Shown here one piece after another: positions 1 through 64,000 of a stretch of 64,000 nt of DNA. The notes beneath the pieces were generated by a model. The model was not told the origin of the DNA, did not search any database, and was given only the letters and a program-made list of their open reading frames with translations. Numbering within the stretch: the first letter of the stretch is position 1; each line of letters opens with the position of its first letter. The stretch spans positions 5,724,501 through 5,788,500 of the forward strand of contig NZ_JAPJZK010000001.1 in NCBI RefSeq assembly GCF_026309355.1, read 5' to 3'. The translations under genes were made by a program, and so were the position numbers. Source of the DNA: Spartinivicinus marinus (GTDB taxonomy: Bacteria; Pseudomonadota; Gammaproteobacteria; Pseudomonadales; Zooshikellaceae).

Positions 1-174
1 AACTTGTTGCTATATCGCCCAATTTAGCAATATTTTTTTATTGCGAATTTTGGCCAGCATCCAACCAATAGGGATACCAAGAGTAATCGCAGCAATTGCA
101 ATAACCAAATTAAGTATATAACCACTGGCCAGCAGTGGTGTCCATTGCAATAGTTGGCCTATAATTGAAAACAT
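1..174 (-). pseudogene. Amino-acid ABC transporter permease, N-terminal part, frame broken
   Basis: Reading from the ATG at 174, a hydrophobic N-terminus typical of a HisM/HisQ-type permease runs 54 codons and hits TAG at 12-10. Just before this is an A7 run (minus strand; positions 32-38). Shifting to the -1 frame after the run removes the stop and gives KLGDIATS up to the window edge, which fits the continuation of such a permease. The gene is either truly frameshifted or has a one-base homopolymer error. It would be the second permease of the unit formed with the binding protein at 888-1754 and the permease at 219-887; its remainder lies outside the window. Confidence 0.55.
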
Positions 175-218
175 AGTGAGCTTTATTATGTGAGTTTATA
201 GAAACTATGAAACTTATA

Positions 219-887
219 TTATTTAAGTAATTTATAACTCAGATAATGAGTAATAAAATCACATAACTTAATACATAATAGTACGGTTAAATAATAAAAA
301 ATCATCAAAAAATTCATTAGCATTAATACATTTCCTTGTGATGAGGCAATACTGGTCACAATTAGGATGGCATTCGGTACAGCTAAAACACTTGCCATCC
401 CTGCTGCTTTAACAAGGTTTACCAAATTAGCTTTAATACTCTGCTGGCAAAGTAGTAGAGCACTAACCCAATGCTCAAATGACGTGTTGGACTTATCTAG
501 CGTTTTTATGAGGGCATCAGAGAGAACTGTGCTTGCGCCTGCACCGGTATAAAGCGAAAGCACCATGACAGAAATGAGTGCAGCCCCAGGTTTTAAGGTG
601 ATGTGTGATGATAACGCATGAAATACGCCAAAATAAATTAAATAGAGTAAAACGATAGGCGGTGTCATACGTTGTAAATTGATAACAAAGCGAATGAATA
701 GACTGCACCGAGGGGGTAAATTTTGCACGAGAAAGGCAAATAGCAACATGGCAATGACTGCACTAACTAAGGCCAAACCAGTAAGCCATAGGGTGTAGAC
801 AAAAGACTCAATTAGCCTGTTGGTATCAAACGAGTCGAGTGGCCACCCCTGTTTTTTAATAAATGATTGATTTTTAGGTAGAGTCAC
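219..887 (-). CDS. Amino-acid ABC transporter permease
   Basis: A 222-residue inner-membrane protein with about five hydrophobic segments. It has the features of polar amino-acid permeases: the RMTPPIVLLYLIYFG stretch matches the usual R-G-T-P-L-L-V-Q segment, and the cytoplasmic EAA-like loop is present as NLVKAAGMASVLAVPNAI, though its Glu-Ala-Ala core is degenerate. It starts with GTG at 887, directly abutting the TGA stop (890-888) of the binding-protein gene, so the two are translationally coupled. No ATPase gene is visible here; it would have to lie to the left or elsewhere. The substrate is unknown. Confidence 0.8.
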   Translation of the reverse strand: MTLPKNQSFIKKQGWPLDSFDTNRLIESFVYTLWLTGLALVSAVIAMLLFAFLVQNLPPRCSLFIRFVINLQRMTPPIVLLYLIYFGVFHALSSHITLKPGAALISVMVLSLYTGAGASTVLSDALIKTLDKSNTSFEHWVSALLLCQQSIKANLVNLVKAAGMASVLAVPNAILIVTSIASSQGNVLMLMNFLMIFYYLTVLLCIKLCDFITHYLSYKLLK

Positions 888-1754
888 TCAAGGGACAGGC
901 CAGTTCCCATTAGGTAGGCGGCTGCACAATGGTTTTCCATCAATATTTTTATAAGACCATAGTTTTTTTCGTGTGACTAAATATTGATAATCAGGTAATT
1001 TCCAATAAACAGCTTTTTCTAGTAGGAAACCATTGGCAAGCCACTCCACAATAAGTTGACTAAGTACGGTTTCCAATGAAGCCGTGTCTTGATTTTTACT
1101 CACAGCCATCCCCCAATTCACAGGTAAGATAACCGGTAATTCAGTTTCATAGGCTTGCCATGTTGACTGTGTAAGCAAGTGAGCTAAGATTCCATTATCA
1201 TAAGCCCAGCCTATACACTTTTTAGTAATCAATGCTAACTGAGCATCTCGGGTGTTGTGCATTATCACCGGCTTAATCAGATACTGTTGAATCAGTGGCT
1301 TATTAAAGTAAGCCCCATTGGTAAGACAAACAGGTTTATCCTTAAGTGACTCCCAATTTCTTAACTGATATGATTTATGTGATACAAGAGAAACACCGCT
1401 ATTAAAATAATGTGGCTCAATCATAGTCACCAAAGCACGGCGAGATACTGTATCCCCTAACGTGGCAATCAATAAGTCCACATCACCTTCATTTAATTTA
1501 TGTAAACGATTACTACTATTAACGACCAGTAATTCTAAATCTACCCCTACTTTTTCTGCTACGGCTTTAGCAAGATCAGGCTCAAAACCAACAATTTGCC
1601 CATTAGCATTAAGCATTCCCCAGGGAGGATAGTCCGTTTTTACTCCAACGGTTAGCTTTCCCCGGTTTTGGATAGTGCTTAGCGCATCACTTGCCATTAC
1701 TGGTAATGAGCTGAATATGAAAAATGCGTTCCAAGCAATCAACCTACACCACAT
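888..1754 (-). CDS. Periplasmic amino-acid binding protein (SBP family 3)
   Basis: The frame is open from TTG at 1796, but I prefer ATG at 1754, which gives a clean signal peptide (MWCRLIAWNAFFIFSSLPVMA, cleaved before SDAL) and a purine-rich AAAAGAG upstream. The mature part begins IQNRGKLTVGVKTDYPPWG and continues IVGFEPDLAKAVAEKVG, the lobe-1 signature of family-3 solute-binding proteins. About 265 residues follow the signal, a normal length. It overlaps the end of the methyltransferase gene by 11 bp and abuts the permease at 887, so it is the receptor of this uptake system. The ligand cannot be read from the sequence. Confidence 0.85.
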   Translation of the reverse strand: MWCRLIAWNAFFIFSSLPVMASDALSTIQNRGKLTVGVKTDYPPWGMLNANGQIVGFEPDLAKAVAEKVGVDLELLVVNSSNRLHKLNEGDVDLLIATLGDTVSRRALVTMIEPHYFNSGVSLVSHKSYQLRNWESLKDKPVCLTNGAYFNKPLIQQYLIKPVIMHNTRDAQLALITKKCIGWAYDNGILAHLLTQSTWQAYETELPVILPVNWGMAVSKNQDTASLETVLSQLIVEWLANGFLLEKAVYWKLPDYQYLVTRKKLWSYKNIDGKPLCSRLPNGNWPVP

Positions 1755-2565
1755 GTGACGTTGCTCTTTTAGCCGTAACGAGTAATCCATAGCCAACCGT
1801 TGGAGGAAGTTTTGTTAATAACCAATGATTGAGTTGGTAAACTAGCTGACAAGATGTAATCCATTTTTCAGGGAATATACTTTCAGGCGCTACTGACTCA
1901 ATTATTAAGCCTGCACAACGCAGTTCATTTTCAAGATCTTTTAATGTATATAAGTGATAAAAGAACGTCATTTTGTGTGATTTATAGTGCCTTTGATAGA
2001 AAATATCACTGTGTCGAAAAGAATCTAGATAACTACCAAAATACTGCTTTAACTGGCGTACAGGAAATCGCCGCCAGCGATTGGGTACAGAAATAACAAT
2101 ACAACCATTATTGTCTGTTAGAAGTTTAGCTAATTTTTCTAATAATTGAATACGGTTATTTTTACCTTCAATATGTGATAGAACCCCAAACAATAACATG
2201 ACCAATATAATAGGCTTTTGGTGAATAACTGTCTTATAAAATGTGGCTTCATTATCAAATAACTGGGTTCTCACTCGGTATTGTACAATTGGCTCTATAT
2301 TTTTTTTCAATTGAGCAATTGCTGCTTTACTGGTGTCAAAGCCAATAAACCTAGCAATAGAACTATCGAGTAAAGGGAATAAATAACGCCCGTTACCACA
2401 ACCATAGTCAATAATGGTTGCCTCTTTACTTTTGGGATATTTTTTCAGCTCGGATCTTATCCATTGTAAAACCCATGGATTAGCTTTTGGGTAACGTTTT
2501 TTATAAAGCCCACTACTAAAGTAACAGTCATAATAACTGGTTGAATTTGGGTTTTTCATTACCAT
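1744..2565 (-). CDS. Class I SAM-dependent methyltransferase
   Basis: A 273-residue Rossmann-fold methyltransferase. Motif I is IIDYGCGNGRYLFPLL at about residues 52-67, followed by the acidic ribose-binding position in FIGFDTSKAAIAQLKK. The GCGNGRYL form resembles Trm9-type enzymes, but the rest does not let me assign a substrate. ATG at 2565. It leads the amino-acid transporter unit (11-bp overlap with the binding protein). It lies 345 bp downstream of the terminator of the RiPP-like operon, so a role in peptide modification is possible but not supported by cotranscription. Confidence 0.75.
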   Translation of the reverse strand: MVMKNPNSTSYYDCYFSSGLYKKRYPKANPWVLQWIRSELKKYPKSKEATIIDYGCGNGRYLFPLLDSSIARFIGFDTSKAAIAQLKKNIEPIVQYRVRTQLFDNEATFYKTVIHQKPIILVMLLFGVLSHIEGKNNRIQLLEKLAKLLTDNNGCIVISVPNRWRRFPVRQLKQYFGSYLDSFRHSDIFYQRHYKSHKMTFFYHLYTLKDLENELRCAGLIIESVAPESIFPEKWITSCQLVYQLNHWLLTKLPPTVGYGLLVTAKRATSHVV

Positions 2566-2911
2566 TTATTTTTCTCAAAAAGGAAGTCGCAGAATTAGAG
2601 GTCAGAGGCTTTAAAAAAATATTTTGGTGAAACTTTAGTAGTTTAATACTTAATAGTTTTTTAATGGATAGCATCATAATAATAAACTTTATTCCCTTAA
2701 TTTAGTAGACTTCGGTAAGGATATACTTTAATATTTCCTACTGATTTACCCGCCGTCCCCCAACCGCTCCAGTAAATCTTGAGAAGGTTGAATAAATCAA
2801 CAAACTTCTATTTGATAACAGTGAATACCTTGAGCCAAAACTTAAAGGTTTGAGAACCAGAGCTTTTATGTTAAAATTATTATAGTATATTTATTACAGC
2901 CAGCTTCTATT
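2566..2911. other. Intergenic region without a gene
   Basis: An AT-rich spacer between the RiPP operon terminator and the methyltransferase start. I see no convincing reading frame; it should hold the promoter of the methyltransferase/transporter unit, but no strong -35/-10 pair stands out. Confidence 0.4.
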
Positions 2912-2943
2912 TAAAATGGTGGAGAGCAAAAGCTCACCACCAT
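2912..2943 (-). terminator. Terminator of the precursor-peptide operon
   Basis: On the minus strand, ATGGTGGTGAGC, loop TTTT, GCTCTCCACCAT forms a 12-bp stem with one mismatch, followed by TTTTAAATAG. It begins 11 bp after the stop codon of the second precursor peptide, as expected for a Rho-independent terminator. Confidence 0.75.
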
Positions 2944-2953
2944 CGATTAAGTA

Positions 2954-3103
2954 TTAACTCAATACACCTTGTAATGCTCCTGTTCCAGCTTTTTTTAGAA
3001 CATTTAATACGCTGCCCCAAAAAGCTGGATTAACGCCAGCTGCTTTAGCTTCTGCAGCCCGGTTTGAACGGTCAATACTTTTAGCTTGTGTAGGTAGTTT
3101 CAT
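2954..3103 (-). CDS. Putative RiPP precursor peptide, copy 2 (49 aa)
   Basis: A 49-residue peptide starting at ATG 3103 behind GGAGAAAAATC and ending at TAA 2956-2954. The leader-like part begins MKLPTQAKSIDRSNR, continues through an Ala-rich AAEAKAAGVNP and ends in AFWGS. The rest (SVLNVLKKAGTGALQGVLS) is hydrophobic with two lysines and could form an amphipathic helix. It has no Cys. It is a near-duplicate of the peptide at 3146-3298, and both sit behind a subtilisin-like protease gene. I infer that it is the substrate of that protease. No known product family was recognised. Confidence 0.75.
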   Translation of the reverse strand: MKLPTQAKSIDRSNRAAEAKAAGVNPAFWGSVLNVLKKAGTGALQGVLS

Positions 3104-3145
3104 GATTTTTCTCCATTTGTTTAGTTTGTTTTCTAAGTTATTTAA

Positions 3146-3298
3146 TTAGCTCATAATCCCTTGCAGTGCTCCTTGACCAGCTTTTTTGAGAATATTTTTA
3201 AATGCACTTCCCCAAAAAGCTGGATTAACGCCAGCTGCTTTAGCTTCTGCAACACGATTTGAACGGTCAATGTTTTTAGCTTGTGTAGGTAGTTTCAT
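3146..3298 (-). CDS. Putative RiPP precursor peptide, copy 1 (50 aa)
   Basis: A 50-residue peptide, ATG at 3298 with a strong CAGGAGAAAAATC ribosome-binding site, TAA at 3148-3146. In the first 31 residues it differs from its neighbour at only two positions (Asn9 for Ser, Val16 for Ala). After AFWGS the C-terminal part varies more (AFKNILKKAGQGALQGIMS). A constant leader followed by a variable tail is typical of precursor peptides cleaved by a dedicated protease. It lies about 100 bp downstream of the protease gene on the same strand. Confidence 0.75.
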   Translation of the reverse strand: MKLPTQAKNIDRSNRVAEAKAAGVNPAFWGSAFKNILKKAGQGALQGIMS

Positions 3299-3401
3299 GA
3301 TTTTTCTCCTGAGGTTTTGTGTTTTAAAGGCAATATTGCCTTAGCATGAATAACTTGCTTTTTAGCAAAGTTACTCAATTCTTTTTTACTAAACTAGTTT
3401 T

Positions 3402-5300
3402 TTAATAAGCATGCCAGCTACGCAGATGGCCAATGGTAACTGGAATAATGTCACTGACATCGACAGTGTATCTAAAGAGTTTACGTGCTGCTGTCAAACG
3501 TTCTTTAGGGTTGAAGAATTCAAGAATAACATCCCAACAGTCAGAGTCAGGACGACTGACGGGACTCTCTTCTGCAGAAATCTTGTTTAGGAACAAATTT
3601 TCACTAAATGCATCATCAAATATTTCTTTCATTTGATAGGCATTTGTAGCTGCATAATTAATGGCACGTTCATTAGGCTCTGAGCCACGATTTCTTAACT
3701 CATAATAAATCCTATGGAGAAAGTTTGTTAGAGCTTTTCGTTGTGGCTCATCTTTTGATTCATTCCCAATGACAAGATGAGATAAGTCTTTTGATTTCCA
3801 ATTGAACATACCTCTTAATACTGGTGAAATGGTAGGAACAACATGGCCATTAAATAGCCTCACTTCTCCTGTAATTGTTCCAGCAATGGAAACACGTTCA
3901 ACTCCTTCAGTCTCTTGATCATGTATAAACTCAACAAGTCTAGCATATTGTAAAACAGCAAACTGATTGTCGGGTTCAATAGCATATACAGGTATGCCAT
4001 CAATTTTTAACGTCCAAATTAAAGCATTGGATTGTTCTGTATTGCCTTCTTTATTTAGGTGTGTTGCCATTTCAACAGGATCAAAAGGCATCCCTTGGTT
4101 TCCCATCACTTGTGAGAAATAATCTAATCGAGCTTCGGTACCAAAATCATAGCCAATAGTACCGATTAAAAACACCTTTTCTTTGTGTTTTGCTGTACGT
4201 GGATCAGAATTGGATTGACTAACAATAGTCGCTGGATTATGGACATGATTATTAGAAGCAGAATCTTCTATTTTAGGTAAAGCTAGTACTGATTTTGATG
4301 AAGCATCTATATCATCACTGCTTAATACTTCTTGTCCAGTATCTATTGTGTCCGAAATGACTTCATTTTCATCATTATGATGAATATCTATTTTTTCATC
4401 CATTGATGGTTTTCCTCTTTTGGGTTGGTGGTTAGTGAATTGCTCAACATATGCAGCTAATGCTGCTAGATTGAGTCGGTGTATAGGAGAAATAGTTTTT
4501 TGAGGTTGTACAAGTAAACTTGCTGATTCAAACAAAGCCTTCTTTACAGCATAACCTCTTTGAGGCTTGGGAATTTGATGAAAGGAGTTTAAAATAAGTG
4601 CACTCACTGCTGATACAACGGGTGCCGAAAAGCTGCTACCAGATGCAAGATTATATTGATTTAAATTTGCTGCTACTGGAAGTCCTACTCCAGATGCAAG
4701 TAACATTTTTTTTCTTAATTTAATTCCATAATTATTAAAAGCTGCTGGAATTCCATTACGATCACAAGCACCTACAGCAATAACATATGGCAAAGATCCA
4801 GGTAATGATTCACTGTTTACACCTTCATTACCAACTGCTGCGATAATTATTATTCCTGCTTTTTCACATAAACTCACAGCCTTTCGTAGTTCATCCGTAC
4901 CTCTGCCATTTACTGAAAGCCCTGCACCACTTATATTTATAACATCACTACCAAACTTAACTGCTTGTCTAATTGCATTAGCAATTTTCCTTTCAGAGCA
5001 CCCGTGAATTTGACCTTCAGTATCTTCGTAAAAAACTGGTAAACTTAAAATATTGACAGACTTTGCAATACCTATATTATGCCCACATATCAAACTACAG
5101 ACAGCAGTTCCATGGGTTGTACATTGACTTTTTTTGTTTAGTTCGCTGGTTATCTGGACATTATGCAGTTCTGGATGAAGTGGATCTATTCCTCCATCGA
5201 TAATAGCTATTTTAATACCATCTCCATGCTTACCAAAGGTTTGTAGTTTATGAATTGGCGAAGCTAAACACTCATTCTTTTCTTTATTTTGCACATCCAT
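3402..5300 (-). CDS. Subtilisin-like protease with PatA/PatG-type C-terminal region
   Basis: A 632-residue protein without a signal peptide. Residues ~25-290 are a peptidase S8 domain with an intact triad: Asp in IAIIDGGIDPLHPEL, His in THGTAVCSL, Ser in ASGSSFSAPVVSA. A polar linker (~295-375) follows. The C-terminal ~255 residues begin KVFLIGTIGYDFGTEARLDYF and end RKLFRYTVDVSDIIPVTIGH, which I recognise as resembling the C-terminal domain of cyanobactin maturation proteases PatA/PatG. In cyanobactin pathways those proteases cut leader and follower and, for PatG, cyclise the core. Here the gene precedes two tandem small peptides, so it is probably their maturation protease. No heterocyclase (YcaO) is visible nearby. 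Confidence 0.8.
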   Translation of the reverse strand: MDVQNKEKNECLASPIHKLQTFGKHGDGIKIAIIDGGIDPLHPELHNVQITSELNKKSQCTTHGTAVCSLICGHNIGIAKSVNILSLPVFYEDTEGQIHGCSERKIANAIRQAVKFGSDVINISGAGLSVNGRGTDELRKAVSLCEKAGIIIIAAVGNEGVNSESLPGSLPYVIAVGACDRNGIPAAFNNYGIKLRKKMLLASGVGLPVAANLNQYNLASGSSFSAPVVSAVSALILNSFHQIPKPQRGYAVKKALFESASLLVQPQKTISPIHRLNLAALAAYVEQFTNHQPKRGKPSMDEKIDIHHNDENEVISDTIDTGQEVLSSDDIDASSKSVLALPKIEDSASNNHVHNPATIVSQSNSDPRTAKHKEKVFLIGTIGYDFGTEARLDYFSQVMGNQGMPFDPVEMATHLNKEGNTEQSNALIWTLKIDGIPVYAIEPDNQFAVLQYARLVEFIHDQETEGVERVSIAGTITGEVRLFNGHVVPTISPVLRGMFNWKSKDLSHLVIGNESKDEPQRKALTNFLHRIYYELRNRGSEPNERAINYAATNAYQMKEIFDDAFSENLFLNKISAEESPVSRPDSDCWDVILEFFNPKERLTAARKLFRYTVDVSDIIPVTIGHLRSWHAY

Positions 5301-5345
5301 TACTTATTTCCTTTGTTTGATAATAAGTTGCTAACTTGTGGTTGA

Positions 5346-5585
5346 TTAATTATTTCTGTATTTATAAATATGAAAAGAAAGCAGTATGTGTTTGAATGTT
5401 TTTTCTGGAGATACTTTAATATGCGATGTATCATAAAAAATAATCGAAATTTTTTTGGGTGGTTGTTTTTTGTTGGTAATTAGTAAAACATAAGAATGCT
5501 TGATATTATTTTTATGACCAGAAATAGTATCATCATTTTCTATAGATATAGAATGCTTTGTTTTATAAACTAAAATAATTTGCAA
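5346..5585 (-). CDS. Hypothetical small protein upstream of the protease
   Basis: A 79-codon frame from TTG at 5585, ending 45 bp before the protease start on the same strand. It is Lys/Ile/Asn-rich with no recognised domain and lacks a good ATG start. The open frame extends upstream to ~5625 without an ATG. It could be a small gene of the RiPP operon, the tail of a decayed gene, or chance in AT-rich DNA. Confidence 0.25.
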   Translation of the reverse strand: MQIILVYKTKHSISIENDDTISGHKNNIKHSYVLLITNKKQPPKKISIIFYDTSHIKVSPEKTFKHILLSFHIYKYRNN

Positions 5586-5614
5586 TAGTTGTTGCCTATC
5601 ATTTTCTATTGAAA

Positions 5615-5718
5615 AACAGCCGCTGCCCTACTTTGGTTAATAATTTCAAACTAATCATACTCATATAGAACTATGTTTAATCTAAGTAATCACCAAGAAC
5701 AGCAAAACAGCGGCTGTT
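5615..5718. repeat. Inverted repeat arms at the edge of the 411-bp repeat
   Basis: AACAGCCGCTG at 5615-5625 is the exact reverse complement of CAGCGGCTGTT at 5708-5718. Shorter arms occur in the equivalent place of the second copy (AACAGCC at 7315-7321, GGCTGTT at 7417-7423). The arms enclose about 85-95 bp and could form a hairpin or mark the end of the repeated unit. Confidence 0.5.
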
Positions 5719-6122
5719 GCAGGGGCAATACAACACTACCCAAGAAAGTCTATGTAATTGCATTGAGTACTAAACTAATGCTGTCTACCAGTTTGGTATT
5801 CAATATCGCGGGAAGGAATCAAGGAGTGCTTACATATATTCCAAGGAAGGGAGAGTAGCCGCTTTTCTCCTAAAAGAGATCACTTGTCAGTAATTACAAA
5901 AACTACAGTTTAAACATGCCATTTATTGACTACTACATTTTGGCCAGTGTGCATCTTAACCTTTAAATACGTTTATAACGTAGTTAATTAACTAACTTGT
6001 TTTTCCTCTTCATTATCAAATAATTGATGAGACAAGTGCCGTATTAATCGGTGCTCGGTATCACATAAATCAGTATATAATTGTTCATAGCGGTCTTTCC
6101 AGCGTCGTGCCCAACTGCGTTT
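5712..6122. repeat. Direct repeat, copy A (411 bp)
   Basis: Starts at GGCTGTTGCAGGGGCA and ends at GCGTTT. It matches 7417-7826 almost base for base, with scattered substitutions and a few small indels. It contains about 275 bp of non-coding DNA and the last ~45 codons of the antitermination Q-like gene. The ExoY-like cyclase gene lies between the two copies. Confidence 0.9.
5988..6122 (-). pseudogene. 3' fragment of the antitermination Q-like gene
   Basis: Encodes the last ~44 residues of the Q-like protein at 7692-8249 (RRWKDRYEQLYTDLCD and HQLFDNEEEKQ are recognisable), with a few substitutions. It has no start or 5' part and is joined exactly to the stop codon of the cyclase gene (TGA 6124-6122). 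It is a by-product of the direct duplication and not a functional gene. Confidence 0.85.
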
Positions 6123-6328
6123 CATGAATAAACACTAGTTAGTAATCGGTTTATTTCTTTAGCGTAATCCTGGACTTGTATTTTTTTTTTGTTTACGATG
6201 TCGTTTTTGGTTAAATCATCAAAGAAAAAGTAAAATGGTATTTGTTCGAGTAACTCATGCTCTTCGTAGTATTTATAAACTTTTGCAGCACTGTCTAATA
6301 AATATACCTCTTTTTCTTTGTTAAACAT
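6122..6328 (-). pseudogene. C-terminal part of the ExoY-like cyclase in a shifted frame
   Basis: A frame of 68 codons from ATG 6328 (KEKEVYLLDSAAKVYKYYEE...). In the same frame it is open upstream to the A8 tract near 6393-6400, reading NYAVPQLPLQGVVTTIDNN before the ATG. This suits the segment after the catalytic His in edema factor/ExoY, where an I-F-I-I-N-P-E-G-like strand follows. I therefore read it as the displaced 3' end of the gene at 6355-7104 and not as an independent protein. It ends exactly at the boundary of the direct repeat. Confidence 0.65.
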
Positions 6329-6354
6329 TATGATATTGTTATCGATTGTGGTGA

Positions 6355-7104
6355 CTACACCTTGCAGAGGTAATTGCGGAACAGCATAGTTTTTTTTAAT
6401 ATTTCCTTCATTTCTTCAATACTATTTTGATCTAGCAAATAACTGATAAATGATGTTTGGGCACCATGCCTGATCCATGCATATTGGGAATTAAACCAGC
6501 GTCCGCGCACTGCTTCAGTATCCTTAATTTTAGTTTTGCTACCCTCATTCATCTTAACAAGGAGGCTATTGATCGTCGATGATTCATCTGGTGTACCTGC
6601 AAGGATCCTTTTATTCTCTTTAAGAAGGTCATGCATATCGTAATCACCAGTGAAAAACTGGGTCTCTTCATATTTGTTTAGATCACCTACTGGAATCTGT
6701 TCTTGCCCCTTGCTATTCAACTTCCATATACCGCCAAGTTTTGGGCCATTCACTGCTGTGTTCTTTTCTGGATAGCCCACCAGTCCTTTGTATCTGTTAA
6801 GCAGTTTTTCATCTGCGCTATATGTCCATAAACCATTCTTCTTTTTGATAGACTTATCCATTATAGTGTGACCTTTACATGGATTGCCTTTTGAAATACG
6901 TTCCAATGTGTCCATTCCTGCAGCTCTAAACGAAACCTGAAGGTTGTATTTTTCACATGCCTCTCTAACAGATGTTGCATGGTTTTCCAACAAAAAACCT
7001 TTTTCATATATTTCTTTATCTTCTATCTTATTATAAGAAGCTTTCTCATAAGCAGCTTTCATAATTTTCAATACATCTTTTTTCATATCAGCAACTTTGG
7101 TCAT
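6355..7104 (-). CDS. ExoY/edema-factor-like nucleotidyl cyclase toxin, frameshifted at 3' end
   Basis: A 249-residue product with AAGGAAAA before ATG 7104. It carries the residue pattern of the anthrax edema factor/CyaA/ExoY cyclase family: Arg60 (SFRAAG), Lys77 (CKGHT) and Lys84 (DKSIK), spaced 17 and 7 as for R329, K346 and K353 of edema factor; Asp154-x-Asp156 in TGDYDMH for the two metals; and His213 in IRHGAQTSF. Such enzymes make cAMP or cGMP inside host cells when activated by calmodulin or actin. After residue ~237 an A8 tract shifts the frame; the rest is encoded at 6122-6328, and the repaired protein would be about 335 residues, near ExoY length (378). No signal peptide or delivery system is visible. 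It is located just downstream of a phage Q-like gene, the usual position of phage-borne toxins. Confidence 0.75.
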   Translation of the reverse strand: MTKVADMKKDVLKIMKAAYEKASYNKIEDKEIYEKGFLLENHATSVREACEKYNLQVSFRAAGMDTLERISKGNPCKGHTIMDKSIKKKNGLWTYSADEKLLNRYKGLVGYPEKNTAVNGPKLGGIWKLNSKGQEQIPVGDLNKYEETQFFTGDYDMHDLLKENKRILAGTPDESSTINSLLVKMNEGSKTKIKDTEAVRGRWFNSQYAWIRHGAQTSFISYLLDQNSIEEMKEILKKTMLFRNYLCKV

Positions 7105-7416
7105 CTTTAATTTTCCTTTAATTTTAACTAATGTTATAGGATTTCTTAATTTCCTATAACATAGTGCTAAAAGACAATGGGTTTATTTCCTTGACATTTT
7201 TATCGTTTATGGTCTTTTAACAGCCAGTTCAGATATTAAAAGACTCTCATTAGCCAACTAAATTTTAGCCGTAACTTTCATATCCTATTAATAGATTTGG
7301 AAATGTTAATAAAAAACAGCCTACTGCCCTATTTCACTGACTGATAACAAGTCAAAACATTAATTAAGATACACTTTTAATGTAGGTTGCATAAACAATC
7401 AGTACATAAGAACAAA
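7105..7416. promoter_or_regulatory. Upstream region of the cyclase gene with TAAAAGAC motifs
   Basis: Contains three copies of TAAAAGAC: 7168-7175 and 7237-7244 on the plus strand, and the inverted GTCTTTTA at 7212-7219. The last two form a 9-bp inverted repeat (GTCTTTTAA / TTAAAAGAC). They could be operator sites for the cyclase promoter. No clear sigma-70 promoter was found. Otherwise AT-rich and without genes. Confidence 0.3.
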
Positions 7417-7826
7417 GGCTGTTGCAGGGGCAGTACAACGCTACCCAAGGAAGTCTATGTAATTGCATTGAGTACTAAACCAATGGAGTCTACCAGTTTA
7501 GTATTCATATCATGGGAGGGAATCAAGGAGTGCTTACATATATTCCAAGGAAGGGAGAGTAGCCGCTTTTCCCCTAAAAGAGCACACTTGTCAGTAATTA
7601 CAAAAACTACAGTTTAAACATGCCATTTATTGACTACTACATTTTGACCCGTGTGCATCTTAACTTTTAAATATGTTTATAACGTAGTTAATTAACTAGC
7701 TTGTTTTTCCTCTTCACTATCAAATAATTGATGATACAAGTGCCGTATTAATCGGTGCTCGGCATCACATAAATCAGTATATAGTTGTTCATAGCGGTCT
7801 TTCCATCGTCGTGCCCAACAGCGTTT
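7417..7826. repeat. Direct repeat, copy B (410 bp)
   Basis: The partner of 5712-6122. This copy is continuous with the intact Q-like gene at its right end (the last ~45 codons of 7692-8249 lie inside it), so it is likely the original copy and the left one the duplicate. Confidence 0.9.
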
Positions 7827-8249
7827 ATCAATACCCGCGTAAAGGTATTTACTGCGTTCACTTTGTCTTAAATAGCCAATGCCACTACACTGTTGGCAGG
7901 ATATAGTCAATATTTTTCCAATTCCTTTACATTTTCTACAAATGGGGCTTTCGACTAATTCCAGACAAGCTAGTTGGGATAATCGTTCTAATCGCTCATT
8001 AGTTGCACGCCATTGGCTTTTGCTAGCAAGTCGCTGAGCTTGCTCTTTAATTAACGCTATTAAAGCTGCTTTTGCTTGTTCATCATGACAATATTTAGTA
8101 CGACCAAGGTAGTAAGCGATTGAGTCTAAATTGCCCATGGCTAATGCTGCAGCAACATCTTCCCAACTTATTCGATTGAAACCTCCTGGAATATGGTCAA
8201 GAGAACATTGCTTTGGATTTAGCAATAAAATCATACGAGCTGCACTCAT
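7692..8249 (-). CDS. Phage antitermination protein Q-like
   Basis: A 185-residue protein. A central zinc-finger-like motif, CRKCKGIGKILTISCQQCSGIGY (four cysteines as CxxC...CxxC at about residues 103-122), and a basic C-terminus (RRWKDRYEQLY) match the DnaJ-like zinc-binding antitermination proteins of lambdoid phages, which load on RNA polymerase at the late promoter. ATG at 8249 with AGGA upstream. The HTH gene ends 29 bp upstream in the same direction, and a toxin gene lies downstream. No structural phage genes are present, so this is a remnant or a co-opted regulator. Confidence 0.7.
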   Translation of the reverse strand: MSAARMILLLNPKQCSLDHIPGGFNRISWEDVAAALAMGNLDSIAYYLGRTKYCHDEQAKAALIALIKEQAQRLASKSQWRATNERLERLSQLACLELVESPICRKCKGIGKILTISCQQCSGIGYLRQSERSKYLYAGIDKRCWARRWKDRYEQLYTDLCDAEHRLIRHLYHQLFDSEEEKQAS

Positions 8250-8278
8250 AAATTTATTCGTCCTAAGTGAATTGAAAG

Positions 8279-8545
8279 CTAGTGCTTATTAGTTGTTTGT
8301 TGTGTATTGTGTTGGGTCAACATGCTTTGTTTTTTTGATTTTTGACGTTTTCGATAGGTTACATAGGGCTGGTAAATCCCCTGCCAATCAACAACTTGCT
8401 GAGTTTTTTCGATAATATTATATGCTTGTTCAGGTGTGGGTGCTCGCTCCATTCGTCGCCATGAACTCACAGTGCGTTTTTTTACCCCTAACATAGCGGC
8501 AACTTCATCATCCCCATGTTTTTGTATAAAAACAGAAAATTGCAT
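8279..8545 (-). CDS. Small HTH DNA-binding protein (Cro/YdaS-like)
   Basis: An 88-residue protein. The N-terminal ~45 residues form a helix-turn-helix (DDEVAAMLGVKKRTVSSWRRMERAP), as in Cro- or YdaS-type phage repressors; the C-terminus is polar and basic (RKRQKSKKQ). ATG at 8545 with AAGGAAGAAAA directly upstream. It precedes the Q-like gene in a two-gene unit and probably binds DNA near this locus; its targets are unknown. Confidence 0.65.
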   Translation of the reverse strand: MQFSVFIQKHGDDEVAAMLGVKKRTVSSWRRMERAPTPEQAYNIIEKTQQVVDWQGIYQPYVTYRKRQKSKKQSMLTQHNTQQTTNKH

Positions 8546-9052
8546 TTTTCTTCCTTAAAAAATCGCTATTAAATGAAGTGTCTGTGAGTAAGACCAAGAA
8601 AGTATTGGTAATTAGTTGGTGTTTAGATCAAGATAATAGTTTATATACCAATCTCTCTAACCATTAAAAAACTCACTGATTACCCTTCATTTGGGCGTAC
8701 CCACGATGAGGTAGATTACTGTTGCACTGTGTTTAGCTGAAATATGGAGAGTATTTCGATTATTATTTAGTCAGAATTTATATACGACTATTAGCTAATC
8801 TTTAATAAAATCTAAAGCTTGCCAGCTTACTAAATAGTTAACTACTGATTGGGGGTTTTAGCAAACTATGAAGCGCCGTTATTACACGCGCTGTGTAGCT
8901 GAAAACTGCAACCGTTATTATTAAAAATTCACTGGGATTTTTGCAGCTTACTAAATAGTAAACGTGAGATTGGGGGCATTTGCAATAGTGGCAATAACTT
9001 AGCTTACACTATTTGTGTAAAGATGAATTAAGCGAAGTGAAGAGTAAATAAT
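8546..9052. other. Intergenic region with a short direct repeat
   Basis: No gene seen. CAGCTTACTAAATAGT occurs at 8823-8838 and 8944-8959, each followed after 8 bp by GATTGGGGG (8847-8855 and 8968-8976). The 121-bp periodicity and the upstream position relative to the HTH gene suggest operator-like sites or remnants of a small repeat. Confidence 0.4.
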
Positions 9053-9093
9053 AAAAAAGCCCGCTAGCGTTTAAGAAACTAGCGGGCTTTTTT
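9053..9093. terminator. Strong bidirectional terminator
   Basis: AAAAAAGCCCGCTAG, an 11-base loop, then CTAGCGGGCTTTTTT: a perfect stem with an A-run on one side and a T-run on the other. It lies 23 bp after the stop of the metalloprotease gene (minus strand). Confidence 0.9.
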
Positions 9094-9115
9094 GAGTGGT
9101 CTGGATTTTAACAGT

Positions 9116-11167
9116 CTATTTCTTTTTATCTAGCTTGATATTATCCAGATAAAAATCATTGCCAGGTTCTGGGCCGAAGATGTAAAGTTGTGCAAACTTT
9201 ACGTTGCCTTTGGCTTGGTAGTTAAACTCACCGCTAATTGACATCCATTGTTTATTGGCTGGCACTGTTTCTGTTTTTATTCGCTTCCAGTGATAACCCT
9301 CGTCATCCACATAAAACAGTTGCATGTCAATATATTGTGGTTTGCTGACTTTATCGGCTAAGCGAGCGTCAAAACTAAACTGGTAATTTTTACCGCTTTC
9401 TACCAGCCCTTTTACATCTAGTGCTGGGCCAGAGTACCAGTGATCACGCCCCATGGCCATTAGACTATATTTGCCGTCTTTTGCCATTTTATTGGTGCGT
9501 TCGACTTTATCAATACCAAAGAATGGTATCCAGCCGTGGTTGTCTCCCTCAAAACCGTGATCAATTAATGGGCCAAGGTCAGGTTTTTCGCCAGCTTTTC
9601 TTAAGGTCACTTCATCCGCATAGAAAGCAGCATTCTTTTCAGGACCAAAGATTAATAATTGCACTTTGCGAATTTTACCAAAATGGTCAATTTTAAACTG
9701 GCCTGTTACCGTTGACATTTCATTATTAGTAATCGAGCTATGCGCGACATACTGATAATGTACGCCTAAATCATCGGTAATTTGTAGGGCAATTCGCGCG
9801 TTATCCCGCTTTTGCTCTTTAGTCGCCAGCTGCATTTTAGCACTGACTTCAAGCTCAGTATTTTTGAGGTCAGCGATATTAATCACTTTATTAGTGATAT
9901 CTTGCGCTACCCCATCATAATAGGCCATTCGATTAGTGACTTTTAAAATATTATCTCGACCACACTTGGTTGTTTTTGATTCTGTATTGATAGTCACCAC
10001 GTTATTATAAAAACTATTCCAACCACTTAAGCTGTTAAAATCGCCAGACTCAACCATATTCTTCGACATGTGTGGTTTTTTACAGACATCATCCGGATCT
10101 GGGTTTGGATTCGGATTCGGATTTGGCTTATCTGGCCAGTCTGGACCATCGTCATCACCTGGGTCTGGATTCGGGTTCGGATTTGGACCTGGCTTATCAT
10201 CGTCATCATCTGGCCAACCGGGACCATCATTATCCCCATCATCTGGTGGTTTTGGACCGCCATCATCAGGGTCATCCGGGTTTGGATTGGGTTTATCTGG
10301 CCAGTCTGGGCCATCATCACCAGGATCGGGATTTGGATTCGGGTTGGGATTTGGCTTATCGGGCCAGTCAGGACCATCATCACCTGGGTCAGGATTCGGA
10401 TTCGGATTCGGATTTGGGTTCGGATTCGGTTTTGGATTATCTGGCTGTTTTGAAGGCATAAATGCTTCTAACTGGGATGCCACCGCATTGATATTTTTAA
10501 CACTATCGGTGTAATTAGCTTTACCACAAGGACGGTTTTTACACTGGTTTACATTCGGGTTTGAAAAATACTGTACATTGCGTGCATTATAAGCAGATCC
10601 ATAAGCCATTACCGTTGCAAACATTCCTCGTTCACCATGACCTCGTGCCCAAGACCAGATACCCCCTTTGCTATTTTGGGCAGCCGAGTGTCCCAGGGCC
10701 ATGTTATGGCCTAACTCGTGAGCAAATGCCACATTGCCACAATTGGTTGCAACCACGCTGTATGCTTGACTGCTTTGGACGCGGCCTTGAGGGACCCAAG
10801 CCACACCACAGGTGCCGCCAGAGCGAGGCGCAAAGTAGCTGACGAAATCTGCTCCATATTGTTGTCTAAGTCTGGCTATCGCCCTATCGTTGGTCACTCG
10901 GTCTAATGCGTTACCATTGGTATTGCCATGAAAAGTATTGAGTGGCACAACCCCTACCAATCTTAACTGCACATTGGCCCGGCTATTTTTATAAGCCTGG
11001 TTAGCCCAGTTAACGTAAGAGGCGGCTAACGCTTTAACATCTTGAGCACCACTCTTACCTTGGGGGTAAACCACCAATACATCCAACATCGTATTGGCAA
11101 GTGCTGAGGTGCTGTAAGCGGCAATTGCCAAGCTTAAGCTAGAAATCTTTAAAAAATGACTGCGCAT
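9116..11167 (-). CDS. Secreted zinc metalloprotease with Pro/Asp linker and two CBM-like domains
   Basis: A 683-residue protein. Signal peptide: residues 1-24 (ends STSALA). The catalytic domain (~25-235) is metzincin-type: HELGHNMALGH at 150-160 binds zinc, and the Met-turn is VMAYGS at 186-191, fitting reprolysin-like bacterial peptidases. Residues ~241-362 are a low-complexity linker of repeated PNPNPNP, DPGDDGPDWPDKP and similar units, very acidic. Two related ~155-residue modules follow (starting MVESGDFNSLSGWNSF and LIDHGFEGDNHGWIPF, each ending in a F-Y-x-D-x-x-x-L strand), like family 4/9-type carbohydrate-binding jelly rolls. The likely role is extracellular degradation with substrate or surface tethering. 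It stands alone, with a terminator just downstream. Confidence 0.85.
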   Translation of the reverse strand: MRSHFLKISSLSLAIAAYSTSALANTMLDVLVVYPQGKSGAQDVKALAASYVNWANQAYKNSRANVQLRLVGVVPLNTFHGNTNGNALDRVTNDRAIARLRQQYGADFVSYFAPRSGGTCGVAWVPQGRVQSSQAYSVVATNCGNVAFAHELGHNMALGHSAAQNSKGGIWSWARGHGERGMFATVMAYGSAYNARNVQYFSNPNVNQCKNRPCGKANYTDSVKNINAVASQLEAFMPSKQPDNPKPNPNPNPNPNPNPDPGDDGPDWPDKPNPNPNPNPDPGDDGPDWPDKPNPNPDDPDDGGPKPPDDGDNDGPGWPDDDDDKPGPNPNPNPDPGDDDGPDWPDKPNPNPNPNPDPDDVCKKPHMSKNMVESGDFNSLSGWNSFYNNVVTINTESKTTKCGRDNILKVTNRMAYYDGVAQDITNKVINIADLKNTELEVSAKMQLATKEQKRDNARIALQITDDLGVHYQYVAHSSITNNEMSTVTGQFKIDHFGKIRKVQLLIFGPEKNAAFYADEVTLRKAGEKPDLGPLIDHGFEGDNHGWIPFFGIDKVERTNKMAKDGKYSLMAMGRDHWYSGPALDVKGLVESGKNYQFSFDARLADKVSKPQYIDMQLFYVDDEGYHWKRIKTETVPANKQWMSISGEFNYQAKGNVKFAQLYIFGPEPGNDFYLDNIKLDKKK

Positions 11168-11784
11168 AAATTCAGCTCTTGATTGCTTTAATAATGGTTA
11201 TTTGTTAAATAAAGGGTTTTGTGAAAAATATTATTAGGTAAACCTTCCACTAAATATTGAAAGTGTTTCACCTAAGAAATAATTTTAAATAACGTTTAAT
11301 GCTGACTAATCGATTGCTCGCCAGCTCAAATAAAAATCCAGTAAAAACAAGTGCTGCGATTAAGTTAATGTCTTTGATAATAAAATAAAGCGATATATTG
11401 CACATTCAATCGTTCAAATATTACTTTTTCTTATAGATGAAATTTTTTTCACGACTTATGAGTTAAGTGAGTTCAGGAGTGACGTGATTACTTATAATTA
11501 ATTATTGATCGCAGTTAAATTAATATTTATTGAGGAGTTATACTAGTTGAGGGCTAAGATGCAATTTTATTGAGGGGTAATATTAAAAACCATCAGCCAT
11601 TTAGAAAGATTGATAAAAAGCAGTTTGGTTGGTAAAGCTGCTAATCCTGCTAGCAGCTTTTATATTCTGGCGCTAATATAAGCTGTCCAGTGACGGCGGG
11701 GAAAATAAATTATTGAGGACCTGTAAATAAATAATACGCATTCATATTTATAATTATTTAATCCTAGCTATTTTATTTTGTTAA
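11168..11784. other. Intergenic region, no gene seen
   Basis: An AT-rich 617-bp spacer. It contains one clear hairpin: AAAGCTGCTA / TAGCAGCTTT (10-bp perfect stem, 11634-11660), which could terminate the leftward DUF2589 transcript about 125 bp after its stop. The promoter of the metalloprotease should lie at the left end; I could not define it. Confidence 0.4.
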
Positions 11785-12360
11785 TTAATCATCGATAGAG
11801 GTTTCCGCTTTTTTCTCATCCTGTTTGGGTGGTTCGGGGGTAGCGGCTGATACAGGACCAATTAGATTGGTATACTCTTCAATCACCCGCATAATGCCTT
11901 CAGGTGGTTCGATGGCCTGAAACTCCATATCAATTGCAATTTCATCAGCATAACGCCCATCGCCTCCTTTGCTCCGCTTATTGGATTGAAAAGAGACTGT
12001 GAACCCACCTCGTCGCATTTGTTCTGCATTGTCGGCAGTCGTGGCCTTTTTCAGCTCAATTTCTTCCATTTTGACTGACATTGAGACTTTCATTCGATCC
12101 ATCACAATGCCTTTAGGGGCTACCATTGAAATTAATGGCACATACATCGAGTGGTTATCCCCTAGCTTTATTTCAACCATTTTCGCTTTCAGGGGAGAGT
12201 CAGGATCTTTAGGGTCTTCCCGATCAAAAAACTGTTCAAATAATCTGACATACTGCTGTGCCACCATGCTGGTTGTGGTCATGGCCGCATGGTGCATACC
12301 GCGAGTTATATTAGTTAATGAAACACTATTAATGGGTTCTTTATTTTTTTTGAATACCAT
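11785..12360 (-). CDS. DUF2589 family protein (first paralog)
   Basis: A 191-residue protein whose layout matches DUF2589: an N-terminal helix region (NITRGMHHAAMTTTSMVAQQYVRLFEQFF), a central beta part with VPLISMVAP and MKVSMSVKMEE, and the C-terminal signature EPPEGIMRVIEEYTNLI. The function of this family is unknown. A hydrophilic tail rich in Pro/Lys/Glu ends the protein. It lies downstream of a second DUF2589 gene on the same strand, separated by a hairpin terminator, so it may have its own promoter. Confidence 0.7.
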   Translation of the reverse strand: MVFKKNKEPINSVSLTNITRGMHHAAMTTTSMVAQQYVRLFEQFFDREDPKDPDSPLKAKMVEIKLGDNHSMYVPLISMVAPKGIVMDRMKVSMSVKMEEIELKKATTADNAEQMRRGGFTVSFQSNKRSKGGDGRYADEIAIDMEFQAIEPPEGIMRVIEEYTNLIGPVSAATPEPPKQDEKKAETSIDD

Positions 12361-12429
12361 TATTATTCCCCCTCAATGACAGTCACGAACAAGTAAGACA
12401 TAAGACGCTTTTGTGACTGTTATCACCCA

Positions 12430-12470
12430 TAAAGAAACACCCCTACCCGCTTTATTCAGGGGATAGGGGC
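12430..12470 (-). terminator. Terminator between the two DUF2589 genes
   Basis: On the minus strand GCCCCTATCCCC...GGGTAGGGGTG forms a GC-rich stem with a one-base bulge, followed by GTTTCTTT. It is 20 bp after the stop of the gene at 12491-13138. Confidence 0.7.
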
Positions 12471-12490
12471 AAGTCGTCACTGCTTAAGCA

Positions 12491-13138
12491 TTAAGAGCCA
12501 GTTTTCTTGTCATCAGCCTTAGGCGCAGGCAATACATTATTTTTAGGTAATGCGTCAGTGTTTTCTGGCTTAGCATTTGGTAATACAACCGGTTTGGTGG
12601 CTGCATCAGTAAGATAGTCAATCACCCGCATTAATGCTTCTGGAGGGTTTTGACGTTTAACGGTGGTAGAAATACTGTACTTAGCCCGAGTGTCTGTTTT
12701 GCGGGTTTGTTCTGACTTATGAGAAACACGACCATTGATAGTGACACTGAAGGGACCCCAGCCTACTTTCGCTTCCAAAGAAGCTTCCGCTTCAGTTGAA
12801 GACTGGCTTTCTTCAGACTGACTCACTTCTAGTTCAAAATCAATTTTACCTTCATCAACGGTAATATTAGGGTGACTAATCGCCGCTAATAAAGGAATTC
12901 GCATGGTTTTGGATAAAGTACCTTGATATCTACCTTCAGAGTTTACCAAGGTTTCATCGTATTCAAACTCAACCGCAATGGCTTTACCATCTTTAATACA
13001 GACGGTTAACAAGAAGTCTGCATAAGCTTTACTTGCTTGTACTTGGGCTTTGATCATTGCATTTAAAGGTGCAGAGATCATCCGATCCAAGGGTAAGGCA
13101 TTAATGACTGAGCCTATCAGTCCAGTGTCGATTGCCAT
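12491..13138 (-). CDS. DUF2589 family protein (second paralog)
   Basis: A 215-residue protein with the classic DUF2589 pattern: N-terminal NALPLDRMISAPLNAMIKAQ, central IPLLAAISHPNITVDEGKIDFELEV, a Ser/Glu-rich segment, then KVGWGPFSVTINGRVS and the C-terminal NPPEALMRVIDYLTDA. It has no signal peptide and no membrane segment. The family function is unknown. It sits between a membrane-anchored TPR gene (13310-13753) and the other DUF2589 gene, all leftward, suggesting a small system. Confidence 0.8.
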   Translation of the reverse strand: MAIDTGLIGSVINALPLDRMISAPLNAMIKAQVQASKAYADFLLTVCIKDGKAIAVEFEYDETLVNSEGRYQGTLSKTMRIPLLAAISHPNITVDEGKIDFELEVSQSEESQSSTEAEASLEAKVGWGPFSVTINGRVSHKSEQTRKTDTRAKYSISTTVKRQNPPEALMRVIDYLTDAATKPVVLPNAKPENTDALPKNNVLPAPKADDKKTGS

Positions 13139-13236
13139 AGTTTTTCTTCCTTGAGTGTTTTCTTATAGAGTAGGGTCTGGTACAGGGTAAGATAGCTGCA
13201 CCATCATAAATACAGTCAGTTTTTAGGATAATTATA

Positions 13237-13258
13237 TTAGCCTGTCCAGGCAGGCTAA
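13237..13258. terminator. Hairpin after the TPR gene
   Basis: TTAGCCTG / CAGGCTAA is a perfect 8-bp stem with loop TCCAGG, about 50 bp after the stop of the TPR gene. The T-run is weak (AATATAATT), so it may be a terminator or a regulatory hairpin. Confidence 0.4.
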
Positions 13259-13309
13259 TAACGGACTGTGCCAAAAAACATAGTTAAAGAGTAGCCAATC
13301 AGCAAGTAT

Positions 13310-13753
13310 TCATTTCACCAAGCCAGGCCGACTATTGGATATCTTGTTCATTAAATCTTCAACATAAGGATTAACGGTTTCACGCCAGCTGGGATTTAAC
13401 TGCAGAATGGTTTGGAAGGTACGTTTAGCATCATGCCAGCGCCCTTTGTGATAAAACGCTAAGGCTAAATACCAATGGCACCACGTGTCGTTAGGGTAAC
13501 TTTCTACGCGCTGCTCACTGATTTTTTGTAGTTGATCCAGCTTATTTTGTTCTAGAAACTCATCAGCTTGCTCTCTAAACAACTTGCGCTTTTGGACAGC
13601 ATCAATATGGATTAGCCAGCGTTTAGCTTTGATGACCAACATTACTAGCACAGTTGCACTAGCGAGCCATAAGAAAATGAGAGTCACTAATAGCCATTTG
13701 ATTGTCCCCCACTCACCAGTGAGCTGACTCATCAATAAAGTGCTAGATTCCAT
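13310..13753 (-). CDS. Membrane-anchored TPR protein
   Basis: A 147-residue protein with one hydrophobic segment (WLLVTLIFLWLASATVLVMLVI, ~residues 20-41), followed by a basic stretch and two TPR-like helical pairs (NDTWCHWYLALAFYHKGRWHDAKRTFQTILQLNPSW, ~residues 90-125). It probably serves as a scaffold at the inner membrane. It lies upstream of the DUF2589 pair with the same orientation; a functional link is inferred from position only. Confidence 0.65.
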   Translation of the reverse strand: MESSTLLMSQLTGEWGTIKWLLVTLIFLWLASATVLVMLVIKAKRWLIHIDAVQKRKLFREQADEFLEQNKLDQLQKISEQRVESYPNDTWCHWYLALAFYHKGRWHDAKRTFQTILQLNPSWRETVNPYVEDLMNKISNSRPGLVK

Positions 13754-14198
13754 TAGATTCTCCTTTATATTATTCCTGCCGTTTTATAGGTGGAGTTGTG
13801 ATAGGTGAAGTGTGGTTAAGAGCTATCAAAGCAATTAGTAAGCCACTACCCTACAAGTGATGTTTATTATGAGAAGTAATAATTGCGTGAGAACATCTAT
13901 AAAGAAGGGCGATAAAAAGCGTATATGCGCAGGCTGTTGTAACTGCAAGCGCTAAACAACAGTAGACTTATTGCCATGCTGGGTTATATTTCAAACACTG
14001 CAACAATGCTGTAAAAGAGCAACTGTTGTGCTTTTTTACAGCGAACTTAGGTACCTGTAACAGCGATAAAAGCTTGATGGTGCCTGATTTCGCTAGACCT
14101 CATGGAAATTTCATGTGGTTTGATGAAATATTTGGGCTAGCCCGTTACAATGCCGCGGCCTTATTGGAAACGTTGATAGCCCCATAGTATTAGATGTT
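13754..14198. other. Divergent intergenic region
   Basis: It should hold the promoters of the leftward TPR gene and of rightward pabB. An imperfect hairpin (GCTGTAAAAGAGCAAC / GTTGTGCTTTTTTACAGC) lies at 14008-14042. No gene recognised. Confidence 0.35.
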
Positions 14199-15563
14199 AT
14201 GAAGCAAGCTACCGTCACAGCAGTTCGTTACTCGCCTAACAGCCTGGATTATTTTCTTGCATTGCGCCATATGCCTTTCCCCGCCTGGCTGGATAGTACT
14301 GATGGAAAGCACACTGATGGTCGCTTTGATATTATTACCGCCAACCCCCACTATTTTTTACACTACCAGAAAGGGAGCTGTACCCTTCAAAACCTGCTTT
14401 CAGGTGAGTCTAAACAGCTTCAGGAGCACCCCTTAGTTTTACAGCAGCAATTGTTTGAGCAGTTTGAGCCGGTTGCCTGTACTTGGCCTTTTGTGGGTGG
14501 TTGGCTTGGCTATTGGGGGTACGACTTAAAAGCGGTTACAGAGCCTCAGCGCTTCAAGCATCAGGATGATGAGTGGCCTTGCTTAATGGCAGGGCTCTAC
14601 CTCTGGGCGGTTGTGGTTGATCATCAGCAACAACAGGCGGTTTTAGTCGCTCACCCATCGCTTTCCCGTGAGGAATATCAACAGCTACAAGCATGCTTAA
14701 CTAAGTTGGAGGCCGTTCAGCCACCTCAATCATTTAAACTGACCGAACCATTTCAACCAGTACTTTCCCCAGCTGAATATCAATCAGCGTTTAATCAAAT
14801 ACAGCACTATATTCAAGCAGGTGATTGTTATCAGGTTAATTTTACCCAACGGTTTGATAGCCAGTTTAGCGGGGATTTGCTGACAGCCTATACCCATTTG
14901 CGTAAGGCCAGCCCTGCTCCTTTCTCTGCCTATCTAGCATTTGGGGATATCACTGTATTAAGCCATTCGCCAGAGCGCTTTATTAAAGCAGATCAATGCG
15001 TCATCGAAACGAAGCCTATTAAGGGGACTCGGGCACGCAGTGCTGATCCTGAAATGGATCGCTTACAAGCAGAAGCCCTGTTAAATAGTGAAAAAGACCA
15101 GGCAGAAAACTTAATGATCGTGGATTTATTACGGAATGACTTGAGCAAGCACTGTAGCCAGGTAAAAGTACCACATCTGTTTAAGCTGGAAAGTTTTGCC
15201 AATGTGCATCACCTGGTGACTACAGTGACAGGCCAGTTAAACAGCCGTGCTAATTATTTTGATTTATTAACCGGGGCATTTCCCGGGGGCTCTATTACTG
15301 GTGCACCTAAAATTCGAGCGATGGAAATTATTCAACAACTGGAGCCTGTCTCTCGCAGTGTTTATTGTGGAGCAATAGGCTATATCAGCTTTAATCAACA
15401 AATGGATACCAATATTGCGATTCGCACCCTGGTTGCTAAAGATCAAGGGCTTTATTGCTGGGGCGGCGGCGGTATTGTCGCTGATTCTCAGTGTGAAGAT
15501 GAGTATCAAGAAGCATGGGCCAAAGTCAGCAACTTAATGAATGCGCTCAACCAATTAAAGTAG
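14199..15563 (+). CDS. pabB: Aminodeoxychorismate synthase component I
   Basis: A 454-residue enzyme of the chorismate-utilising family. It converts chorismate and ammonia (from PabA) to 4-amino-4-deoxychorismate for folate. The PIKGT motif, with Lys in the position where anthranilate synthase has Ala, marks it as PabB. Other family motifs are CYQVNFTQRF, DLLRNDLSKHC, FPGGSITGAPKIRAMEI and GAIGYIS near the C-terminus. The length is normal for PabB, starting at ATG 14199. It is monocistronic here, facing a leftward binding-protein gene. Confidence 0.92.
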   Translation: MKQATVTAVRYSPNSLDYFLALRHMPFPAWLDSTDGKHTDGRFDIITANPHYFLHYQKGSCTLQNLLSGESKQLQEHPLVLQQQLFEQFEPVACTWPFVGGWLGYWGYDLKAVTEPQRFKHQDDEWPCLMAGLYLWAVVVDHQQQQAVLVAHPSLSREEYQQLQACLTKLEAVQPPQSFKLTEPFQPVLSPAEYQSAFNQIQHYIQAGDCYQVNFTQRFDSQFSGDLLTAYTHLRKASPAPFSAYLAFGDITVLSHSPERFIKADQCVIETKPIKGTRARSADPEMDRLQAEALLNSEKDQAENLMIVDLLRNDLSKHCSQVKVPHLFKLESFANVHHLVTTVTGQLNSRANYFDLLTGAFPGGSITGAPKIRAMEIIQQLEPVSRSVYCGAIGYISFNQQMDTNIAIRTLVAKDQGLYCWGGGGIVADSQCEDEYQEAWAKVSNLMNALNQLK

Positions 15564-15622
15564 GCATCAACAGTCTTATTGAAAATAACGATATATAGGG
15601 ATATAGGTCTTGCCTAACTGGG

Positions 15623-16414
15623 CTACCACGTGGCTGCGGTGACTTTGGCCATAATGGCATCTAATAAGGGCTGGTAAGCTTGTTCGCGTTTCAACTTATC
15701 GATAACCTGGTCAAACTCATCTACTAGTGCCTGGCTATAAAGATTGGACTGTTTTGACAGTAACAAAGTGAATTTCATTTCCCCATACACTTTAGGCAAA
15801 ATGATCAGTTTTTTCGTTAGCTTTAACCGAGACAGCTCTGCAGAGCCCACGGCTAATGGGTGAATCATCAAGTCAGCACGCCCTTTGGCAATCAACAATA
15901 AGCAATTGCTGACCTTGGGTACTGCCTGAAACTTAACATTATGCTGTTGCCAAAACCGATACCCCCAGCCATTGCCAATAATTTCGCAAACATTAAATGT
16001 ATTTAATCCATAAACCGTTTTTACTCGGCTTATCTGGTCGATGAGTGCTTTATCTTGTCGGGTGATAGCCTGCATTTTAAGGGTGTAAACAATATTGCGA
16101 GAACGTAGTGCATAGGCCAGACGTGGTTCGGTGGGGACAGTAATAAAGGCATCCATCAACCCTGATTTGGCTTCTGACTGCACCCGCTTCCAAGGAAAGC
16201 CATAATTGATTGTTTTAATACTTAACTGCTCAACAAATAAACTATTGAGTAGATCAACCAAAATGCCTTTAACCACACCATCCTTTTTATCGATATATGA
16301 GTAGGGAGGCCAGTCGCTGTTGTAGGCTATTTTAATTTCCTTGGCCATCAATGGGTAAATTGATATGCTCCACACGCCAAGTAACAGTAAGAAATAATGC
16401 TTTAGCATAGACAT
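15623..16414 (-). CDS. Periplasmic solute-binding protein (SBP family 3-like)
   Basis: A 263-residue protein with a signal peptide (YFLLLLGVWSISIYPLMA, cleaved before KEIKIAYN). The mature start, IKIAYNSDWPPYSYIDKKDG followed by VVKGILVDLLNSLF, is typical of the first lobe of family-3 binding proteins; many such orphan proteins in this bacterial group are of unknown ligand. No transporter genes are adjacent. Two Cys residues (in VCEIIGNG and SNCLLLIAKG) could form a disulfide. Confidence 0.75.
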   Translation of the reverse strand: MSMLKHYFLLLLGVWSISIYPLMAKEIKIAYNSDWPPYSYIDKKDGVVKGILVDLLNSLFVEQLSIKTINYGFPWKRVQSEAKSGLMDAFITVPTEPRLAYALRSRNIVYTLKMQAITRQDKALIDQISRVKTVYGLNTFNVCEIIGNGWGYRFWQQHNVKFQAVPKVSNCLLLIAKGRADLMIHPLAVGSAELSRLKLTKKLIILPKVYGEMKFTLLLSKQSNLYSQALVDEFDQVIDKLKREQAYQPLLDAIMAKVTAATW

Positions 16415-16665
16415 TAGTATAGATAACCGCCTAGCATTAGCTCACTCATCAGCAGAAAGTTGTTATACCCTCTCTACATATAATTAGATAAAGATTTTAT
16501 TTATCCCTTATAGCTATCGCTTGTTATTATAAGTAAGTTTTATAACTGATAATTTTAATACCAGGACTTGTTAACACAACAAGCCCTAACCGCGATAAAT
16601 AAGTGAAAACAGGCTGTCGCAACCCGTTTGCTGGCAACCTGACTGTGTGAGGATAGGTAACTATT

Positions 16666-17394
16666 GTGACTAAGCCGCTCAACACCCTCCAATTGCAACT
16701 GGAATACAGTGAGCGGGATCCTGAAGCGATTCTCGAACTGGCCTTCAACACCTTTGATAATATTGCTATTTCATTTAGTGGTGCAGAAGATGTAGTGCTT
16801 ATCGAGTTGGCCACCCGTGTCACTGATAATATTTCTGTATTTACTCTGGATACTGGGCGCCTGCACCCTGAAACCTATCGTTTTATAGATCAGGTACGGG
16901 AACATTATGGCATTGACATTGAGGTACTATCCCCAGATCCTGCAGAGCTTGAACCTTTTGTAACAACCAAAGGATTTTTTAGCTTCTATCAAGATGGTCA
17001 TCAGGAATGCTGTGGTATTCGTAAAGTAGCCCCTTTACGGCGTAAGCTGAGCCAACTCGATGCTTGGATTACAGGGCAACGAAAAGATCAAAGCCCTAAT
17101 ACCCGCGCCCATATTCCTGTGATTGAGCAAGATCTCAGCTTTGGCAGCCAGGAAAACCTGCTTTATAAATTTAACCCATTAGCCAACTGGCGCTCAGCAC
17201 AAGTATGGGAAACCATCCATGAATATGATGTGCCTTTTAATGAGCTACATCAAAAAGGCTTTGTCAGTATTGGCTGTGAGCCTTGTACCCGACCTGTGTT
17301 ACCTAATCAACATGAACGGGCAGGACGTTGGTGGTGGGAAGAAGCTACGCAGAAAGAGTGTGGACTACATGCAAGCAACTCCAAATCACTCTAA
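16666..17394 (+). CDS. cysH: Assimilatory APS (adenylyl-sulfate) reductase, CysH family
   Basis: A 242-residue enzyme reducing activated sulfate to sulfite with thioredoxin as donor. GTG start at 16666 behind GAGGATAGG. The [4Fe-4S] cysteine pairs Cys115-Cys116 (HQECCGIRK) and Cys204/Cys207 (IGCEPCTRP) are present; these mark APS-type reductases, whereas enterobacterial PAPS reductases lack them. The catalytic Cys232 lies in the C-terminal ECGLH motif. The PP-loop is [10 protein letters not shown]. It lies near cysB and a TauE/SafE permease, an evident sulfur-metabolism group. Confidence 0.92.
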
Positions 17395-17455
17395 ATAAGG
17401 GCACTTAAAAATTACTATTTTTAGAGTTGCTCATCAATGACTTAAAGAAGAAATC

Positions 17456-17740
17456 ATGACTGTAAAAATAACGTTGGTAAAGAAAGTATTGGCTGATGGC
17501 TCACCTTGTAAAAAGTGTATCGATGTGTTGCAGCGGCTGGAAAAGTCGGGGCATATAAAGCACATTGAGCGTATTGTTGAAGCCCATGAGAACGACCCAA
17601 ACAGCGAAGGTATGCAGTTAGCACAAAGCTTACAGGTGGATAAAGCCCCCTTCTTTATTGTCGATCATCCTGATGGCCAGCAGGTAGTGTATACCGTTTA
17701 CTTCAAGTTGGTGCAGGAAGTACTTAAACACCTCTCGTAA
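17456..17740 (+). CDS. Small thioredoxin-fold CxxC protein
   Basis: A 94-residue protein, ATG 17456 after AAAGAAGAAATC. An N-terminal redox motif SPCKKC (residues ~16-21) and the cis-Pro-type segment DKAPFFIVDHPDG fit a thioredoxin/glutaredoxin fold. It is located 62 bp after cysH on the same strand, so it may be cotranscribed and assist sulfur assimilation; this is inference. The exact family is not recognised. Confidence 0.65.
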   Translation: MTVKITLVKKVLADGSPCKKCIDVLQRLEKSGHIKHIERIVEAHENDPNSEGMQLAQSLQVDKAPFFIVDHPDGQQVVYTVYFKLVQEVLKHLS

Positions 17741-17808
17741 GAAGACGCTCATTAAAAAGCAAGTTTAAGCACTGTAAACGGTTTCGCAGTGAGTAGCTAA
17801 AGTGAACC

Positions 17809-17840
17809 AGGCTGGCTTAATGACGCTTTAAGTCAGCCTT
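17809..17840. terminator. Hairpin between convergent genes
   Basis: AGGCTGGCTTAA / TTAAGTCAGCCT pair with one mismatch around a short loop. It lies between the 3' ends of the CxxC protein gene and cysB, and probably serves both. Confidence 0.5.
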
Positions 17841-17851
17841 GATTATACACT

Positions 17852-18844
<993 letters not shown>

Positions 18845-18982
18845 TTATATGCATAAAGCATAAAAATATAAATAAATATTCTTTTCAAGAATAGATGGAA
18901 ACCGCTAAATTTCCAAGCATTATGGTTATATTCTCTAATTCATAGCTTTTCTATCACCATTTATAACTTTAGACCATATTTG

Positions 18983-19762
18983 ATGGAAGTTTTGCTTTAT
19001 ATTTTGGCAGGTGCCACCGTTGGACTTGCCGTCGGGTTAACAGGGGTAGGTGGAGGGTCACTGATGACTCCTCTATTGTTGTTGTTTGGTTTTCCCCCGC
19101 ATATTGCCATTGGCACTGACCTGATGTACGCATCCATTACCAAAGCCAGTGGTGTTTCGTTACACCACAAGCGTCGGACAATTAACTGGCGTTTAGTAGG
19201 ACTGCTCGGGGCCGGTAGCTTACCTGCGGCGGGCTTAACGGTGTTGCTGCTTAACTACTACTTCAAAGATAGTTCAGAATATAGCCACCTACTAACAAGC
19301 AGTTTAGGTTTTATGCTGATCATGACAGCTGTTGTATTGTTAGCAAGGTCTCGCCTTGCATTAGACAGTGCTCAGCCTTCAGTTATACAACAGTTTATTA
19401 CCCGACACCTCGCGGCTATTACGCTTACTATGGGGGCGCTACTTGGTGCTCTAGTAACGCTGTCATCTGTGGGAGCTGGGGCAATTGGTACAGCACTGCT
19501 TATGGTGTTATATCCTCAGCTGACAGGTGTGAGAGTGGTAGGCACTGACCTGGCTCATGCAGTGCCGCTCACCTTTATTGCTGGTTTAGGGCATATCTGG
19601 CTAGGTAATGTGGATTTTGGGCTGCTAGCTAGCCTATTAGTTGGTTCACTACCTGCTATTTATATTGGTTCTCGGCTAGGGGCTCGGCTTCCAGAAAAGG
19701 TCATGCACCCAGTACTTGCCAGTACCCTCTTTGCACTGGGCGTTAAGTATGCCTTCTTTTAG
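18983..19762 (+). CDS. TauE/SafE family sulfite/sulfonate permease
   Basis: About 259 residues with seven to eight hydrophobic segments. It shows the family's internal duplication: VGLTGVGGGSLMTPLLLLFGFPPHIAIGTDL in the first half and a related TLSSVGAGAIGTALLMVLYPQLTGVRVVGTDLAHA in the second. Start taken as ATG 18983. It is transcribed divergently from cysB with a 156-bp gap that could hold a CysB site, so it may move sulfite or another sulfur anion; the direction and substrate are not certain. Confidence 0.85.
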   Translation: MEVLLYILAGATVGLAVGLTGVGGGSLMTPLLLLFGFPPHIAIGTDLMYASITKASGVSLHHKRRTINWRLVGLLGAGSLPAAGLTVLLLNYYFKDSSEYSHLLTSSLGFMLIMTAVVLLARSRLALDSAQPSVIQQFITRHLAAITLTMGALLGALVTLSSVGAGAIGTALLMVLYPQLTGVRVVGTDLAHAVPLTFIAGLGHIWLGNVDFGLLASLLVGSLPAIYIGSRLGARLPEKVMHPVLASTLFALGVKYAFF

Positions 19763-20679
19763 TTTTTGAGTTCTTTGGGAGTATTGGTAACACCATGAGG
19801 GACATGCCCTGTCGCCACATGCTCTCTAGCTGAATCACAATGCCCAACCTGATCATCAAAAAACACATCTGCACCAAAGGACTTTAAAAAAGGTCCTTTG
19901 GCTAACCCACCTAAGAAAAGTGACTCATCTAGTCGAATCCCCCACTCTCTTAAGGTGCGAATCACTCGTTCATGGGCCGGCGCTGATCGAGCAGTCACTA
20001 ATGCTGTTCGAATTGGACTCTGCTTGGCTGGGAGCTCACTTTGCAGCTTATGTAATGCAGCTAAAAACGGTTTAAATGGACCACCTGATAAGGGTAATTT
20101 GGCCGAAGCACGCTCACTGGCAGCAAATGCTTCTAGTCCTTCAGCTTGGTAAATCTGTTCTGCTTCATCAGAAAACACCACTGCATCCCCATCAAACGCA
20201 AACCGTAATGTATCATCACTGGGTTCATCAGCTGACTTGACTGAAGGCATAATCATGGCAGCAGCAAAACCTGAACTGAGAGCATTGGTTACATCTTCTA
20301 TATGGGTAGATAAAAATAAGTGACAATTAAATGAAGCAATATAGCGGTAAGGGCTTTGGCCCCCGCAAAAAGCCGCTCGAACAATATTTAAGCCATAATG
20401 CTCAATGGAATTAAAAATACGCAACCCAGTGTCTGCTGAGTTGCGTGATAATAAAATCACTTCAACCCGATCTTGCCCTAGCCGTTCATTTAGTTTCAAC
20501 AATTTAGCAACTAAAGGAAAGGCATCACCAGGCGCTAAAATTTCGTTTTCATGGGCAATCTGGTACTCCTGGTAAGCATCTAAGCCCTCTTCTTCATAAA
20601 TACGGTGGCTTTCTGCCAGGTCAAATAACGCTCTCGATGAAATGGCAATGACTAATTTGTCAGTTAACTGCGCTGGCAT
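19759..20679 (-). CDS. 5'-nucleotidase (cytosolic NT5C1 type)
   Basis: A 306-residue protein of the family typified by vertebrate cytosolic 5'-nucleotidase 1A, common in proteobacteria. Recognisable blocks: LVIAISSRALFDLAESHRIYEEEG, VILLSRNSADTGLRIFNSIEHYGL, FAFDGDAVVFSDEAEQIY and a C-terminal GADVFFDDQ. It dephosphorylates nucleoside monophosphates. Its 3' end overlaps the TauE gene by 4 bp in convergent orientation. Confidence 0.85.
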   Translation of the reverse strand: MPAQLTDKLVIAISSRALFDLAESHRIYEEEGLDAYQEYQIAHENEILAPGDAFPLVAKLLKLNERLGQDRVEVILLSRNSADTGLRIFNSIEHYGLNIVRAAFCGGQSPYRYIASFNCHLFLSTHIEDVTNALSSGFAAAMIMPSVKSADEPSDDTLRFAFDGDAVVFSDEAEQIYQAEGLEAFAASERASAKLPLSGGPFKPFLAALHKLQSELPAKQSPIRTALVTARSAPAHERVIRTLREWGIRLDESLFLGGLAKGPFLKSFGADVFFDDQVGHCDSAREHVATGHVPHGVTNTPKELKN

Positions 20680-20834
20680 AAAACCTCCATTCCTTTATTC
20701 TCATACGATGCTTACTGTTATTAGAAATTTACTTTAACTAAGCACTATAACTAGTTGATTGTTATCGAAAAATCTTAAAAAATTAGAATTCATGCTAAGT
20801 AAAAAATGCTCCACGATATAACTAATAAATAAGT

Positions 20835-21365
20835 TTAAGATTGTATGTTAACTGTTTGATATTTAAGTGAATACTGCCTTTTAAGCTGATAAAGTGCTGT
20901 CCCGACGATCAACACTTCAAGCATAAAGCTCCAATGCAAAAGAAAATTAAGTGGCCACCAGGCAAATTGAGCAGGCACTTCTACTAAACCGAAGCTTTGT
21001 TTAACAACAGGATATAGCCACAATATTTCAGCGGCGATACTGTCCAGTAACAGGTGTAGCATAACATTCATTAATAACACGACTATTGTTGTCAACAATA
21101 GCTTCTGTTTAGTAATCCAAACGACAACACAAGGCAAGAGAAAAATGGCTAGCCAAAAAACTGGGGTGTGGGTCCAATAGCTATGGTGGTTATGCTGTCG
21201 CTGATCAAACCAATAGAAGTACAACAGATCAACATCTGGTAATACACTGGCAAACAGCCCTACCCCAACTAACCAGGCTCTGTGTTGCTCAGCAAAGGAG
21301 AAACATTGGCGTTTGAGGTATAGCTGGGTAATTAGATAACCCGCTGGTAGGTGGGCAATAAACAT
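20835..21365 (-). CDS. YdjM-like membrane-bound metal-dependent hydrolase
   Basis: A 176-residue protein with about four membrane segments. It carries the His/Asp pattern of this family: early FIAHLPAGYL, then LPDVDLLYF, HNHHSYWTHTPVFW and HLLLDSIAAEILWLYP. Related proteins are predicted metal-dependent hydrolases of unknown substrate (YdjM type). It stands alone; the next gene is divergent. Confidence 0.75.
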   Translation of the reverse strand: MFIAHLPAGYLITQLYLKRQCFSFAEQHRAWLVGVGLFASVLPDVDLLYFYWFDQRQHNHHSYWTHTPVFWLAIFLLPCVVVWITKQKLLLTTIVVLLMNVMLHLLLDSIAAEILWLYPVVKQSFGLVEVPAQFAWWPLNFLLHWSFMLEVLIVGTALYQLKRQYSLKYQTVNIQS

Positions 21366-21516
21366 AAATCAGTAACAACCTCTTAAGTGTAGTTTGGTTT
21401 GTTACTGATTTAGCCATAGAACGGTGGCAATCAGCGGGGTTGATTATGGCAAATGTAGGCAAATGCATTTCATCCTCTTACAATACCCCTTAATTTAATT
21501 AGCCAATGACTGTCCT

Positions 21517-24243
21517 GTGACAAAAACACTGTTTGATATTTCTGGTTTAGAAAGCGCCTTAAAACAAGGGGAGTTGATTCTTACCCCTAACCGGCGGATG
21601 ACGGCGAAAATTCAGGCGGCTTATGCTGCGCAGCAAACGGCTGCTCATCACCAGGCCTGGCCTACTCCCAGGGTAATGGCCATTGAGCATTGGCTGCAAA
21701 GCTTGTGGCAGCGATTGGCTGACAGCAATTTTCAACCAGCCGCTGATCATATTGTGTTATCGGAGTTAAGAGAACAACTGTTGTGGGAGCAAATTATCCA
21801 ACAGCATAGTGGCGATCACTTGGTTAAAATTGCTTCAGCAGCACAAACTGCCAAGAAGGCATTTGATTTATTGTTACTATGGCAACTGGATTGGCGAGAT
21901 GTGGCTTTAGCGACAACCCATGACAGTGAATGTTTTCAGCAGTGGCTAAAGCAGTTTTTAGCCACCTGTCAGGTTAAACATTATTTAACCAAAACCCACA
22001 CCGCTCACTTTATTTTAAAAGCTTGTGAAAAAAACTGGCTCACCCAATACCCTCACATTCATTTAGTTGGGTTTGATAATTTGAGTCCCTTACATCAAGC
22101 CATTATTGAAGGGCTAGCAGAACAAGCCCATCATTATCGACAGCGAGTCGACCAACCTTATTGTCAGCGTACAGAACTCAACCGTTTTGCAGATGAGCTG
22201 CAAGCAGCGGCTAACTGGGCCCATGGTGTTTTAGCTAGCAACGCTGAGGCTATGGTAGGGATTATCGTGCCTGACTTGCACTTACATCGACAGCAAGTCG
22301 AAACTACTTTTCAGCAAGTATTTGAGCCCCAGGTAACTTTGCCAGAATGCCCGCGTTATACCCTGCCCTTTAACTTTTCAGCTGGGCAGCCCCTGTCACA
22401 ACAACCCATCATCGCCACTGCCCTGGCGATGATTGAGCTAAACAAGCTTGAGGTGGAAACTGGGCAACTTTGCCAATGGCTGACGTCTCCCTTTTATCAC
22501 CTTGATACACTGCCTCAAGATTTTCCTGCGCTACTTAGTGAGCAGGTCATTCGTAGTCAGCAGTTGATGATTTCGCCTGGCCGACTACGACAGATGAGCC
22601 AGCAGCTATTTGATAAGCAGCAACAAGAGTTGTCTACTGATTTGCAGCAGGATTTATTTAGTCAGGCCAGCTGCCCTTTTACTCAGGCATTGCAATCGAT
22701 TGAACAGCTAAAAATCAAAGCGCAGGCTGGTTACCAAAATCGTCGTCATTATCCAAGCCATTGGATAAAACTGTTTTATCAGCAGTGGCAGTGTTTAGGC
22801 TGGCCTGGTGAGCGTCGGTTGGATAGTGTGGAATACCAGCAGGTGACCCGGTTTTATGAAGAAATTAAAGCCTTTGCTGGGTTGGATGAAATTGTTGGAC
22901 AAATTCCGTTAACTGAAGCCAGCCGGTTGCTCCATAAACAGTTTCAACAGGTGACGTTTCAGGCGCAAACTAAAGACTCCCCCATTCAGATTCTGGGCTC
23001 ATTAGAAGGGGCGGGATTGCGGTTTTCCCATTGCTGGTTGATGGGCTTTGATGATAGCACTTGGCCAGCCATTCCCAAGCCTAACCCGTTTATTCCCATT
23101 GATATTCAAGTAGCCAATATGATGCCCCATGCTTCAGTTGAGCGGGAGCTGGCTTTTACCAAAGAAATTATCGACACTTATAAACATAATGCTGAGCAAA
23201 TTATTTTTAGTTATGCTCGGATGAGTGGGGATAAAGAGCAGCATTTATGCCCATTATTAGCTGACTTACCCTCGGTTGATGCCAGCCCGTGGTTAGCTTC
23301 ACAAACCCAGTTGTCATCATCTGCTATCAGCCTCGAAGCGTACTCAACCCAGCAGTCCCAGCCAATGAACGCAGAGTCTGCTGCGATCAAAGGCGGCAGT
23401 CAGATTTTAAAAAGTCAGGCTAACTGCCCATTTCAAGCTTTTGCAAAACATCGCCTGGAGGTCAGTGCCCTCCCCTTACCACTGATTGGTTTACCTGCTT
23501 GGGCGCGGGGCCAGTGTTTACACCATAGTTTAGAAGTCATTTGGCGTGAATTAAAAAATCATACCACGCTGATTAATACATCCGATGATGCCTTACAAAC
23601 ATTAATTCAGCGTGCTACAACTCTCGGGTTGAAACGCCTGCTGCCACAATTTCCTAATGTGTTATCGATCCGCTACCAGCAACTGGAACAACTTCGATTA
23701 AATCAGTGGTTAACTGCCTGGTTAGCCATTGAAAAGGAGCGGCCACCTTTCCAAGTGGTGGCCATTGAGCAAGGCAAGCGCTGTACAATTGCCGGGTTAC
23801 CCTTAAGTTTGCGGGTTGACCGAATCGATCAGCTTGCTGATGGCTCCTATTTATTAATTGATTACAAAATGACCCCCGTAACAGATGCTGCTTGGGCTTC
23901 GGAGCGATTGGATGACCCACAACTACCGTTGTATTGCACGGTGGCAAATAGCCATATTGGTGCGATCAGCTTTGCCAATTTATCACCCAAAGGTCGTGGT
24001 TTTCGTGGTTTAAGTGAGGTGGATACGGGCATTCCACAAATTATACCGATTGAAAAAAATAAGCGGGAATTACCCAATGAGTGGAAAGCGACTTTAGCCC
24101 AATGGCAACAGCAGCTAGGCCAGTTAGCTACTGCATTTTTACAAGGCGACAGTCGTATTGATCCTAAGTCAGCGCAAAGCTGCCGCTATTGTGATTTAGC
24201 CAGCTTATGTCGAATCAACCATCAAGGTGGCCGTTATGAGTGA
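21517..24243 (+). CDS. PD-(D/E)XK nuclease, AddB-like subunit
   Basis: A 908-residue protein. The N-terminal half is an inactivated helicase-like region (ELILTPNRRMTAKIQAAYAAQ). The C-terminal third is a RecB-like nuclease domain, with DGSYLLIDYKM as the Asp...Asp-x-Lys active site and a final Cys cluster CRYCDLASLCRI (with an upstream Cys in NCPFQAF) likely holding an Fe-S cluster, as in AddB. Start GTG at 21517 with a weak ribosome-binding site. The following helicase gene overlaps it by 8 bp, so the two form a double-strand-break-processing complex of AddAB kind. Confidence 0.82.
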   Translation: MTKTLFDISGLESALKQGELILTPNRRMTAKIQAAYAAQQTAAHHQAWPTPRVMAIEHWLQSLWQRLADSNFQPAADHIVLSELREQLLWEQIIQQHSGDHLVKIASAAQTAKKAFDLLLLWQLDWRDVALATTHDSECFQQWLKQFLATCQVKHYLTKTHTAHFILKACEKNWLTQYPHIHLVGFDNLSPLHQAIIEGLAEQAHHYRQRVDQPYCQRTELNRFADELQAAANWAHGVLASNAEAMVGIIVPDLHLHRQQVETTFQQVFEPQVTLPECPRYTLPFNFSAGQPLSQQPIIATALAMIELNKLEVETGQLCQWLTSPFYHLDTLPQDFPALLSEQVIRSQQLMISPGRLRQMSQQLFDKQQQELSTDLQQDLFSQASCPFTQALQSIEQLKIKAQAGYQNRRHYPSHWIKLFYQQWQCLGWPGERRLDSVEYQQVTRFYEEIKAFAGLDEIVGQIPLTEASRLLHKQFQQVTFQAQTKDSPIQILGSLEGAGLRFSHCWLMGFDDSTWPAIPKPNPFIPIDIQVANMMPHASVERELAFTKEIIDTYKHNAEQIIFSYARMSGDKEQHLCPLLADLPSVDASPWLASQTQLSSSAISLEAYSTQQSQPMNAESAAIKGGSQILKSQANCPFQAFAKHRLEVSALPLPLIGLPAWARGQCLHHSLEVIWRELKNHTTLINTSDDALQTLIQRATTLGLKRLLPQFPNVLSIRYQQLEQLRLNQWLTAWLAIEKERPPFQVVAIEQGKRCTIAGLPLSLRVDRIDQLADGSYLLIDYKMTPVTDAAWASERLDDPQLPLYCTVANSHIGAISFANLSPKGRGFRGLSEVDTGIPQIIPIEKNKRELPNEWKATLAQWQQQLGQLATAFLQGDSRIDPKSAQSCRYCDLASLCRINHQGGRYE

Positions 24244-27200
24244 GATTAAGCGGCCAGCTGATTGGCAAGCTCGCCAGCAGGCACTGGATCCTACCCAGTC
24301 GTTTGCTGTAACGGCCCCGGCTGGCTCTGGAAAAACAGGGTTATTAACCCAGCGTGTGTTGACATTATTAGCAAAAGTAAAGCGGCCAGAGGAAATCCTC
24401 TGCATTACCTTTACCCGTAAAGCAGCGGCAGAAATGCATAGCCGAATTTTAAATGCCATTCGTCGTGCTCAAACGGAAAGCGAGCCTGCCAATGAGTATG
24501 ATCGGCAAACCTGGTTATTAGCAAAACAGGTGTTAGCTCAAGATACGCAATATGATTGGCAGTTATTGGTAAATCCTAATCGGTTGCGAATTCAAACCAT
24601 CGACAGTTTATGTGCATACCTAGTGCGCCACTTCCCGTTGCAAACCGGCTTCGGTGGGATGCCTGATATCCTAGATGATGCCAGTGAATGTTATCAGCAA
24701 GCGGTAAGAAAATTTCTTGGCTTACTTCGCCAGTCGTCACCAGAAACAGATTTATTAAGTAAATTGTTGCTGCACCTGGATAATGACCTCAATAAATTAT
24801 CATTGTTACTCGAAGCACTACTGAGTCGTCGTGATCAATGGCTACCTTATGTGGTGATGGCGGATACCAAGCAGCTTTTACAGTATATTGAACAGGGGTT
24901 GGTTGCAGTAATAACAGATAATTTAACGGTTGCTGCTAGTGCTATTAGCTATCATGGTAGTGAACTAGCGCAGCTGGCAGACTTTGCTGGACAACAGCTC
25001 GCTGAAGAAAAACCTGATCACCCCTTAAATCAATGTGTTGGCTTAACTGGCTTACCCAATACTACACCTGATGCCCTCCCCCAATGGTTAGCGCTGGTTG
25101 AATTACTGATCACGAAAGACGGCAGCTGGCGTAAATCAGTCACAAAAACCATTGGTTTTCCAACCGGTAAAACCAAAGCCGAAAAGCCCTATTTTAAAGA
25201 GATGAAGCAACGGCTGTTGGGGTTAATTGATGCCCTGGCAACCCAGCCTGGTTTAGCCCAGCAATTGGCTAATTTACGGTTGCTGCCACCAGTCCACTAT
25301 CAACCAAAGCAAGGAGAGCTGCTGATTGCTCTTTGTCAGCTACTGCCATTGTTAGTGGCCCAACTAATGGTGACCTTTACTGAGCAAGGTAAGGTGGACC
25401 ATACCGACATTAACCGAGCAGCATTGGCTGCACTTGGCTCAGAGGATGCCCCTACGGATTTGGCATTGGTCTTGGATTATCGGATTAACCATATTTTAGT
25501 AGATGAGTTTCAGGATACCTCCAAGCCCCAATTAACTTTATTAGAAAAGTTGACTGCTGGCTGGCAAACAGGTGATGGTCGCAGCTTGTTTATTGTTGGG
25601 GATGGTATGCAATCCTGTTATGGATTTCGGGATGCTAATGTAGGAATTTTCCTGAATGCTCGCCAGCATGGAATAGGCTCAGTGGCACTGACACCGCTTT
25701 CATTAACCGTTAATTTTCGCTCCCAAGCCAAGGTGATTGACTGGGTGAATAATACCTTTCAACAGAGTTTTCCCCAGCAAGAAAATATTCCGTTAGGTGC
25801 GGTCAGTTATGCTCAATCAACGGCCTTTAATTCAGCACTGGCTGGTACTGCAGTTGAGTGTATTGGCTTTCATGATGAAGCCGGTCGACAGTTGGAGGCT
25901 GCAAAAACCGTTGATGTAGTGAGCCAGTATTTAGCTGCATCGGCCACTGATACCATTGCTATTTTAGTGCGCAGCCGTGGCCATTTACGTGACATTATTG
26001 CTGCGTTACAGGCTGCTGGCATTAAGTGGCAGGCGACTGAAATTGATCCATTAGCCAGTCGAGCGGTGATTCAAGATTTATTATCCCTGACCAGAGCACT
26101 GCTTAATTCTGCAGATAAGTTGGCTTGGCTGGCTACTTTGCGCGCCCCTTGGTGTGGATTGAGTAATGATGATCTGGAAGTGTTGGCACAAACCCAAGGG
26201 GTCACCACAGTGCTAAGCCGCTTACAAGATGAGACTGTCTTAGCAAAATTATCTCGCCATGGTCAGCAACGGCTGGCTACGGTCGTGCCTATTTTACAGC
26301 AAGTGGCTAATCAACGGCAGCGAAAGCCCTTTGCTCAAGTCTTAGCGGGTTGCTGGCAGCAAATAGGGGGTGAGGCATCTCTTGACCATGAACAAAGCCG
26401 CCAAGAAGCGGAAGTATTTTTCGCCACCCTTTGTGAGTATGCCACATCTTTTGCTGGATTAGATTTAGCCGCTTTTGAAAATAAGCTGAATCGACTATAT
26501 GCCCAGCCTGATCCGGATGCTAACCCGCGGGTACAAATCATGACGATTCATAAAGCCAAAGGGTTAGAGTTTGATGTGGTAATTTTGCCCGGTTTGGATA
26601 AGCAGCCAAGAGCAGATGATAAACCCCTGCTAGTATGGCAGCAGTTTCTAAGCACAACCGGTGATGACCATTTATTGTTAAGTCCCGTGCATGCTTACGA
26701 AGCACAAAGTGATGCGATTTATGATTTTATTCGTCACCAACAACAGCAAAAACAGCGCCTGGAAAATACCCGTCTATTATATGTAGCAGCTACCCGGGCG
26801 ATCAAAAAATTATATTTATTATTTAATGGCAAGCAGCAGGAAACGTCTGGGGAGGTTAAAGCACCTGTGGCTTCATCATTGTTAGCCACCATCTGGCCGG
26901 CAATTAAAGATCAGGTCAGCTGGCAAATGGCACCCACTCCACTTCCCTCACAGTCGACAGCGCCTGGTATTGATTTATCGACTGGCTGGCGATTACCCAG
27001 CCATTATCAACCACCCACACAACCCTATGAACAGTTACTAAAAGCGTATCGGGGGGAAGAGTTTAATGATGAAGAAAATTTACCTGAAATGGTGTGGGAT
27101 GAAGTGCCTCGCCATGTGGGTACGGTTGTACATCGAGCGCTTTATCATATTACCTTATTAGGTATTGAGCAGATTGCCAGCCAGCCTCAGCAATATTGTC

Positions 27201-27646
27201 AGCAGCGCTATACTATTTGGCGCAACCAACTACGTCAGCTGGGAATTGCTCAAGATGAACTCACCAGTGCCTGCCATCAGGTAAAACATGCTATAGAAAA
27301 CACTTTAGCTGACCCTAAAGCGCAATGGTTTTTAAATCATCAGCACCCAGCCAGCCAGTGCGAGTATCCGTTAACGCTGCAAATGCGTGATAAAACCATT
27401 CACTATGTGGTAGACCGAACCTTTATTGATCCTGATACCAACATCCGCTGGATTATTGATTATAAAACAGTACAGCTCGCTCAAGCAGCAGCTGAATCTA
27501 TTGATCACAAGATTGCAGCAGAAGTACAACAGTATCGTGCTCAATTAAAAGGGTATGTGCAAACCTTCCAAGTGCTGGGTAATGAGCCCATTCGCGCAGC
27601 CCTTTATTTTACGGATATCCAGCATTTAGCAGAGGTTGATTGTTAG
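24236..27646 (+). CDS. UvrD-type helicase/nuclease, AddA-like subunit
   Basis: About 1,136 residues from ATG 24236 (AAGGTGG six bases upstream). Superfamily 1 helicase motifs: Walker A TAPAGSGKTGLL, motif Ia ITFTRKAAAEM, motif II ILVDEFQDTSKPQ, motif IV-like VNFRSQAKVIDWVN, QIMTIHKAKGLEFD and LLYVAATRAIKKLYL. A RecB-type nuclease domain at the C-terminus has RWIIDYKTVQ. It overlaps the AddB-like gene, so translation is coupled. It acts in recombinational repair of DNA ends. Confidence 0.87.
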   Translation: MSEIKRPADWQARQQALDPTQSFAVTAPAGSGKTGLLTQRVLTLLAKVKRPEEILCITFTRKAAAEMHSRILNAIRRAQTESEPANEYDRQTWLLAKQVLAQDTQYDWQLLVNPNRLRIQTIDSLCAYLVRHFPLQTGFGGMPDILDDASECYQQAVRKFLGLLRQSSPETDLLSKLLLHLDNDLNKLSLLLEALLSRRDQWLPYVVMADTKQLLQYIEQGLVAVITDNLTVAASAISYHGSELAQLADFAGQQLAEEKPDHPLNQCVGLTGLPNTTPDALPQWLALVELLITKDGSWRKSVTKTIGFPTGKTKAEKPYFKEMKQRLLGLIDALATQPGLAQQLANLRLLPPVHYQPKQGELLIALCQLLPLLVAQLMVTFTEQGKVDHTDINRAALAALGSEDAPTDLALVLDYRINHILVDEFQDTSKPQLTLLEKLTAGWQTGDGRSLFIVGDGMQSCYGFRDANVGIFLNARQHGIGSVALTPLSLTVNFRSQAKVIDWVNNTFQQSFPQQENIPLGAVSYAQSTAFNSALAGTAVECIGFHDEAGRQLEAAKTVDVVSQYLAASATDTIAILVRSRGHLRDIIAALQAAGIKWQATEIDPLASRAVIQDLLSLTRALLNSADKLAWLATLRAPWCGLSNDDLEVLAQTQGVTTVLSRLQDETVLAKLSRHGQQRLATVVPILQQVANQRQRKPFAQVLAGCWQQIGGEASLDHEQSRQEAEVFFATLCEYATSFAGLDLAAFENKLNRLYAQPDPDANPRVQIMTIHKAKGLEFDVVILPGLDKQPRADDKPLLVWQQFLSTTGDDHLLLSPVHAYEAQSDAIYDFIRHQQQQKQRLENTRLLYVAATRAIKKLYLLFNGKQQETSGEVKAPVASSLLATIWPAIKDQVSWQMAPTPLPSQSTAPGIDLSTGWRLPSHYQPPTQPYEQLLKAYRGEEFNDEENLPEMVWDEVPRHVGTVVHRALYHITLLGIEQIASQPQQYCQQRYTIWRNQLRQLGIAQDELTSACHQVKHAIENTLADPKAQWFLNHQHPASQCEYPLTLQMRDKTIHYVVDRTFIDPDTNIRWIIDYKTVQLAQAAAESIDHKIAAEVQQYRAQLKGYVQTFQVLGNEPIRAALYFTDIQHLAEVDC

Positions 27647-27685
27647 ACCCTTTGCTCTGGGATTCCCATTGCCAAGGGTAACAGT

Positions 27686-28969
27686 TTATATCACAGCCTC
27701 TAATTCTTGTGGGGTGGCTACCTTTTTATAGGTTAACTCAGTTAAAGTAGTTGCTATAATAGCTAGCCCTACATTTAATTCTGCTTCGCTAATTGTTAAA
27801 GGCGGCAGCAGCTTTAATACTTGATCCCGATTACCACAGGTTTCAGCCAGTAGCTGCTTGTTAAATAAAGCTTTTGATAAACGCTGAGCCATTCCTTGTT
27901 CAGGAATTTCTAACCCCCATACCATACCTCTACCTCGAACTGAGATAGATAGTTCAGGATTATCAATTGCCAGCTGGTTTAACGAAGATTGGATAATTTG
28001 ACCTTTTTGATGAATGCTTTTTGAAAAACTATCATTATCCCAATAAGAAAGTAGTTCAGTCGCGGCAACAAAAGCTAAATTGTTGCCTCGAAAAGTACCC
28101 GTATGCTCCCCTGCTAGCCATTGATCAATTTCAGGTTTGATTAGTAATAGAGCTAGCGGTAACCCACCACCAATTGCTTTTGATAAACACACAATATCAG
28201 GAGTGATGTCAGCAAATTCAAAGCTGAAAAATTCTCCAGTTCGACCATTGCCTACTTGAATATCATCAATAATGAGCAAAATGCTGTGTTTTTTGCATAA
28301 GGCTGACAATGCGCTTAGCCATTCGCGGCTGGCCACATTAATTCCACCTTCACCTTGAACAACTTCTAAAATAATAGCGGCAGGTAGTGGTACTCCACTA
28401 CTTGGATCTTCTATTAGCTGGCTTAAATAATTAATTGTGTTAACGTTTGGACCTAAATAGCCATCATAAGGAGCATGGTATACATTATGTCGCCCACCAT
28501 AACTCTCATCTTGATAATAATCGTTAGCTGTCAGTGATAATGCCCCCAGCGTTAAACCATGATACCCATTAGTAAAAGCAATAATGTTGGTTCGTTTTGT
28601 TACTTTGCGAGCCAACTTTATTGCGGCTTCTACTGCATTAGTACCTGTTGGCCCAGTAAACTGAAGTTTATAGTCTAATTTTCTAGGCCTTAATATAGTG
28701 TCATTGAATTTGGTAATAAAAGCCTTTTTAGCTGTTGTTGCTTTATCCAAGCTATGCAAAATGCCTTTCTTTTGCAGATAGTTAGTTAATGCTTGAGTAA
28801 CATTGTTTGGGTTATGGCCATAGTTAATTGTGCCTGCGCCTGCAAAAAAATCTATGTATTTATTGCCATGCTCATCGTAAATTATTGCATTTTCAGCGAT
28901 GTCGAAAGTCGTAGGGAACGAGCGTACATAACTTCTTACTTGAGACTCAAGCTGATCAATAACGTCCAT
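27686..28969 (-). CDS. 2,4-diaminobutyrate aminotransferase (EctB/Dat type)
   Basis: A 427-residue class III PLP aminotransferase. The N-terminal YIDFFAGAGTINYGHNP, GPTGTNAVEAAIKLARKVT, FTNGYHGLTLGALS, the PLP-binding IIDDIQVGNGRTG and the Schiff-base lysine in LSKAIGGGLPLALLL match EctB and siderophore/NRPS-linked diaminobutyrate transaminases. It turns aspartate semialdehyde and glutamate into 2,4-diaminobutyrate. No ectA or ectC is nearby, so ectoine is unlikely as its purpose; the adjacent NRPS genes suggest it supplies diaminobutyrate for the peptide. It lies 14 bp after the kinase gene (same operon). Confidence 0.85.
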   Translation of the reverse strand: MDVIDQLESQVRSYVRSFPTTFDIAENAIIYDEHGNKYIDFFAGAGTINYGHNPNNVTQALTNYLQKKGILHSLDKATTAKKAFITKFNDTILRPRKLDYKLQFTGPTGTNAVEAAIKLARKVTKRTNIIAFTNGYHGLTLGALSLTANDYYQDESYGGRHNVYHAPYDGYLGPNVNTINYLSQLIEDPSSGVPLPAAIILEVVQGEGGINVASREWLSALSALCKKHSILLIIDDIQVGNGRTGEFFSFEFADITPDIVCLSKAIGGGLPLALLLIKPEIDQWLAGEHTGTFRGNNLAFVAATELLSYWDNDSFSKSIHQKGQIIQSSLNQLAIDNPELSISVRGRGMVWGLEIPEQGMAQRLSKALFNKQLLAETCGNRDQVLKLLPPLTISEAELNVGLAIIATTLTELTYKKVATPQELEAVI

Positions 28970-28983
28970 AAGTTTTCTCTGTA

Positions 28984-29532
28984 TTAGATTTGTTCTCTCA
29001 ATTTATCGAAAGCTAAAGATTTATTATCAGACTCAATATAATCTATAATTGTATTAGTAGATTCTTCTATAGAGTTTTTGGAAGTGTCTATTTCAATATC
29101 AAATAGACTAAAGTTGTAAACAGGATTAAATTGATCTTTAGCGGTACCTATTTCTCTATCTCCCCTGAGCTTTTCTCTTTTTTCTAGCTCGTCTAAAGGA
29201 CAATATACTTTAACCAGTATTGCATTAAAATCATGAAATAAGTCTGCGCACTCTATTAGCCACTCTGGATATTTCATAATATGATCAACGATCACCCTGT
29301 TTCCTGCGCCAGTAACTGCAGCAACCGATGAATGAAAACCACTCATAATTTGTTTTTGTTGAGTTTTCATATAACTACAGGATTCAAGAAATTGATCAGG
29401 AAATGCATGTAAGAAACTATCAATACTTAAATGAAAGTAAGGGTTGATTAATTTTTTCTGTAGTTGCTTGGCTATGGACGATTTTCCTGAGCTGGAGACA
29501 CCATTCAGGAAAATAATTTGATTATTAGACAT
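28984..29532 (-). CDS. Chloramphenicol phosphotransferase-like P-loop kinase
   Basis: A 182-residue P-loop protein. Walker A is FLNGVSSSGKSSIAKQLQ (residues ~8-25). The layout (YFHLSIDSFLHAFP, then IVDHIMKYPEWLIECADL and VKVYCPLDELEKRE) fits the chloramphenicol 3-O-phosphotransferase family, whose founder protects a Streptomyces producer by phosphorylating its antibiotic. It is the first gene of a two-gene leftward operon with the diaminobutyrate aminotransferase, divergent from the NRPS genes, so it could be a self-resistance or tailoring kinase for the NRPS product. This role is inference. Confidence 0.75.
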   Translation of the reverse strand: MSNNQIIFLNGVSSSGKSSIAKQLQKKLINPYFHLSIDSFLHAFPDQFLESCSYMKTQQKQIMSGFHSSVAAVTGAGNRVIVDHIMKYPEWLIECADLFHDFNAILVKVYCPLDELEKREKLRGDREIGTAKDQFNPVYNFSLFDIEIDTSKNSIEESTNTIIDYIESDNKSLAFDKLREQI

Positions 29533-30307
29533 TAAATTTTCTTTTAATTAAACCCAAGTTAAGTTTAAAAACATTATAGATAGAGACTAAAGTTTAATAA
29601 TATCAAATCCTGAAGTTACTCACTAAGATAGTTAGTAGGCAGCTCGCAAGTTCTATGTTTAAGCTAGACTAGCTAAAAATGCTGTTCGCACCTTGTCTAC
29701 ATAAATAACTTTTCATCTGCTATAGGCTTTTTAACCGATTAATATTTTTATCGTTAGTTTCACATCTGTAGACTAACGATAAAAATCATTACCTAAAGGG
29801 GATATACCTACTGTTACATACGGTACTACAAAGTTAACACTGTTTCAATAAATTTACATTTTTAAAAAATGCTAGTGGTTATTAACTGCGACGGATGTTA
29901 ATGGCTTATAGTAGTTTATTAAGTAAAACTTTTATGCATGGTAAGCAAATTTTTTCTTCTACTACTTTAGTATAATCTTTAAAAAATAACGAATAATAAA
30001 TAAACTATGCGTAACTTGAGTGTGTTTTTTTCTTATTTTTATGTAAATATATTGATATATTTAATCTGGGTGTGTAGTCTCAACTAAAATCTAAGGTTTA
30101 CTTATCGGCCCGTTTCAATTGTTTAAAATAAAACCAAAATTACACTATTGTAAAGAATTTGCCCTATAAGTTCGCCTATCACCAGAAAATATCTGGGCCA
30201 AATAATATACAAATACTCCACTACCTTATACTTTAGTTTAAGCTATTTCTTAGTAAGTAATAAGGTAGCACTGAAAGATTATTTTTTTGATTTTTAAAGG
30301 ATCAGTT
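29533..30307. promoter_or_regulatory. Divergent promoter region of the NRPS locus
   Basis: A 775-bp AT-rich region without a gene between the leftward kinase/aminotransferase operon and the rightward NRPS. It contains a perfect 15-bp inverted repeat: ATTTTTATCGTTAGT (29744-29758) and ACTAACGATAAAAAT (29772-29786), 13 bases apart. It lacks a T-rich tail, so an operator is more likely than a terminator. The NRPS ribosome-binding site AAAGGA is at 30296-30301. Confidence 0.45.
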
Positions 30308-33300
30308 ATGCGCTTGAGTTTTGACCTACATACAGCTCAAGAGGATGTCTACTTTGATCAAATAAAGCATCCTGAACATGGTCATTATAACATAGGTGGT
30401 TTTTTCTTACTAAAAGGCAGCTTAAATATAAAGCAATTTGAGTTGGCAATTAAGAAAACAGTAGAGGCATTTGATGTTCACCAATTAACCTTTGATCTAA
30501 TGCACCATAAACAGCATTTCCAAAGTAATATTGATTCAATTCACGTTGCATTTTTGGACTTCAAAGGTGAGTCAAATCCAAAGGAAGTAGCAATTAAATG
30601 GATGCATGAGCAGTATAGTACTCCTTTTGAGCTAAATAGCGAAAGTCTCTTTGAGCACGCACTAATACAGATTAGCGAGGACGAGTTTTGCTGGTTTAGT
30701 CGTTACCACCATCTTATTACAGATGGCTATGGCCTTTTGATTTTTTATCAAACTGTTGCCAAAGTTTATTCTCAACTACAAAGCAACATAAGTCTGGAGT
30801 GGTTAAAAACTATCCCCCACTTCAAAGACGAGATAACACTTTCTTTGGAGTATGTCAATTCTAGCCAATATTTGAAAGACAAAGCCTATTGGCTGTCAAA
30901 GTTTTCTGAAAAGCCCCAGTCGATTTTACAAAAAAATTATCTAGATACAACTTCCGGTGGAAAAGTTGTATCAAATTTTTCGTCTGGGCAGTATTCGCTC
31001 TTATCAAAGTTATGTGAATCATATCAGTTTAGTTTTCAACATCTATTGATAGCAGCCCTTACTATCTATTTTAACCAGGTCAATAATCAGTCTGAATTAG
31101 TGTTTGGCGTTCCCCTTCATAATAGAAGAAATAAGCTTCAACGACAGTTAATGGGAATGATGACGGGTGTTATCCCTTGCAAAATAAGGATTGCTGACTT
31201 AACTGTTGAACAATTAATCAACAGTATAAAACGTCAGCAACGTTATGACTATCGGCATCAACGATTCCCCATTAGCCATCTCAATCGAGATTTACACTTA
31301 CATCAATTAGGCCAAGAACAGCTTTTTGACATAACGGTTAACTATAGGCCTTTTGATGTCAATTTACCGCTTGAGGGAGTTAAGTCCGAATTTACTAATA
31401 TATTAAGTGAGGATGGGACCCAGCCTCTTGAGTGTATTTTATGTGACTACGGCACTCAACAGCCCATGGCCTTAGAGCTGATGTTTCAGTTAAATTATTT
31501 TACTGAAACAGAAGCTCAGCAGTTAGCCAACCGTTTAATTTTTATAATGAGCCAGTTGCCACTGGTTATCGACTCACCAGTCAATCAAGTACCACTCATT
31601 ACCTCTCAAGAACAAAAGCAATTAGTAACCTTTTCTCCTTATTATTCAACAAGCTCAAACAGTTGCATCCATGAGTTGTTTGAACAACAAGTAGCGACCA
31701 CGCCTGACCAGGTTGCCCTGGTTTTTGAAGACCAGTCGCTTACCTACGCGCAGCTCAATAGCCAGGCTAATCAGCTTGCCCATTACTTGATTCAACAAGG
31801 GGTAACACCCGATGGTTTGGTCGGTATCTGTTTAGACCGCTCCCCGGCGGTGATTATTGCGATGCTGGCGACGCTCAAAGCGGGTGGTGCCTATGTCCCG
31901 TTAGACCCGACCTACCCTACTTCCCGTTTGGCTTATATGGTGGAGGATAGTCAGGTTGAGGTGATTCTGTCTCAGTCGCCTCATCAAGCCCAGTTTGTTG
32001 ACAGCGCCGTGCCCGTAGTGGATGTGAAAGACCCCGCCTTTCAGTCACGGCTGGATGGCCTTTCCAATGAAAACCCCTGCCCTATGACACTTGGCCTGCA
32101 GCCTGATCATCTGGCTTATATCATTTACACGTCTGGCTCCACCGGCAAGCCCAAAGGGGTCATGATTGAGCACCGGGCCTTAGTCAGCCACATTGAAACC
32201 ATCAAGCCGGCTTATGGCATCACCTCCCATGATCGGGTCCTGCAGTTTTCCAACCTAGGCTTTGATGCGTCTGTTGAACAGGTCTTTGAAAGCTTAACCG
32301 CGGGTGCCACGCTGTACTTGAGAAATAATCAATTATGGGGCGCGGCTGAGTTTAAGGAGTGGTTGCAAGCCAACCCCATTACCATCACTGAATTCCCCCC
32401 GCTGTATGCCAAAGAGCTGTTAACCCCACTATTGGCTGATCAGGCATTCTGGCAACAGACCTCACTGCGCTGCATTGTTGTCAGTGGCGACGTGCTGAAT
32501 GTGGCGTTTGCCCAGGCTTGGCAACAAAGTGAGGCAGTCAATCACTGTCTGCTGATCAATAACTATGGGCCAACGGAAACCACCATTACCTCAACGTTGT
32601 TTACGGTCAACCAGCAGCCTCTGGGTAATCATGTGTCGATTGGCCAAGGGACAGCAGATACGGCGTTATATGTGTTGAACCCACAGCAACAGCTGTTGCC
32701 CATGGGCTGTGTGGGGGAACTCTATATCGGTGGTGCTGGCTTGGCTCGGGGGTATTTGAATCAGCCAGAACTGACAGCTGAACGTTTTATTCCGAACCCT
32801 TTTACCAGTGATCACAACGAACGCTTATACCGCACCGGCGACTTAGTCCGTTGGCTACCAGACGGTAACTTGGCCTTTATTGGCCGGGTGGACCATCAGG
32901 TGAAAATTCGTGGCTTCCGGATCGAGCTAGGCGAAATCGAAACGGCACTGATTCAACAGCCCCAAGTGGCGGATGGGGTAGTCATTATTCGCGAAGATCA
33001 GCCTGGTGATAAACGACTAGTGGCTTATGTGGTACCGCATGACGCCGTTGAAAACGAAGGCGAATGGGTTCAGCAGTTGCGCCAAGATTTAAAGGCACAA
33101 TTACCTGAGTTTATGTTACCGGGGGCATTTGCTGTATTGCCCACATTACCGACTACCCCCAATGGTAAAGTGGATCGTAAAGCCCTTCCGCAACCTTCAC
33201 TGGAGCTGACCCACGTTACGCAGTACCAAGCGCCAATGACAGCCAGAGAACATACACTCTGTCAAATATGGGAAGACGTTTTAGGGTTAAAGCCAATAGG

Positions 33301-34800
33301 TATTAACGACAATTTCTTTGAAATTGGTGGCGACTCTATTTTAGCGTTACAAGTAGCCACTCGCTCAATGGAGTCTGGATTAAAAATAACAACGGCACAG
33401 TTATTTGAACTACAAACCATTGCTGCATTAGCAGAACAAGCCGTGAGTATTACTATCCAGGAAAATCGGGCACCCCAGTCCCTTTCGCAAGGTCAGCAAA
33501 TTTTAATACCGGTCCAACAGCAATATTTTAGCAATCAGCCGGTAGATGCCCATTATTACAATCAGGCGATGAGAGTCAATATTCCAAAAGGCTTTACCCG
33601 TGCTCAACTTAATCACCTAGTTAAAGCAATATATCAACGCCATGATGTTTTTCGTTTGACTTTTAATCAGAATAAAGCTGGTGTTTGGCAAGCTAATTAT
33701 AGAGAACTAAGTGAGCCATTAATTGACAGCAGTATCCGTATTTATGAAAACATGGCTTCAGCTTGCATAAAAAAAGCGATTGATGAGGCCCATGCTTCTC
33801 TTAATTTAAAAGCAGGTTTGCTCAGTTCTTTTGTTCTAGAACAAACCAAGGGTTCTGCATTTGATCAGTTAACATGGATTGTTCATCATTTAATTGTTGA
33901 TGGGGTATCTTGGCGTATTTTATTACAAGATTTGCAGCGGGGACTTGAACAACTTCAGCAAAAGAAAGCCTGTTCCTTAGGTTACAAAACAACAAGTTAC
34001 CAAGCTTGGGCCAATGCATTAGATCGTTTCAGCCAGTCTGACCAACTAATAGCTGAAAAAAATTATTGGTTAGAAACATTAAAAACACCCGTTTTACCGT
34101 TACCTGTCGATAATCAGCCTGTTCAAAATACCATTCGTCAGTCTGAAGTCCTTGTTGTTAAACTGAACCAACAACAAACTGAACAGTTATTACACCAAGC
34201 TAATCAGTGTTATCACACAAAAATTAATGATTTACTTTTAACTGCATTCCTTATTTCTCTCTCTGATTGGATGAAGAACTCGTCTGTTCGATTTGACTTA
34301 GAAGGTCATGGCCGTGAGACTGCCATGGTCGGTGATATTAATATTAATGAAACGGTAGGTTGGTTTACGAGTCTATTTCCTGTTTGCTTAACTCGTACAA
34401 CCAAGCAAGATATAGGTACACTAATAAAATCTGTAAAAGAGCAACTCAATCATGTGCCGAATAATGGACTTGGTTATGGTGTTTTACGCTACCTTCGTCA
34501 AGATCAAGAGATAATTGAAAAAAGTCAGTCATCCGATATTGTATTTAATTACCTAGGCCAATTTGATCAAAAAAACCAAGATACAGTTTATAGCAGTTGT
34601 TTTACCGACCCAAGTAGTTGGATAAGCTCAGAACAAACCCGTGAATACCCAATAGAAGTCAATGGGCTTATTGCCGATGATAGACTGAATTTTACGTTTA
34701 GCTATAACCGTTTGGCCTTTGAAAAAAGTACGATTGAACAAGTTGCAAATAGTTTAATAGCAAACTTAGAGACAATAATCGAACACTGTTGTAATGCGGT
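30308..34800 (+). other. NRPS-1 module 1: C-A-T-E, basic residue predicted
   Basis: The C domain at the very N-terminus (HHLITDG, AQEDVYFDQ) could be a starter that acylates the first residue, or a domain accepting an upstream chain. A domain ~residues 453-961; pocket residues read by GrsA alignment are D-A-E-E-V-S-N-I-T. This does not equal a code I know, but the two acidic pocket positions suggest a basic amino acid. The E domain (~1065-1498) would give the D-form. Confidence 0.8.
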
Positions 34801-37800
34801 TGGTGGGTATACCCCAAGCGATTTTCCACTGGTGAAAGTCAGTCAATCTTATTTAGAAAAATTAGAGCATCACTACCCTACGCTGGTTGACTTATTCCCT
34901 AGCACGCCTATGCAACAAGGCATGCTGTTTCACAGCCAAATGCAGCCAGAACAGGATATTTATACCTCAATCCTCTCTATTAAGCTTTCACCACTTAGCC
35001 CATCAATTTTCAAACAAAGTTGGCAACAGTTAGTTGAGCGCCACGATGTGCTACGTATGGCTTTTATAAATGATGAAGATGGCGCTTTACTTCAACTTGT
35101 TCAAGCAGAGGTTGATCTTCCTTGGTGTGAAGAAGACTGGCGTTCACTTGCTGAAGTTGAACAAACAAAACAGTTAACAGAATTAATTTCGCAAGAGCAG
35201 TCAACCCCTTTTGTTTTTGACTGTGTACCATTGATGCGCTTTACCTTAATCCGATATACCGATGATACGTATGAGCTGGTTTGGACCCATCATCACGCAC
35301 TACTTGATGGGTGGAGTATTCCAATTTTATTTGATGAATTGTTTGTTATTTATCAAGGTTTAAAAGTAAACCAATTACCCAGATTGCCTAAACCTACATC
35401 ATTTCGTTCGTATATTACTTGGTTAAATCAGCAAAATTTTTCAAGCGCCAATACTTATTGGCAAAATTATTTGGCGGACTTTTCTTATCCAACCACTATT
35501 TTATTGGATAAGCCTGAAACACTTGATAAGAGTCGTTATGCAGAACAATCTTTATTTTTGAATCATACTTTAACTGAACAGCTACACTTATTAGCAAAAA
35601 GTGCGCATGTAACGTTTAATACACTTATCCAAGCATCGTGGGGACTATTACTGAACTTTCACAGTGGTGAGCAGGATATTGTTTTTGGTTATACCAGTTC
35701 AGGACGTGCTGCTGAGTTAAACAAGGCAGAAGAAATGGTGGGATTATTTATTAATACCTTACCACTTCGTATAAAAATACCGGATACTCCCATCATTACT
35801 AAACAGTGGCTGCAAGATTTACATAAAGCACAAGCTGCACATGATCAATACAGCTATATTCCTTTGGTCGATATACAACGGTTGAGTGAAATACCCACTG
35901 GACAATCTTTGTTTGAGTCATTGGTTGTTTTTGAAAACTATCCTATTGATGAGCTTTATACCAACCAAGAGGTAGTCCCTGGCAGCACAGACTTAAAAAT
36001 ACATGACATCAGTGTCAGTGAACAAACTAACTATCCATTGAGTTTGACGGTATTGCCAGGTAAACAGTTACAACTAAAGCTTGTTTATAATCAAGCTTTA
36101 ATTAGCAAAAAAGCAGTGGTTGAAATATTACATCACTTAAAACAGCTATTAATAAATGTAGTTAATCAGCCTGAACAAAATATACAACAATTATCTTTAT
36201 TAAGTGAAAACCAACAGCATCAAATTGCAATCGAGTGGAATAATAACAGTTTACCTTATGCAAAAGATCAGTCTATTCACCAACTGTTTGAACATCAGGT
36301 CACTCTAAAACCAGAGGCTGTTGCCATTACTTGCAATGGCCAACAACTCACTTATGTTGAGCTTAACCATAAAGCAAACCAGCTGGCTCATTATTTAAAA
36401 CAACAAGACATTACTCCCTCCTCTCTTGTCGGTGTCAGTATGAGCCGTTCTGCTGAGATGGTGATTGCTGTTTTAGCGATTTTAAAAGCAGGCGGCGCAT
36501 ATGTTGCTTTAGACCCTAGTTATCCACAAGAACGCTTAGCTTACATGGTTGAAAACAGTGGTATCAAGACCATTATCAGCCAGCAGTCTATTGCACAACA
36601 ACGGCAGTTCGAACAAATCAATACTGTATGTGTTGACCATCAAGAAACAGCTAATGCAATAGCAGTGCTAAGCACTGAAAACCCCTTGAATAGTACTCAA
36701 AGTATATCCAGTGAACAGTTGGCGTATGTTATTTATACATCTGGTTCAACGGGTAATCCTAAAGGAATAGAAATAAGGCATAGAAATACTGTCGCATTAA
36801 TTGCTTGGACAAAACAAGCTTATAATACAGCTGAGCTAGAAGAAATTATTGCTTCAACCTCTTTAAATTTCGACTTATCAGCCTTTGAATTATTTGCGTC
36901 ACTTTGTTTGGGGCATCGTCTGCATATCGTGGAAAATGCGCTTGCGTTAACCACGCAAACGGTCCATTCAACCTTGTTAAATTCCGTTCCTTCTGCTGTT
37001 AAAGGATTGTTAGATACCCATTCAATTCCACAAACAGTTAAAGTGGTGAATGTCGCGGGTGAGCCTCTTCATAAAGACTTAGTTAACCGTTTATTGACAG
37101 AAACCCACGTCGAAAAGGTTGTAAATTTATATGGCCCTTCTGAAGATACCACTTACTCAACATTTGCTGTCTTTACTCAGCCCGTTACCGAAGTACCCTC
37201 GATCGGCAAACCCATCAGTAATACGCAAGCGTATGTGCTATCACCAACTCAACAGTTGCTCCCCATAGGCATTCAAGGCGAACTGTATTTAGGTGGCGAT
37301 GGTGTTGCCCGCGGTTATGTAAATCGCCCCGATTTAACGGCTGAAAAATTTATTCAAAACCCTTTCAGTGATGATTCTAGTGATCGACTCTATCGCACTG
37401 GTGATTTAGTCCGATGGTTGCCGGATGGCAATTTAGCCTTTATTGGGCGGATTGATCATCAAGTTAAGGTTCGCGGTTTCCGAATTGAGTTAGGTGAAAT
37501 TGAAACCTTATTGGCGAGCCAGCCGGCAGTGGCAGAAGCTTTGGTTGTCGCCCAACAAGAGCCTGCTGGTGATAAGCGCTTAGTGGCTTACTGGGTCGCG
37601 GCTGACCAACAGGATGCCACTGTCACAGAGACTCAACTGCGAGAAGCGTTGGCCAAACAGTTGCCCGACTACATGGTGCCCAGTGCTTTGGTTGGTGTAG
37701 ATCAGTTTCCCTTGACCCCGAATGGCAAGATTGATCGAAACGCCTTGCCAACACCGGACTTACAAGCGGATAGCCCTACTTATGTGGCCCCGGCTTCGGC

Positions 37801-40800
37801 CATTGAAGCAACGCTGTGCGGGATTTGGGAAAACGTATTAGGCTTGTCTCAAGTGGGCGTCCATGACCCCTTCTTTGCCATTGGTGGAGATTCCATTTTG
37901 GCATTGCAGGTGATTGCGCAAGCGCAACGGGCCCAGCTCAAAGTCACCACCCGACAGCTGTTTGACTATCCAACCATAGCGGCTTTAGCCCCTCATGTCA
38001 CCGCACTCAAACAGGACACGAGCCAGCAACAGGCTGTGTCAGGTCATCAACTGCTACTGCCCATTCAGCAGTCTTTCTTGAGCGACCCTGCCGCAGCTGA
38101 TCAGCACTTTAACCAGGCGGTGATGCTCACCTTGCCAGCGGGCACTACCGCTGAGCGGGTGGAACAAGCCTTAGCTGCGATTATCCAACGGCACGATGTG
38201 TTCCGCTTGCAATGCCAGCAGACAGCCGATGGCCACTGGGAAGCCAGTTATGAAACCCGTGCCCCAGTATCCCTTCAACAGGCGTTGCATTATCACGATA
38301 TGCGCCAGCTGACAGCCGTGCAACAGGCGGTGGCGACTCCTCAGCTGGCCCAACAAACGCAAGAGGCCGTGAGCTTGGCCCAAGCACCACTGGCACAATG
38401 GGCACTCTTTGAAACCGCTGAGTCCATGCCTAACCAGCTACTGTGGGTCATGCACCACTTGATTGTTGATGGGGTCTCTTGGCGTATCCTGTTGCAAGAC
38501 TTTGCCCAAGCCCTCAGTCAGTTAGCGGCGGATCAACCGGTGGTATTAGCGCCTAAGACCAGTAGCTATCAACGCTGGGCCGATGCTTTAGCCAACTACC
38601 GTCAATCACCCGCTGTGCAAGCGGAGCGTACTTACTGGCAACAGGTGGTGTCAGAGCCGGTGAACGAGCTACCAGTGACACCAGGTATTGAGGATCAACG
38701 CTATCAGCACACGGAGACTCTGACAGTATCCCTCGATTCAGAGATGACCCGAGCCCTCTTACAAGAGGCTAATCAGTGTTATCACACCCAAATCAATGAC
38801 CTGTTACTAACAGCCCTGTTACAAGTGGTGCGTGATTGGGTCGGTGGCGATGGCATCCGCCTGGATTTAGAAGGCCATGGGCGTGAAGCGCTGTTTGATG
38901 ACATTGACTTACACAGTACTGTGGGTTGGTTCACCACCCTCTTCCCTGTGCACCTAAGGCAAACAGCCGGTGACATTGGAGAACAAATTAAACGTGTCAA
39001 AGAGCAGCTTCGGACAATCCCCCACAATGGCATCGGTTATGGGCTATTGGCCGATGAGCAGGCTGATCAGCCCTCAGCGGAGATTCTCTTTAACTACCTG
39101 GGGCAGTTTGATCAGACCACCACGCAAACAGAAGGGCTCGCCTGGTCATTTGATAATGTGGGCGAATGTGTCAGTGATCAGCTGTCTCGACGGTATGTGT
39201 TAAGCATTAACAGTGAAGTCAGCCAAGGCCAATTGCAGGTGGTGTTTGACTATCACCAACAGCAGCTGACATCTTCAACCGTACAGCAACTGGCCACTGC
39301 CTATCGACAAGCCCTTGAAGCTATTATTGGTCACTGCCTACAAGCACGGGGGGGATATACGGCTAGTGACTTCCCCTTAGCCACACTCAGTCAGGCGCAA
39401 CTGGATAGCCTGATGGTGCAATACCCCACAATGGTTGAGCTGTTTGCCAGCACCCCGATGCAACAAGGGATGATCTTCCATAGCCAGCTCGCGGCAGCGT
39501 CAGGGGTCTACATGACCCAGTTGCAAATGCGGCTCAGCCAGTTAGACCCTGAGCGCTTTAAACGAAGCTGGCAGCAACTGGCCAGCCATCATCCTGTGTT
39601 TAGAACGGCATTTATCAGTCAGCCTGAAGGGGATGTACTCCAGCTGGTGCAAGCAGCCGTGACCCTGCCATGGACCACCCATGACTGGCAGCATCTATCT
39701 GATGCAGCGCAACAACAGGCGCTGGCTGACTTATTGGTAGAGGAGCGGGCCACGCCGTTTGATTTTGCTCAGCCACCATTGATGCGACTGGTATTGATTC
39801 AGTTATCCGCTGATCAGTACCAGTTTATTTGGACCCATCATCATGCGTTGTTGGATGGCTGGAGTTTACCTCTCTTATTCCAGGACTTATTTGCACTATA
39901 TCAAACAGCTAGCTTAGCCTGCTTGCCTACGCCTGTTGCTTATCAACACTATGTTGGCTGGTTACAAACCCAGGATAAACAAACGGCTAGCGACTACTGG
40001 CAAGCCTATTTGGCTGGGGTCACTGCACCGACCTCACTCATGCTTGATACCCCGCTCTTGATGCCTGCATCAGCGTCTGGTCAAACCTATAATAGGGTGT
40101 TAAGTGAGTCGTTTACCCAGCAACTACAGGCACTAACGCAATCAGCGCAAGTTTCTCTGAGTACAGTTTTACAAGCTGCATGGTCCCTGCTCCTCAGCCG
40201 ATTTACAGGCGAGACAGACGTCATATTTGGTTATACTCGCTCGGGCCGACCTGCATCGTTACCCAATGCCGAAAACATCGTGGGGCTGTTTATTACCAGC
40301 TTACCGTTGCGTGCTTCGGTGCCTCAACATCCATCCGCGTTACTTCATGAGTGGTTACAGGCTCTTCATAAGGAGCAACCTAGCCATGACCAGTACGGTT
40401 ATTTACCCCTAGTAGACATTCAGCGAGTGAGTGAAATAGCGGCAGATAAACCGCTATTTGAATCGTTACTGGTTTTTGAAAACTACCCTATCGATGACAG
40501 CCTGATGGAGGCAGCACAAGTTAACGATGGGTTTGCAGTAGAAGCGGTTGAGATGGTTGACCTAGACAGTTATCCACTCAGTTTAACGATTACACCTGCC
40601 AGCCAACTGCATTTACAGTTTGGTTACCAGCCTAGTTATTTAAATGACACTCAGATAAGAGAAATAGCGGGCTATCTGGAGACTATTCTATGTGGAATGG
40701 CGGCTGGAGCTAGCCAGCCTATTCAGCACCTGCAATTGTTATCAGCGTCTGAACAAACAACATTGATTGCTAACACGGTCTCACCTATCCCTGAAGCTTA

Positions 40801-43800
40801 TTCGTTTTGCATCCATGAGTTGTTTGAACAACAAGTAGCGACCACGCCTGACCAGGTTGCCCTGGTTTTTGAAGACCAGTCGCTTACCTACGCGCAGCTC
40901 AATAGCCAGGCTAATCAGCTTGCCCATTACTTGATTCAACAAGGGGTAAAACCTGATGGTTTGGTCGGTATCTGTTTAGACCGCTCCCCGGCGGTGATTA
41001 TTGCGATGCTGGCAACGCTCAAAGCGGGTGGTGCCTATGTCCCGCTAGACCCGACCTACCCCACTTCTCGTTTGGCTTATATGGTGGCGGATAGTCAGGT
41101 TCAGGTGATTCTGTCTCAGGTGCCTCATCAAGCCCAGTTTGTTGACAGCGCCGTGCCCGTAGTGGATGTGAAAGACCCCGCCTTTCAGTCACGGCTGGAT
41201 GGCCTTTCCAATGAAAACCCCTGCCCTATGACACTTGGCCTGCAGCCTGATCATCTGGCTTATATCATTTACACGTCTGGTTCCACCGGCAAGCCCAAAG
41301 GGGTCATGATTGAGCACCGGGCCTTAGTCAGCCACATTGAAACCATCAAGCCGGCTTATGGCATCACCTCCCATGACCAGGTTCTGCAGTTTTCCAACCT
41401 AGGCTTTGATGCGTCTGTTGAACAGGTCTTTGAAAGCTTAACTGCTGGTGCCACGCTGTACTTGAGAAATAATCAATTATGGGACGCGGCTGAGTTTAAG
41501 GAGTGGTTGCAAGCCAACCCTGTTACCATCACTGAATTCCCCCCGTTGTACGCCAAAGAGCTGTTAACCCCACTATTGGCTGATCAGGCATTCTGGCAAC
41601 AGACCTCACTGCGCTGCATTGTTGTCAGTGGCGACGTGCTGAATGTAGCGTTTGCCCAGGCTTGGCAACAAAGTGAGGCAGTCAATCACTGCCTGCTGAT
41701 CAATAACTATGGACCAACGGAAACCACCATTACATCGACGTTATTTACGGTCAACCAGCAGCCTCTGGGTAATCATGTGTCTATTGGCCAAGGGACGGCA
41801 GATACGGCGTTATATGTGTTGAATCCACAGCAACAGCTGTTGCCCATGGGCTGTGTGGGGGAACTCTATATCGGCGGTGCTGGCTTGGCCCGGGGGTATT
41901 TGAATCAACCGGCGCTGACAGCTGAACGTTTTATCCCGAACCCTTTTGCCAGTGAGAACAACGAACGCTTATACCGCACCGGTGACTTAGTCCGTTGGCT
42001 ACCAGACGGTAACTTGGCCTTTATTGGCCGGGTGGACCATCAGGTGAAAATTCGCGGTTTTCGGATTGAGCTGGGCGAAATCGAAACGGCACTGATTCAA
42101 CAACCCCAAGTGGCGGATGGGGTGGTCATTATTCGTGAAGACCAGCCCGGCGATAAACGACTAGTGGCTTATGTGGTACCGAATAAAACAGTTGAAAACG
42201 AAGGCGAATGGGTTCAGCAATTGCGCCAAGATTTAAAGGCGCAATTACCTGACTTTATGTTGCCAGGAGCATTTGCGGTATTACCTGCATTACCGACTAC
42301 CCCCAATGGTAAAGTGGATCGAAAGGCTTTGCCTGAGGCGACACTTACTGTCACTGATAATAAGGACTATAAAGCGCCTATAACAGCAAATGAGCGGGTG
42401 CTTCATCAGGTGTGGCAGGATGTTTTAGGGATTAAGCAAGTCAGTATTGATGATAACTTCTTTGAAATTGGCGGTGACTCGATTCTAGCCTTACAGGTCA
42501 TCACTCGGTCTTTAGCGGCTGGATTAAAGCTGACGATGGCACAATTGTTTGAGCAGCAAACAATTGTACAACTGGCTTGTGAAGCAACAGTAGTAAACAC
42601 TTCTGATAAGCAGGTTCCACAAACGCCTAGCCGGGGTAAACAACCGTTGCTTCCTATTCAGCGGCAATACCTTGAAGCAACACCAACTGATGTGGATCAT
42701 TATAATCAAGCCGTTAAGATGGATGTGCCTAACGGCATTACTGCACTGCAATTAAAACAATCACTTGCAGCTATTTATCAACGACATGATGTATTTCGAT
42801 TACGTTTTCATTGGTCTAATAATGGCGGCTGGCAGGCAGAGTATGTTGATCTAACTGATGAGCTAATAGACAACAGCGTTAGTGTTGTTGAGCTTGCTGG
42901 GTCAGAGGCGCCAAACAGCGCTATCGAAGCCACACTTAATCAAATCCATGGCTCATTGAGTATAGATAAGGGGATTCTTGGCCATTGTCTGTTAGTACAT
43001 AATCATCAGGGGCAATCGGATCAACTGTTTTGGATTATTCACCACTTAATTGTTGATGGTGTTTCATGGCGAGTACTACTGCGTGACCTAGAAAACAGCA
43101 TCAATTTGCTACAACAAAATAAATCAGTTGTTTTAGATTATAAGACGGCAAGCTACCAATATTGGGCTGAACGTTTGGTTGACTATAGCCAATCTGAAGC
43201 ATTAACACGTGAAAAACCTTATTGGATTAATACCTTAAATACAGAGGTAGTTACATTAGCGAGTAAAATAATCAATAAACATAAAAAATATGCTAATACC
43301 AATAATGTATCAGCCGACGTGAGAGTTGTTTTAGATAAGGCCCAGACTCAACGCTTACTTAAACAAAGTCACCAGTGTTATCGCACACAGATAAATGACT
43401 TATTGCTCTCAGCGTTACTGATGACGATCACTGACTGGGTTGGTGGGGAAAGTATTCGCCTCGACTTAGAGGGACATGGGCGACAAGCTAACTTATTTGA
43501 TGATATCAATATCAGTGACACGATGGGTTGGTTTACTAGTATATTCCCTGTGTGTTTGACTCAGCCAATTAATTCAGATTTGGGCATACTCATTAAGTCT
43601 GTCAAAGAGCAATTAAAGGCTATTCCTAATCATGGACTTGGGTTTGGTCTTTTGCGCTACCTAAAGCAAGAAAAAGAAATAGTTAACAATGATAAAAAAT
43701 CAGAAATTATTTTTAATTATCTTGGACAAATGGATCAGACAAACACGGATACCAAGTTTTTTAATGGTAATTTTGAAGACACCGGCCTTTGGGTTAGCCC

Positions 43801-46800
43801 AGCTCAAGAAAGAGAATATCGCTTAGAAATTAATAGTGTTGTCGCAGCAGAACAATTAACCATTATTTTTAGCTATAATAAACTGGAGTTTGGTGCTTCC
43901 GTCATTGAACAACTCGCATCAAGTTATATCAGCCACTTATCCACTATTATTGATCACTGCTGTACGGCTTCTGGTGGATATACACCAAGTGATTTTTCTT
44001 TAGTTGATACCACTCAGTCTTATTTAGACAGTCTGGAGTCTCGCTACCCTGCTTTTGATGATTTATATCCTAGTACACCGATGCAGCAAGGTATGTTATT
44101 TCATAGTCAAATGCAGTCTGAATGCGATATATATACATCAATTCTGACTGTACATTTCTCACAAGTTGAACCTGGGCTGCTTAAACAATGCTGGCAAAAG
44201 CTTATTGAACGATACGATGTATTACGTACAGCTTTTATTGATAATGAACAAGGAGAAATACTGCAAGTTATCGAACGTTCAGTCATATTACCTTGGCAAG
44301 AAATAGACTGGCGAGGGTTAACTGAATCGGAGCAAACCCATCAGTTGACGCTATTTGTCGATCAAGAACAAACTAAACTGTTTCGCTTTGATACTGCCCC
44401 GCTAATGCGCTTTACGCTAATCAGAAAAACTGATGAGCGTTATGCACTGGTATGGACACATCACCATACCCTGCTAGACGGTTGGAGTATTCCGATTTTA
44501 TTTACCGAGCTATTTGATATTTATCAGAGCTTGAAAGAACGTTATCCGGTAAAGCTTACCCAGCCGATTCCCTTCCGCTCTTATATGGCTTGGCTACATA
44601 ACCAAGACGTTGCAAGTGCAGAAGCCTATTGGCAAGACTACTTAACGGGTTTTAGTGATACCACGCCTGTCTTACTTGAACATGAAGTTAAGCAAAAGAA
44701 AGAAGGCTATTGTGAGAAAGACCTTCACTTCAGTGCCTCTCATACCCAACAGTTAGTGCGTTTTACCCAAAATGCGCATGTTACCATTAATACAGTGGTA
44801 CAAGCCGCTTGGGGAGTATTATTGAGTCTTTATAGTGGGCAGCAAGACGTTGTGTTTGGTTACACCTGCTCTGGTCGATCTGCTTCCTTAGCTCATGCCG
44901 AAGACATGGTTGGGCTTTTTATTAATACACTACCTTTACGGGTTCAGTTGCCAACAAGCCATACTGCCGTTGAGAGTTGGTTGCAGTCTTTAAATCAAAC
45001 ACAAGCCGTCCATGACCAATATAGCTATATCCCGCTTGTAGATATTCAGCGGTTGAGTGAGATTCCTTCAGGCCACTCTTTATTTGAATCCATAGTGGTT
45101 TTTGAAAATTATCCCATTGATGAGTTATGTAGTGATGATGAAGCCACTCAAACAACACCTGATTTGCAAATTGAAAATATTGGCGTTAGTGAGCAAACTA
45201 ACTATCCATTAAATTTAATTGTCACACCAGGTAAAGTGCTAGAACTGAAGCTGCTTTTTGATCAAGCTCGTTTTAGTGTTTGTTCCGCTGAAAAATTGTT
45301 AAACCACTTACAACGGATATTACTCAATTTAATAACAAAATCAGGGCAAACGGTTGCTGATATGACGGCGTTGGTCACTGCTGAAGAACAGCAGCTTTTG
45401 GCCAAGTGGAACCAAACAACAACGGATTATCCACGAGAACACTGCATACATGAATTATTTGAAAATCAAGTAACAAATAATCCTAATACTGTAGCCATCG
45501 TCTATGAAGGGCAACAGTTAACTTACGCAGAACTTAATAAAAAAGCTAACCAACTAGCACATTATTTAGTAGCACAAGGCGTTAAACCTGAAGCGTTAGT
45601 GGGACTTTGTGCAGAGCGCTCTTTTGATATGATCGTTGGGTTACTTGCTATTTTGAAGGCAGGAGGCTCTTATGTACCGATTGATCCTAGCTATCCAACA
45701 GATCGGTTAGCATTGTTAATCAAAGACAGTGGTGTTCAATTAATTTTGAGCCAAGCAAAACTGGCAAAGGTTTTACCTTCATTACAAGCAGACATTCTTT
45801 ATATAGATACGCATTCGACCAAAGAAGTACTTAAAGCCTACTCTATCAATAATATTGAGAGTGAAGTGTTACAACTCACTCCACAACATCTAGCGTATGT
45901 TATATACACGTCAGGCTCCACTGGTAAGCCAAAAGGTGTCTTAGTCCCTCATCAAGGGGTTACCCGGCTGGTGATGAATAATCATCAAGTCCCTGTGAAT
46001 GCGCAAACCGTTATGTTGCAATGCGCATCTATCACATTTGATGCGGCGACGTTAGAGCTTTGGGGGCCCCTGCTGAATGGCGGTCAGCTAGTGCTGTACC
46101 CTGAAAGTATTGTTGATGTACAGCGTTTAATCCGCGTCATCAATGAATACCAAGTGAACACACTGTGGTTAACCGCTGGATTATTTGATCAGTTTGTCGC
46201 TGATAGCACTCAACCACTGCCATCTCTTCAATATTTATTAACCGGTGGTGATGTTGTTTCACCAAAATCAGTCAACAAATTTTATGAACAAAATCCCGAT
46301 GCGATAATTATTAATGGCTATGGCCCCACTGAAAATACAACCTTTACTTGTTGCTACGCAATACCGAGAGATATTGACTTTAATCAACCCCTTCCAATTG
46401 GACGGCCGATTGCTAATACGCAAGTGTATGTGCTAAATAACAACCTAGTGCCAGTACCTATTGGGATTCCTGGTGAGCTATATACGAGTGGTGATGGTGT
46501 TGCCAGGGGGTATTTAAATCAACCTGAATTAACCGCAGAAAAGTTTGTTCAAAATCCTTTTAGTCGTGATCCTAAGCAGCGTTTATATAAAACGGGAGAT
46601 TGGGTTTGTTGGTTGCCTGATGGCAAAATAAGATTTATTGGGCGAGCTGATAACCAAGTAAAAATTCGTGGTTTTCGGATTGAGCTAGGCGAAATTGAAA
46701 ATGTATTAAGTCGCCATGACCAAGTTAAAGACGTTGTTGTACTTGCCCGTGAAGATCAGCCGGGTGATAAACGCTTAGTGGCGTATGTGGTTTTATCTAC

Positions 46801-49800
46801 AACATCCGCTGTATTTTCTAGCGTTGCAGAAACCTTGAGTTCCTATGTTAAACAGTTACTACCGGGCTATATGGTCCCTCACCATTTTATTCAGCTAGTA
46901 CAACTGCCGCTGACGTCTAATGGTAAAGTCGATCGACAATCACTCCCAATGCCTAACTATAGCTCTCAGGTTGATTATGTTGCTCCCACATCAGCGATAG
47001 AAAAGCAGCTAGTGAATATCTGGAAAGCAGTATTAGGTTTAGAGCAGATAAGTATCCATGCTAACTTTTTTACTGTTGGTGGCGATTCCATAAAAGCAAT
47101 TCAAGTTGCCTCTCGTGCTCAGCGTGAAGGCTTGAAGCTCACTACTCGACAGCTGTTTACTCACTCGACCATTGCCGAGTTAGCGGTTTATGTAACGGCC
47201 CAAGCCTTAGATGACGTGAAGTCAAATGCACCTGTTGTTGGCGTACAAAACTTGTTGCCTATTCAGCACCACTTTTTAACAACGCAGCCTGAAGGGGTTG
47301 AGCATTTTAACCAAGGGACTCGTATCCGTTTACCAAATAATGTTTCAGACGCAAGCCTACGTCAGTTGTTGTCTGCCATTATCGAGCGCCATGATGTTTT
47401 CCGACTTGGCTTTGAATATACGACCGATGGAAATTGGCAAGCGCATTACCAAACACTCAATGAGTCCTTGATTCAGCAAGCCCTCTTTCAGCTTGATGTA
47501 ACAGGTTTTTCTGCTGACCAGAGAAATATTGAAGAGGCTGATTGGATTCATCGTTTACAAACCCGTTTTGATTTAGCTAGCCCACCACTCTGCCATTGGT
47601 TATGGCTAAAAGATCAAGCTTCCAGTGAGTTAGTATGGATCGTTCATCACCTAGTGGTTGATGGTGTTTCTTGGCGAATTCTACTGCAAGATTTAAAACA
47701 GGGATTAATGCAGCTTGCTACTGGACAGGCACTGGATTTAGGGTACAAGACCACCAGCTATCAACTTTGGGGTGAGCGCCTTTCGGCTTACAGCAAGTCG
47801 GCTCAAGGCTTGGAAGAAGCCTGTTATTGGCAGCAAGCTTGCCAGCAGGCGGTCAACCCGTTGCCTGCCAAGCCATTAGCAAACCCATCAAGCAATAACG
47901 ACCAAGCGACTGATGTTCATACGGTAAAGTTAAGCCAGTCACTTACCCAACAATTATTGCTGCAGGCAAATGGCTGCTATCACACGCAAATTAATGATTT
48001 ATTGCTAACAGCCTTATTACTCACAATAACAGAATGGACAACAGGACAGTCTATTCGTGTTGATTTGGAAGGTCACGGCCGAGAGCCATTATTTGATGAT
48101 ATAGATCTTACGGAGACTGTTGGTTGGTTTACCTCTATATTTCCTGTTTATTTAACAAAGATAGCGAGTGATAAACCATGCTTAGGTGAACAGATTAAAC
48201 ACGTTAAAGAGCAGTTACGGCAAATTCCAAATAAAGGTATTGGCTATGGATTATTACAACGTTGGGCACCTGAACAACTTGCCAGTAGTCAATCAGCCGA
48301 GTTGGTATTTAATTATCTTGGCCAATTTGATGAGCAATCGACTGATGACGATACCGATTCTGTCACACTGATTTCCAGTGAGCTTGAAGGATGTATCAGC
48401 CCCCTTCTGCAAAGAAGTCATATTTTAGGCATGAATAGCATGGTCTTTGATGGGCAGTGGCAATTAACCATTGATTATCATAGAGAGCAATTTAGTGAGC
48501 ATGAAATAAAACTGTTAGGCCAGTCTTACCTCAAACAACTGGAAAATATTATTGCTCACTGTGTTAATGCAACGGGCAGTTATACGCCTTCTGACTTTCC
48601 ATTGGTTTCATTAACGCAAGCTCAGTTAAATCAACTACAAGCTAACTACCCAGGGTTAGAAGACCTGTATCCCAGTACCTTGATGCAACAAGGGATGCTA
48701 CTCCATAGTGAGCTTGGTGCAGAAAACGGAATTTATATGACTCAGCTTGCAGTTAAGTTGAGTCAGTTAAATCCGGTAATTTTTAAACAAAGTTGGCAAG
48801 CACTGATCAAGCGCCATAGCATTTTACGTACAGCTTTTGTCTATGTTGATGATCAGCCTCCCTTACAAGTTGTACAAACAGAAGTGGACTTGCCTTGGCA
48901 AACTCTGGATTGGCAGCATCTTGATGCTAAAGCACAGATTAAGGCTATCCATACATTATTGGCTGAAGCTTCCCCTTATGATCAAGCGCAAGCACCACTT
49001 ATGTCGTTCCATTTAGCACACTGTGGTGATGATCAATACTGGTTTGTTTGGCAGCACCACCATGCTTTATTAGACGGCTGGTGTTTACCTATTTTATTTA
49101 AAGAATTGTTTGCCCAATACCAGGGATTAATAGAGCAGCGTCCAGTGGAGCTACCTTTTGTTGCACCCTATCGCAATTACCTGGCCTGGTTACAACAACA
49201 GGATAGTAGTCAAGCAGAACAGTATTGGAAACATTACTTAGCTGGTTTTACTATGCCAACTTCATTGGGAATCGAGCAATCAGTAACATCTCAACAAGGA
49301 CTCGCTCAACAGGAGTACACGGTTGATTTATCACCTGACTTGACCAAACAGCTACAGCAGCTGGCTAATAGCCTACGAGTGACGCTTAATACGTTACTAC
49401 AAGCGGCCTGGGGTATTTTATTAAGTCGCTATAGTGGTGAACAAGATGTTGTGTTTGGCAGCACTCGCTCTGGAAGACCTGATAGTTTACCTGGTGTAGA
49501 GCAAATGATAGGCCTGTTTATTAACAGTGTGCCTGTGCGCTTAACATTAACTGGCGAAATACCACTAGCAGAATGTTTACAGCAACTTCAGCAAGCTCAA
49601 GTCTCACATGATCAATATGCCTACTCACCTCTGGTGGATATACAACGTTGGAGTGATATTGATAAAGGACAAGCATTATTCAATTCGTTAATTGTTTTTG
49701 ATAACTACCCGATTGAAGAAGCATCTGATCAAGCCGATCAACCTGGCCAACCAACTATTGATCAAGTGTTAGGGGCGGAACAAACTAACTATCCTTTGAC

Positions 49801-52800
49801 GCTTTCAGTTATTCCAGGTGAGCCTATTACACTTAAACTGTTGTACCAAACAGCTCGGTTTGCCAAGGCATCAATTACACAGCTGATTACGTATTTTCAT
49901 CAGTTGCTTTTACAATTGACTAAAGAAAATAGCCAAGCACCCATTGCACAGTTTAACTTGCTCTCTGATAAAGAAGCTAAACAACTGGCTGAGTGGAACC
50001 AAACAGCGGCGCCTTTCCCAAGTCATAAAAACATTCATGAACTGTTTGAAATGCAGGTGATGAAAACGCCGAATGCTATTGCCTTGGCTTTTGAAGAGCG
50101 ACAACTGACCTATGATGAATTAAACAAAAAAGCTAATCAGCTTGCTCACTATTTAGTAGAACAGGGAGTCAAACCAGATACATTAGTTGCCGTTTATTTA
50201 GAGCGCTCTATTGAGATGGTTATTGCTATTCTTGCCGTGGTTAAAGCGGGAGGTGCTTATGTCCCTTTAGAAACTAGCTATCCTGAGGAGCGGTTGGTTT
50301 ATATGATTGAGAATAGTCAAGCCAAGATTATTCTGACTCAACATAAACTAAAAACACGACTTACGCTGGATAATCAACAGCTATTGTGCTTAGACGCACA
50401 AACTATTGCTAATCAATTAGCATCTTATCCAGTTGAAAATATCAGTGTATCAAGCATACAACTAATGCCTTCTCATCTGGCTTATGTCATTTATACCTCT
50501 GGATCAACAGGCAAACCCAAAGGGGTGATGAATGAACACCAGGCGCTGGTTAATCGAATTCATTGGATGCAAAACCAATTTAATTTATCTACAGCAGATG
50601 TCGTATTACAAAAAACACCGTTTGGATTTGATGTCTCAGTTTGGGAGCTTTTCTGGCCATTAACTTATGGTGCCAAACTAGTAGTGGCATTACCTGATGG
50701 CCACAAAGATGTTGACTATTTACTTGATACTATTGAGCGAGCCAATGTAACAGTCATGCATTTTGTGCCCCCCATGCTCAATGTATTAATTGCTAATCAA
50801 CAGTTTGCAGAAAAAACCCACTCACTTCGACTGGTGGTTTGTAGTGGTGAAGCCTTACCGATAGAAACGCAAAATAAGTTTATATCATTACATCAAGCGG
50901 CATTATTCAATTTGTATGGACCAACTGAAGCGGCTATTGATGTCACCTATTGGCAATGTCAATTAGACGACAGTCGCCTTTCAGTACCTATTGGTAAGCC
51001 TATTGATAATATTCAATTACTGGTACTGGATCATGATAGAAATTTAGCGCCAATCGGTATTCCAGGTGAGCTGCATATTGGTGGAGTTGGTGTTGCCCGC
51101 GGTTATTTAAATCGCCCCGATTTAACGGCTGAAAAATTTATTCAAAACCCTTTCAGTGATGATCCTAGTGATCGACTCTATCGCACTGGTGATTTAGTCC
51201 GATGGTTGCCGGATGGCAATTTAGCCTTTATTGGACGGATTGATCATCAAGTCAAGGTTCGCGGTTTCCGAATTGAGTTAGGTGAAATTGAAACCTTATT
51301 GGCGAGCCAGCCGGCAGTGGCAGAAGCTTTGGTTGTCGCCCAACAAGAGCCTGCTGGTGATAAGCGCTTAGTGGCTTACTGGGTCGCGGCTGACCAGCAC
51401 GCTACCACTGTCACAGAGACTCAACTGCGAGAAGCGTTGGCCAAACAGTTGCCCGACTACATGGTGCCCAGTGCTTTGGTTGGTGTAGATCAGTTTCCCT
51501 TGACCCCGAATGGCAAGATTGATCGAAACGCCTTGCCAACACCGAACTTACAAGCGGATAGCCCTACTTATGTGGCCCCGGCTTCGGCCATTGAAGTGAC
51601 GCTATGCGGGATTTGGGAAAACGTTTTAGGCTTGTCTCAAGTGGGCATCCATGACCCCTTCTTTGCCATAGGGGGAGATTCTATTTTGGCATTGCAGGTG
51701 ATTGCGCAAGCGCAACGGGCCCAGCTCAAAGTCACCACCCGACAGCTGTTTGACTATCCGACCATAGCGGCTTTAGCCCCTCATGTCACCGCACTCAAGC
51801 AGGACACGAGCCAGCAACAGGCTGTGTCAGGTCATCAACTGCTACTGCCCATTCAGCAGTCTTTCTTGAGCGACCCTGCCGCAGCTGATCAGCACTTTAA
51901 CCAGGCGGTGATGCTCACCTTGCCAGCGGGCACCACTGCTGAGCGGGTGGAACAAGCCTTAGCTGCGATTATCCAACGGCACGATGTGTTCCGCTTGCAA
52001 TGCCAGCAGACAGCCGATGGCCGCTGGGAAGCCAGTTATGAAACCCATGCCCCAGCATCCCTTCAGCAGGCGTTGCATTATCACGATATGCGCCAGCTGA
52101 CAGCCGTGCAACAGGCGGTGGCGATTCCTCAGCTGGCCCAACAAACGCAAGAGGCCGTGAGCTTGGCTCAAGCACCATTAGCACAATGGACACTCTTTGA
52201 AACCGCTGAGTCCATGCCTAACCAGCTACTGTGGGTCATGCACCATTTAATTGTTGATGGGGTCTCTTGGCGTATCCTGTTGCAAGACTTTGCTCAAGTC
52301 CTCAGTCAGTTAGCGGCGGATCAACCGGTGGTATTAGCGCCTAAGACCAGTAGCTATCAACGCTGGGCCGATGCTTTAGCCAACTACCGTCAATTACCCA
52401 CTGTACAAGCGGAGCGTGCTTACTGGCAACAGGTGGTGTCAGAGCCGGTGAACGCGCTACCAGTGACACCGGGTATTGAGGATCAACGCTATCAGCACAC
52501 GGAGACTCTGACAGTATCCCTCGATTCAGAGATGACCCGAGCCCTCTTACAAGAGGCTAATCAGTGTTATCACACCCAAATCAATGACCTGTTACTAACA
52601 GCCCTGTTACAAGTGGTGAGTGATTGGGTCGGTGGCGATGGCATCCGCCTGGATTTAGAAGGCCATGGGCGTGAAGCGTTGTTTGATGACATTGACTTAC
52701 ACAGTACTGTGGGTTGGTTCACCACCCTCTTCCCTGTGCACCTAAGGCAAACAGCCGGTGACATGGGTGAACAAATTAAACGTGTCAAAGAGCAGCTTCG

Positions 52801-55800
52801 GGCAATCCCCCACAATGGCATCGGTTATGGACTATTGGCCGATGAGCAGGCTGATCAGCCCTCAGCGGAGATTCTCTTTAACTACCTGGGGCAGTTTGAT
52901 CAGACCACCACGCAAACAGAAGGGCTCGCCTGGTCATTTGATAATGTGGGCGAATGTGTCAGTGATCAGCTGTCTCGACGGTATGTGTTAAGCATTAACA
53001 GTGAAGTCAGCCAAGGCCAATTGCAGGTGGTGTTTGACTATCACCAACAGCAGCTGACATCTTCAACCGTGCAGCAACTGGCCACTGCCTATCGACAAGC
53101 CCTTGAAGCTATTATTGGTCACTGCCTACAAGCACGGGGGGGATATACGCCTAGTGACTTCCCCTTAGCCACACTCAGTCAGGCGCAACTGGATAGCCTG
53201 ATGGTGCAATACCCCACAATGGTTGAGCTGTTTGCCAGCACCCCGATGCAACAAGGGATGATCTTCCATAGCCAGCTCGCGGCAGCGTCAGGGGTCTACA
53301 TGACCCAGTTGCAAATGCGGCTCAGCCAGTTAGACCCTGAGCGTTTTAAACGAAGCTGGCAGCAACTGGCCAGCCATCATCCTGTGTTTAGAACGGCATT
53401 TATCAGTCAGCCTGAAGGGGATGTACTCCAGCTGGTGCAAGCAGCCGTGACTCTGCCATGGACCACCCATGACTGGCAGCACCTGTCTGATGCAGCGCAA
53501 CAACAGACGCTGGCTGACTTATTGGTAGAGGAGCGGGCCACGCCGTTTGATTTTGCTCAGCCACCATTGATGCGACTGGTATTGATTCAGTTATCCGCTG
53601 ATCAGTACCAGTTTATTTGGACCCATCATCATGCATTACTGGATGGTTGGAGTGTGCAGTTATTATTCAAGGATTTGCTGTCTCTATACCATGGTATACC
53701 ACGTGATTTAGCTGAACCTATCGCCTACCAACGCTATGTAGCTTGGTTGCAGGCACAAGATAAGCAAGCAGCCAGTGATTACTGGCAAACCTACTTGACT
53801 GGCTTCGCTGCCCCTACTGACTTAGTGCCTGATAACCCTGTCATAACATCAGAACTAGAAGCCAGTGATGCTTATGATGTGTATTTGGATGAAACATTCT
53901 CTCAGCAGCTGCAGGCGCTAGCCAGAACAGCTCAAGTTTCACTAAACACTGTATTACAAGGTGCATGGGCTCTGCTGCTTAGCCACTATAGTGGTGATAC
54001 TGACGTGGTGTTTGGTTATACCCGGTCTGGACGCCCAACCAGCTTGCCTAGCTCAGAGGCAATGATAGGGCTCTTTATCACCAGTTTACCCATGCGAGTC
54101 CAGGTGCCTTATCAGCAAACGGTTTCTCTCATGGACTGGCTAAAAGGCTTGCATCAAGTCCAACCGTCCCATGAACAATATGGCCATATGCCGCTAGTGG
54201 AAATTCAGCAACTGAGCGAGGTACCAGCTGATCAAGCACTGTTTGAGTCGCTGCTGATTTTTGAAAACTACCCTATTGATGAAAGTGTTGTATCGGCTGA
54301 TAACCGCTTTATTGTGGAGGAAACTGATACGGTCGACCGGACCAGTTACCCTCTCAGCCTAACGGTAATACCTGGCAACCAAATGCTGTTTCGGTTTGAA
54401 TATTTAACTGAACGATTTAGTGAAGCAACCGTTAAACAGCTGAGTGGTCACCTAGAAAATTTGCTGAGGGGTATGCTCACTGGCTTAGAGAAACCGGTAA
54501 GCGAATTAACACCACTTTCAAGGGAAGAGCAAGCTTCGATTATTGCGGTAGGACAAGCACAACACCAAGCTGTTGCTCAGGCTTGCATCCATGAGTTGTT
54601 TGAACAACAAGTAGCGACCACGCCTGACCAGGTTGCCCTGGTTTTTGAAGACCAGTCGCTTACCTACGCGCAGCTCAATAGCCAGGCTAATCAGCTTGCC
54701 CATTACTTGATTCAACAAGGGGTAAAACCCGATAGTTTGGTTGGTATCTGCTTGGATCGCTCTCCGGCGGTGATTGTTGCGATGCTGGCAACGCTCAAAG
54801 CGGGTGGTGCCTATGTCCCGTTAGACCCGACCTACCCCACTTCTCGTTTGGCTTATATGGTGGCGGATAGTCAGGTTCAGGTGATTCTGTCTCAGGCGCC
54901 TCATCAAGCCCAGTTTGTTGACAGTGCCGTACCCGTAGTGGATGTGAAAGACCCCGCTTTTCAGTCACGGCTGGATGGCCTTTCCAATGAAAACCCCTGC
55001 CCTAAGACACTTGGCCTGCAACCTGATCACCTGGCTTATATCATTTACACATCCGGTTCCACTGGAAAGCCCAAAGGGGTCATGATTGAGCACCGGACCT
55101 TAGTCAGCCATATTGAAACCATCAAACCGGCTTATGGCATCACCTCCCATGACCGGGTTCTGCAGTTTTCCAACCTAGGCTTTGATGCGTCTGTTGAACA
55201 GGTCTTTGAAAGCTTAACGGCGGGTGCCACGCTGTACTTGAGAAGTAATCAGTTATGGGGCGCGGTTGAGTTTAAGGAATGGTTGCAAACCAACCCCATT
55301 ACCATCACTGAATTCCCCCCGTTGTATGCCAAAGAGCTGTTAACCCCGCTGCTGGCTGATCAGGCATTCTGGCAACAGACCTCACTACGCTGCATTGTCG
55401 TCAGTGGCGATGTACTGAATGTAGCGTTTGCCCAGGCTTGGCAACAAAGTGAGGCAGTCAATCACTGTCTGCTGATCAATAACTATGGGCCAACGGAAAC
55501 CACCATTACCTCGACGTTATTTACGGTCAACCAGCAGCCTCTGGGTAATCATGTGTCGATTGGCCAAGGGACAGCAGATACGGCGTTATATGTGTTGAAT
55601 CCACAGCAACAGCTGTTGCCCATGGGCTGTGTGGGGGAACTCTATATCGGCGGTGCTGGCTTGGCCCGGGGGTATTTGAATCAGCCAGAACTGACAGCTG
55701 AACGTTTTATCCCGAACCCTTTTGCCAGTGAGAACAACGAACGCTTATACCGCACCGGTGACTTAGTCCGTTGGCTACCAGACGGTAACTTGGCCTTTAT

Positions 55801-56473
55801 TGGCCGGGTGGACCATCAGGTGAAAATTCGCGGTTTTCGGATTGAGCTGGGCGAAATCGAAACGGCACTGATTCAACAACCTCAAGTGGCGGATGGGGTA
55901 GTCATTATTCGTGAAGACCAGCCCGGCGATAAACGACTAGTGGCTTATGTGGTACCGAATAAAACAGTTGAAAACGAAGGCGAATGGGTTCAGCAATTGC
56001 GGCAAGATTTAAAGGTGCAATTACCTGACTTTATGTTGCCAGGAGCATTTGCGGTATTACCTGCATTACCGACTACCCCCAATGGCAAAGTGGATCGTAA
56101 AGCCCTTCCTTCACCGATACATCAGTTCGAGGGTGTTTATACACCGCCAGCCACTGAAACGGAGCAACGCCTAGTTGAAGCATGGCAGGCGGTGCTTGAG
56201 TTGAATCAAACACCGATCAGCACCACCGCTAACTTTTTCGAGCTAGGGGGAAATTCAATCCTGGTGATGCGGCTAAATAACATGATCCAGCAAACGTTCA
56301 AGGTTGAATTAGCCATTAGCTTGTTATTTGAAAAGCCAACTATCCAAGCAATATCAGCAGCTATTGAAGAAGCAGAAAATGAGCAAGAGGCTGATTATTT
56401 ACTGAATATTTTGGACTCTGTTGATTCACTTAGCACCGAAGCACTTGAAGCCCTGTTGGAAGCTGAAGAATAA
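30308..56473 (+). CDS. Giant six-module non-ribosomal peptide synthetase (NRPS-1)
   Basis: A single frame of 8,721 residues. The frame is open from TTG 30287, but ATG 30308 with AAAGGA six bases upstream is the better start. Domain order: C-A-T-E, C-A-T-E, C-A-T-E, C-A-T-E, C-A-T-E, C-A-T. All condensation domains keep the HHxxxDG active site, all E domains keep HHLIVDG or HHLVVDG with EGHGR and NYLGQ-type motifs, and all T domains keep the phosphopantetheine Ser (1010, 2529, 4058, 5594, 7125, 8650). The protein ends with a short acidic helix (LSTEALEALLEAEE) and no thioesterase, so the chain passes to NRPS-2, which starts 12 bp downstream. Base composition is mosaic, with GC-richer duplicated blocks inside AT-richer DNA. 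Predicted order: basic-Ala-basic-Val-Ser-basic, with D-configuration at the first five. Confidence 0.95.
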   Translation: MRLSFDLHTAQEDVYFDQIKHPEHGHYNIGGFFLLKGSLNIKQFELAIKKTVEAFDVHQLTFDLMHHKQHFQSNIDSIHVAFLDFKGESNPKEVAIKWMHEQYSTPFELNSESLFEHALIQISEDEFCWFSRYHHLITDGYGLLIFYQTVAKVYSQLQSNISLEWLKTIPHFKDEITLSLEYVNSSQYLKDKAYWLSKFSEKPQSILQKNYLDTTSGGKVVSNFSSGQYSLLSKLCESYQFSFQHLLIAALTIYFNQVNNQSELVFGVPLHNRRNKLQRQLMGMMTGVIPCKIRIADLTVEQLINSIKRQQRYDYRHQRFPISHLNRDLHLHQLGQEQLFDITVNYRPFDVNLPLEGVKSEFTNILSEDGTQPLECILCDYGTQQPMALELMFQLNYFTETEAQQLANRLIFIMSQLPLVIDSPVNQVPLITSQEQKQLVTFSPYYSTSSNSCIHELFEQQVATTPDQVALVFEDQSLTYAQLNSQANQLAHYLIQQGVTPDGLVGICLDRSPAVIIAMLATLKAGGAYVPLDPTYPTSRLAYMVEDSQVEVILSQSPHQAQFVDSAVPVVDVKDPAFQSRLDGLSNENPCPMTLGLQPDHLAYIIYTSGSTGKPKGVMIEHRALVSHIETIKPAYGITSHDRVLQFSNLGFDASVEQVFESLTAGATLYLRNNQLWGAAEFKEWLQANPITITEFPPLYAKELLTPLLADQAFWQQTSLRCIVVSGDVLNVAFAQAWQQSEAVNHCLLINNYGPTETTITSTLFTVNQQPLGNHVSIGQGTADTALYVLNPQQQLLPMGCVGELYIGGAGLARGYLNQPELTAERFIPNPFTSDHNERLYRTGDLVRWLPDGNLAFIGRVDHQVKIRGFRIELGEIETALIQQPQVADGVVIIREDQPGDKRLVAYVVPHDAVENEGEWVQQLRQDLKAQLPEFMLPGAFAVLPTLPTTPNGKVDRKALPQPSLELTHVTQYQAPMTAREHTLCQIWEDVLGLKPIGINDNFFEIGGDSILALQVATRSMESGLKITTAQLFELQTIAALAEQAVSITIQENRAPQSLSQGQQILIPVQQQYFSNQPVDAHYYNQAMRVNIPKGFTRAQLNHLVKAIYQRHDVFRLTFNQNKAGVWQANYRELSEPLIDSSIRIYENMASACIKKAIDEAHASLNLKAGLLSSFVLEQTKGSAFDQLTWIVHHLIVDGVSWRILLQDLQRGLEQLQQKKACSLGYKTTSYQAWANALDRFSQSDQLIAEKNYWLETLKTPVLPLPVDNQPVQNTIRQSEVLVVKLNQQQTEQLLHQANQCYHTKINDLLLTAFLISLSDWMKNSSVRFDLEGHGRETAMVGDININETVGWFTSLFPVCLTRTTKQDIGTLIKSVKEQLNHVPNNGLGYGVLRYLRQDQEIIEKSQSSDIVFNYLGQFDQKNQDTVYSSCFTDPSSWISSEQTREYPIEVNGLIADDRLNFTFSYNRLAFEKSTIEQVANSLIANLETIIEHCCNAVGGYTPSDFPLVKVSQSYLEKLEHHYPTLVDLFPSTPMQQGMLFHSQMQPEQDIYTSILSIKLSPLSPSIFKQSWQQLVERHDVLRMAFINDEDGALLQLVQAEVDLPWCEEDWRSLAEVEQTKQLTELISQEQSTPFVFDCVPLMRFTLIRYTDDTYELVWTHHHALLDGWSIPILFDELFVIYQGLKVNQLPRLPKPTSFRSYITWLNQQNFSSANTYWQNYLADFSYPTTILLDKPETLDKSRYAEQSLFLNHTLTEQLHLLAKSAHVTFNTLIQASWGLLLNFHSGEQDIVFGYTSSGRAAELNKAEEMVGLFINTLPLRIKIPDTPIITKQWLQDLHKAQAAHDQYSYIPLVDIQRLSEIPTGQSLFESLVVFENYPIDELYTNQEVVPGSTDLKIHDISVSEQTNYPLSLTVLPGKQLQLKLVYNQALISKKAVVEILHHLKQLLINVVNQPEQNIQQLSLLSENQQHQIAIEWNNNSLPYAKDQSIHQLFEHQVTLKPEAVAITCNGQQLTYVELNHKANQLAHYLKQQDITPSSLVGVSMSRSAEMVIAVLAILKAGGAYVALDPSYPQERLAYMVENSGIKTIISQQSIAQQRQFEQINTVCVDHQETANAIAVLSTENPLNSTQSISSEQLAYVIYTSGSTGNPKGIEIRHRNTVALIAWTKQAYNTAELEEIIASTSLNFDLSAFELFASLCLGHRLHIVENALALTTQTVHSTLLNSVPSAVKGLLDTHSIPQTVKVVNVAGEPLHKDLVNRLLTETHVEKVVNLYGPSEDTTYSTFAVFTQPVTEVPSIGKPISNTQAYVLSPTQQLLPIGIQGELYLGGDGVARGYVNRPDLTAEKFIQNPFSDDSSDRLYRTGDLVRWLPDGNLAFIGRIDHQVKVRGFRIELGEIETLLASQPAVAEALVVAQQEPAGDKRLVAYWVAADQQDATVTETQLREALAKQLPDYMVPSALVGVDQFPLTPNGKIDRNALPTPDLQADSPTYVAPASAIEATLCGIWENVLGLSQVGVHDPFFAIGGDSILALQVIAQAQRAQLKVTTRQLFDYPTIAALAPHVTALKQDTSQQQAVSGHQLLLPIQQSFLSDPAAADQHFNQAVMLTLPAGTTAERVEQALAAIIQRHDVFRLQCQQTADGHWEASYETRAPVSLQQALHYHDMRQLTAVQQAVATPQLAQQTQEAVSLAQAPLAQWALFETAESMPNQLLWVMHHLIVDGVSWRILLQDFAQALSQLAADQPVVLAPKTSSYQRWADALANYRQSPAVQAERTYWQQVVSEPVNELPVTPGIEDQRYQHTETLTVSLDSEMTRALLQEANQCYHTQINDLLLTALLQVVRDWVGGDGIRLDLEGHGREALFDDIDLHSTVGWFTTLFPVHLRQTAGDIGEQIKRVKEQLRTIPHNGIGYGLLADEQADQPSAEILFNYLGQFDQTTTQTEGLAWSFDNVGECVSDQLSRRYVLSINSEVSQGQLQVVFDYHQQQLTSSTVQQLATAYRQALEAIIGHCLQARGGYTASDFPLATLSQAQLDSLMVQYPTMVELFASTPMQQGMIFHSQLAAASGVYMTQLQMRLSQLDPERFKRSWQQLASHHPVFRTAFISQPEGDVLQLVQAAVTLPWTTHDWQHLSDAAQQQALADLLVEERATPFDFAQPPLMRLVLIQLSADQYQFIWTHHHALLDGWSLPLLFQDLFALYQTASLACLPTPVAYQHYVGWLQTQDKQTASDYWQAYLAGVTAPTSLMLDTPLLMPASASGQTYNRVLSESFTQQLQALTQSAQVSLSTVLQAAWSLLLSRFTGETDVIFGYTRSGRPASLPNAENIVGLFITSLPLRASVPQHPSALLHEWLQALHKEQPSHDQYGYLPLVDIQRVSEIAADKPLFESLLVFENYPIDDSLMEAAQVNDGFAVEAVEMVDLDSYPLSLTITPASQLHLQFGYQPSYLNDTQIREIAGYLETILCGMAAGASQPIQHLQLLSASEQTTLIANTVSPIPEAYSFCIHELFEQQVATTPDQVALVFEDQSLTYAQLNSQANQLAHYLIQQGVKPDGLVGICLDRSPAVIIAMLATLKAGGAYVPLDPTYPTSRLAYMVADSQVQVILSQVPHQAQFVDSAVPVVDVKDPAFQSRLDGLSNENPCPMTLGLQPDHLAYIIYTSGSTGKPKGVMIEHRALVSHIETIKPAYGITSHDQVLQFSNLGFDASVEQVFESLTAGATLYLRNNQLWDAAEFKEWLQANPVTITEFPPLYAKELLTPLLADQAFWQQTSLRCIVVSGDVLNVAFAQAWQQSEAVNHCLLINNYGPTETTITSTLFTVNQQPLGNHVSIGQGTADTALYVLNPQQQLLPMGCVGELYIGGAGLARGYLNQPALTAERFIPNPFASENNERLYRTGDLVRWLPDGNLAFIGRVDHQVKIRGFRIELGEIETALIQQPQVADGVVIIREDQPGDKRLVAYVVPNKTVENEGEWVQQLRQDLKAQLPDFMLPGAFAVLPALPTTPNGKVDRKALPEATLTVTDNKDYKAPITANERVLHQVWQDVLGIKQVSIDDNFFEIGGDSILALQVITRSLAAGLKLTMAQLFEQQTIVQLACEATVVNTSDKQVPQTPSRGKQPLLPIQRQYLEATPTDVDHYNQAVKMDVPNGITALQLKQSLAAIYQRHDVFRLRFHWSNNGGWQAEYVDLTDELIDNSVSVVELAGSEAPNSAIEATLNQIHGSLSIDKGILGHCLLVHNHQGQSDQLFWIIHHLIVDGVSWRVLLRDLENSINLLQQNKSVVLDYKTASYQYWAERLVDYSQSEALTREKPYWINTLNTEVVTLASKIINKHKKYANTNNVSADVRVVLDKAQTQRLLKQSHQCYRTQINDLLLSALLMTITDWVGGESIRLDLEGHGRQANLFDDINISDTMGWFTSIFPVCLTQPINSDLGILIKSVKEQLKAIPNHGLGFGLLRYLKQEKEIVNNDKKSEIIFNYLGQMDQTNTDTKFFNGNFEDTGLWVSPAQEREYRLEINSVVAAEQLTIIFSYNKLEFGASVIEQLASSYISHLSTIIDHCCTASGGYTPSDFSLVDTTQSYLDSLESRYPAFDDLYPSTPMQQGMLFHSQMQSECDIYTSILTVHFSQVEPGLLKQCWQKLIERYDVLRTAFIDNEQGEILQVIERSVILPWQEIDWRGLTESEQTHQLTLFVDQEQTKLFRFDTAPLMRFTLIRKTDERYALVWTHHHTLLDGWSIPILFTELFDIYQSLKERYPVKLTQPIPFRSYMAWLHNQDVASAEAYWQDYLTGFSDTTPVLLEHEVKQKKEGYCEKDLHFSASHTQQLVRFTQNAHVTINTVVQAAWGVLLSLYSGQQDVVFGYTCSGRSASLAHAEDMVGLFINTLPLRVQLPTSHTAVESWLQSLNQTQAVHDQYSYIPLVDIQRLSEIPSGHSLFESIVVFENYPIDELCSDDEATQTTPDLQIENIGVSEQTNYPLNLIVTPGKVLELKLLFDQARFSVCSAEKLLNHLQRILLNLITKSGQTVADMTALVTAEEQQLLAKWNQTTTDYPREHCIHELFENQVTNNPNTVAIVYEGQQLTYAELNKKANQLAHYLVAQGVKPEALVGLCAERSFDMIVGLLAILKAGGSYVPIDPSYPTDRLALLIKDSGVQLILSQAKLAKVLPSLQADILYIDTHSTKEVLKAYSINNIESEVLQLTPQHLAYVIYTSGSTGKPKGVLVPHQGVTRLVMNNHQVPVNAQTVMLQCASITFDAATLELWGPLLNGGQLVLYPESIVDVQRLIRVINEYQVNTLWLTAGLFDQFVADSTQPLPSLQYLLTGGDVVSPKSVNKFYEQNPDAIIINGYGPTENTTFTCCYAIPRDIDFNQPLPIGRPIANTQVYVLNNNLVPVPIGIPGELYTSGDGVARGYLNQPELTAEKFVQNPFSRDPKQRLYKTGDWVCWLPDGKIRFIGRADNQVKIRGFRIELGEIENVLSRHDQVKDVVVLAREDQPGDKRLVAYVVLSTTSAVFSSVAETLSSYVKQLLPGYMVPHHFIQLVQLPLTSNGKVDRQSLPMPNYSSQVDYVAPTSAIEKQLVNIWKAVLGLEQISIHANFFTVGGDSIKAIQVASRAQREGLKLTTRQLFTHSTIAELAVYVTAQALDDVKSNAPVVGVQNLLPIQHHFLTTQPEGVEHFNQGTRIRLPNNVSDASLRQLLSAIIERHDVFRLGFEYTTDGNWQAHYQTLNESLIQQALFQLDVTGFSADQRNIEEADWIHRLQTRFDLASPPLCHWLWLKDQASSELVWIVHHLVVDGVSWRILLQDLKQGLMQLATGQALDLGYKTTSYQLWGERLSAYSKSAQGLEEACYWQQACQQAVNPLPAKPLANPSSNNDQATDVHTVKLSQSLTQQLLLQANGCYHTQINDLLLTALLLTITEWTTGQSIRVDLEGHGREPLFDDIDLTETVGWFTSIFPVYLTKIASDKPCLGEQIKHVKEQLRQIPNKGIGYGLLQRWAPEQLASSQSAELVFNYLGQFDEQSTDDDTDSVTLISSELEGCISPLLQRSHILGMNSMVFDGQWQLTIDYHREQFSEHEIKLLGQSYLKQLENIIAHCVNATGSYTPSDFPLVSLTQAQLNQLQANYPGLEDLYPSTLMQQGMLLHSELGAENGIYMTQLAVKLSQLNPVIFKQSWQALIKRHSILRTAFVYVDDQPPLQVVQTEVDLPWQTLDWQHLDAKAQIKAIHTLLAEASPYDQAQAPLMSFHLAHCGDDQYWFVWQHHHALLDGWCLPILFKELFAQYQGLIEQRPVELPFVAPYRNYLAWLQQQDSSQAEQYWKHYLAGFTMPTSLGIEQSVTSQQGLAQQEYTVDLSPDLTKQLQQLANSLRVTLNTLLQAAWGILLSRYSGEQDVVFGSTRSGRPDSLPGVEQMIGLFINSVPVRLTLTGEIPLAECLQQLQQAQVSHDQYAYSPLVDIQRWSDIDKGQALFNSLIVFDNYPIEEASDQADQPGQPTIDQVLGAEQTNYPLTLSVIPGEPITLKLLYQTARFAKASITQLITYFHQLLLQLTKENSQAPIAQFNLLSDKEAKQLAEWNQTAAPFPSHKNIHELFEMQVMKTPNAIALAFEERQLTYDELNKKANQLAHYLVEQGVKPDTLVAVYLERSIEMVIAILAVVKAGGAYVPLETSYPEERLVYMIENSQAKIILTQHKLKTRLTLDNQQLLCLDAQTIANQLASYPVENISVSSIQLMPSHLAYVIYTSGSTGKPKGVMNEHQALVNRIHWMQNQFNLSTADVVLQKTPFGFDVSVWELFWPLTYGAKLVVALPDGHKDVDYLLDTIERANVTVMHFVPPMLNVLIANQQFAEKTHSLRLVVCSGEALPIETQNKFISLHQAALFNLYGPTEAAIDVTYWQCQLDDSRLSVPIGKPIDNIQLLVLDHDRNLAPIGIPGELHIGGVGVARGYLNRPDLTAEKFIQNPFSDDPSDRLYRTGDLVRWLPDGNLAFIGRIDHQVKVRGFRIELGEIETLLASQPAVAEALVVAQQEPAGDKRLVAYWVAADQHATTVTETQLREALAKQLPDYMVPSALVGVDQFPLTPNGKIDRNALPTPNLQADSPTYVAPASAIEVTLCGIWENVLGLSQVGIHDPFFAIGGDSILALQVIAQAQRAQLKVTTRQLFDYPTIAALAPHVTALKQDTSQQQAVSGHQLLLPIQQSFLSDPAAADQHFNQAVMLTLPAGTTAERVEQALAAIIQRHDVFRLQCQQTADGRWEASYETHAPASLQQALHYHDMRQLTAVQQAVAIPQLAQQTQEAVSLAQAPLAQWTLFETAESMPNQLLWVMHHLIVDGVSWRILLQDFAQVLSQLAADQPVVLAPKTSSYQRWADALANYRQLPTVQAERAYWQQVVSEPVNALPVTPGIEDQRYQHTETLTVSLDSEMTRALLQEANQCYHTQINDLLLTALLQVVSDWVGGDGIRLDLEGHGREALFDDIDLHSTVGWFTTLFPVHLRQTAGDMGEQIKRVKEQLRAIPHNGIGYGLLADEQADQPSAEILFNYLGQFDQTTTQTEGLAWSFDNVGECVSDQLSRRYVLSINSEVSQGQLQVVFDYHQQQLTSSTVQQLATAYRQALEAIIGHCLQARGGYTPSDFPLATLSQAQLDSLMVQYPTMVELFASTPMQQGMIFHSQLAAASGVYMTQLQMRLSQLDPERFKRSWQQLASHHPVFRTAFISQPEGDVLQLVQAAVTLPWTTHDWQHLSDAAQQQTLADLLVEERATPFDFAQPPLMRLVLIQLSADQYQFIWTHHHALLDGWSVQLLFKDLLSLYHGIPRDLAEPIAYQRYVAWLQAQDKQAASDYWQTYLTGFAAPTDLVPDNPVITSELEASDAYDVYLDETFSQQLQALARTAQVSLNTVLQGAWALLLSHYSGDTDVVFGYTRSGRPTSLPSSEAMIGLFITSLPMRVQVPYQQTVSLMDWLKGLHQVQPSHEQYGHMPLVEIQQLSEVPADQALFESLLIFENYPIDESVVSADNRFIVEETDTVDRTSYPLSLTVIPGNQMLFRFEYLTERFSEATVKQLSGHLENLLRGMLTGLEKPVSELTPLSREEQASIIAVGQAQHQAVAQACIHELFEQQVATTPDQVALVFEDQSLTYAQLNSQANQLAHYLIQQGVKPDSLVGICLDRSPAVIVAMLATLKAGGAYVPLDPTYPTSRLAYMVADSQVQVILSQAPHQAQFVDSAVPVVDVKDPAFQSRLDGLSNENPCPKTLGLQPDHLAYIIYTSGSTGKPKGVMIEHRTLVSHIETIKPAYGITSHDRVLQFSNLGFDASVEQVFESLTAGATLYLRSNQLWGAVEFKEWLQTNPITITEFPPLYAKELLTPLLADQAFWQQTSLRCIVVSGDVLNVAFAQAWQQSEAVNHCLLINNYGPTETTITSTLFTVNQQPLGNHVSIGQGTADTALYVLNPQQQLLPMGCVGELYIGGAGLARGYLNQPELTAERFIPNPFASENNERLYRTGDLVRWLPDGNLAFIGRVDHQVKIRGFRIELGEIETALIQQPQVADGVVIIREDQPGDKRLVAYVVPNKTVENEGEWVQQLRQDLKVQLPDFMLPGAFAVLPALPTTPNGKVDRKALPSPIHQFEGVYTPPATETEQRLVEAWQAVLELNQTPISTTANFFELGGNSILVMRLNNMIQQTFKVELAISLLFEKPTIQAISAAIEEAENEQEADYLLNILDSVDSLSTEALEALLEAEE
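31664..33189 (+). repeat. A-domain repeat, copy 1
   Basis: A block of about 1,526 bp beginning TGCATCCATGAGTTGTTTG and ending in the conserved GTGGATCG(T/A)AA stretch. It recurs at 40808-42333 and 54584-56109 with identical length and only scattered substitutions. It covers precisely one adenylation domain. Confidence 0.92.
34801..39345 (+). other. NRPS-1 module 2: C-A-T-E, Ala predicted
   Basis: A DCL-type C domain (TPMQQGMLFHSQ, HHHALLDG) follows the E of module 1. A domain ~residues 1990-2482: pocket D-L-F-N-N-A-L-T-Y, which I recall as an alanine code. The E domain follows. The 3' half of this module (from 37301) is part of a block duplicated in module 5. Confidence 0.85.
37301..39846 (+). 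repeat. Duplicated 2,546-bp A(C-term)-T-E-C(N-term) block, copy 1
   Basis: Near-identical to 51089-53634 with no length change. It starts at GGTGTTGCCCGCGGTTAT, after the specificity pocket of the A domain, and stops at the catalytic histidines of the next C domain (ACCCATCATCATGC). Confidence 0.92.
39346..43965 (+). other. NRPS-1 module 3: C-A-T-E, same specificity as module 1
   Basis: DCL-type C domain, then an A domain (~3501-4009) almost identical to those of modules 1 and 6 with the same pocket (D-A-E-E-V-S-N-I-T). T and E follow and differ clearly from the T-E of module 1, so only the A domain was copied. Confidence 0.85.
40808..42333 (+). repeat. A-domain repeat, copy 2
   Basis: Second copy of the block at 31664-33189, in module 3. 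Flanking C and T sequences differ between copies. Confidence 0.92.
43966..48575 (+). other. NRPS-1 module 4: C-A-T-E, Val predicted
   Basis: DCL-type C domain (HHHTLLDG). A domain ~5044-5550: pocket D-A-L-W-L-G-G-T-F, very close to the valine code D-A-F-W-I-G-G-T-F of gramicidin S synthetase. The E domain keeps HHLVVDG. Confidence 0.85.
48576..53135 (+). other. NRPS-1 module 5: C-A-T-E, Ser predicted
   Basis: DCL-type C domain in which the usual STPMQQGM reads STLMQQGM. A domain ~6575-7080: pocket D-V-W-H-V-S-L-I-D, close to the serine code D-V-W-H-L-S-L-I-D. The A-domain C-terminal part, T, E and the first part of the next C domain are nearly identical to module 2. Confidence 0.85.
51089..53634 (+). 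repeat. Duplicated 2,546-bp A(C-term)-T-E-C(N-term) block, copy 2
   Basis: Partner of 37301-39846, bridging modules 5 and 6. Only scattered substitutions separate the copies, so the exchange is recent or is maintained by gene conversion. Confidence 0.92.
53136..56473 (+). other. NRPS-1 module 6: C-A-T, same specificity as modules 1 and 3
   Basis: DCL-type C, A domain ~8093-8601 with pocket D-A-E-E-V-S-N-I-T, and a T domain of another lineage (FFELGGNSILVMRL), without E. The residue should stay L, which agrees with the LCL-type C domain that opens NRPS-2. Confidence 0.85.
54584..56109 (+). repeat. A-domain repeat, copy 3
   Basis: Third copy of the block at 31664-33189, in module 6. It shares several variants with copy 2 (for example AGTGAGAACAACGAACG for AGTGATCACAACGAACG). 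Confidence 0.92.
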
Positions 56474-56485
56474 GGTATTTTCTCA

Positions 56486-59400
56486 ATGTACTCAGGTAAA
56501 CAAACAAAAAAATCAGCCATTGCAAAAAGTAAACTTGATCAGCTTTCACCAGAAAAACAAGCGCTGGTGAAAAAGCTGCTGGCAAAGAAAAAACAGCAAC
56601 AAATAAAAAGTGAGATTATTACACCTCGCAATCAGACCGATGAGCCACTTCCGTTGTCATTTGCCCAGCAACGACTGTGGTTCGTCGATCAACTTGAGGA
56701 CTCAAACAGTCATTACAACATGCCTTTAGCCTTACAGCTGGAGGGAGCGCTCAGCTACGATTGGTTGGTAGCGGCATTGACCACTGTGATTTGCCGCCAT
56801 GAGAGCTTACGGACAGTTTTCAAGAGTCAGCAGGGGCAGGCTTACCAGCACATACAGCCAGCGCCAGCCCAGTTTTCCTTGCCTATGGTAGATCTCAGTG
56901 AGATGACTGAAGCACAACAAGTGGATGCGATTGCGCATTATCGCCAGCAAGAAGCTGAGCAGCCATTTGACCTGAAACAAGATCTGATGTTAAGGGGTAA
57001 GCTGCTGCAGCTCGCCGAAAATAAAGCTATTTTACTGCTCACCATGCACCATATTGCTTCCGATGGTTGGTCTTTTGGGGTGTTAACGGAAGAGGTCAGT
57101 CAACTTTACCAAGCGTACTACTCGGGTCGTAACAGCCCGTTAAGCCCTCTTCCCATCCAATATGCCGATTATGCGTTGTGGCAAAGAAAATACCTATCTG
57201 ATCGGCTACCCCAGTTACTTAATTACTGGAAAGCGCAACTAAGGCGTTTACCCGCACTTCATGCACTGCCCTTGGACTATTCTCGGCCAGCGGAGCAACG
57301 CTATCAGGGACAGGTCATTCAATCTCACATTAGCCAGGCTACTTGTGAAGGCCTAAAGGGCTATTGCCAACACAATGAAGCGACTTTGTTTATGGGGCTT
57401 CATACTGTGTTTGCGATGTTGCTGAACCGTTACAGTGGAGAAGCTGATATTGTTGTTGGCACCCCTGTAGCTAATCGAGATAACTCAGCATTAGCACCAC
57501 TGATTGGCTTCTTTGTCAACACGGTGGTGCTTCGAGCTGATTTATCTTCAGACCCAAGTTTCACAGCGCTCTTAGCTCAGTGCCGGAAAACCGCATTAGA
57601 TGCCTATGCACACCAGCAAGTACCCTTTGAGCAGCTGGTAGAGGAACTTCAGCCTGCTCGTGACATAAGCCATCACCCGTTGTTCCAGGTAATGTTAGTC
57701 CTGCAAAATCATGAAGAAGGCACGCTAGACTTACCGGGATTAAACATTACTTCGCTCCCTGAAGAGTGGAATATTGCCAAGTTTGATTTAACCCTAACGG
57801 TAGAGGAAAACGCATCAGGGCTCACACTTGACTGGGAGTACAATACTGACTTATTTACAGCTGCTACCATTATGCAGCTTGCACAACACTTTACCCAATT
57901 ACTGAACGCTGTTTTGACGGCTCCAGCAGTACCTACCTCCCAGCTCACTCTGTTAACAGAGGCAGAGTATCTGCAATTGACCAACACCTGGGCCATGCCT
58001 CACCACCCGGTGGCACAAACAGACTGTATTGCCAGCTGCTTTGAAGCACAGTGTGCGAGTACCCCCACCGCCATTGCCGTTTACCATCAGGCCCGTTCAC
58101 TTAGCTACGAGATGCTGAATCAGCAGGCCAATCAGCTAGCCCACTACTTAATTGAGCAAGGCGTTGTGCCTGATACTGTCGTTGGCTTTTGCCTTGAGCG
58201 CTCAATCGACATGGTGATCACCATGCTAGCTATTCTCAAAGCTGGGGGCGCCTACCTGCCGTTGGACCCACACTACCCAGAAGCCCGTTTACAGTACATG
58301 TTGACTGACTGTGCAGTGACCTACCTCATCACTCAGCAACCGCTGCAAGACCAGCTGCCATTGTCAGGGCAGTCCGTGTTATGTCTGGATGCACCTGCGG
58401 TAATGGCCCAGTTAAGCAACTATCCAGTGACGAACCCAAAACAGCAGTCGCTTACTTCCAGCCACTTGGCATATATCAACTACACCTCTGGCTCAACTGG
58501 TCAACCCAAAGGGGTGCAGGTTCCCCATATGGGAGTGATGCGTCTGGTCTGCAATAACCCGGTGGTCCCTCTAAGCCAAGCGACAGTCATGTTGCAAGCC
58601 GCATCGGTTGTATTTGATGCCACTACTCTGGAAGTGTGGGGGCCTTTACTCAATGGAGGCCAGTTGGTTTTATATCCCTTTGATACGATGGATATCCCCC
58701 AGCTGAAGGAGGTTATTCACCAGTATCAGGTGAATATCCTCTGGCTAACAGCTGGACTCTTTGATCAGTTTGCGGCCCTAAGCACCACCCCTCTGCCTTC
58801 ACTACGCTACTTGTTAACCGGTGGCGATGTGGTCTCACCGGCCTCTGTCGTGCGGTTTTATCAGCAATACCCCGCCGCCAATTTGATCAATGGTTATGGC
58901 CCTACTGAAAACACCACTTTTACCTGTTGCTACCCCATTCCTGCCGACTGGTCCAGTGACCGCCCAGTACCCATTGGCTTTCCGATAAACCAAACAGAAG
59001 TGTACGTGTTGGATAAACATCAGCAACCAGTTCCATCAGGTGTTGTGGGTGAGTTATACACGGGTGGTGCTGGCTTAGCACGAGGCTATTTAAATCAACC
59101 AGCGCTTACCACAGAACGTTTTATCCCTCACCCTTTTCGTAATAACAGTGCTGATCGCCTCTATCGAACAGGGGACTTGGTCCGCTGGCTGCCAGACGGC
59201 GCCCTAGCCTTTGTGGGAAGAGTTGATCAACAAGTAAAGCTACGAGGGTTTCGTATTGAGTTAGGGGAAATTACCGCTCAACTGCTCACTCACCCTGTTG
59301 TGAAAGAGGGGGTAACGGTATTACGAGAAGACCAACCTGGCATTCAGCAGCTGGTGGCTTATGTGGTGGCCGAAGGTAACCAGGTCTCGTGCAGTGAGGA

Positions 59401-59800
59401 AAGTCTGCTGCAAGTACTGAAACAAAAGCTTCCAGATTATATGGTGCCTGCAGCGGTGGTAGAGGTTGCAGCACTGCCCTTAACCCGTAATGGTAAGGTA
59501 GATCGTAAAGCCCTGCCTGCACCTAGCTACAGTAGCAAAGCAAATAAGTTTGTTGCACCCAGAACTAGCACAGAGGTAACACTGGCTAGCTTATGGCAGC
59601 AGGTATTGCAACGCGAGGAACCTGTGGGGGTTGATGATAATTTCTTCCAACTTGGCGGGCACTCGTTGTTAGCCATTCGGCTGAGTGCATTGTTGGCAGA
59701 AACCTTAGGTACAACCTTGACAATAAAACAGCTGTTTACCCATCCAACCCTTAGCGCACTGGCTCAGTTGATTGATCAGATGCCACAAAGCACCAGCCCA
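56486..59800 (+). other. NRPS-2 module 7: C-A-T, Val predicted
   Basis: The A domain (~residues 512-1010) has pocket D-A-L-W-L-G-G-T-F, the same as module 4 and close to the valine code. The T domain has the GGHSLL form. There is no E, so L-Val is expected, consistent with the next LCL-type C domain. Confidence 0.85.
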
Positions 59801-62800
59801 CTGACTATTCCTGTTGCGCCTCGAACGGAACAGCTACCCCTGTCTTTTGCCCAGCAACGGCTATGGTTTATTGACCAAATGGAGGGAAGCAGTGCGCATT
59901 ACAATATGCCGGAAGCGCTACATCTATCAGGGGAGTTGAACCGAGCAGCGTTAGCCCAGGCACTGACCACTATCCTAGCTCGTCATGAGAGCCTGAGGAC
60001 CCAACTACACACGGAGAATGGCCAGGCTTATCAGTCTATTCAACCGGCCCCTAACACAATCAACTTACCCGTTACAGACCTAAGTCATTTAGGCATAGCG
60101 ACTACCGAGCAGACAAACAGGCTAGAGGTGTTGATTCAGGCTGAAGCTGAACAACCCTTTGATTTAAGCCAAGACCTGATGCTACGGGCTCAGTTAATTC
60201 AGCTTGCGCCAGAGGTTCACTTGTTGCTCATCACCTTGCATCATGTAGCCGCCGATGGTTGGTCCATGTCCCTGTTGATCAATGAGTTAAATCAGCTGTA
60301 TACCGCTTACCATCAAGGATTACCCAATCCATTACCGGCACTGGCCATTCAATATGCGGATTATGCTCAGTGGCAGCGCAACTACTTACAGGGTGAGGAG
60401 TTGATGCGCCAGCTAGGTTATTGGCAAACACAACTAGAAGGTCTCCCAGAAGTTCACAGCTTGCCCTTGGATAAACCACGTCCGGCGGTACAAACCTTTC
60501 AAGGCGCTGTTTATCAACAAACCATTGCAGCGGATATCAGCCTGCCCTTTAAAGCCTTGTGTTTACAGCAAGATGCCACCTTATTTATGGGCTTGCATGC
60601 AGCCTTTGCCATCATACTCAGTCGCTACAGTGGTGAAACCGATATTGTGGTGGGTACTCCAGTGGCTAATCGGGAGCAGCCAGAAGTGGCCCCGCTGATA
60701 GGTTTTTTTGTGAATACCCTAGTGTTGCGAGCTGATTTAACCGATAACCCCATTTTTACCGACTTGTTAACCCAATGCCGTGAGCGAGCCTTGGGGGCTT
60801 ATGCTCATCAACAGCTGCCCTTTGAACAGTTAGTCGAGACTTTACAACCGACTCGCAAATTAAATCATCACCCTTTATTTCAGGTGGTCATTGCATTACA
60901 AAATAATGAGGAGCCACCAATTGAATTACCAAATTTAACGGTGTCTTCAGTTAATGTCCCTGCAACCGTTGCGAAATTTGATTTAACACTAAATATTGAA
61001 GAAAGTAGTCAAGGGTTTAAGCTTGCCTGGGAGTACAACACCGATCTATTTATTGACTCAACAATTAAACGCTTAGCTAGAAGTTATGAAACACTTTTAC
61101 AGAGCATTGTTTCGAGCCCCAATGCCCGTTTGTCTCAGCTGAAATTATTAACTCCACAGCAAGAGCATCAGCTTTTACATCAGTGGAATAAGCCACCTAT
61201 AGCATTATTGACTGATTCGTCAATTCATCAGTTATTTGAAAATCAAGTGACGAAGACGCCAAATAATATTGCGGTGGTTTTTAATAATCAGCAACTGACT
61301 TATACTGAGTTAAATAAGCGCGCCAATCAGTTAGCCTACTATCTACTAGAACAAGGTATCAAACCTGGTGAGTTAGTCGGTCTCTGTTTGCACCGTTCTA
61401 TTGAGCTAATTGTAGCAACCCTTGGTATTTTAAAAGCAGGTGCTGCCTATATTCCTTTAGACCCATTTAGTCCTGAAGCACGCTTGGCTTTTATGTTAAA
61501 TGATAGTCAGCCTCGCCTATTATTAACTGAAAGTTCACTGACATCTGTATTGCCTAATGTCGATGATAACATTATTTGTCTGAACAATATCGCCGAACAA
61601 CTTTCACAGCAACATGAAAATAATCCTTTTGTTCATGTTCAACCCAATGACCTGGCTTATGTGATTTATACCTCCGGCTCCACTGGCCAACCCAAAGGGG
61701 CAATGTTAGAGCATGGTGGTTTACTTAATTTAATGGCGGCTCAGCAGGTTGTTTTTAAGTTAACCGAAAACAGTCGTGTATTGCAGTTTGCATCATTTAG
61801 CTTTGATGCTGCTACGTGGGAATGGACAATGGCTCTGACGTCTGGAGCAGGCCTCTACTTATTCCCACAAGCCGTGATTCAGTCAGCGGAATGCTTATCA
61901 GCAGCGGTTCGCCATCATCATATTACCCATGCATTGCTGCCCCCTGCCCTACTAGCAGCACTTGATAAAAAAGACTGGCTATCAGTAACCACGTTAATAG
62001 TGGGAGGTGACCGTTGTTCTCAAACCCTTGCCGATGAGTGGTCTATTGATCGCTACTTTTATAATGCTTATGGGCCAACGGAAACAACCATCTGTTCAAC
62101 CATTGACTCTTACCATCCTGCAACTCGTCAGCTAACGATCGGGGAGTCACTACCTGGTATTAAGGCATATATTGTAGATCATGATCTCAACCCTACTCCC
62201 ATTGGCGTAACAGGTGAGTTATATATTGGTGGTCAAGGGGTTGGTCGAGGTTATTTAAACCGTCCGGCATTAACTGACGACAAGTTTATCCCAGATCCTG
62301 TTGATCCTTCAGCAGAAAAACGAGCCTACCGAACGGGTGATTTAGTGCGTCGTTTAGCTGATGGTCGAATTGAGTTTGTAGACCGTGTGGATTATCAAGT
62401 AAAAATTCGCGGTTTCCGCATTGAACTCGGTGAAATTGAATCACGTTTAGCGACTCACCCTGAAGTCAATGAAGCACTCGTGGTTGTAAAAGAAGATGCT
62501 CAGCTAACAAAACGACTGGTGGCTTACTTTACAACGCATCAAGTTCCTTTAGATAAAGCCGCTTTGTTAATAAGCTTACATAATCACTTAGCGGCACAGT
62601 TACCAGAGTATATGTTGCCAGCAGCCTATTCTAGGCTTGAGCAGTTTCCAATGAATGTGAATGGCAAAGTTGATCGAAAAGCCCTGCCTGAACCAAGTTA
62701 TCAACAACCATCTGAAAATTATACACCACCTAAGACCGAGCTTGAAACCACCCTAGTCAAGGTATGGCAAACGGTTTTAAATATTAAACAAATAGGCATA

Positions 62801-64000
62801 TACGACAACTTCTTTACGATTGGTGGAGACTCTATTTTGGCTATCCAGGTAGCATCGATGGCACTTAAGGCAGGTATCAAGTTAACCACTCGCCAGATTT
62901 TTGAGCATCAATGTATTGCTAACCTTGCCAACCAAGTAGGTTTCACCAAAAACATGGTAGAAAAAGCGCAACAGCAAGCCGTCATGGGAACCCAGCCCTT
63001 GCTGCCTATTCAACACTACTTTTTGGCGGGTGATCAAACAGACTTACACCATTTCAATCAAGCTGTGATGGTTAGGTTATCTGATAACACCAATAAACAA
63101 CAGTTGTTGGCTATACTATCAGCCCTATATGCGCGTCATGATGTATTTAGACTAAGCTTTAAACAGTCTGGCGCAAGTTGGGAAGCAAGCTATCATGATA
63201 TTTCCAGTGAAGATATTGCTCAATCAATTATAGAGAATGACTTAACGCATTTTACTCAAGAAAACTATGTCGCTGAACTGCAACAGCAGGCAAATCATAT
63301 TCAACGGATATTTGATATAACGCAGACGCCTTTGTGCCGTTGGGTATGGTTTAAAACGCCTAAGGGCACTCCGGATCAATTACTCTGGATAATGCATCAT
63401 TTAATTGTTGATGGTGTATCTTGGCGAATACTCTTAGCTGATTTCCAAACAGCATTAACCATGACTCATGCAAACCAAACAATTAACTTAGGAGCAAAAA
63501 CCACGAGTTACCAGGCATGGGGTCAACAGCTAGTGAACTATAGCCTCTCAGATGCATTAGCCGCTGAGCAAGCTTATTGGCAAGCAGCCTGTTCAACAGC
63601 AGTCACGTCTTTACCCGTTAAGGCGGTAAAAGATAATCGTTATTTGACCACTCGTGTCGTTGTAGAGGCGCTTGATGAAAGTACGACAATTGACTTACTT
63701 AAAAAAAGTCACTTTGCTTATAATACACAAATTAATGACTTATTGTTAACAGCCCTATTGTTAAGTATCACTGGATGGACAGCTGGTCAAAGCATACGCT
63801 TAGACCTTGAAGGACATGGCCGTGAATCACTATTTAATGATGTTGACCTTACTGAAACGGTTGGTTGGTTTACTTCTATCTATCCCGTTTGTTTAACAAA
63901 ATCACTGAGTAATCATTTAGGCGACCAAATAAAAGCTGTTAAAGAACAGCTCCGTGCTGTTCCTAATCGGGGGATTGGTTATGGCATCATCCGTTATTTG
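56486..64000 (+). CDS. Non-ribosomal peptide synthetase NRPS-2, 3' end beyond window
   Basis: ATG 56486, 12 bp after the stop of NRPS-1, with AAGG upstream. The frame stays open for 2,505 codons to the window end. Order: a short basic N-terminus, C (LCL type, SFAQQRLWFVDQLE, HHIASDG at residue ~188), A, T (GGHSLLA, Ser1060), C (LCL type, HHVAADG), A, T (GGDSILA, Ser2116), and an E domain (HHLIVDG, EGHGRE) that is cut off. Tight spacing implies one operon and chain transfer from module 6 of NRPS-1. No thioesterase is seen yet, so at least one more module or release domain should follow. Confidence 0.93.
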   Translation, partial: MYSGKQTKKSAIAKSKLDQLSPEKQALVKKLLAKKKQQQIKSEIITPRNQTDEPLPLSFAQQRLWFVDQLEDSNSHYNMPLALQLEGALSYDWLVAALTTVICRHESLRTVFKSQQGQAYQHIQPAPAQFSLPMVDLSEMTEAQQVDAIAHYRQQEAEQPFDLKQDLMLRGKLLQLAENKAILLLTMHHIASDGWSFGVLTEEVSQLYQAYYSGRNSPLSPLPIQYADYALWQRKYLSDRLPQLLNYWKAQLRRLPALHALPLDYSRPAEQRYQGQVIQSHISQATCEGLKGYCQHNEATLFMGLHTVFAMLLNRYSGEADIVVGTPVANRDNSALAPLIGFFVNTVVLRADLSSDPSFTALLAQCRKTALDAYAHQQVPFEQLVEELQPARDISHHPLFQVMLVLQNHEEGTLDLPGLNITSLPEEWNIAKFDLTLTVEENASGLTLDWEYNTDLFTAATIMQLAQHFTQLLNAVLTAPAVPTSQLTLLTEAEYLQLTNTWAMPHHPVAQTDCIASCFEAQCASTPTAIAVYHQARSLSYEMLNQQANQLAHYLIEQGVVPDTVVGFCLERSIDMVITMLAILKAGGAYLPLDPHYPEARLQYMLTDCAVTYLITQQPLQDQLPLSGQSVLCLDAPAVMAQLSNYPVTNPKQQSLTSSHLAYINYTSGSTGQPKGVQVPHMGVMRLVCNNPVVPLSQATVMLQAASVVFDATTLEVWGPLLNGGQLVLYPFDTMDIPQLKEVIHQYQVNILWLTAGLFDQFAALSTTPLPSLRYLLTGGDVVSPASVVRFYQQYPAANLINGYGPTENTTFTCCYPIPADWSSDRPVPIGFPINQTEVYVLDKHQQPVPSGVVGELYTGGAGLARGYLNQPALTTERFIPHPFRNNSADRLYRTGDLVRWLPDGALAFVGRVDQQVKLRGFRIELGEITAQLLTHPVVKEGVTVLREDQPGIQQLVAYVVAEGNQVSCSEESLLQVLKQKLPDYMVPAAVVEVAALPLTRNGKVDRKALPAPSYSSKANKFVAPRTSTEVTLASLWQQVLQREEPVGVDDNFFQLGGHSLLAIRLSALLAETLGTTLTIKQLFTHPTLSALAQLIDQMPQSTSPLTIPVAPRTEQLPLSFAQQRLWFIDQMEGSSAHYNMPEALHLSGELNRAALAQALTTILARHESLRTQLHTENGQAYQSIQPAPNTINLPVTDLSHLGIATTEQTNRLEVLIQAEAEQPFDLSQDLMLRAQLIQLAPEVHLLLITLHHVAADGWSMSLLINELNQLYTAYHQGLPNPLPALAIQYADYAQWQRNYLQGEELMRQLGYWQTQLEGLPEVHSLPLDKPRPAVQTFQGAVYQQTIAADISLPFKALCLQQDATLFMGLHAAFAIILSRYSGETDIVVGTPVANREQPEVAPLIGFFVNTLVLRADLTDNPIFTDLLTQCRERALGAYAHQQLPFEQLVETLQPTRKLNHHPLFQVVIALQNNEEPPIELPNLTVSSVNVPATVAKFDLTLNIEESSQGFKLAWEYNTDLFIDSTIKRLARSYETLLQSIVSSPNARLSQLKLLTPQQEHQLLHQWNKPPIALLTDSSIHQLFENQVTKTPNNIAVVFNNQQLTYTELNKRANQLAYYLLEQGIKPGELVGLCLHRSIELIVATLGILKAGAAYIPLDPFSPEARLAFMLNDSQPRLLLTESSLTSVLPNVDDNIICLNNIAEQLSQQHENNPFVHVQPNDLAYVIYTSGSTGQPKGAMLEHGGLLNLMAAQQVVFKLTENSRVLQFASFSFDAATWEWTMALTSGAGLYLFPQAVIQSAECLSAAVRHHHITHALLPPALLAALDKKDWLSVTTLIVGGDRCSQTLADEWSIDRYFYNAYGPTETTICSTIDSYHPATRQLTIGESLPGIKAYIVDHDLNPTPIGVTGELYIGGQGVGRGYLNRPALTDDKFIPDPVDPSAEKRAYRTGDLVRRLADGRIEFVDRVDYQVKIRGFRIELGEIESRLATHPEVNEALVVVKEDAQLTKRLVAYFTTHQVPLDKAALLISLHNHLAAQLPEYMLPAAYSRLEQFPMNVNGKVDRKALPEPSYQQPSENYTPPKTELETTLVKVWQTVLNIKQIGIYDNFFTIGGDSILAIQVASMALKAGIKLTTRQIFEHQCIANLANQVGFTKNMVEKAQQQAVMGTQPLLPIQHYFLAGDQTDLHHFNQAVMVRLSDNTNKQQLLAILSALYARHDVFRLSFKQSGASWEASYHDISSEDIAQSIIENDLTHFTQENYVAELQQQANHIQRIFDITQTPLCRWVWFKTPKGTPDQLLWIMHHLIVDGVSWRILLADFQTALTMTHANQTINLGAKTTSYQAWGQQLVNYSLSDALAAEQAYWQAACSTAVTSLPVKAVKDNRYLTTRVVVEALDESTTIDLLKKSHFAYNTQINDLLLTALLLSITGWTAGQSIRLDLEGHGRESLFNDVDLTETVGWFTSIYPVCLTKSLSNHLGDQIKAVKEQLRAVPNRGIGYGIIRYL
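59801..64000 (+). other. NRPS-2 module 8: C-A-T-E (partial), hydrophobic residue predicted
   Basis: A domain ~residues 1576-2070: pocket D-A-W-L-I-G-A-I-C. It shares D-A-W and A-I-C with the phenylalanine code D-A-W-T-I-A-A-I-C but has Leu and Gly in two pocket positions, so a hydrophobic residue is likely but the identity is open. The E domain runs past the window edge. Confidence 0.8.

Follow-up and report, generated by a model that had tools for sequence, protein, structure and literature searches.

We find that positions 2912-5300 of a 64-kb window (the whole stretch of 64,000 nucleotides analysed) from Spartinivicinus marinus hold a divergent branch of cyanobactin-related systems, in which a gene for a PatA/PatG-family protease is followed by two short precursor genes. 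Judged by its gene content, the locus is probably a minimal cyanobactin-related RiPP module that is PatA-only and would free linear cationic amphipathic helices of 22-23 residues. Members of the branch occur in two or more classes of proteobacteria, and this recurrence in other bacteria gives a handle on the role of the tail domain (DUF) of the protease. The sequence-only reading had placed a RiPP-like pair of precursors and protease at these coordinates, which is right for the position and supported for the pairing. Its suggestion of a distinct class was too strong.

The protease gene (3402..5300; like all features given below it lies on the minus strand) is an open reading frame of 632 codons without internal stop. 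It encodes an S8 subtilase domain (PF00082, residues 26-260, 4521..5225) followed by PatG_D (PF18047, residues 375-474, 3879..4178; 64 bits against a cut-off of 27) and PatG_C (PF18065, residues 515-629, 3414..3758; 125 bits against a cut-off of 25.9), which together form the cyanobactin DUF. The catalytic triad D35, H63 and S223 is intact, in line with the intact S8 protease described before, and its columns are invariant in all eight aligned proteins. Membership of the PatA/PatG family, likewise claimed before, is confirmed by NCBIfam TIGR03895 (457 bits, curated cut-off 421). Moreover, the C-terminal region, whose comparison with PatA/PatG had been named beforehand as a refuting test, matches the PatG DUF in the PDB (4uvq, residues 374-630, E = 1e-49). 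In seven of seven comparisons conservation is higher in the DUF than in the S8 domain (78% against 57% versus Dickeya), and the gene is the sole PatG_C match in its genome, as is the protease in the Dickeya genome G421. An AlphaFold model of the protease, built from two sequences, reached a pLDDT of 31.

By its sequence the protease is PatA-like and not, as had been proposed, PatG-type, because the Pfam scan matched no oxidase domain in it and only 28 residues separate D35 from H63 in the eight-protein alignment. The PatG macrocyclase domain has a longer Asp-His insertion, and this extra insertion is absent here. Searches of the PDB recover PatA structures with 116 bits and PatG macrocyclase structures with 63 bits, the latter match starting at residue 63 only. 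The family resemblance to PatG (4h6x, 4aks) might suggest that the protease also macrocyclises the core to yield a circular peptide. We consider this very improbable and reject a PatG-type macrocyclase identity, given the better match of PatA structures, the short Asp-His spacing and the lack of anything AYDG-like after the core.

Precursor peptide 1 (50 amino acids, 3146..3298) and precursor peptide 2 (49 amino acids, 2954..3103) are paralogous, and each is preceded by a ribosome-binding site 6 nt before its ATG (AGGAGA at 3305..3310 and GGAGA at 3110..3114, respectively). Behind precursor 2 lies a strong hairpin (2915..2944, -20 kcal/mol, z -6.3, with 0 of 200 shuffles as good), which probably marks the operon end. 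Thus, the earlier description of two peptides of about 50 residues with ribosome-binding sites and a terminator holds for the peptides, the sites and the hairpin, but a strict terminator scan does not list the latter, whose U-run is short. Both precursors carry the leader motif PxQxxx(V/I)xR (residues 4-12 of precursor 1, 3263..3289), which is also matched by the published cyanobactin leader peptide NILPQQGQPVIR. In both, the pentapeptide GVNPA (residues 23-27 of precursor 1, 3218..3232; 3023..3037 in precursor 2) is the predicted PatA-type cleavage signal. It is invariant in the alignment of the A1 peptide group and fits the published PatA signal G(L/V)E(A/P)S at three of five positions (G, V and P), with N for E and A for S.

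Cleavage after this signal would leave one Cys-free core per precursor, namely a predicted core 1 of 23 residues (3149..3217, charge +3) and a predicted core 2 of 22 residues (2957..3022, charge +2, C-terminal GALxG). Both start with Phe-Trp-Gly and end with GALQG(V/I)(L/M)S, and their computed monoisotopic masses, if unmodified, are 2451.31 and 2244.26 Da. Both are predicted to be amphipathic: in each of 11 core copies (9 of them distinct) from the window, Dickeya and another Enterobacterales genome (G558), no more than 2.9% of 5000 residue shuffles have a hydrophobic moment as high. The motif GA(L/V)xG occurs in 11 of 11 distinct cores. An AlphaFold model of the precursor is weak (pLDDT 67), the precursor family finds nine PDB matches that are unrelated by eye (best E 0.09), and an Rfam scan of positions 2400-9000 gives no match.

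The linkage of peptides and protease, whose absence elsewhere had been named beforehand as the other refuting finding, recurs in other genomes. A close relative of the precursors lies directly behind the protease in the genomes of eight of nine Dickeya species and in G558, and a genome of another class, G1317, has a diverged protease locus with two diverged precursors. The order of protease then precursor is kept in the window, in all eight Dickeya loci having the protease, in G558 and in G1317. Moreover, the precursors are under purifying selection (pS 0.55-0.92 versus pN 0.11-0.16 for the between-lineage pairs listed). That the small open reading frames arose by chance and are unrelated to the protease is refuted by this conservation, and we give the idea a negligible probability: pN is well below pS, and in both Dickeya and G558 the protease is followed by the same peptide, of which G1317 has diverged relatives.

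A scan of open reading frames of 30-140 amino acids for the leader motif plus a cleavage-like motif, a pattern derived from these same sequences, gave 17 matches in 14 loci, eight of which are from Dickeya. All lie 91-739 nt behind the protease on the same strand, and there was no match elsewhere among the 2574 open reading frames of 18 PatA-family loci, four g70/G082 loci being left out. One further open reading frame has the leader motif alone and likewise lies behind a PatG_C gene. The exceptions among the 18 loci are L016 and L017 with neither motif, L018 with the first only, and L014 with a variant only.

In the DUF tree the window, Dickeya, G558 and G1317 form one branch with support of 100/99, to which L014, L015, L021 and L022 do not belong; L018 is absent from the tree. 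Since the S8 tree and the DUF tree both group G1317 with the window group, the trees lend no support to the idea of split histories in which the DUF alone tracks the peptide type. The cyanobacterial and proteobacterial loci L014, L015, L018, L021 and L022 resemble the window in having a protease with DUF and then small peptides whose leader motif is either the same or a variant of it, and in L014, L015, L021 and L022 the tail is preceded by a (V/I/M/T)xPS site. Unlike those of the window, however, the peptides of all five have Cys-rich tails. In three of three g70 genomes, one of which was covered by the family scan, the DUF is an open reading frame separate from that of the S8 domain and directly precedes two peptide genes with a different leader, PxFTAxxSL. 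Searches of plasmid and phage collections with the precursor gave no match, whereas the protease matched 12 phage records, each over part of the S8 domain only, and five plasmid records, all cyanobacterial, which we used as distant relatives. Among viral contigs 39 stretches fit the precursor pattern, none of them a relative, and no protease was found there. Nor was the Dickeya locus found in E. coli genomes.

Like cyanobactin pathways (PatA, PatD, PatE, PatG), the locus combines a PatA-family protease carrying the cyanobactin DUF with a PxQxxxVxR leader and a predicted cleavage signal, preceding the core, that resembles that of PatA. The claim that the peptides are unlike PatE is therefore wrong in part, because the leader motif is common to both and the predicted cleavage signal is similar. 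The heterocyclase and macrocyclase elements are missing: LAELSEE is absent from both precursors, and so is an AYDG-type C-terminal signal, both peptides ending with the core. In addition, cyanobactin precursors carry short variable cassettes, whereas each window peptide has one core, whose sequence is conserved and not hypervariable. As had been noted, a YcaO heterocyclase is lacking: a Pfam scan of the protease and 13 of its neighbours in the window gives none, nor was a PatG macrocyclase or prenyltransferase recognised among the neighbours scanned.

Based on these features we propose that the PatA-type protease acts in the cytosol, where it would bind each precursor by its leader and cleave behind GVNPA. 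This would release a linear cationic amphipathic helix of 22 or 23 residues that most likely acts on membranes. Heterocyclisation, C-terminal trimming and macrocyclisation would not be expected, because the peptides lack the recognition elements and no enzymes for these steps were recognised in the neighbourhood. Most likely the conserved DUF would bind the leader, probably through the N-terminal PxQxxx(V/I)xR: a stripped-down system that retains the DUF together with a leader motif like that of a published cyanobactin leader peptide, without heterocyclase and macrocyclase elements, suggests that the two work together. The DUF that ends PatA and PatG is described as conserved in characterised patellamide-like pathways with a role not established (PMC4259220). 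The same report states that the DUF of PatG did not bind PatE' by NMR and ascribes the ITC curve to aggregation, which argues against a general docking role, although it concerns PatG's DUF and not PatA's. The ThcOx paper mentions evidence that NILPQQGQPVIR may bind the oxidase, with no density seen, and oxidase binding may be a rival role for the motif. The combined reading, that the DUF is a leader-docking module for PxQxxx(V/I)xR and that the branch makes linear, otherwise unmodified, protease-released membrane-active helices as a new product type, is no more than tentative. It is weakened by the two cores of G1317, for which 6% and 12% of shuffles reach as high a hydrophobic moment and which have charge 0 and +1: they lack clear amphipathicity, so that a cationic helix is not valid for the whole branch. 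The main value of the system is that it offers a test of the role of the conserved DUF with two purified parts; if the proposal is true, it would also provide a compact leader-removal protease for peptide work.

Further modification of the core, by enzymes encoded elsewhere or by the product of a methyltransferase-fold gene (2565-1744), is improbable in our view. This gene is the next sizeable one on the strand of the precursors and our search for enzymes covered neighbours only, but the strong hairpin lies between and the G558 and Dickeya stretches compared yielded no homologue, so we rejected it as part of the operon. In Dickeya, a GH19 chitinase-family gene was also rejected as a partner: it precedes the protease in eight of eight Dickeya loci and has no homologue in window positions 1-14000 or in L020.

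Class IIb two-peptide bacteriocins are pairs of short helices with GxxxG-like motifs, made with double-glycine leaders and exported by a C39-peptidase exporter. The window cores resemble them in general terms in the predicted helix pair and GxxxG-like motifs, but neither a double-glycine leader nor a C39-peptidase exporter was seen at the locus. No exporter or immunity gene was seen that the window, G558 and Dickeya have in common, an unusual situation for an antimicrobial. The freed helix might instead act inside the producer, with the protease triggering the release of a membrane-disrupting peptide, for example under phage attack; export would then be unneeded, and no signal peptide is evident by eye on the protease. 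PADLOC matches of the protease (subtilase model, E 4e-12; IetS model, E 6e-8) point the same way but fall within the common S8 domain, and just three of ten window neighbours have matches, all partial (the methyltransferase with mad2, E 9e-9, and others; an HTH protein, E 0.005; a TPR-like protein, E 0.0015). As the locus is also syntenic across the eight Dickeya loci compared, in eight of nine species and unlike a typical mobile defence gene, we regard this as unlikely. We think it equally unlikely that, instead of an antimicrobial, the locus makes a signal or surface-active peptide under a linked XRE-like regulator. A core that is not hypervariable would suit such a role, and a short XRE-like open reading frame lies behind the precursor in eight of eight Dickeya loci, with a homologue before the protease in G558 (44% over 61 residues). 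However, no homologue with E <= 0.1 was found in the 64-kb window, L044, L021, L022, L024 or five cyanobacterial loci.

We found no description of these precursors in a search of open-access literature. In Dickeya genomes, a 'cyanobactin' cluster has been flagged by antiSMASH (PMC6329079, PMC8386352, PMC7356628 and others), and it is probably the same locus. The passages of these reports that treat the cluster name no precursor or product, and some assume cytotoxic cyanobactins, whereas the anatomy described here predicts linear, unmodified helices. If true, our proposal would put that assumption in doubt. Finally, in the genome G1089 the protease has RelE-like and Gp49-like genes, each type with HTH partners, nearby. 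This neighbourhood recalls the island carrying a RelE/ParE toxin that a passage on D. zeae strains places inside the 'cyanobactin' cluster (PMC8864124).

The protease gene (5300-3402, minus strand) encodes 632 residues and scores 457 bits with TIGR03895 against a cut-off of 421; it is a genuine member of the PatA/PatG family. Pfam assigns residues 26-260 to an S8 domain, 375-474 to PatG_D and 515-629 to PatG_C, the latter two forming the cyanobactin C-terminal domain (DUF). The nearest solved structures are the PatG DUF 4uvq (E = 1e-49), which bears out the PatA/PatG-like C-terminal region proposed in the sequence-only reading, and PatA-type protease domains 4h6w (E = 2e-32). The triad D35/H63/S223 is kept in all eight aligned proteins, and the Asp-to-His distance in the protease is only 28 residues. 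Two paralogous precursor peptides follow on the same strand, peptide 1 (50 residues, 3298-3146) 103 nt behind the protease and peptide 2 (49 residues, 3103-2954) 42 nt behind peptide 1, each preceded by the ribosome-binding site AGGAGA or GGAGA. The operon ends with a hairpin at 2944-2915 (-20 kcal/mol, z -6.3), whose U-run is short and which is absent from the list of a strict terminator scan. Family, domains, ribosome-binding sites and hairpin thus confirm the reported pairing of a PatA/PatG-family protease with two peptides. Neither peptide matched a family in Pfam or NCBIfam, and searching the genome with a profile revealed no additional precursor copies.

The sole relative in a scan of species genomes was Dickeya oryzae, whose protease is 59% identical and is directly followed by one precursor (76% identical). 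The protease is present in 8/9 Dickeya genomes, with a precursor directly behind it every time. The same pair occurs in a non-Dickeya Enterobacterales genome (G558), the only other match among 295 genomes of its order and the only one among 12 of its family. Moreover, a genome of another class (G1317) has a diverged pair, in which the protease (511 bits with TIGR03895) is followed by two tandem peptides carrying (G/S)V(N/G)PAFLG and GA(L/V)xG. These rank first and second among 1159 small ORFs of nine distant loci searched with a profile of nine window-type precursors (E = 2e-9 and 5e-4), a Cys-rich peptide of locus L022 being third (E = 0.003). Thus, the linkage of peptides and protease is conserved. 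Since the protease is missing from all 55 relatives of the window's genome that were searched (1/56 being that genome itself), its distribution is patchy, which suggests horizontal transfer. PatG_C is rare: counting in each case the query genome or a known match, it was found in 6/369 genomes of the class, 2/398 of the phylum and 2/337 of the class of G1022 and G1317. In the order of G1317 it has 1/17 carriers, and in that of G086 3/42, one of them above the cut-off.

The precursors begin with MKLPTQAKxIDR, in which the PxQxxxVxR spacing is identical to that of the published cyanobactin leader peptide NILPQQGQPVIR (PMC5108345), and GVNPA, behind which the core is predicted to be released, resembles the PatA cleavage consensus G(L/V)E(A/P)S (PMC10885120). 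Judged by these motifs, the leader, the part before the core, is cyanobactin-like. A scan of 2574 ORFs of 30-140 codons at 18 PatA-family loci recovered both motifs 17 times, at 14 loci, always 91-739 nt behind the protease and on its strand; eight of these loci are from Dickeya, leaving about seven independent lineages. One additional ORF has the leader motif alone, likewise behind a PatG_C gene. As the pattern was derived from the same sequences, the result shows specificity, not discovery. The peptide of L014 has a variant of the leader motif, L016 and L017 have neither motif, and the count excludes loci of the g70 genomes and G082, PatG_C carriers with another leader type. At L017 (9338-9553), in a cyanobactin cluster of Gloeothece, a PatB-family protein starts with MRLPKLAPPVKR, similar to the leader motif of the precursors.

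In the between-lineage precursor pairs listed, pS is 0.55-0.92 and pN 0.11-0.16 (Nei-Gojobori, uncorrected, one codon of precursor 1 excluded). With pN far under pS, the precursors are real genes under constraint. Constraint extends to the core, with pN up to 0.23 and pS 0.58 or more between lineages; between the window's two copies, pN is 0.03 in the leader and 0.14 in the core. In the window, Dickeya and G558, the predicted cores are 22-23 residues long with a side-chain charge of +1 to +3, and in every one of 11 copies no more than 2.9% of 5000 shuffles of the residues reach as high a hydrophobic moment. The two G1317 cores are more hydrophobic, with charges of 0 and +1, and as high a moment is reached by 6% and 12% of their shuffles, so that they are not clearly amphipathic; this counts against one common physical type. 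GA(L/V)xG is nevertheless found in 11/11 distinct cores, G1317 included. Precursor 2 was modelled with low confidence (pLDDT 67) as two helices, at 5-21 and 26-48, with the break just ahead of the predicted cut.

LAELSEE and AYDG, elements for the heterocyclase and the macrocyclase, are absent from both precursors. When the protease and 13 window proteins around it were scanned against Pfam, none was recognised as a YcaO, PatG macrocyclase or prenyltransferase, nor was any of 11 G558 proteins, its protease included. The RiPP-like interpretation was partly right. The PatA/PatG protease, the conserved peptides and the lack of YcaO among the scanned neighbours stand, whereas the claimed dissimilarity to PatE holds for the two missing elements but not for the leader. 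The locus is most likely a PatA-only, cyanobactin-related module that frees linear amphipathic helices.

This module bears on the role of the DUF, which we infer docks the leader. DUF identity to the window protease exceeds catalytic-domain identity in 7/7 comparisons (Dickeya, 78% and 57%; G558, 74% and 52%; five distant proteins, 41-47% and 33-36%). Three g70 genomes encode the DUF (about 299 aa; 118-121 bits with PF18065) and the S8 protease in separate, neighbouring ORFs; in the one whose split pair was scanned, the DUF protein scores just 16 bits with TIGR03895. Behind this DUF ORF lie two peptides whose leader is of another type, PxFTAxxSL, and in G082 that peptide type lies behind a DUF fragment truncated by the contig end. 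Thus, when S8 and DUF are split, the DUF stays with the precursors. The PatG DUF, a novel fold, did not bind PatE' by NMR, and its ITC curve was ascribed to aggregation (PMC4259220). PatG, however, works after leader removal, and the DUF in question was PatG's, not PatA's. Alternatively, the PxQxxxVxR-type motif may bind an oxidase instead: the ThcOx authors cite evidence that NILPQQGQPVIR may do so, although its density was not visible (PMC5108345). TruD leaves PatE residues 1-15 untouched (PMC3995012).

The DUF is not singled out by the trees, which are concordant for the two domains. In the DUF tree (11 rows, G1317 a long branch), a branch supported at 100/99 separates the window, Dickeya, G558 and G1317 from the other rows; the four also group in the S8 tree (100/98; 10 rows, PatG a very long branch). 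In this small sample, peptides with Cys-free tails track one protease lineage; the first G1317 peptide has a Cys, but within its leader.

The PxFTAxxSL precursors, a second type, have Cys-bearing tails and lie directly behind a stand-alone PatG_C protein at L006-L008 and behind a contig-end DUF fragment at L009; at L024, which coincides with L006, the S8 protease has its own gene. In proteobacteria and on cyanobacterial plasmids, PatA-family genes are followed by small Cys-rich peptides (L021 6813, 6500; L022 4885, 5341; L015 7522; L014 7435; L018 1008), those of L014, L015 and L018 outside the genes in the plasmids' incomplete gene table.

Dickeya genome papers list an antiSMASH 'cyanobactin' cluster (PMC6329079, PMC8386352, PMC10319131, PMC11231085, PMC8864124, PMC7356628), which one could not connect to a known molecule and others mention with cytotoxicity. 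It is probably the present locus, because the Dickeya genome G421 has a single PatG_C match. The precursors are not described in the accessible text of the open-access literature searched. Another Dickeya genome (G1089) carries RelE-like and Gp49-like genes near the locus, together with their HTH partners, a setting reminiscent of the RelE/ParE-bearing island reported within the 'cyanobactin' cluster of some D. zeae strains (PMC8864124).

Dickeya loci have syntenic neighbours, and in 8/8 the precursor is followed by a short ORF for an XRE-like regulator; a homologue of this regulator lies ahead of the protease in G558, and none was found in the window or other tested loci. Protease and precursor aside, window 1-14000 and the G558/Dickeya stretches share no ORF of at least 60 aa at E <= 1e-5. 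Beyond the hairpin, methyltransferase and solute-binding-protein genes follow on the same strand. The PADLOC match of the protease falls inside its S8 domain, and 3/10 neighbours gave partial matches, led by the methyltransferase (mad2, E 9e-9). Upstream of the operon lie a phage-like regulator patch and a duplicated segment. The regulators, encoded at 8545-7692 (-), are a Cro-like protein of the HTH type and one that resembles antitermination protein Q (PHROG 127, E=4e-8); ORF 7104-6355, with a weak baseplate-hub match (E=0.005), is the sole hint of a phage structural gene nearby. A direct repeat of about 415 nt (5687-6102 and 7392-7806, 85-95% identical) holds a second, truncated copy of the Q-like gene end and flanks ORFs of 249 and 68 aa, both without Pfam match. 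Finally, tandem DUF2589 proteins (12360-11785 and 13138-12491) adjoin the product of 13753-13310, which has a TPR-like match.
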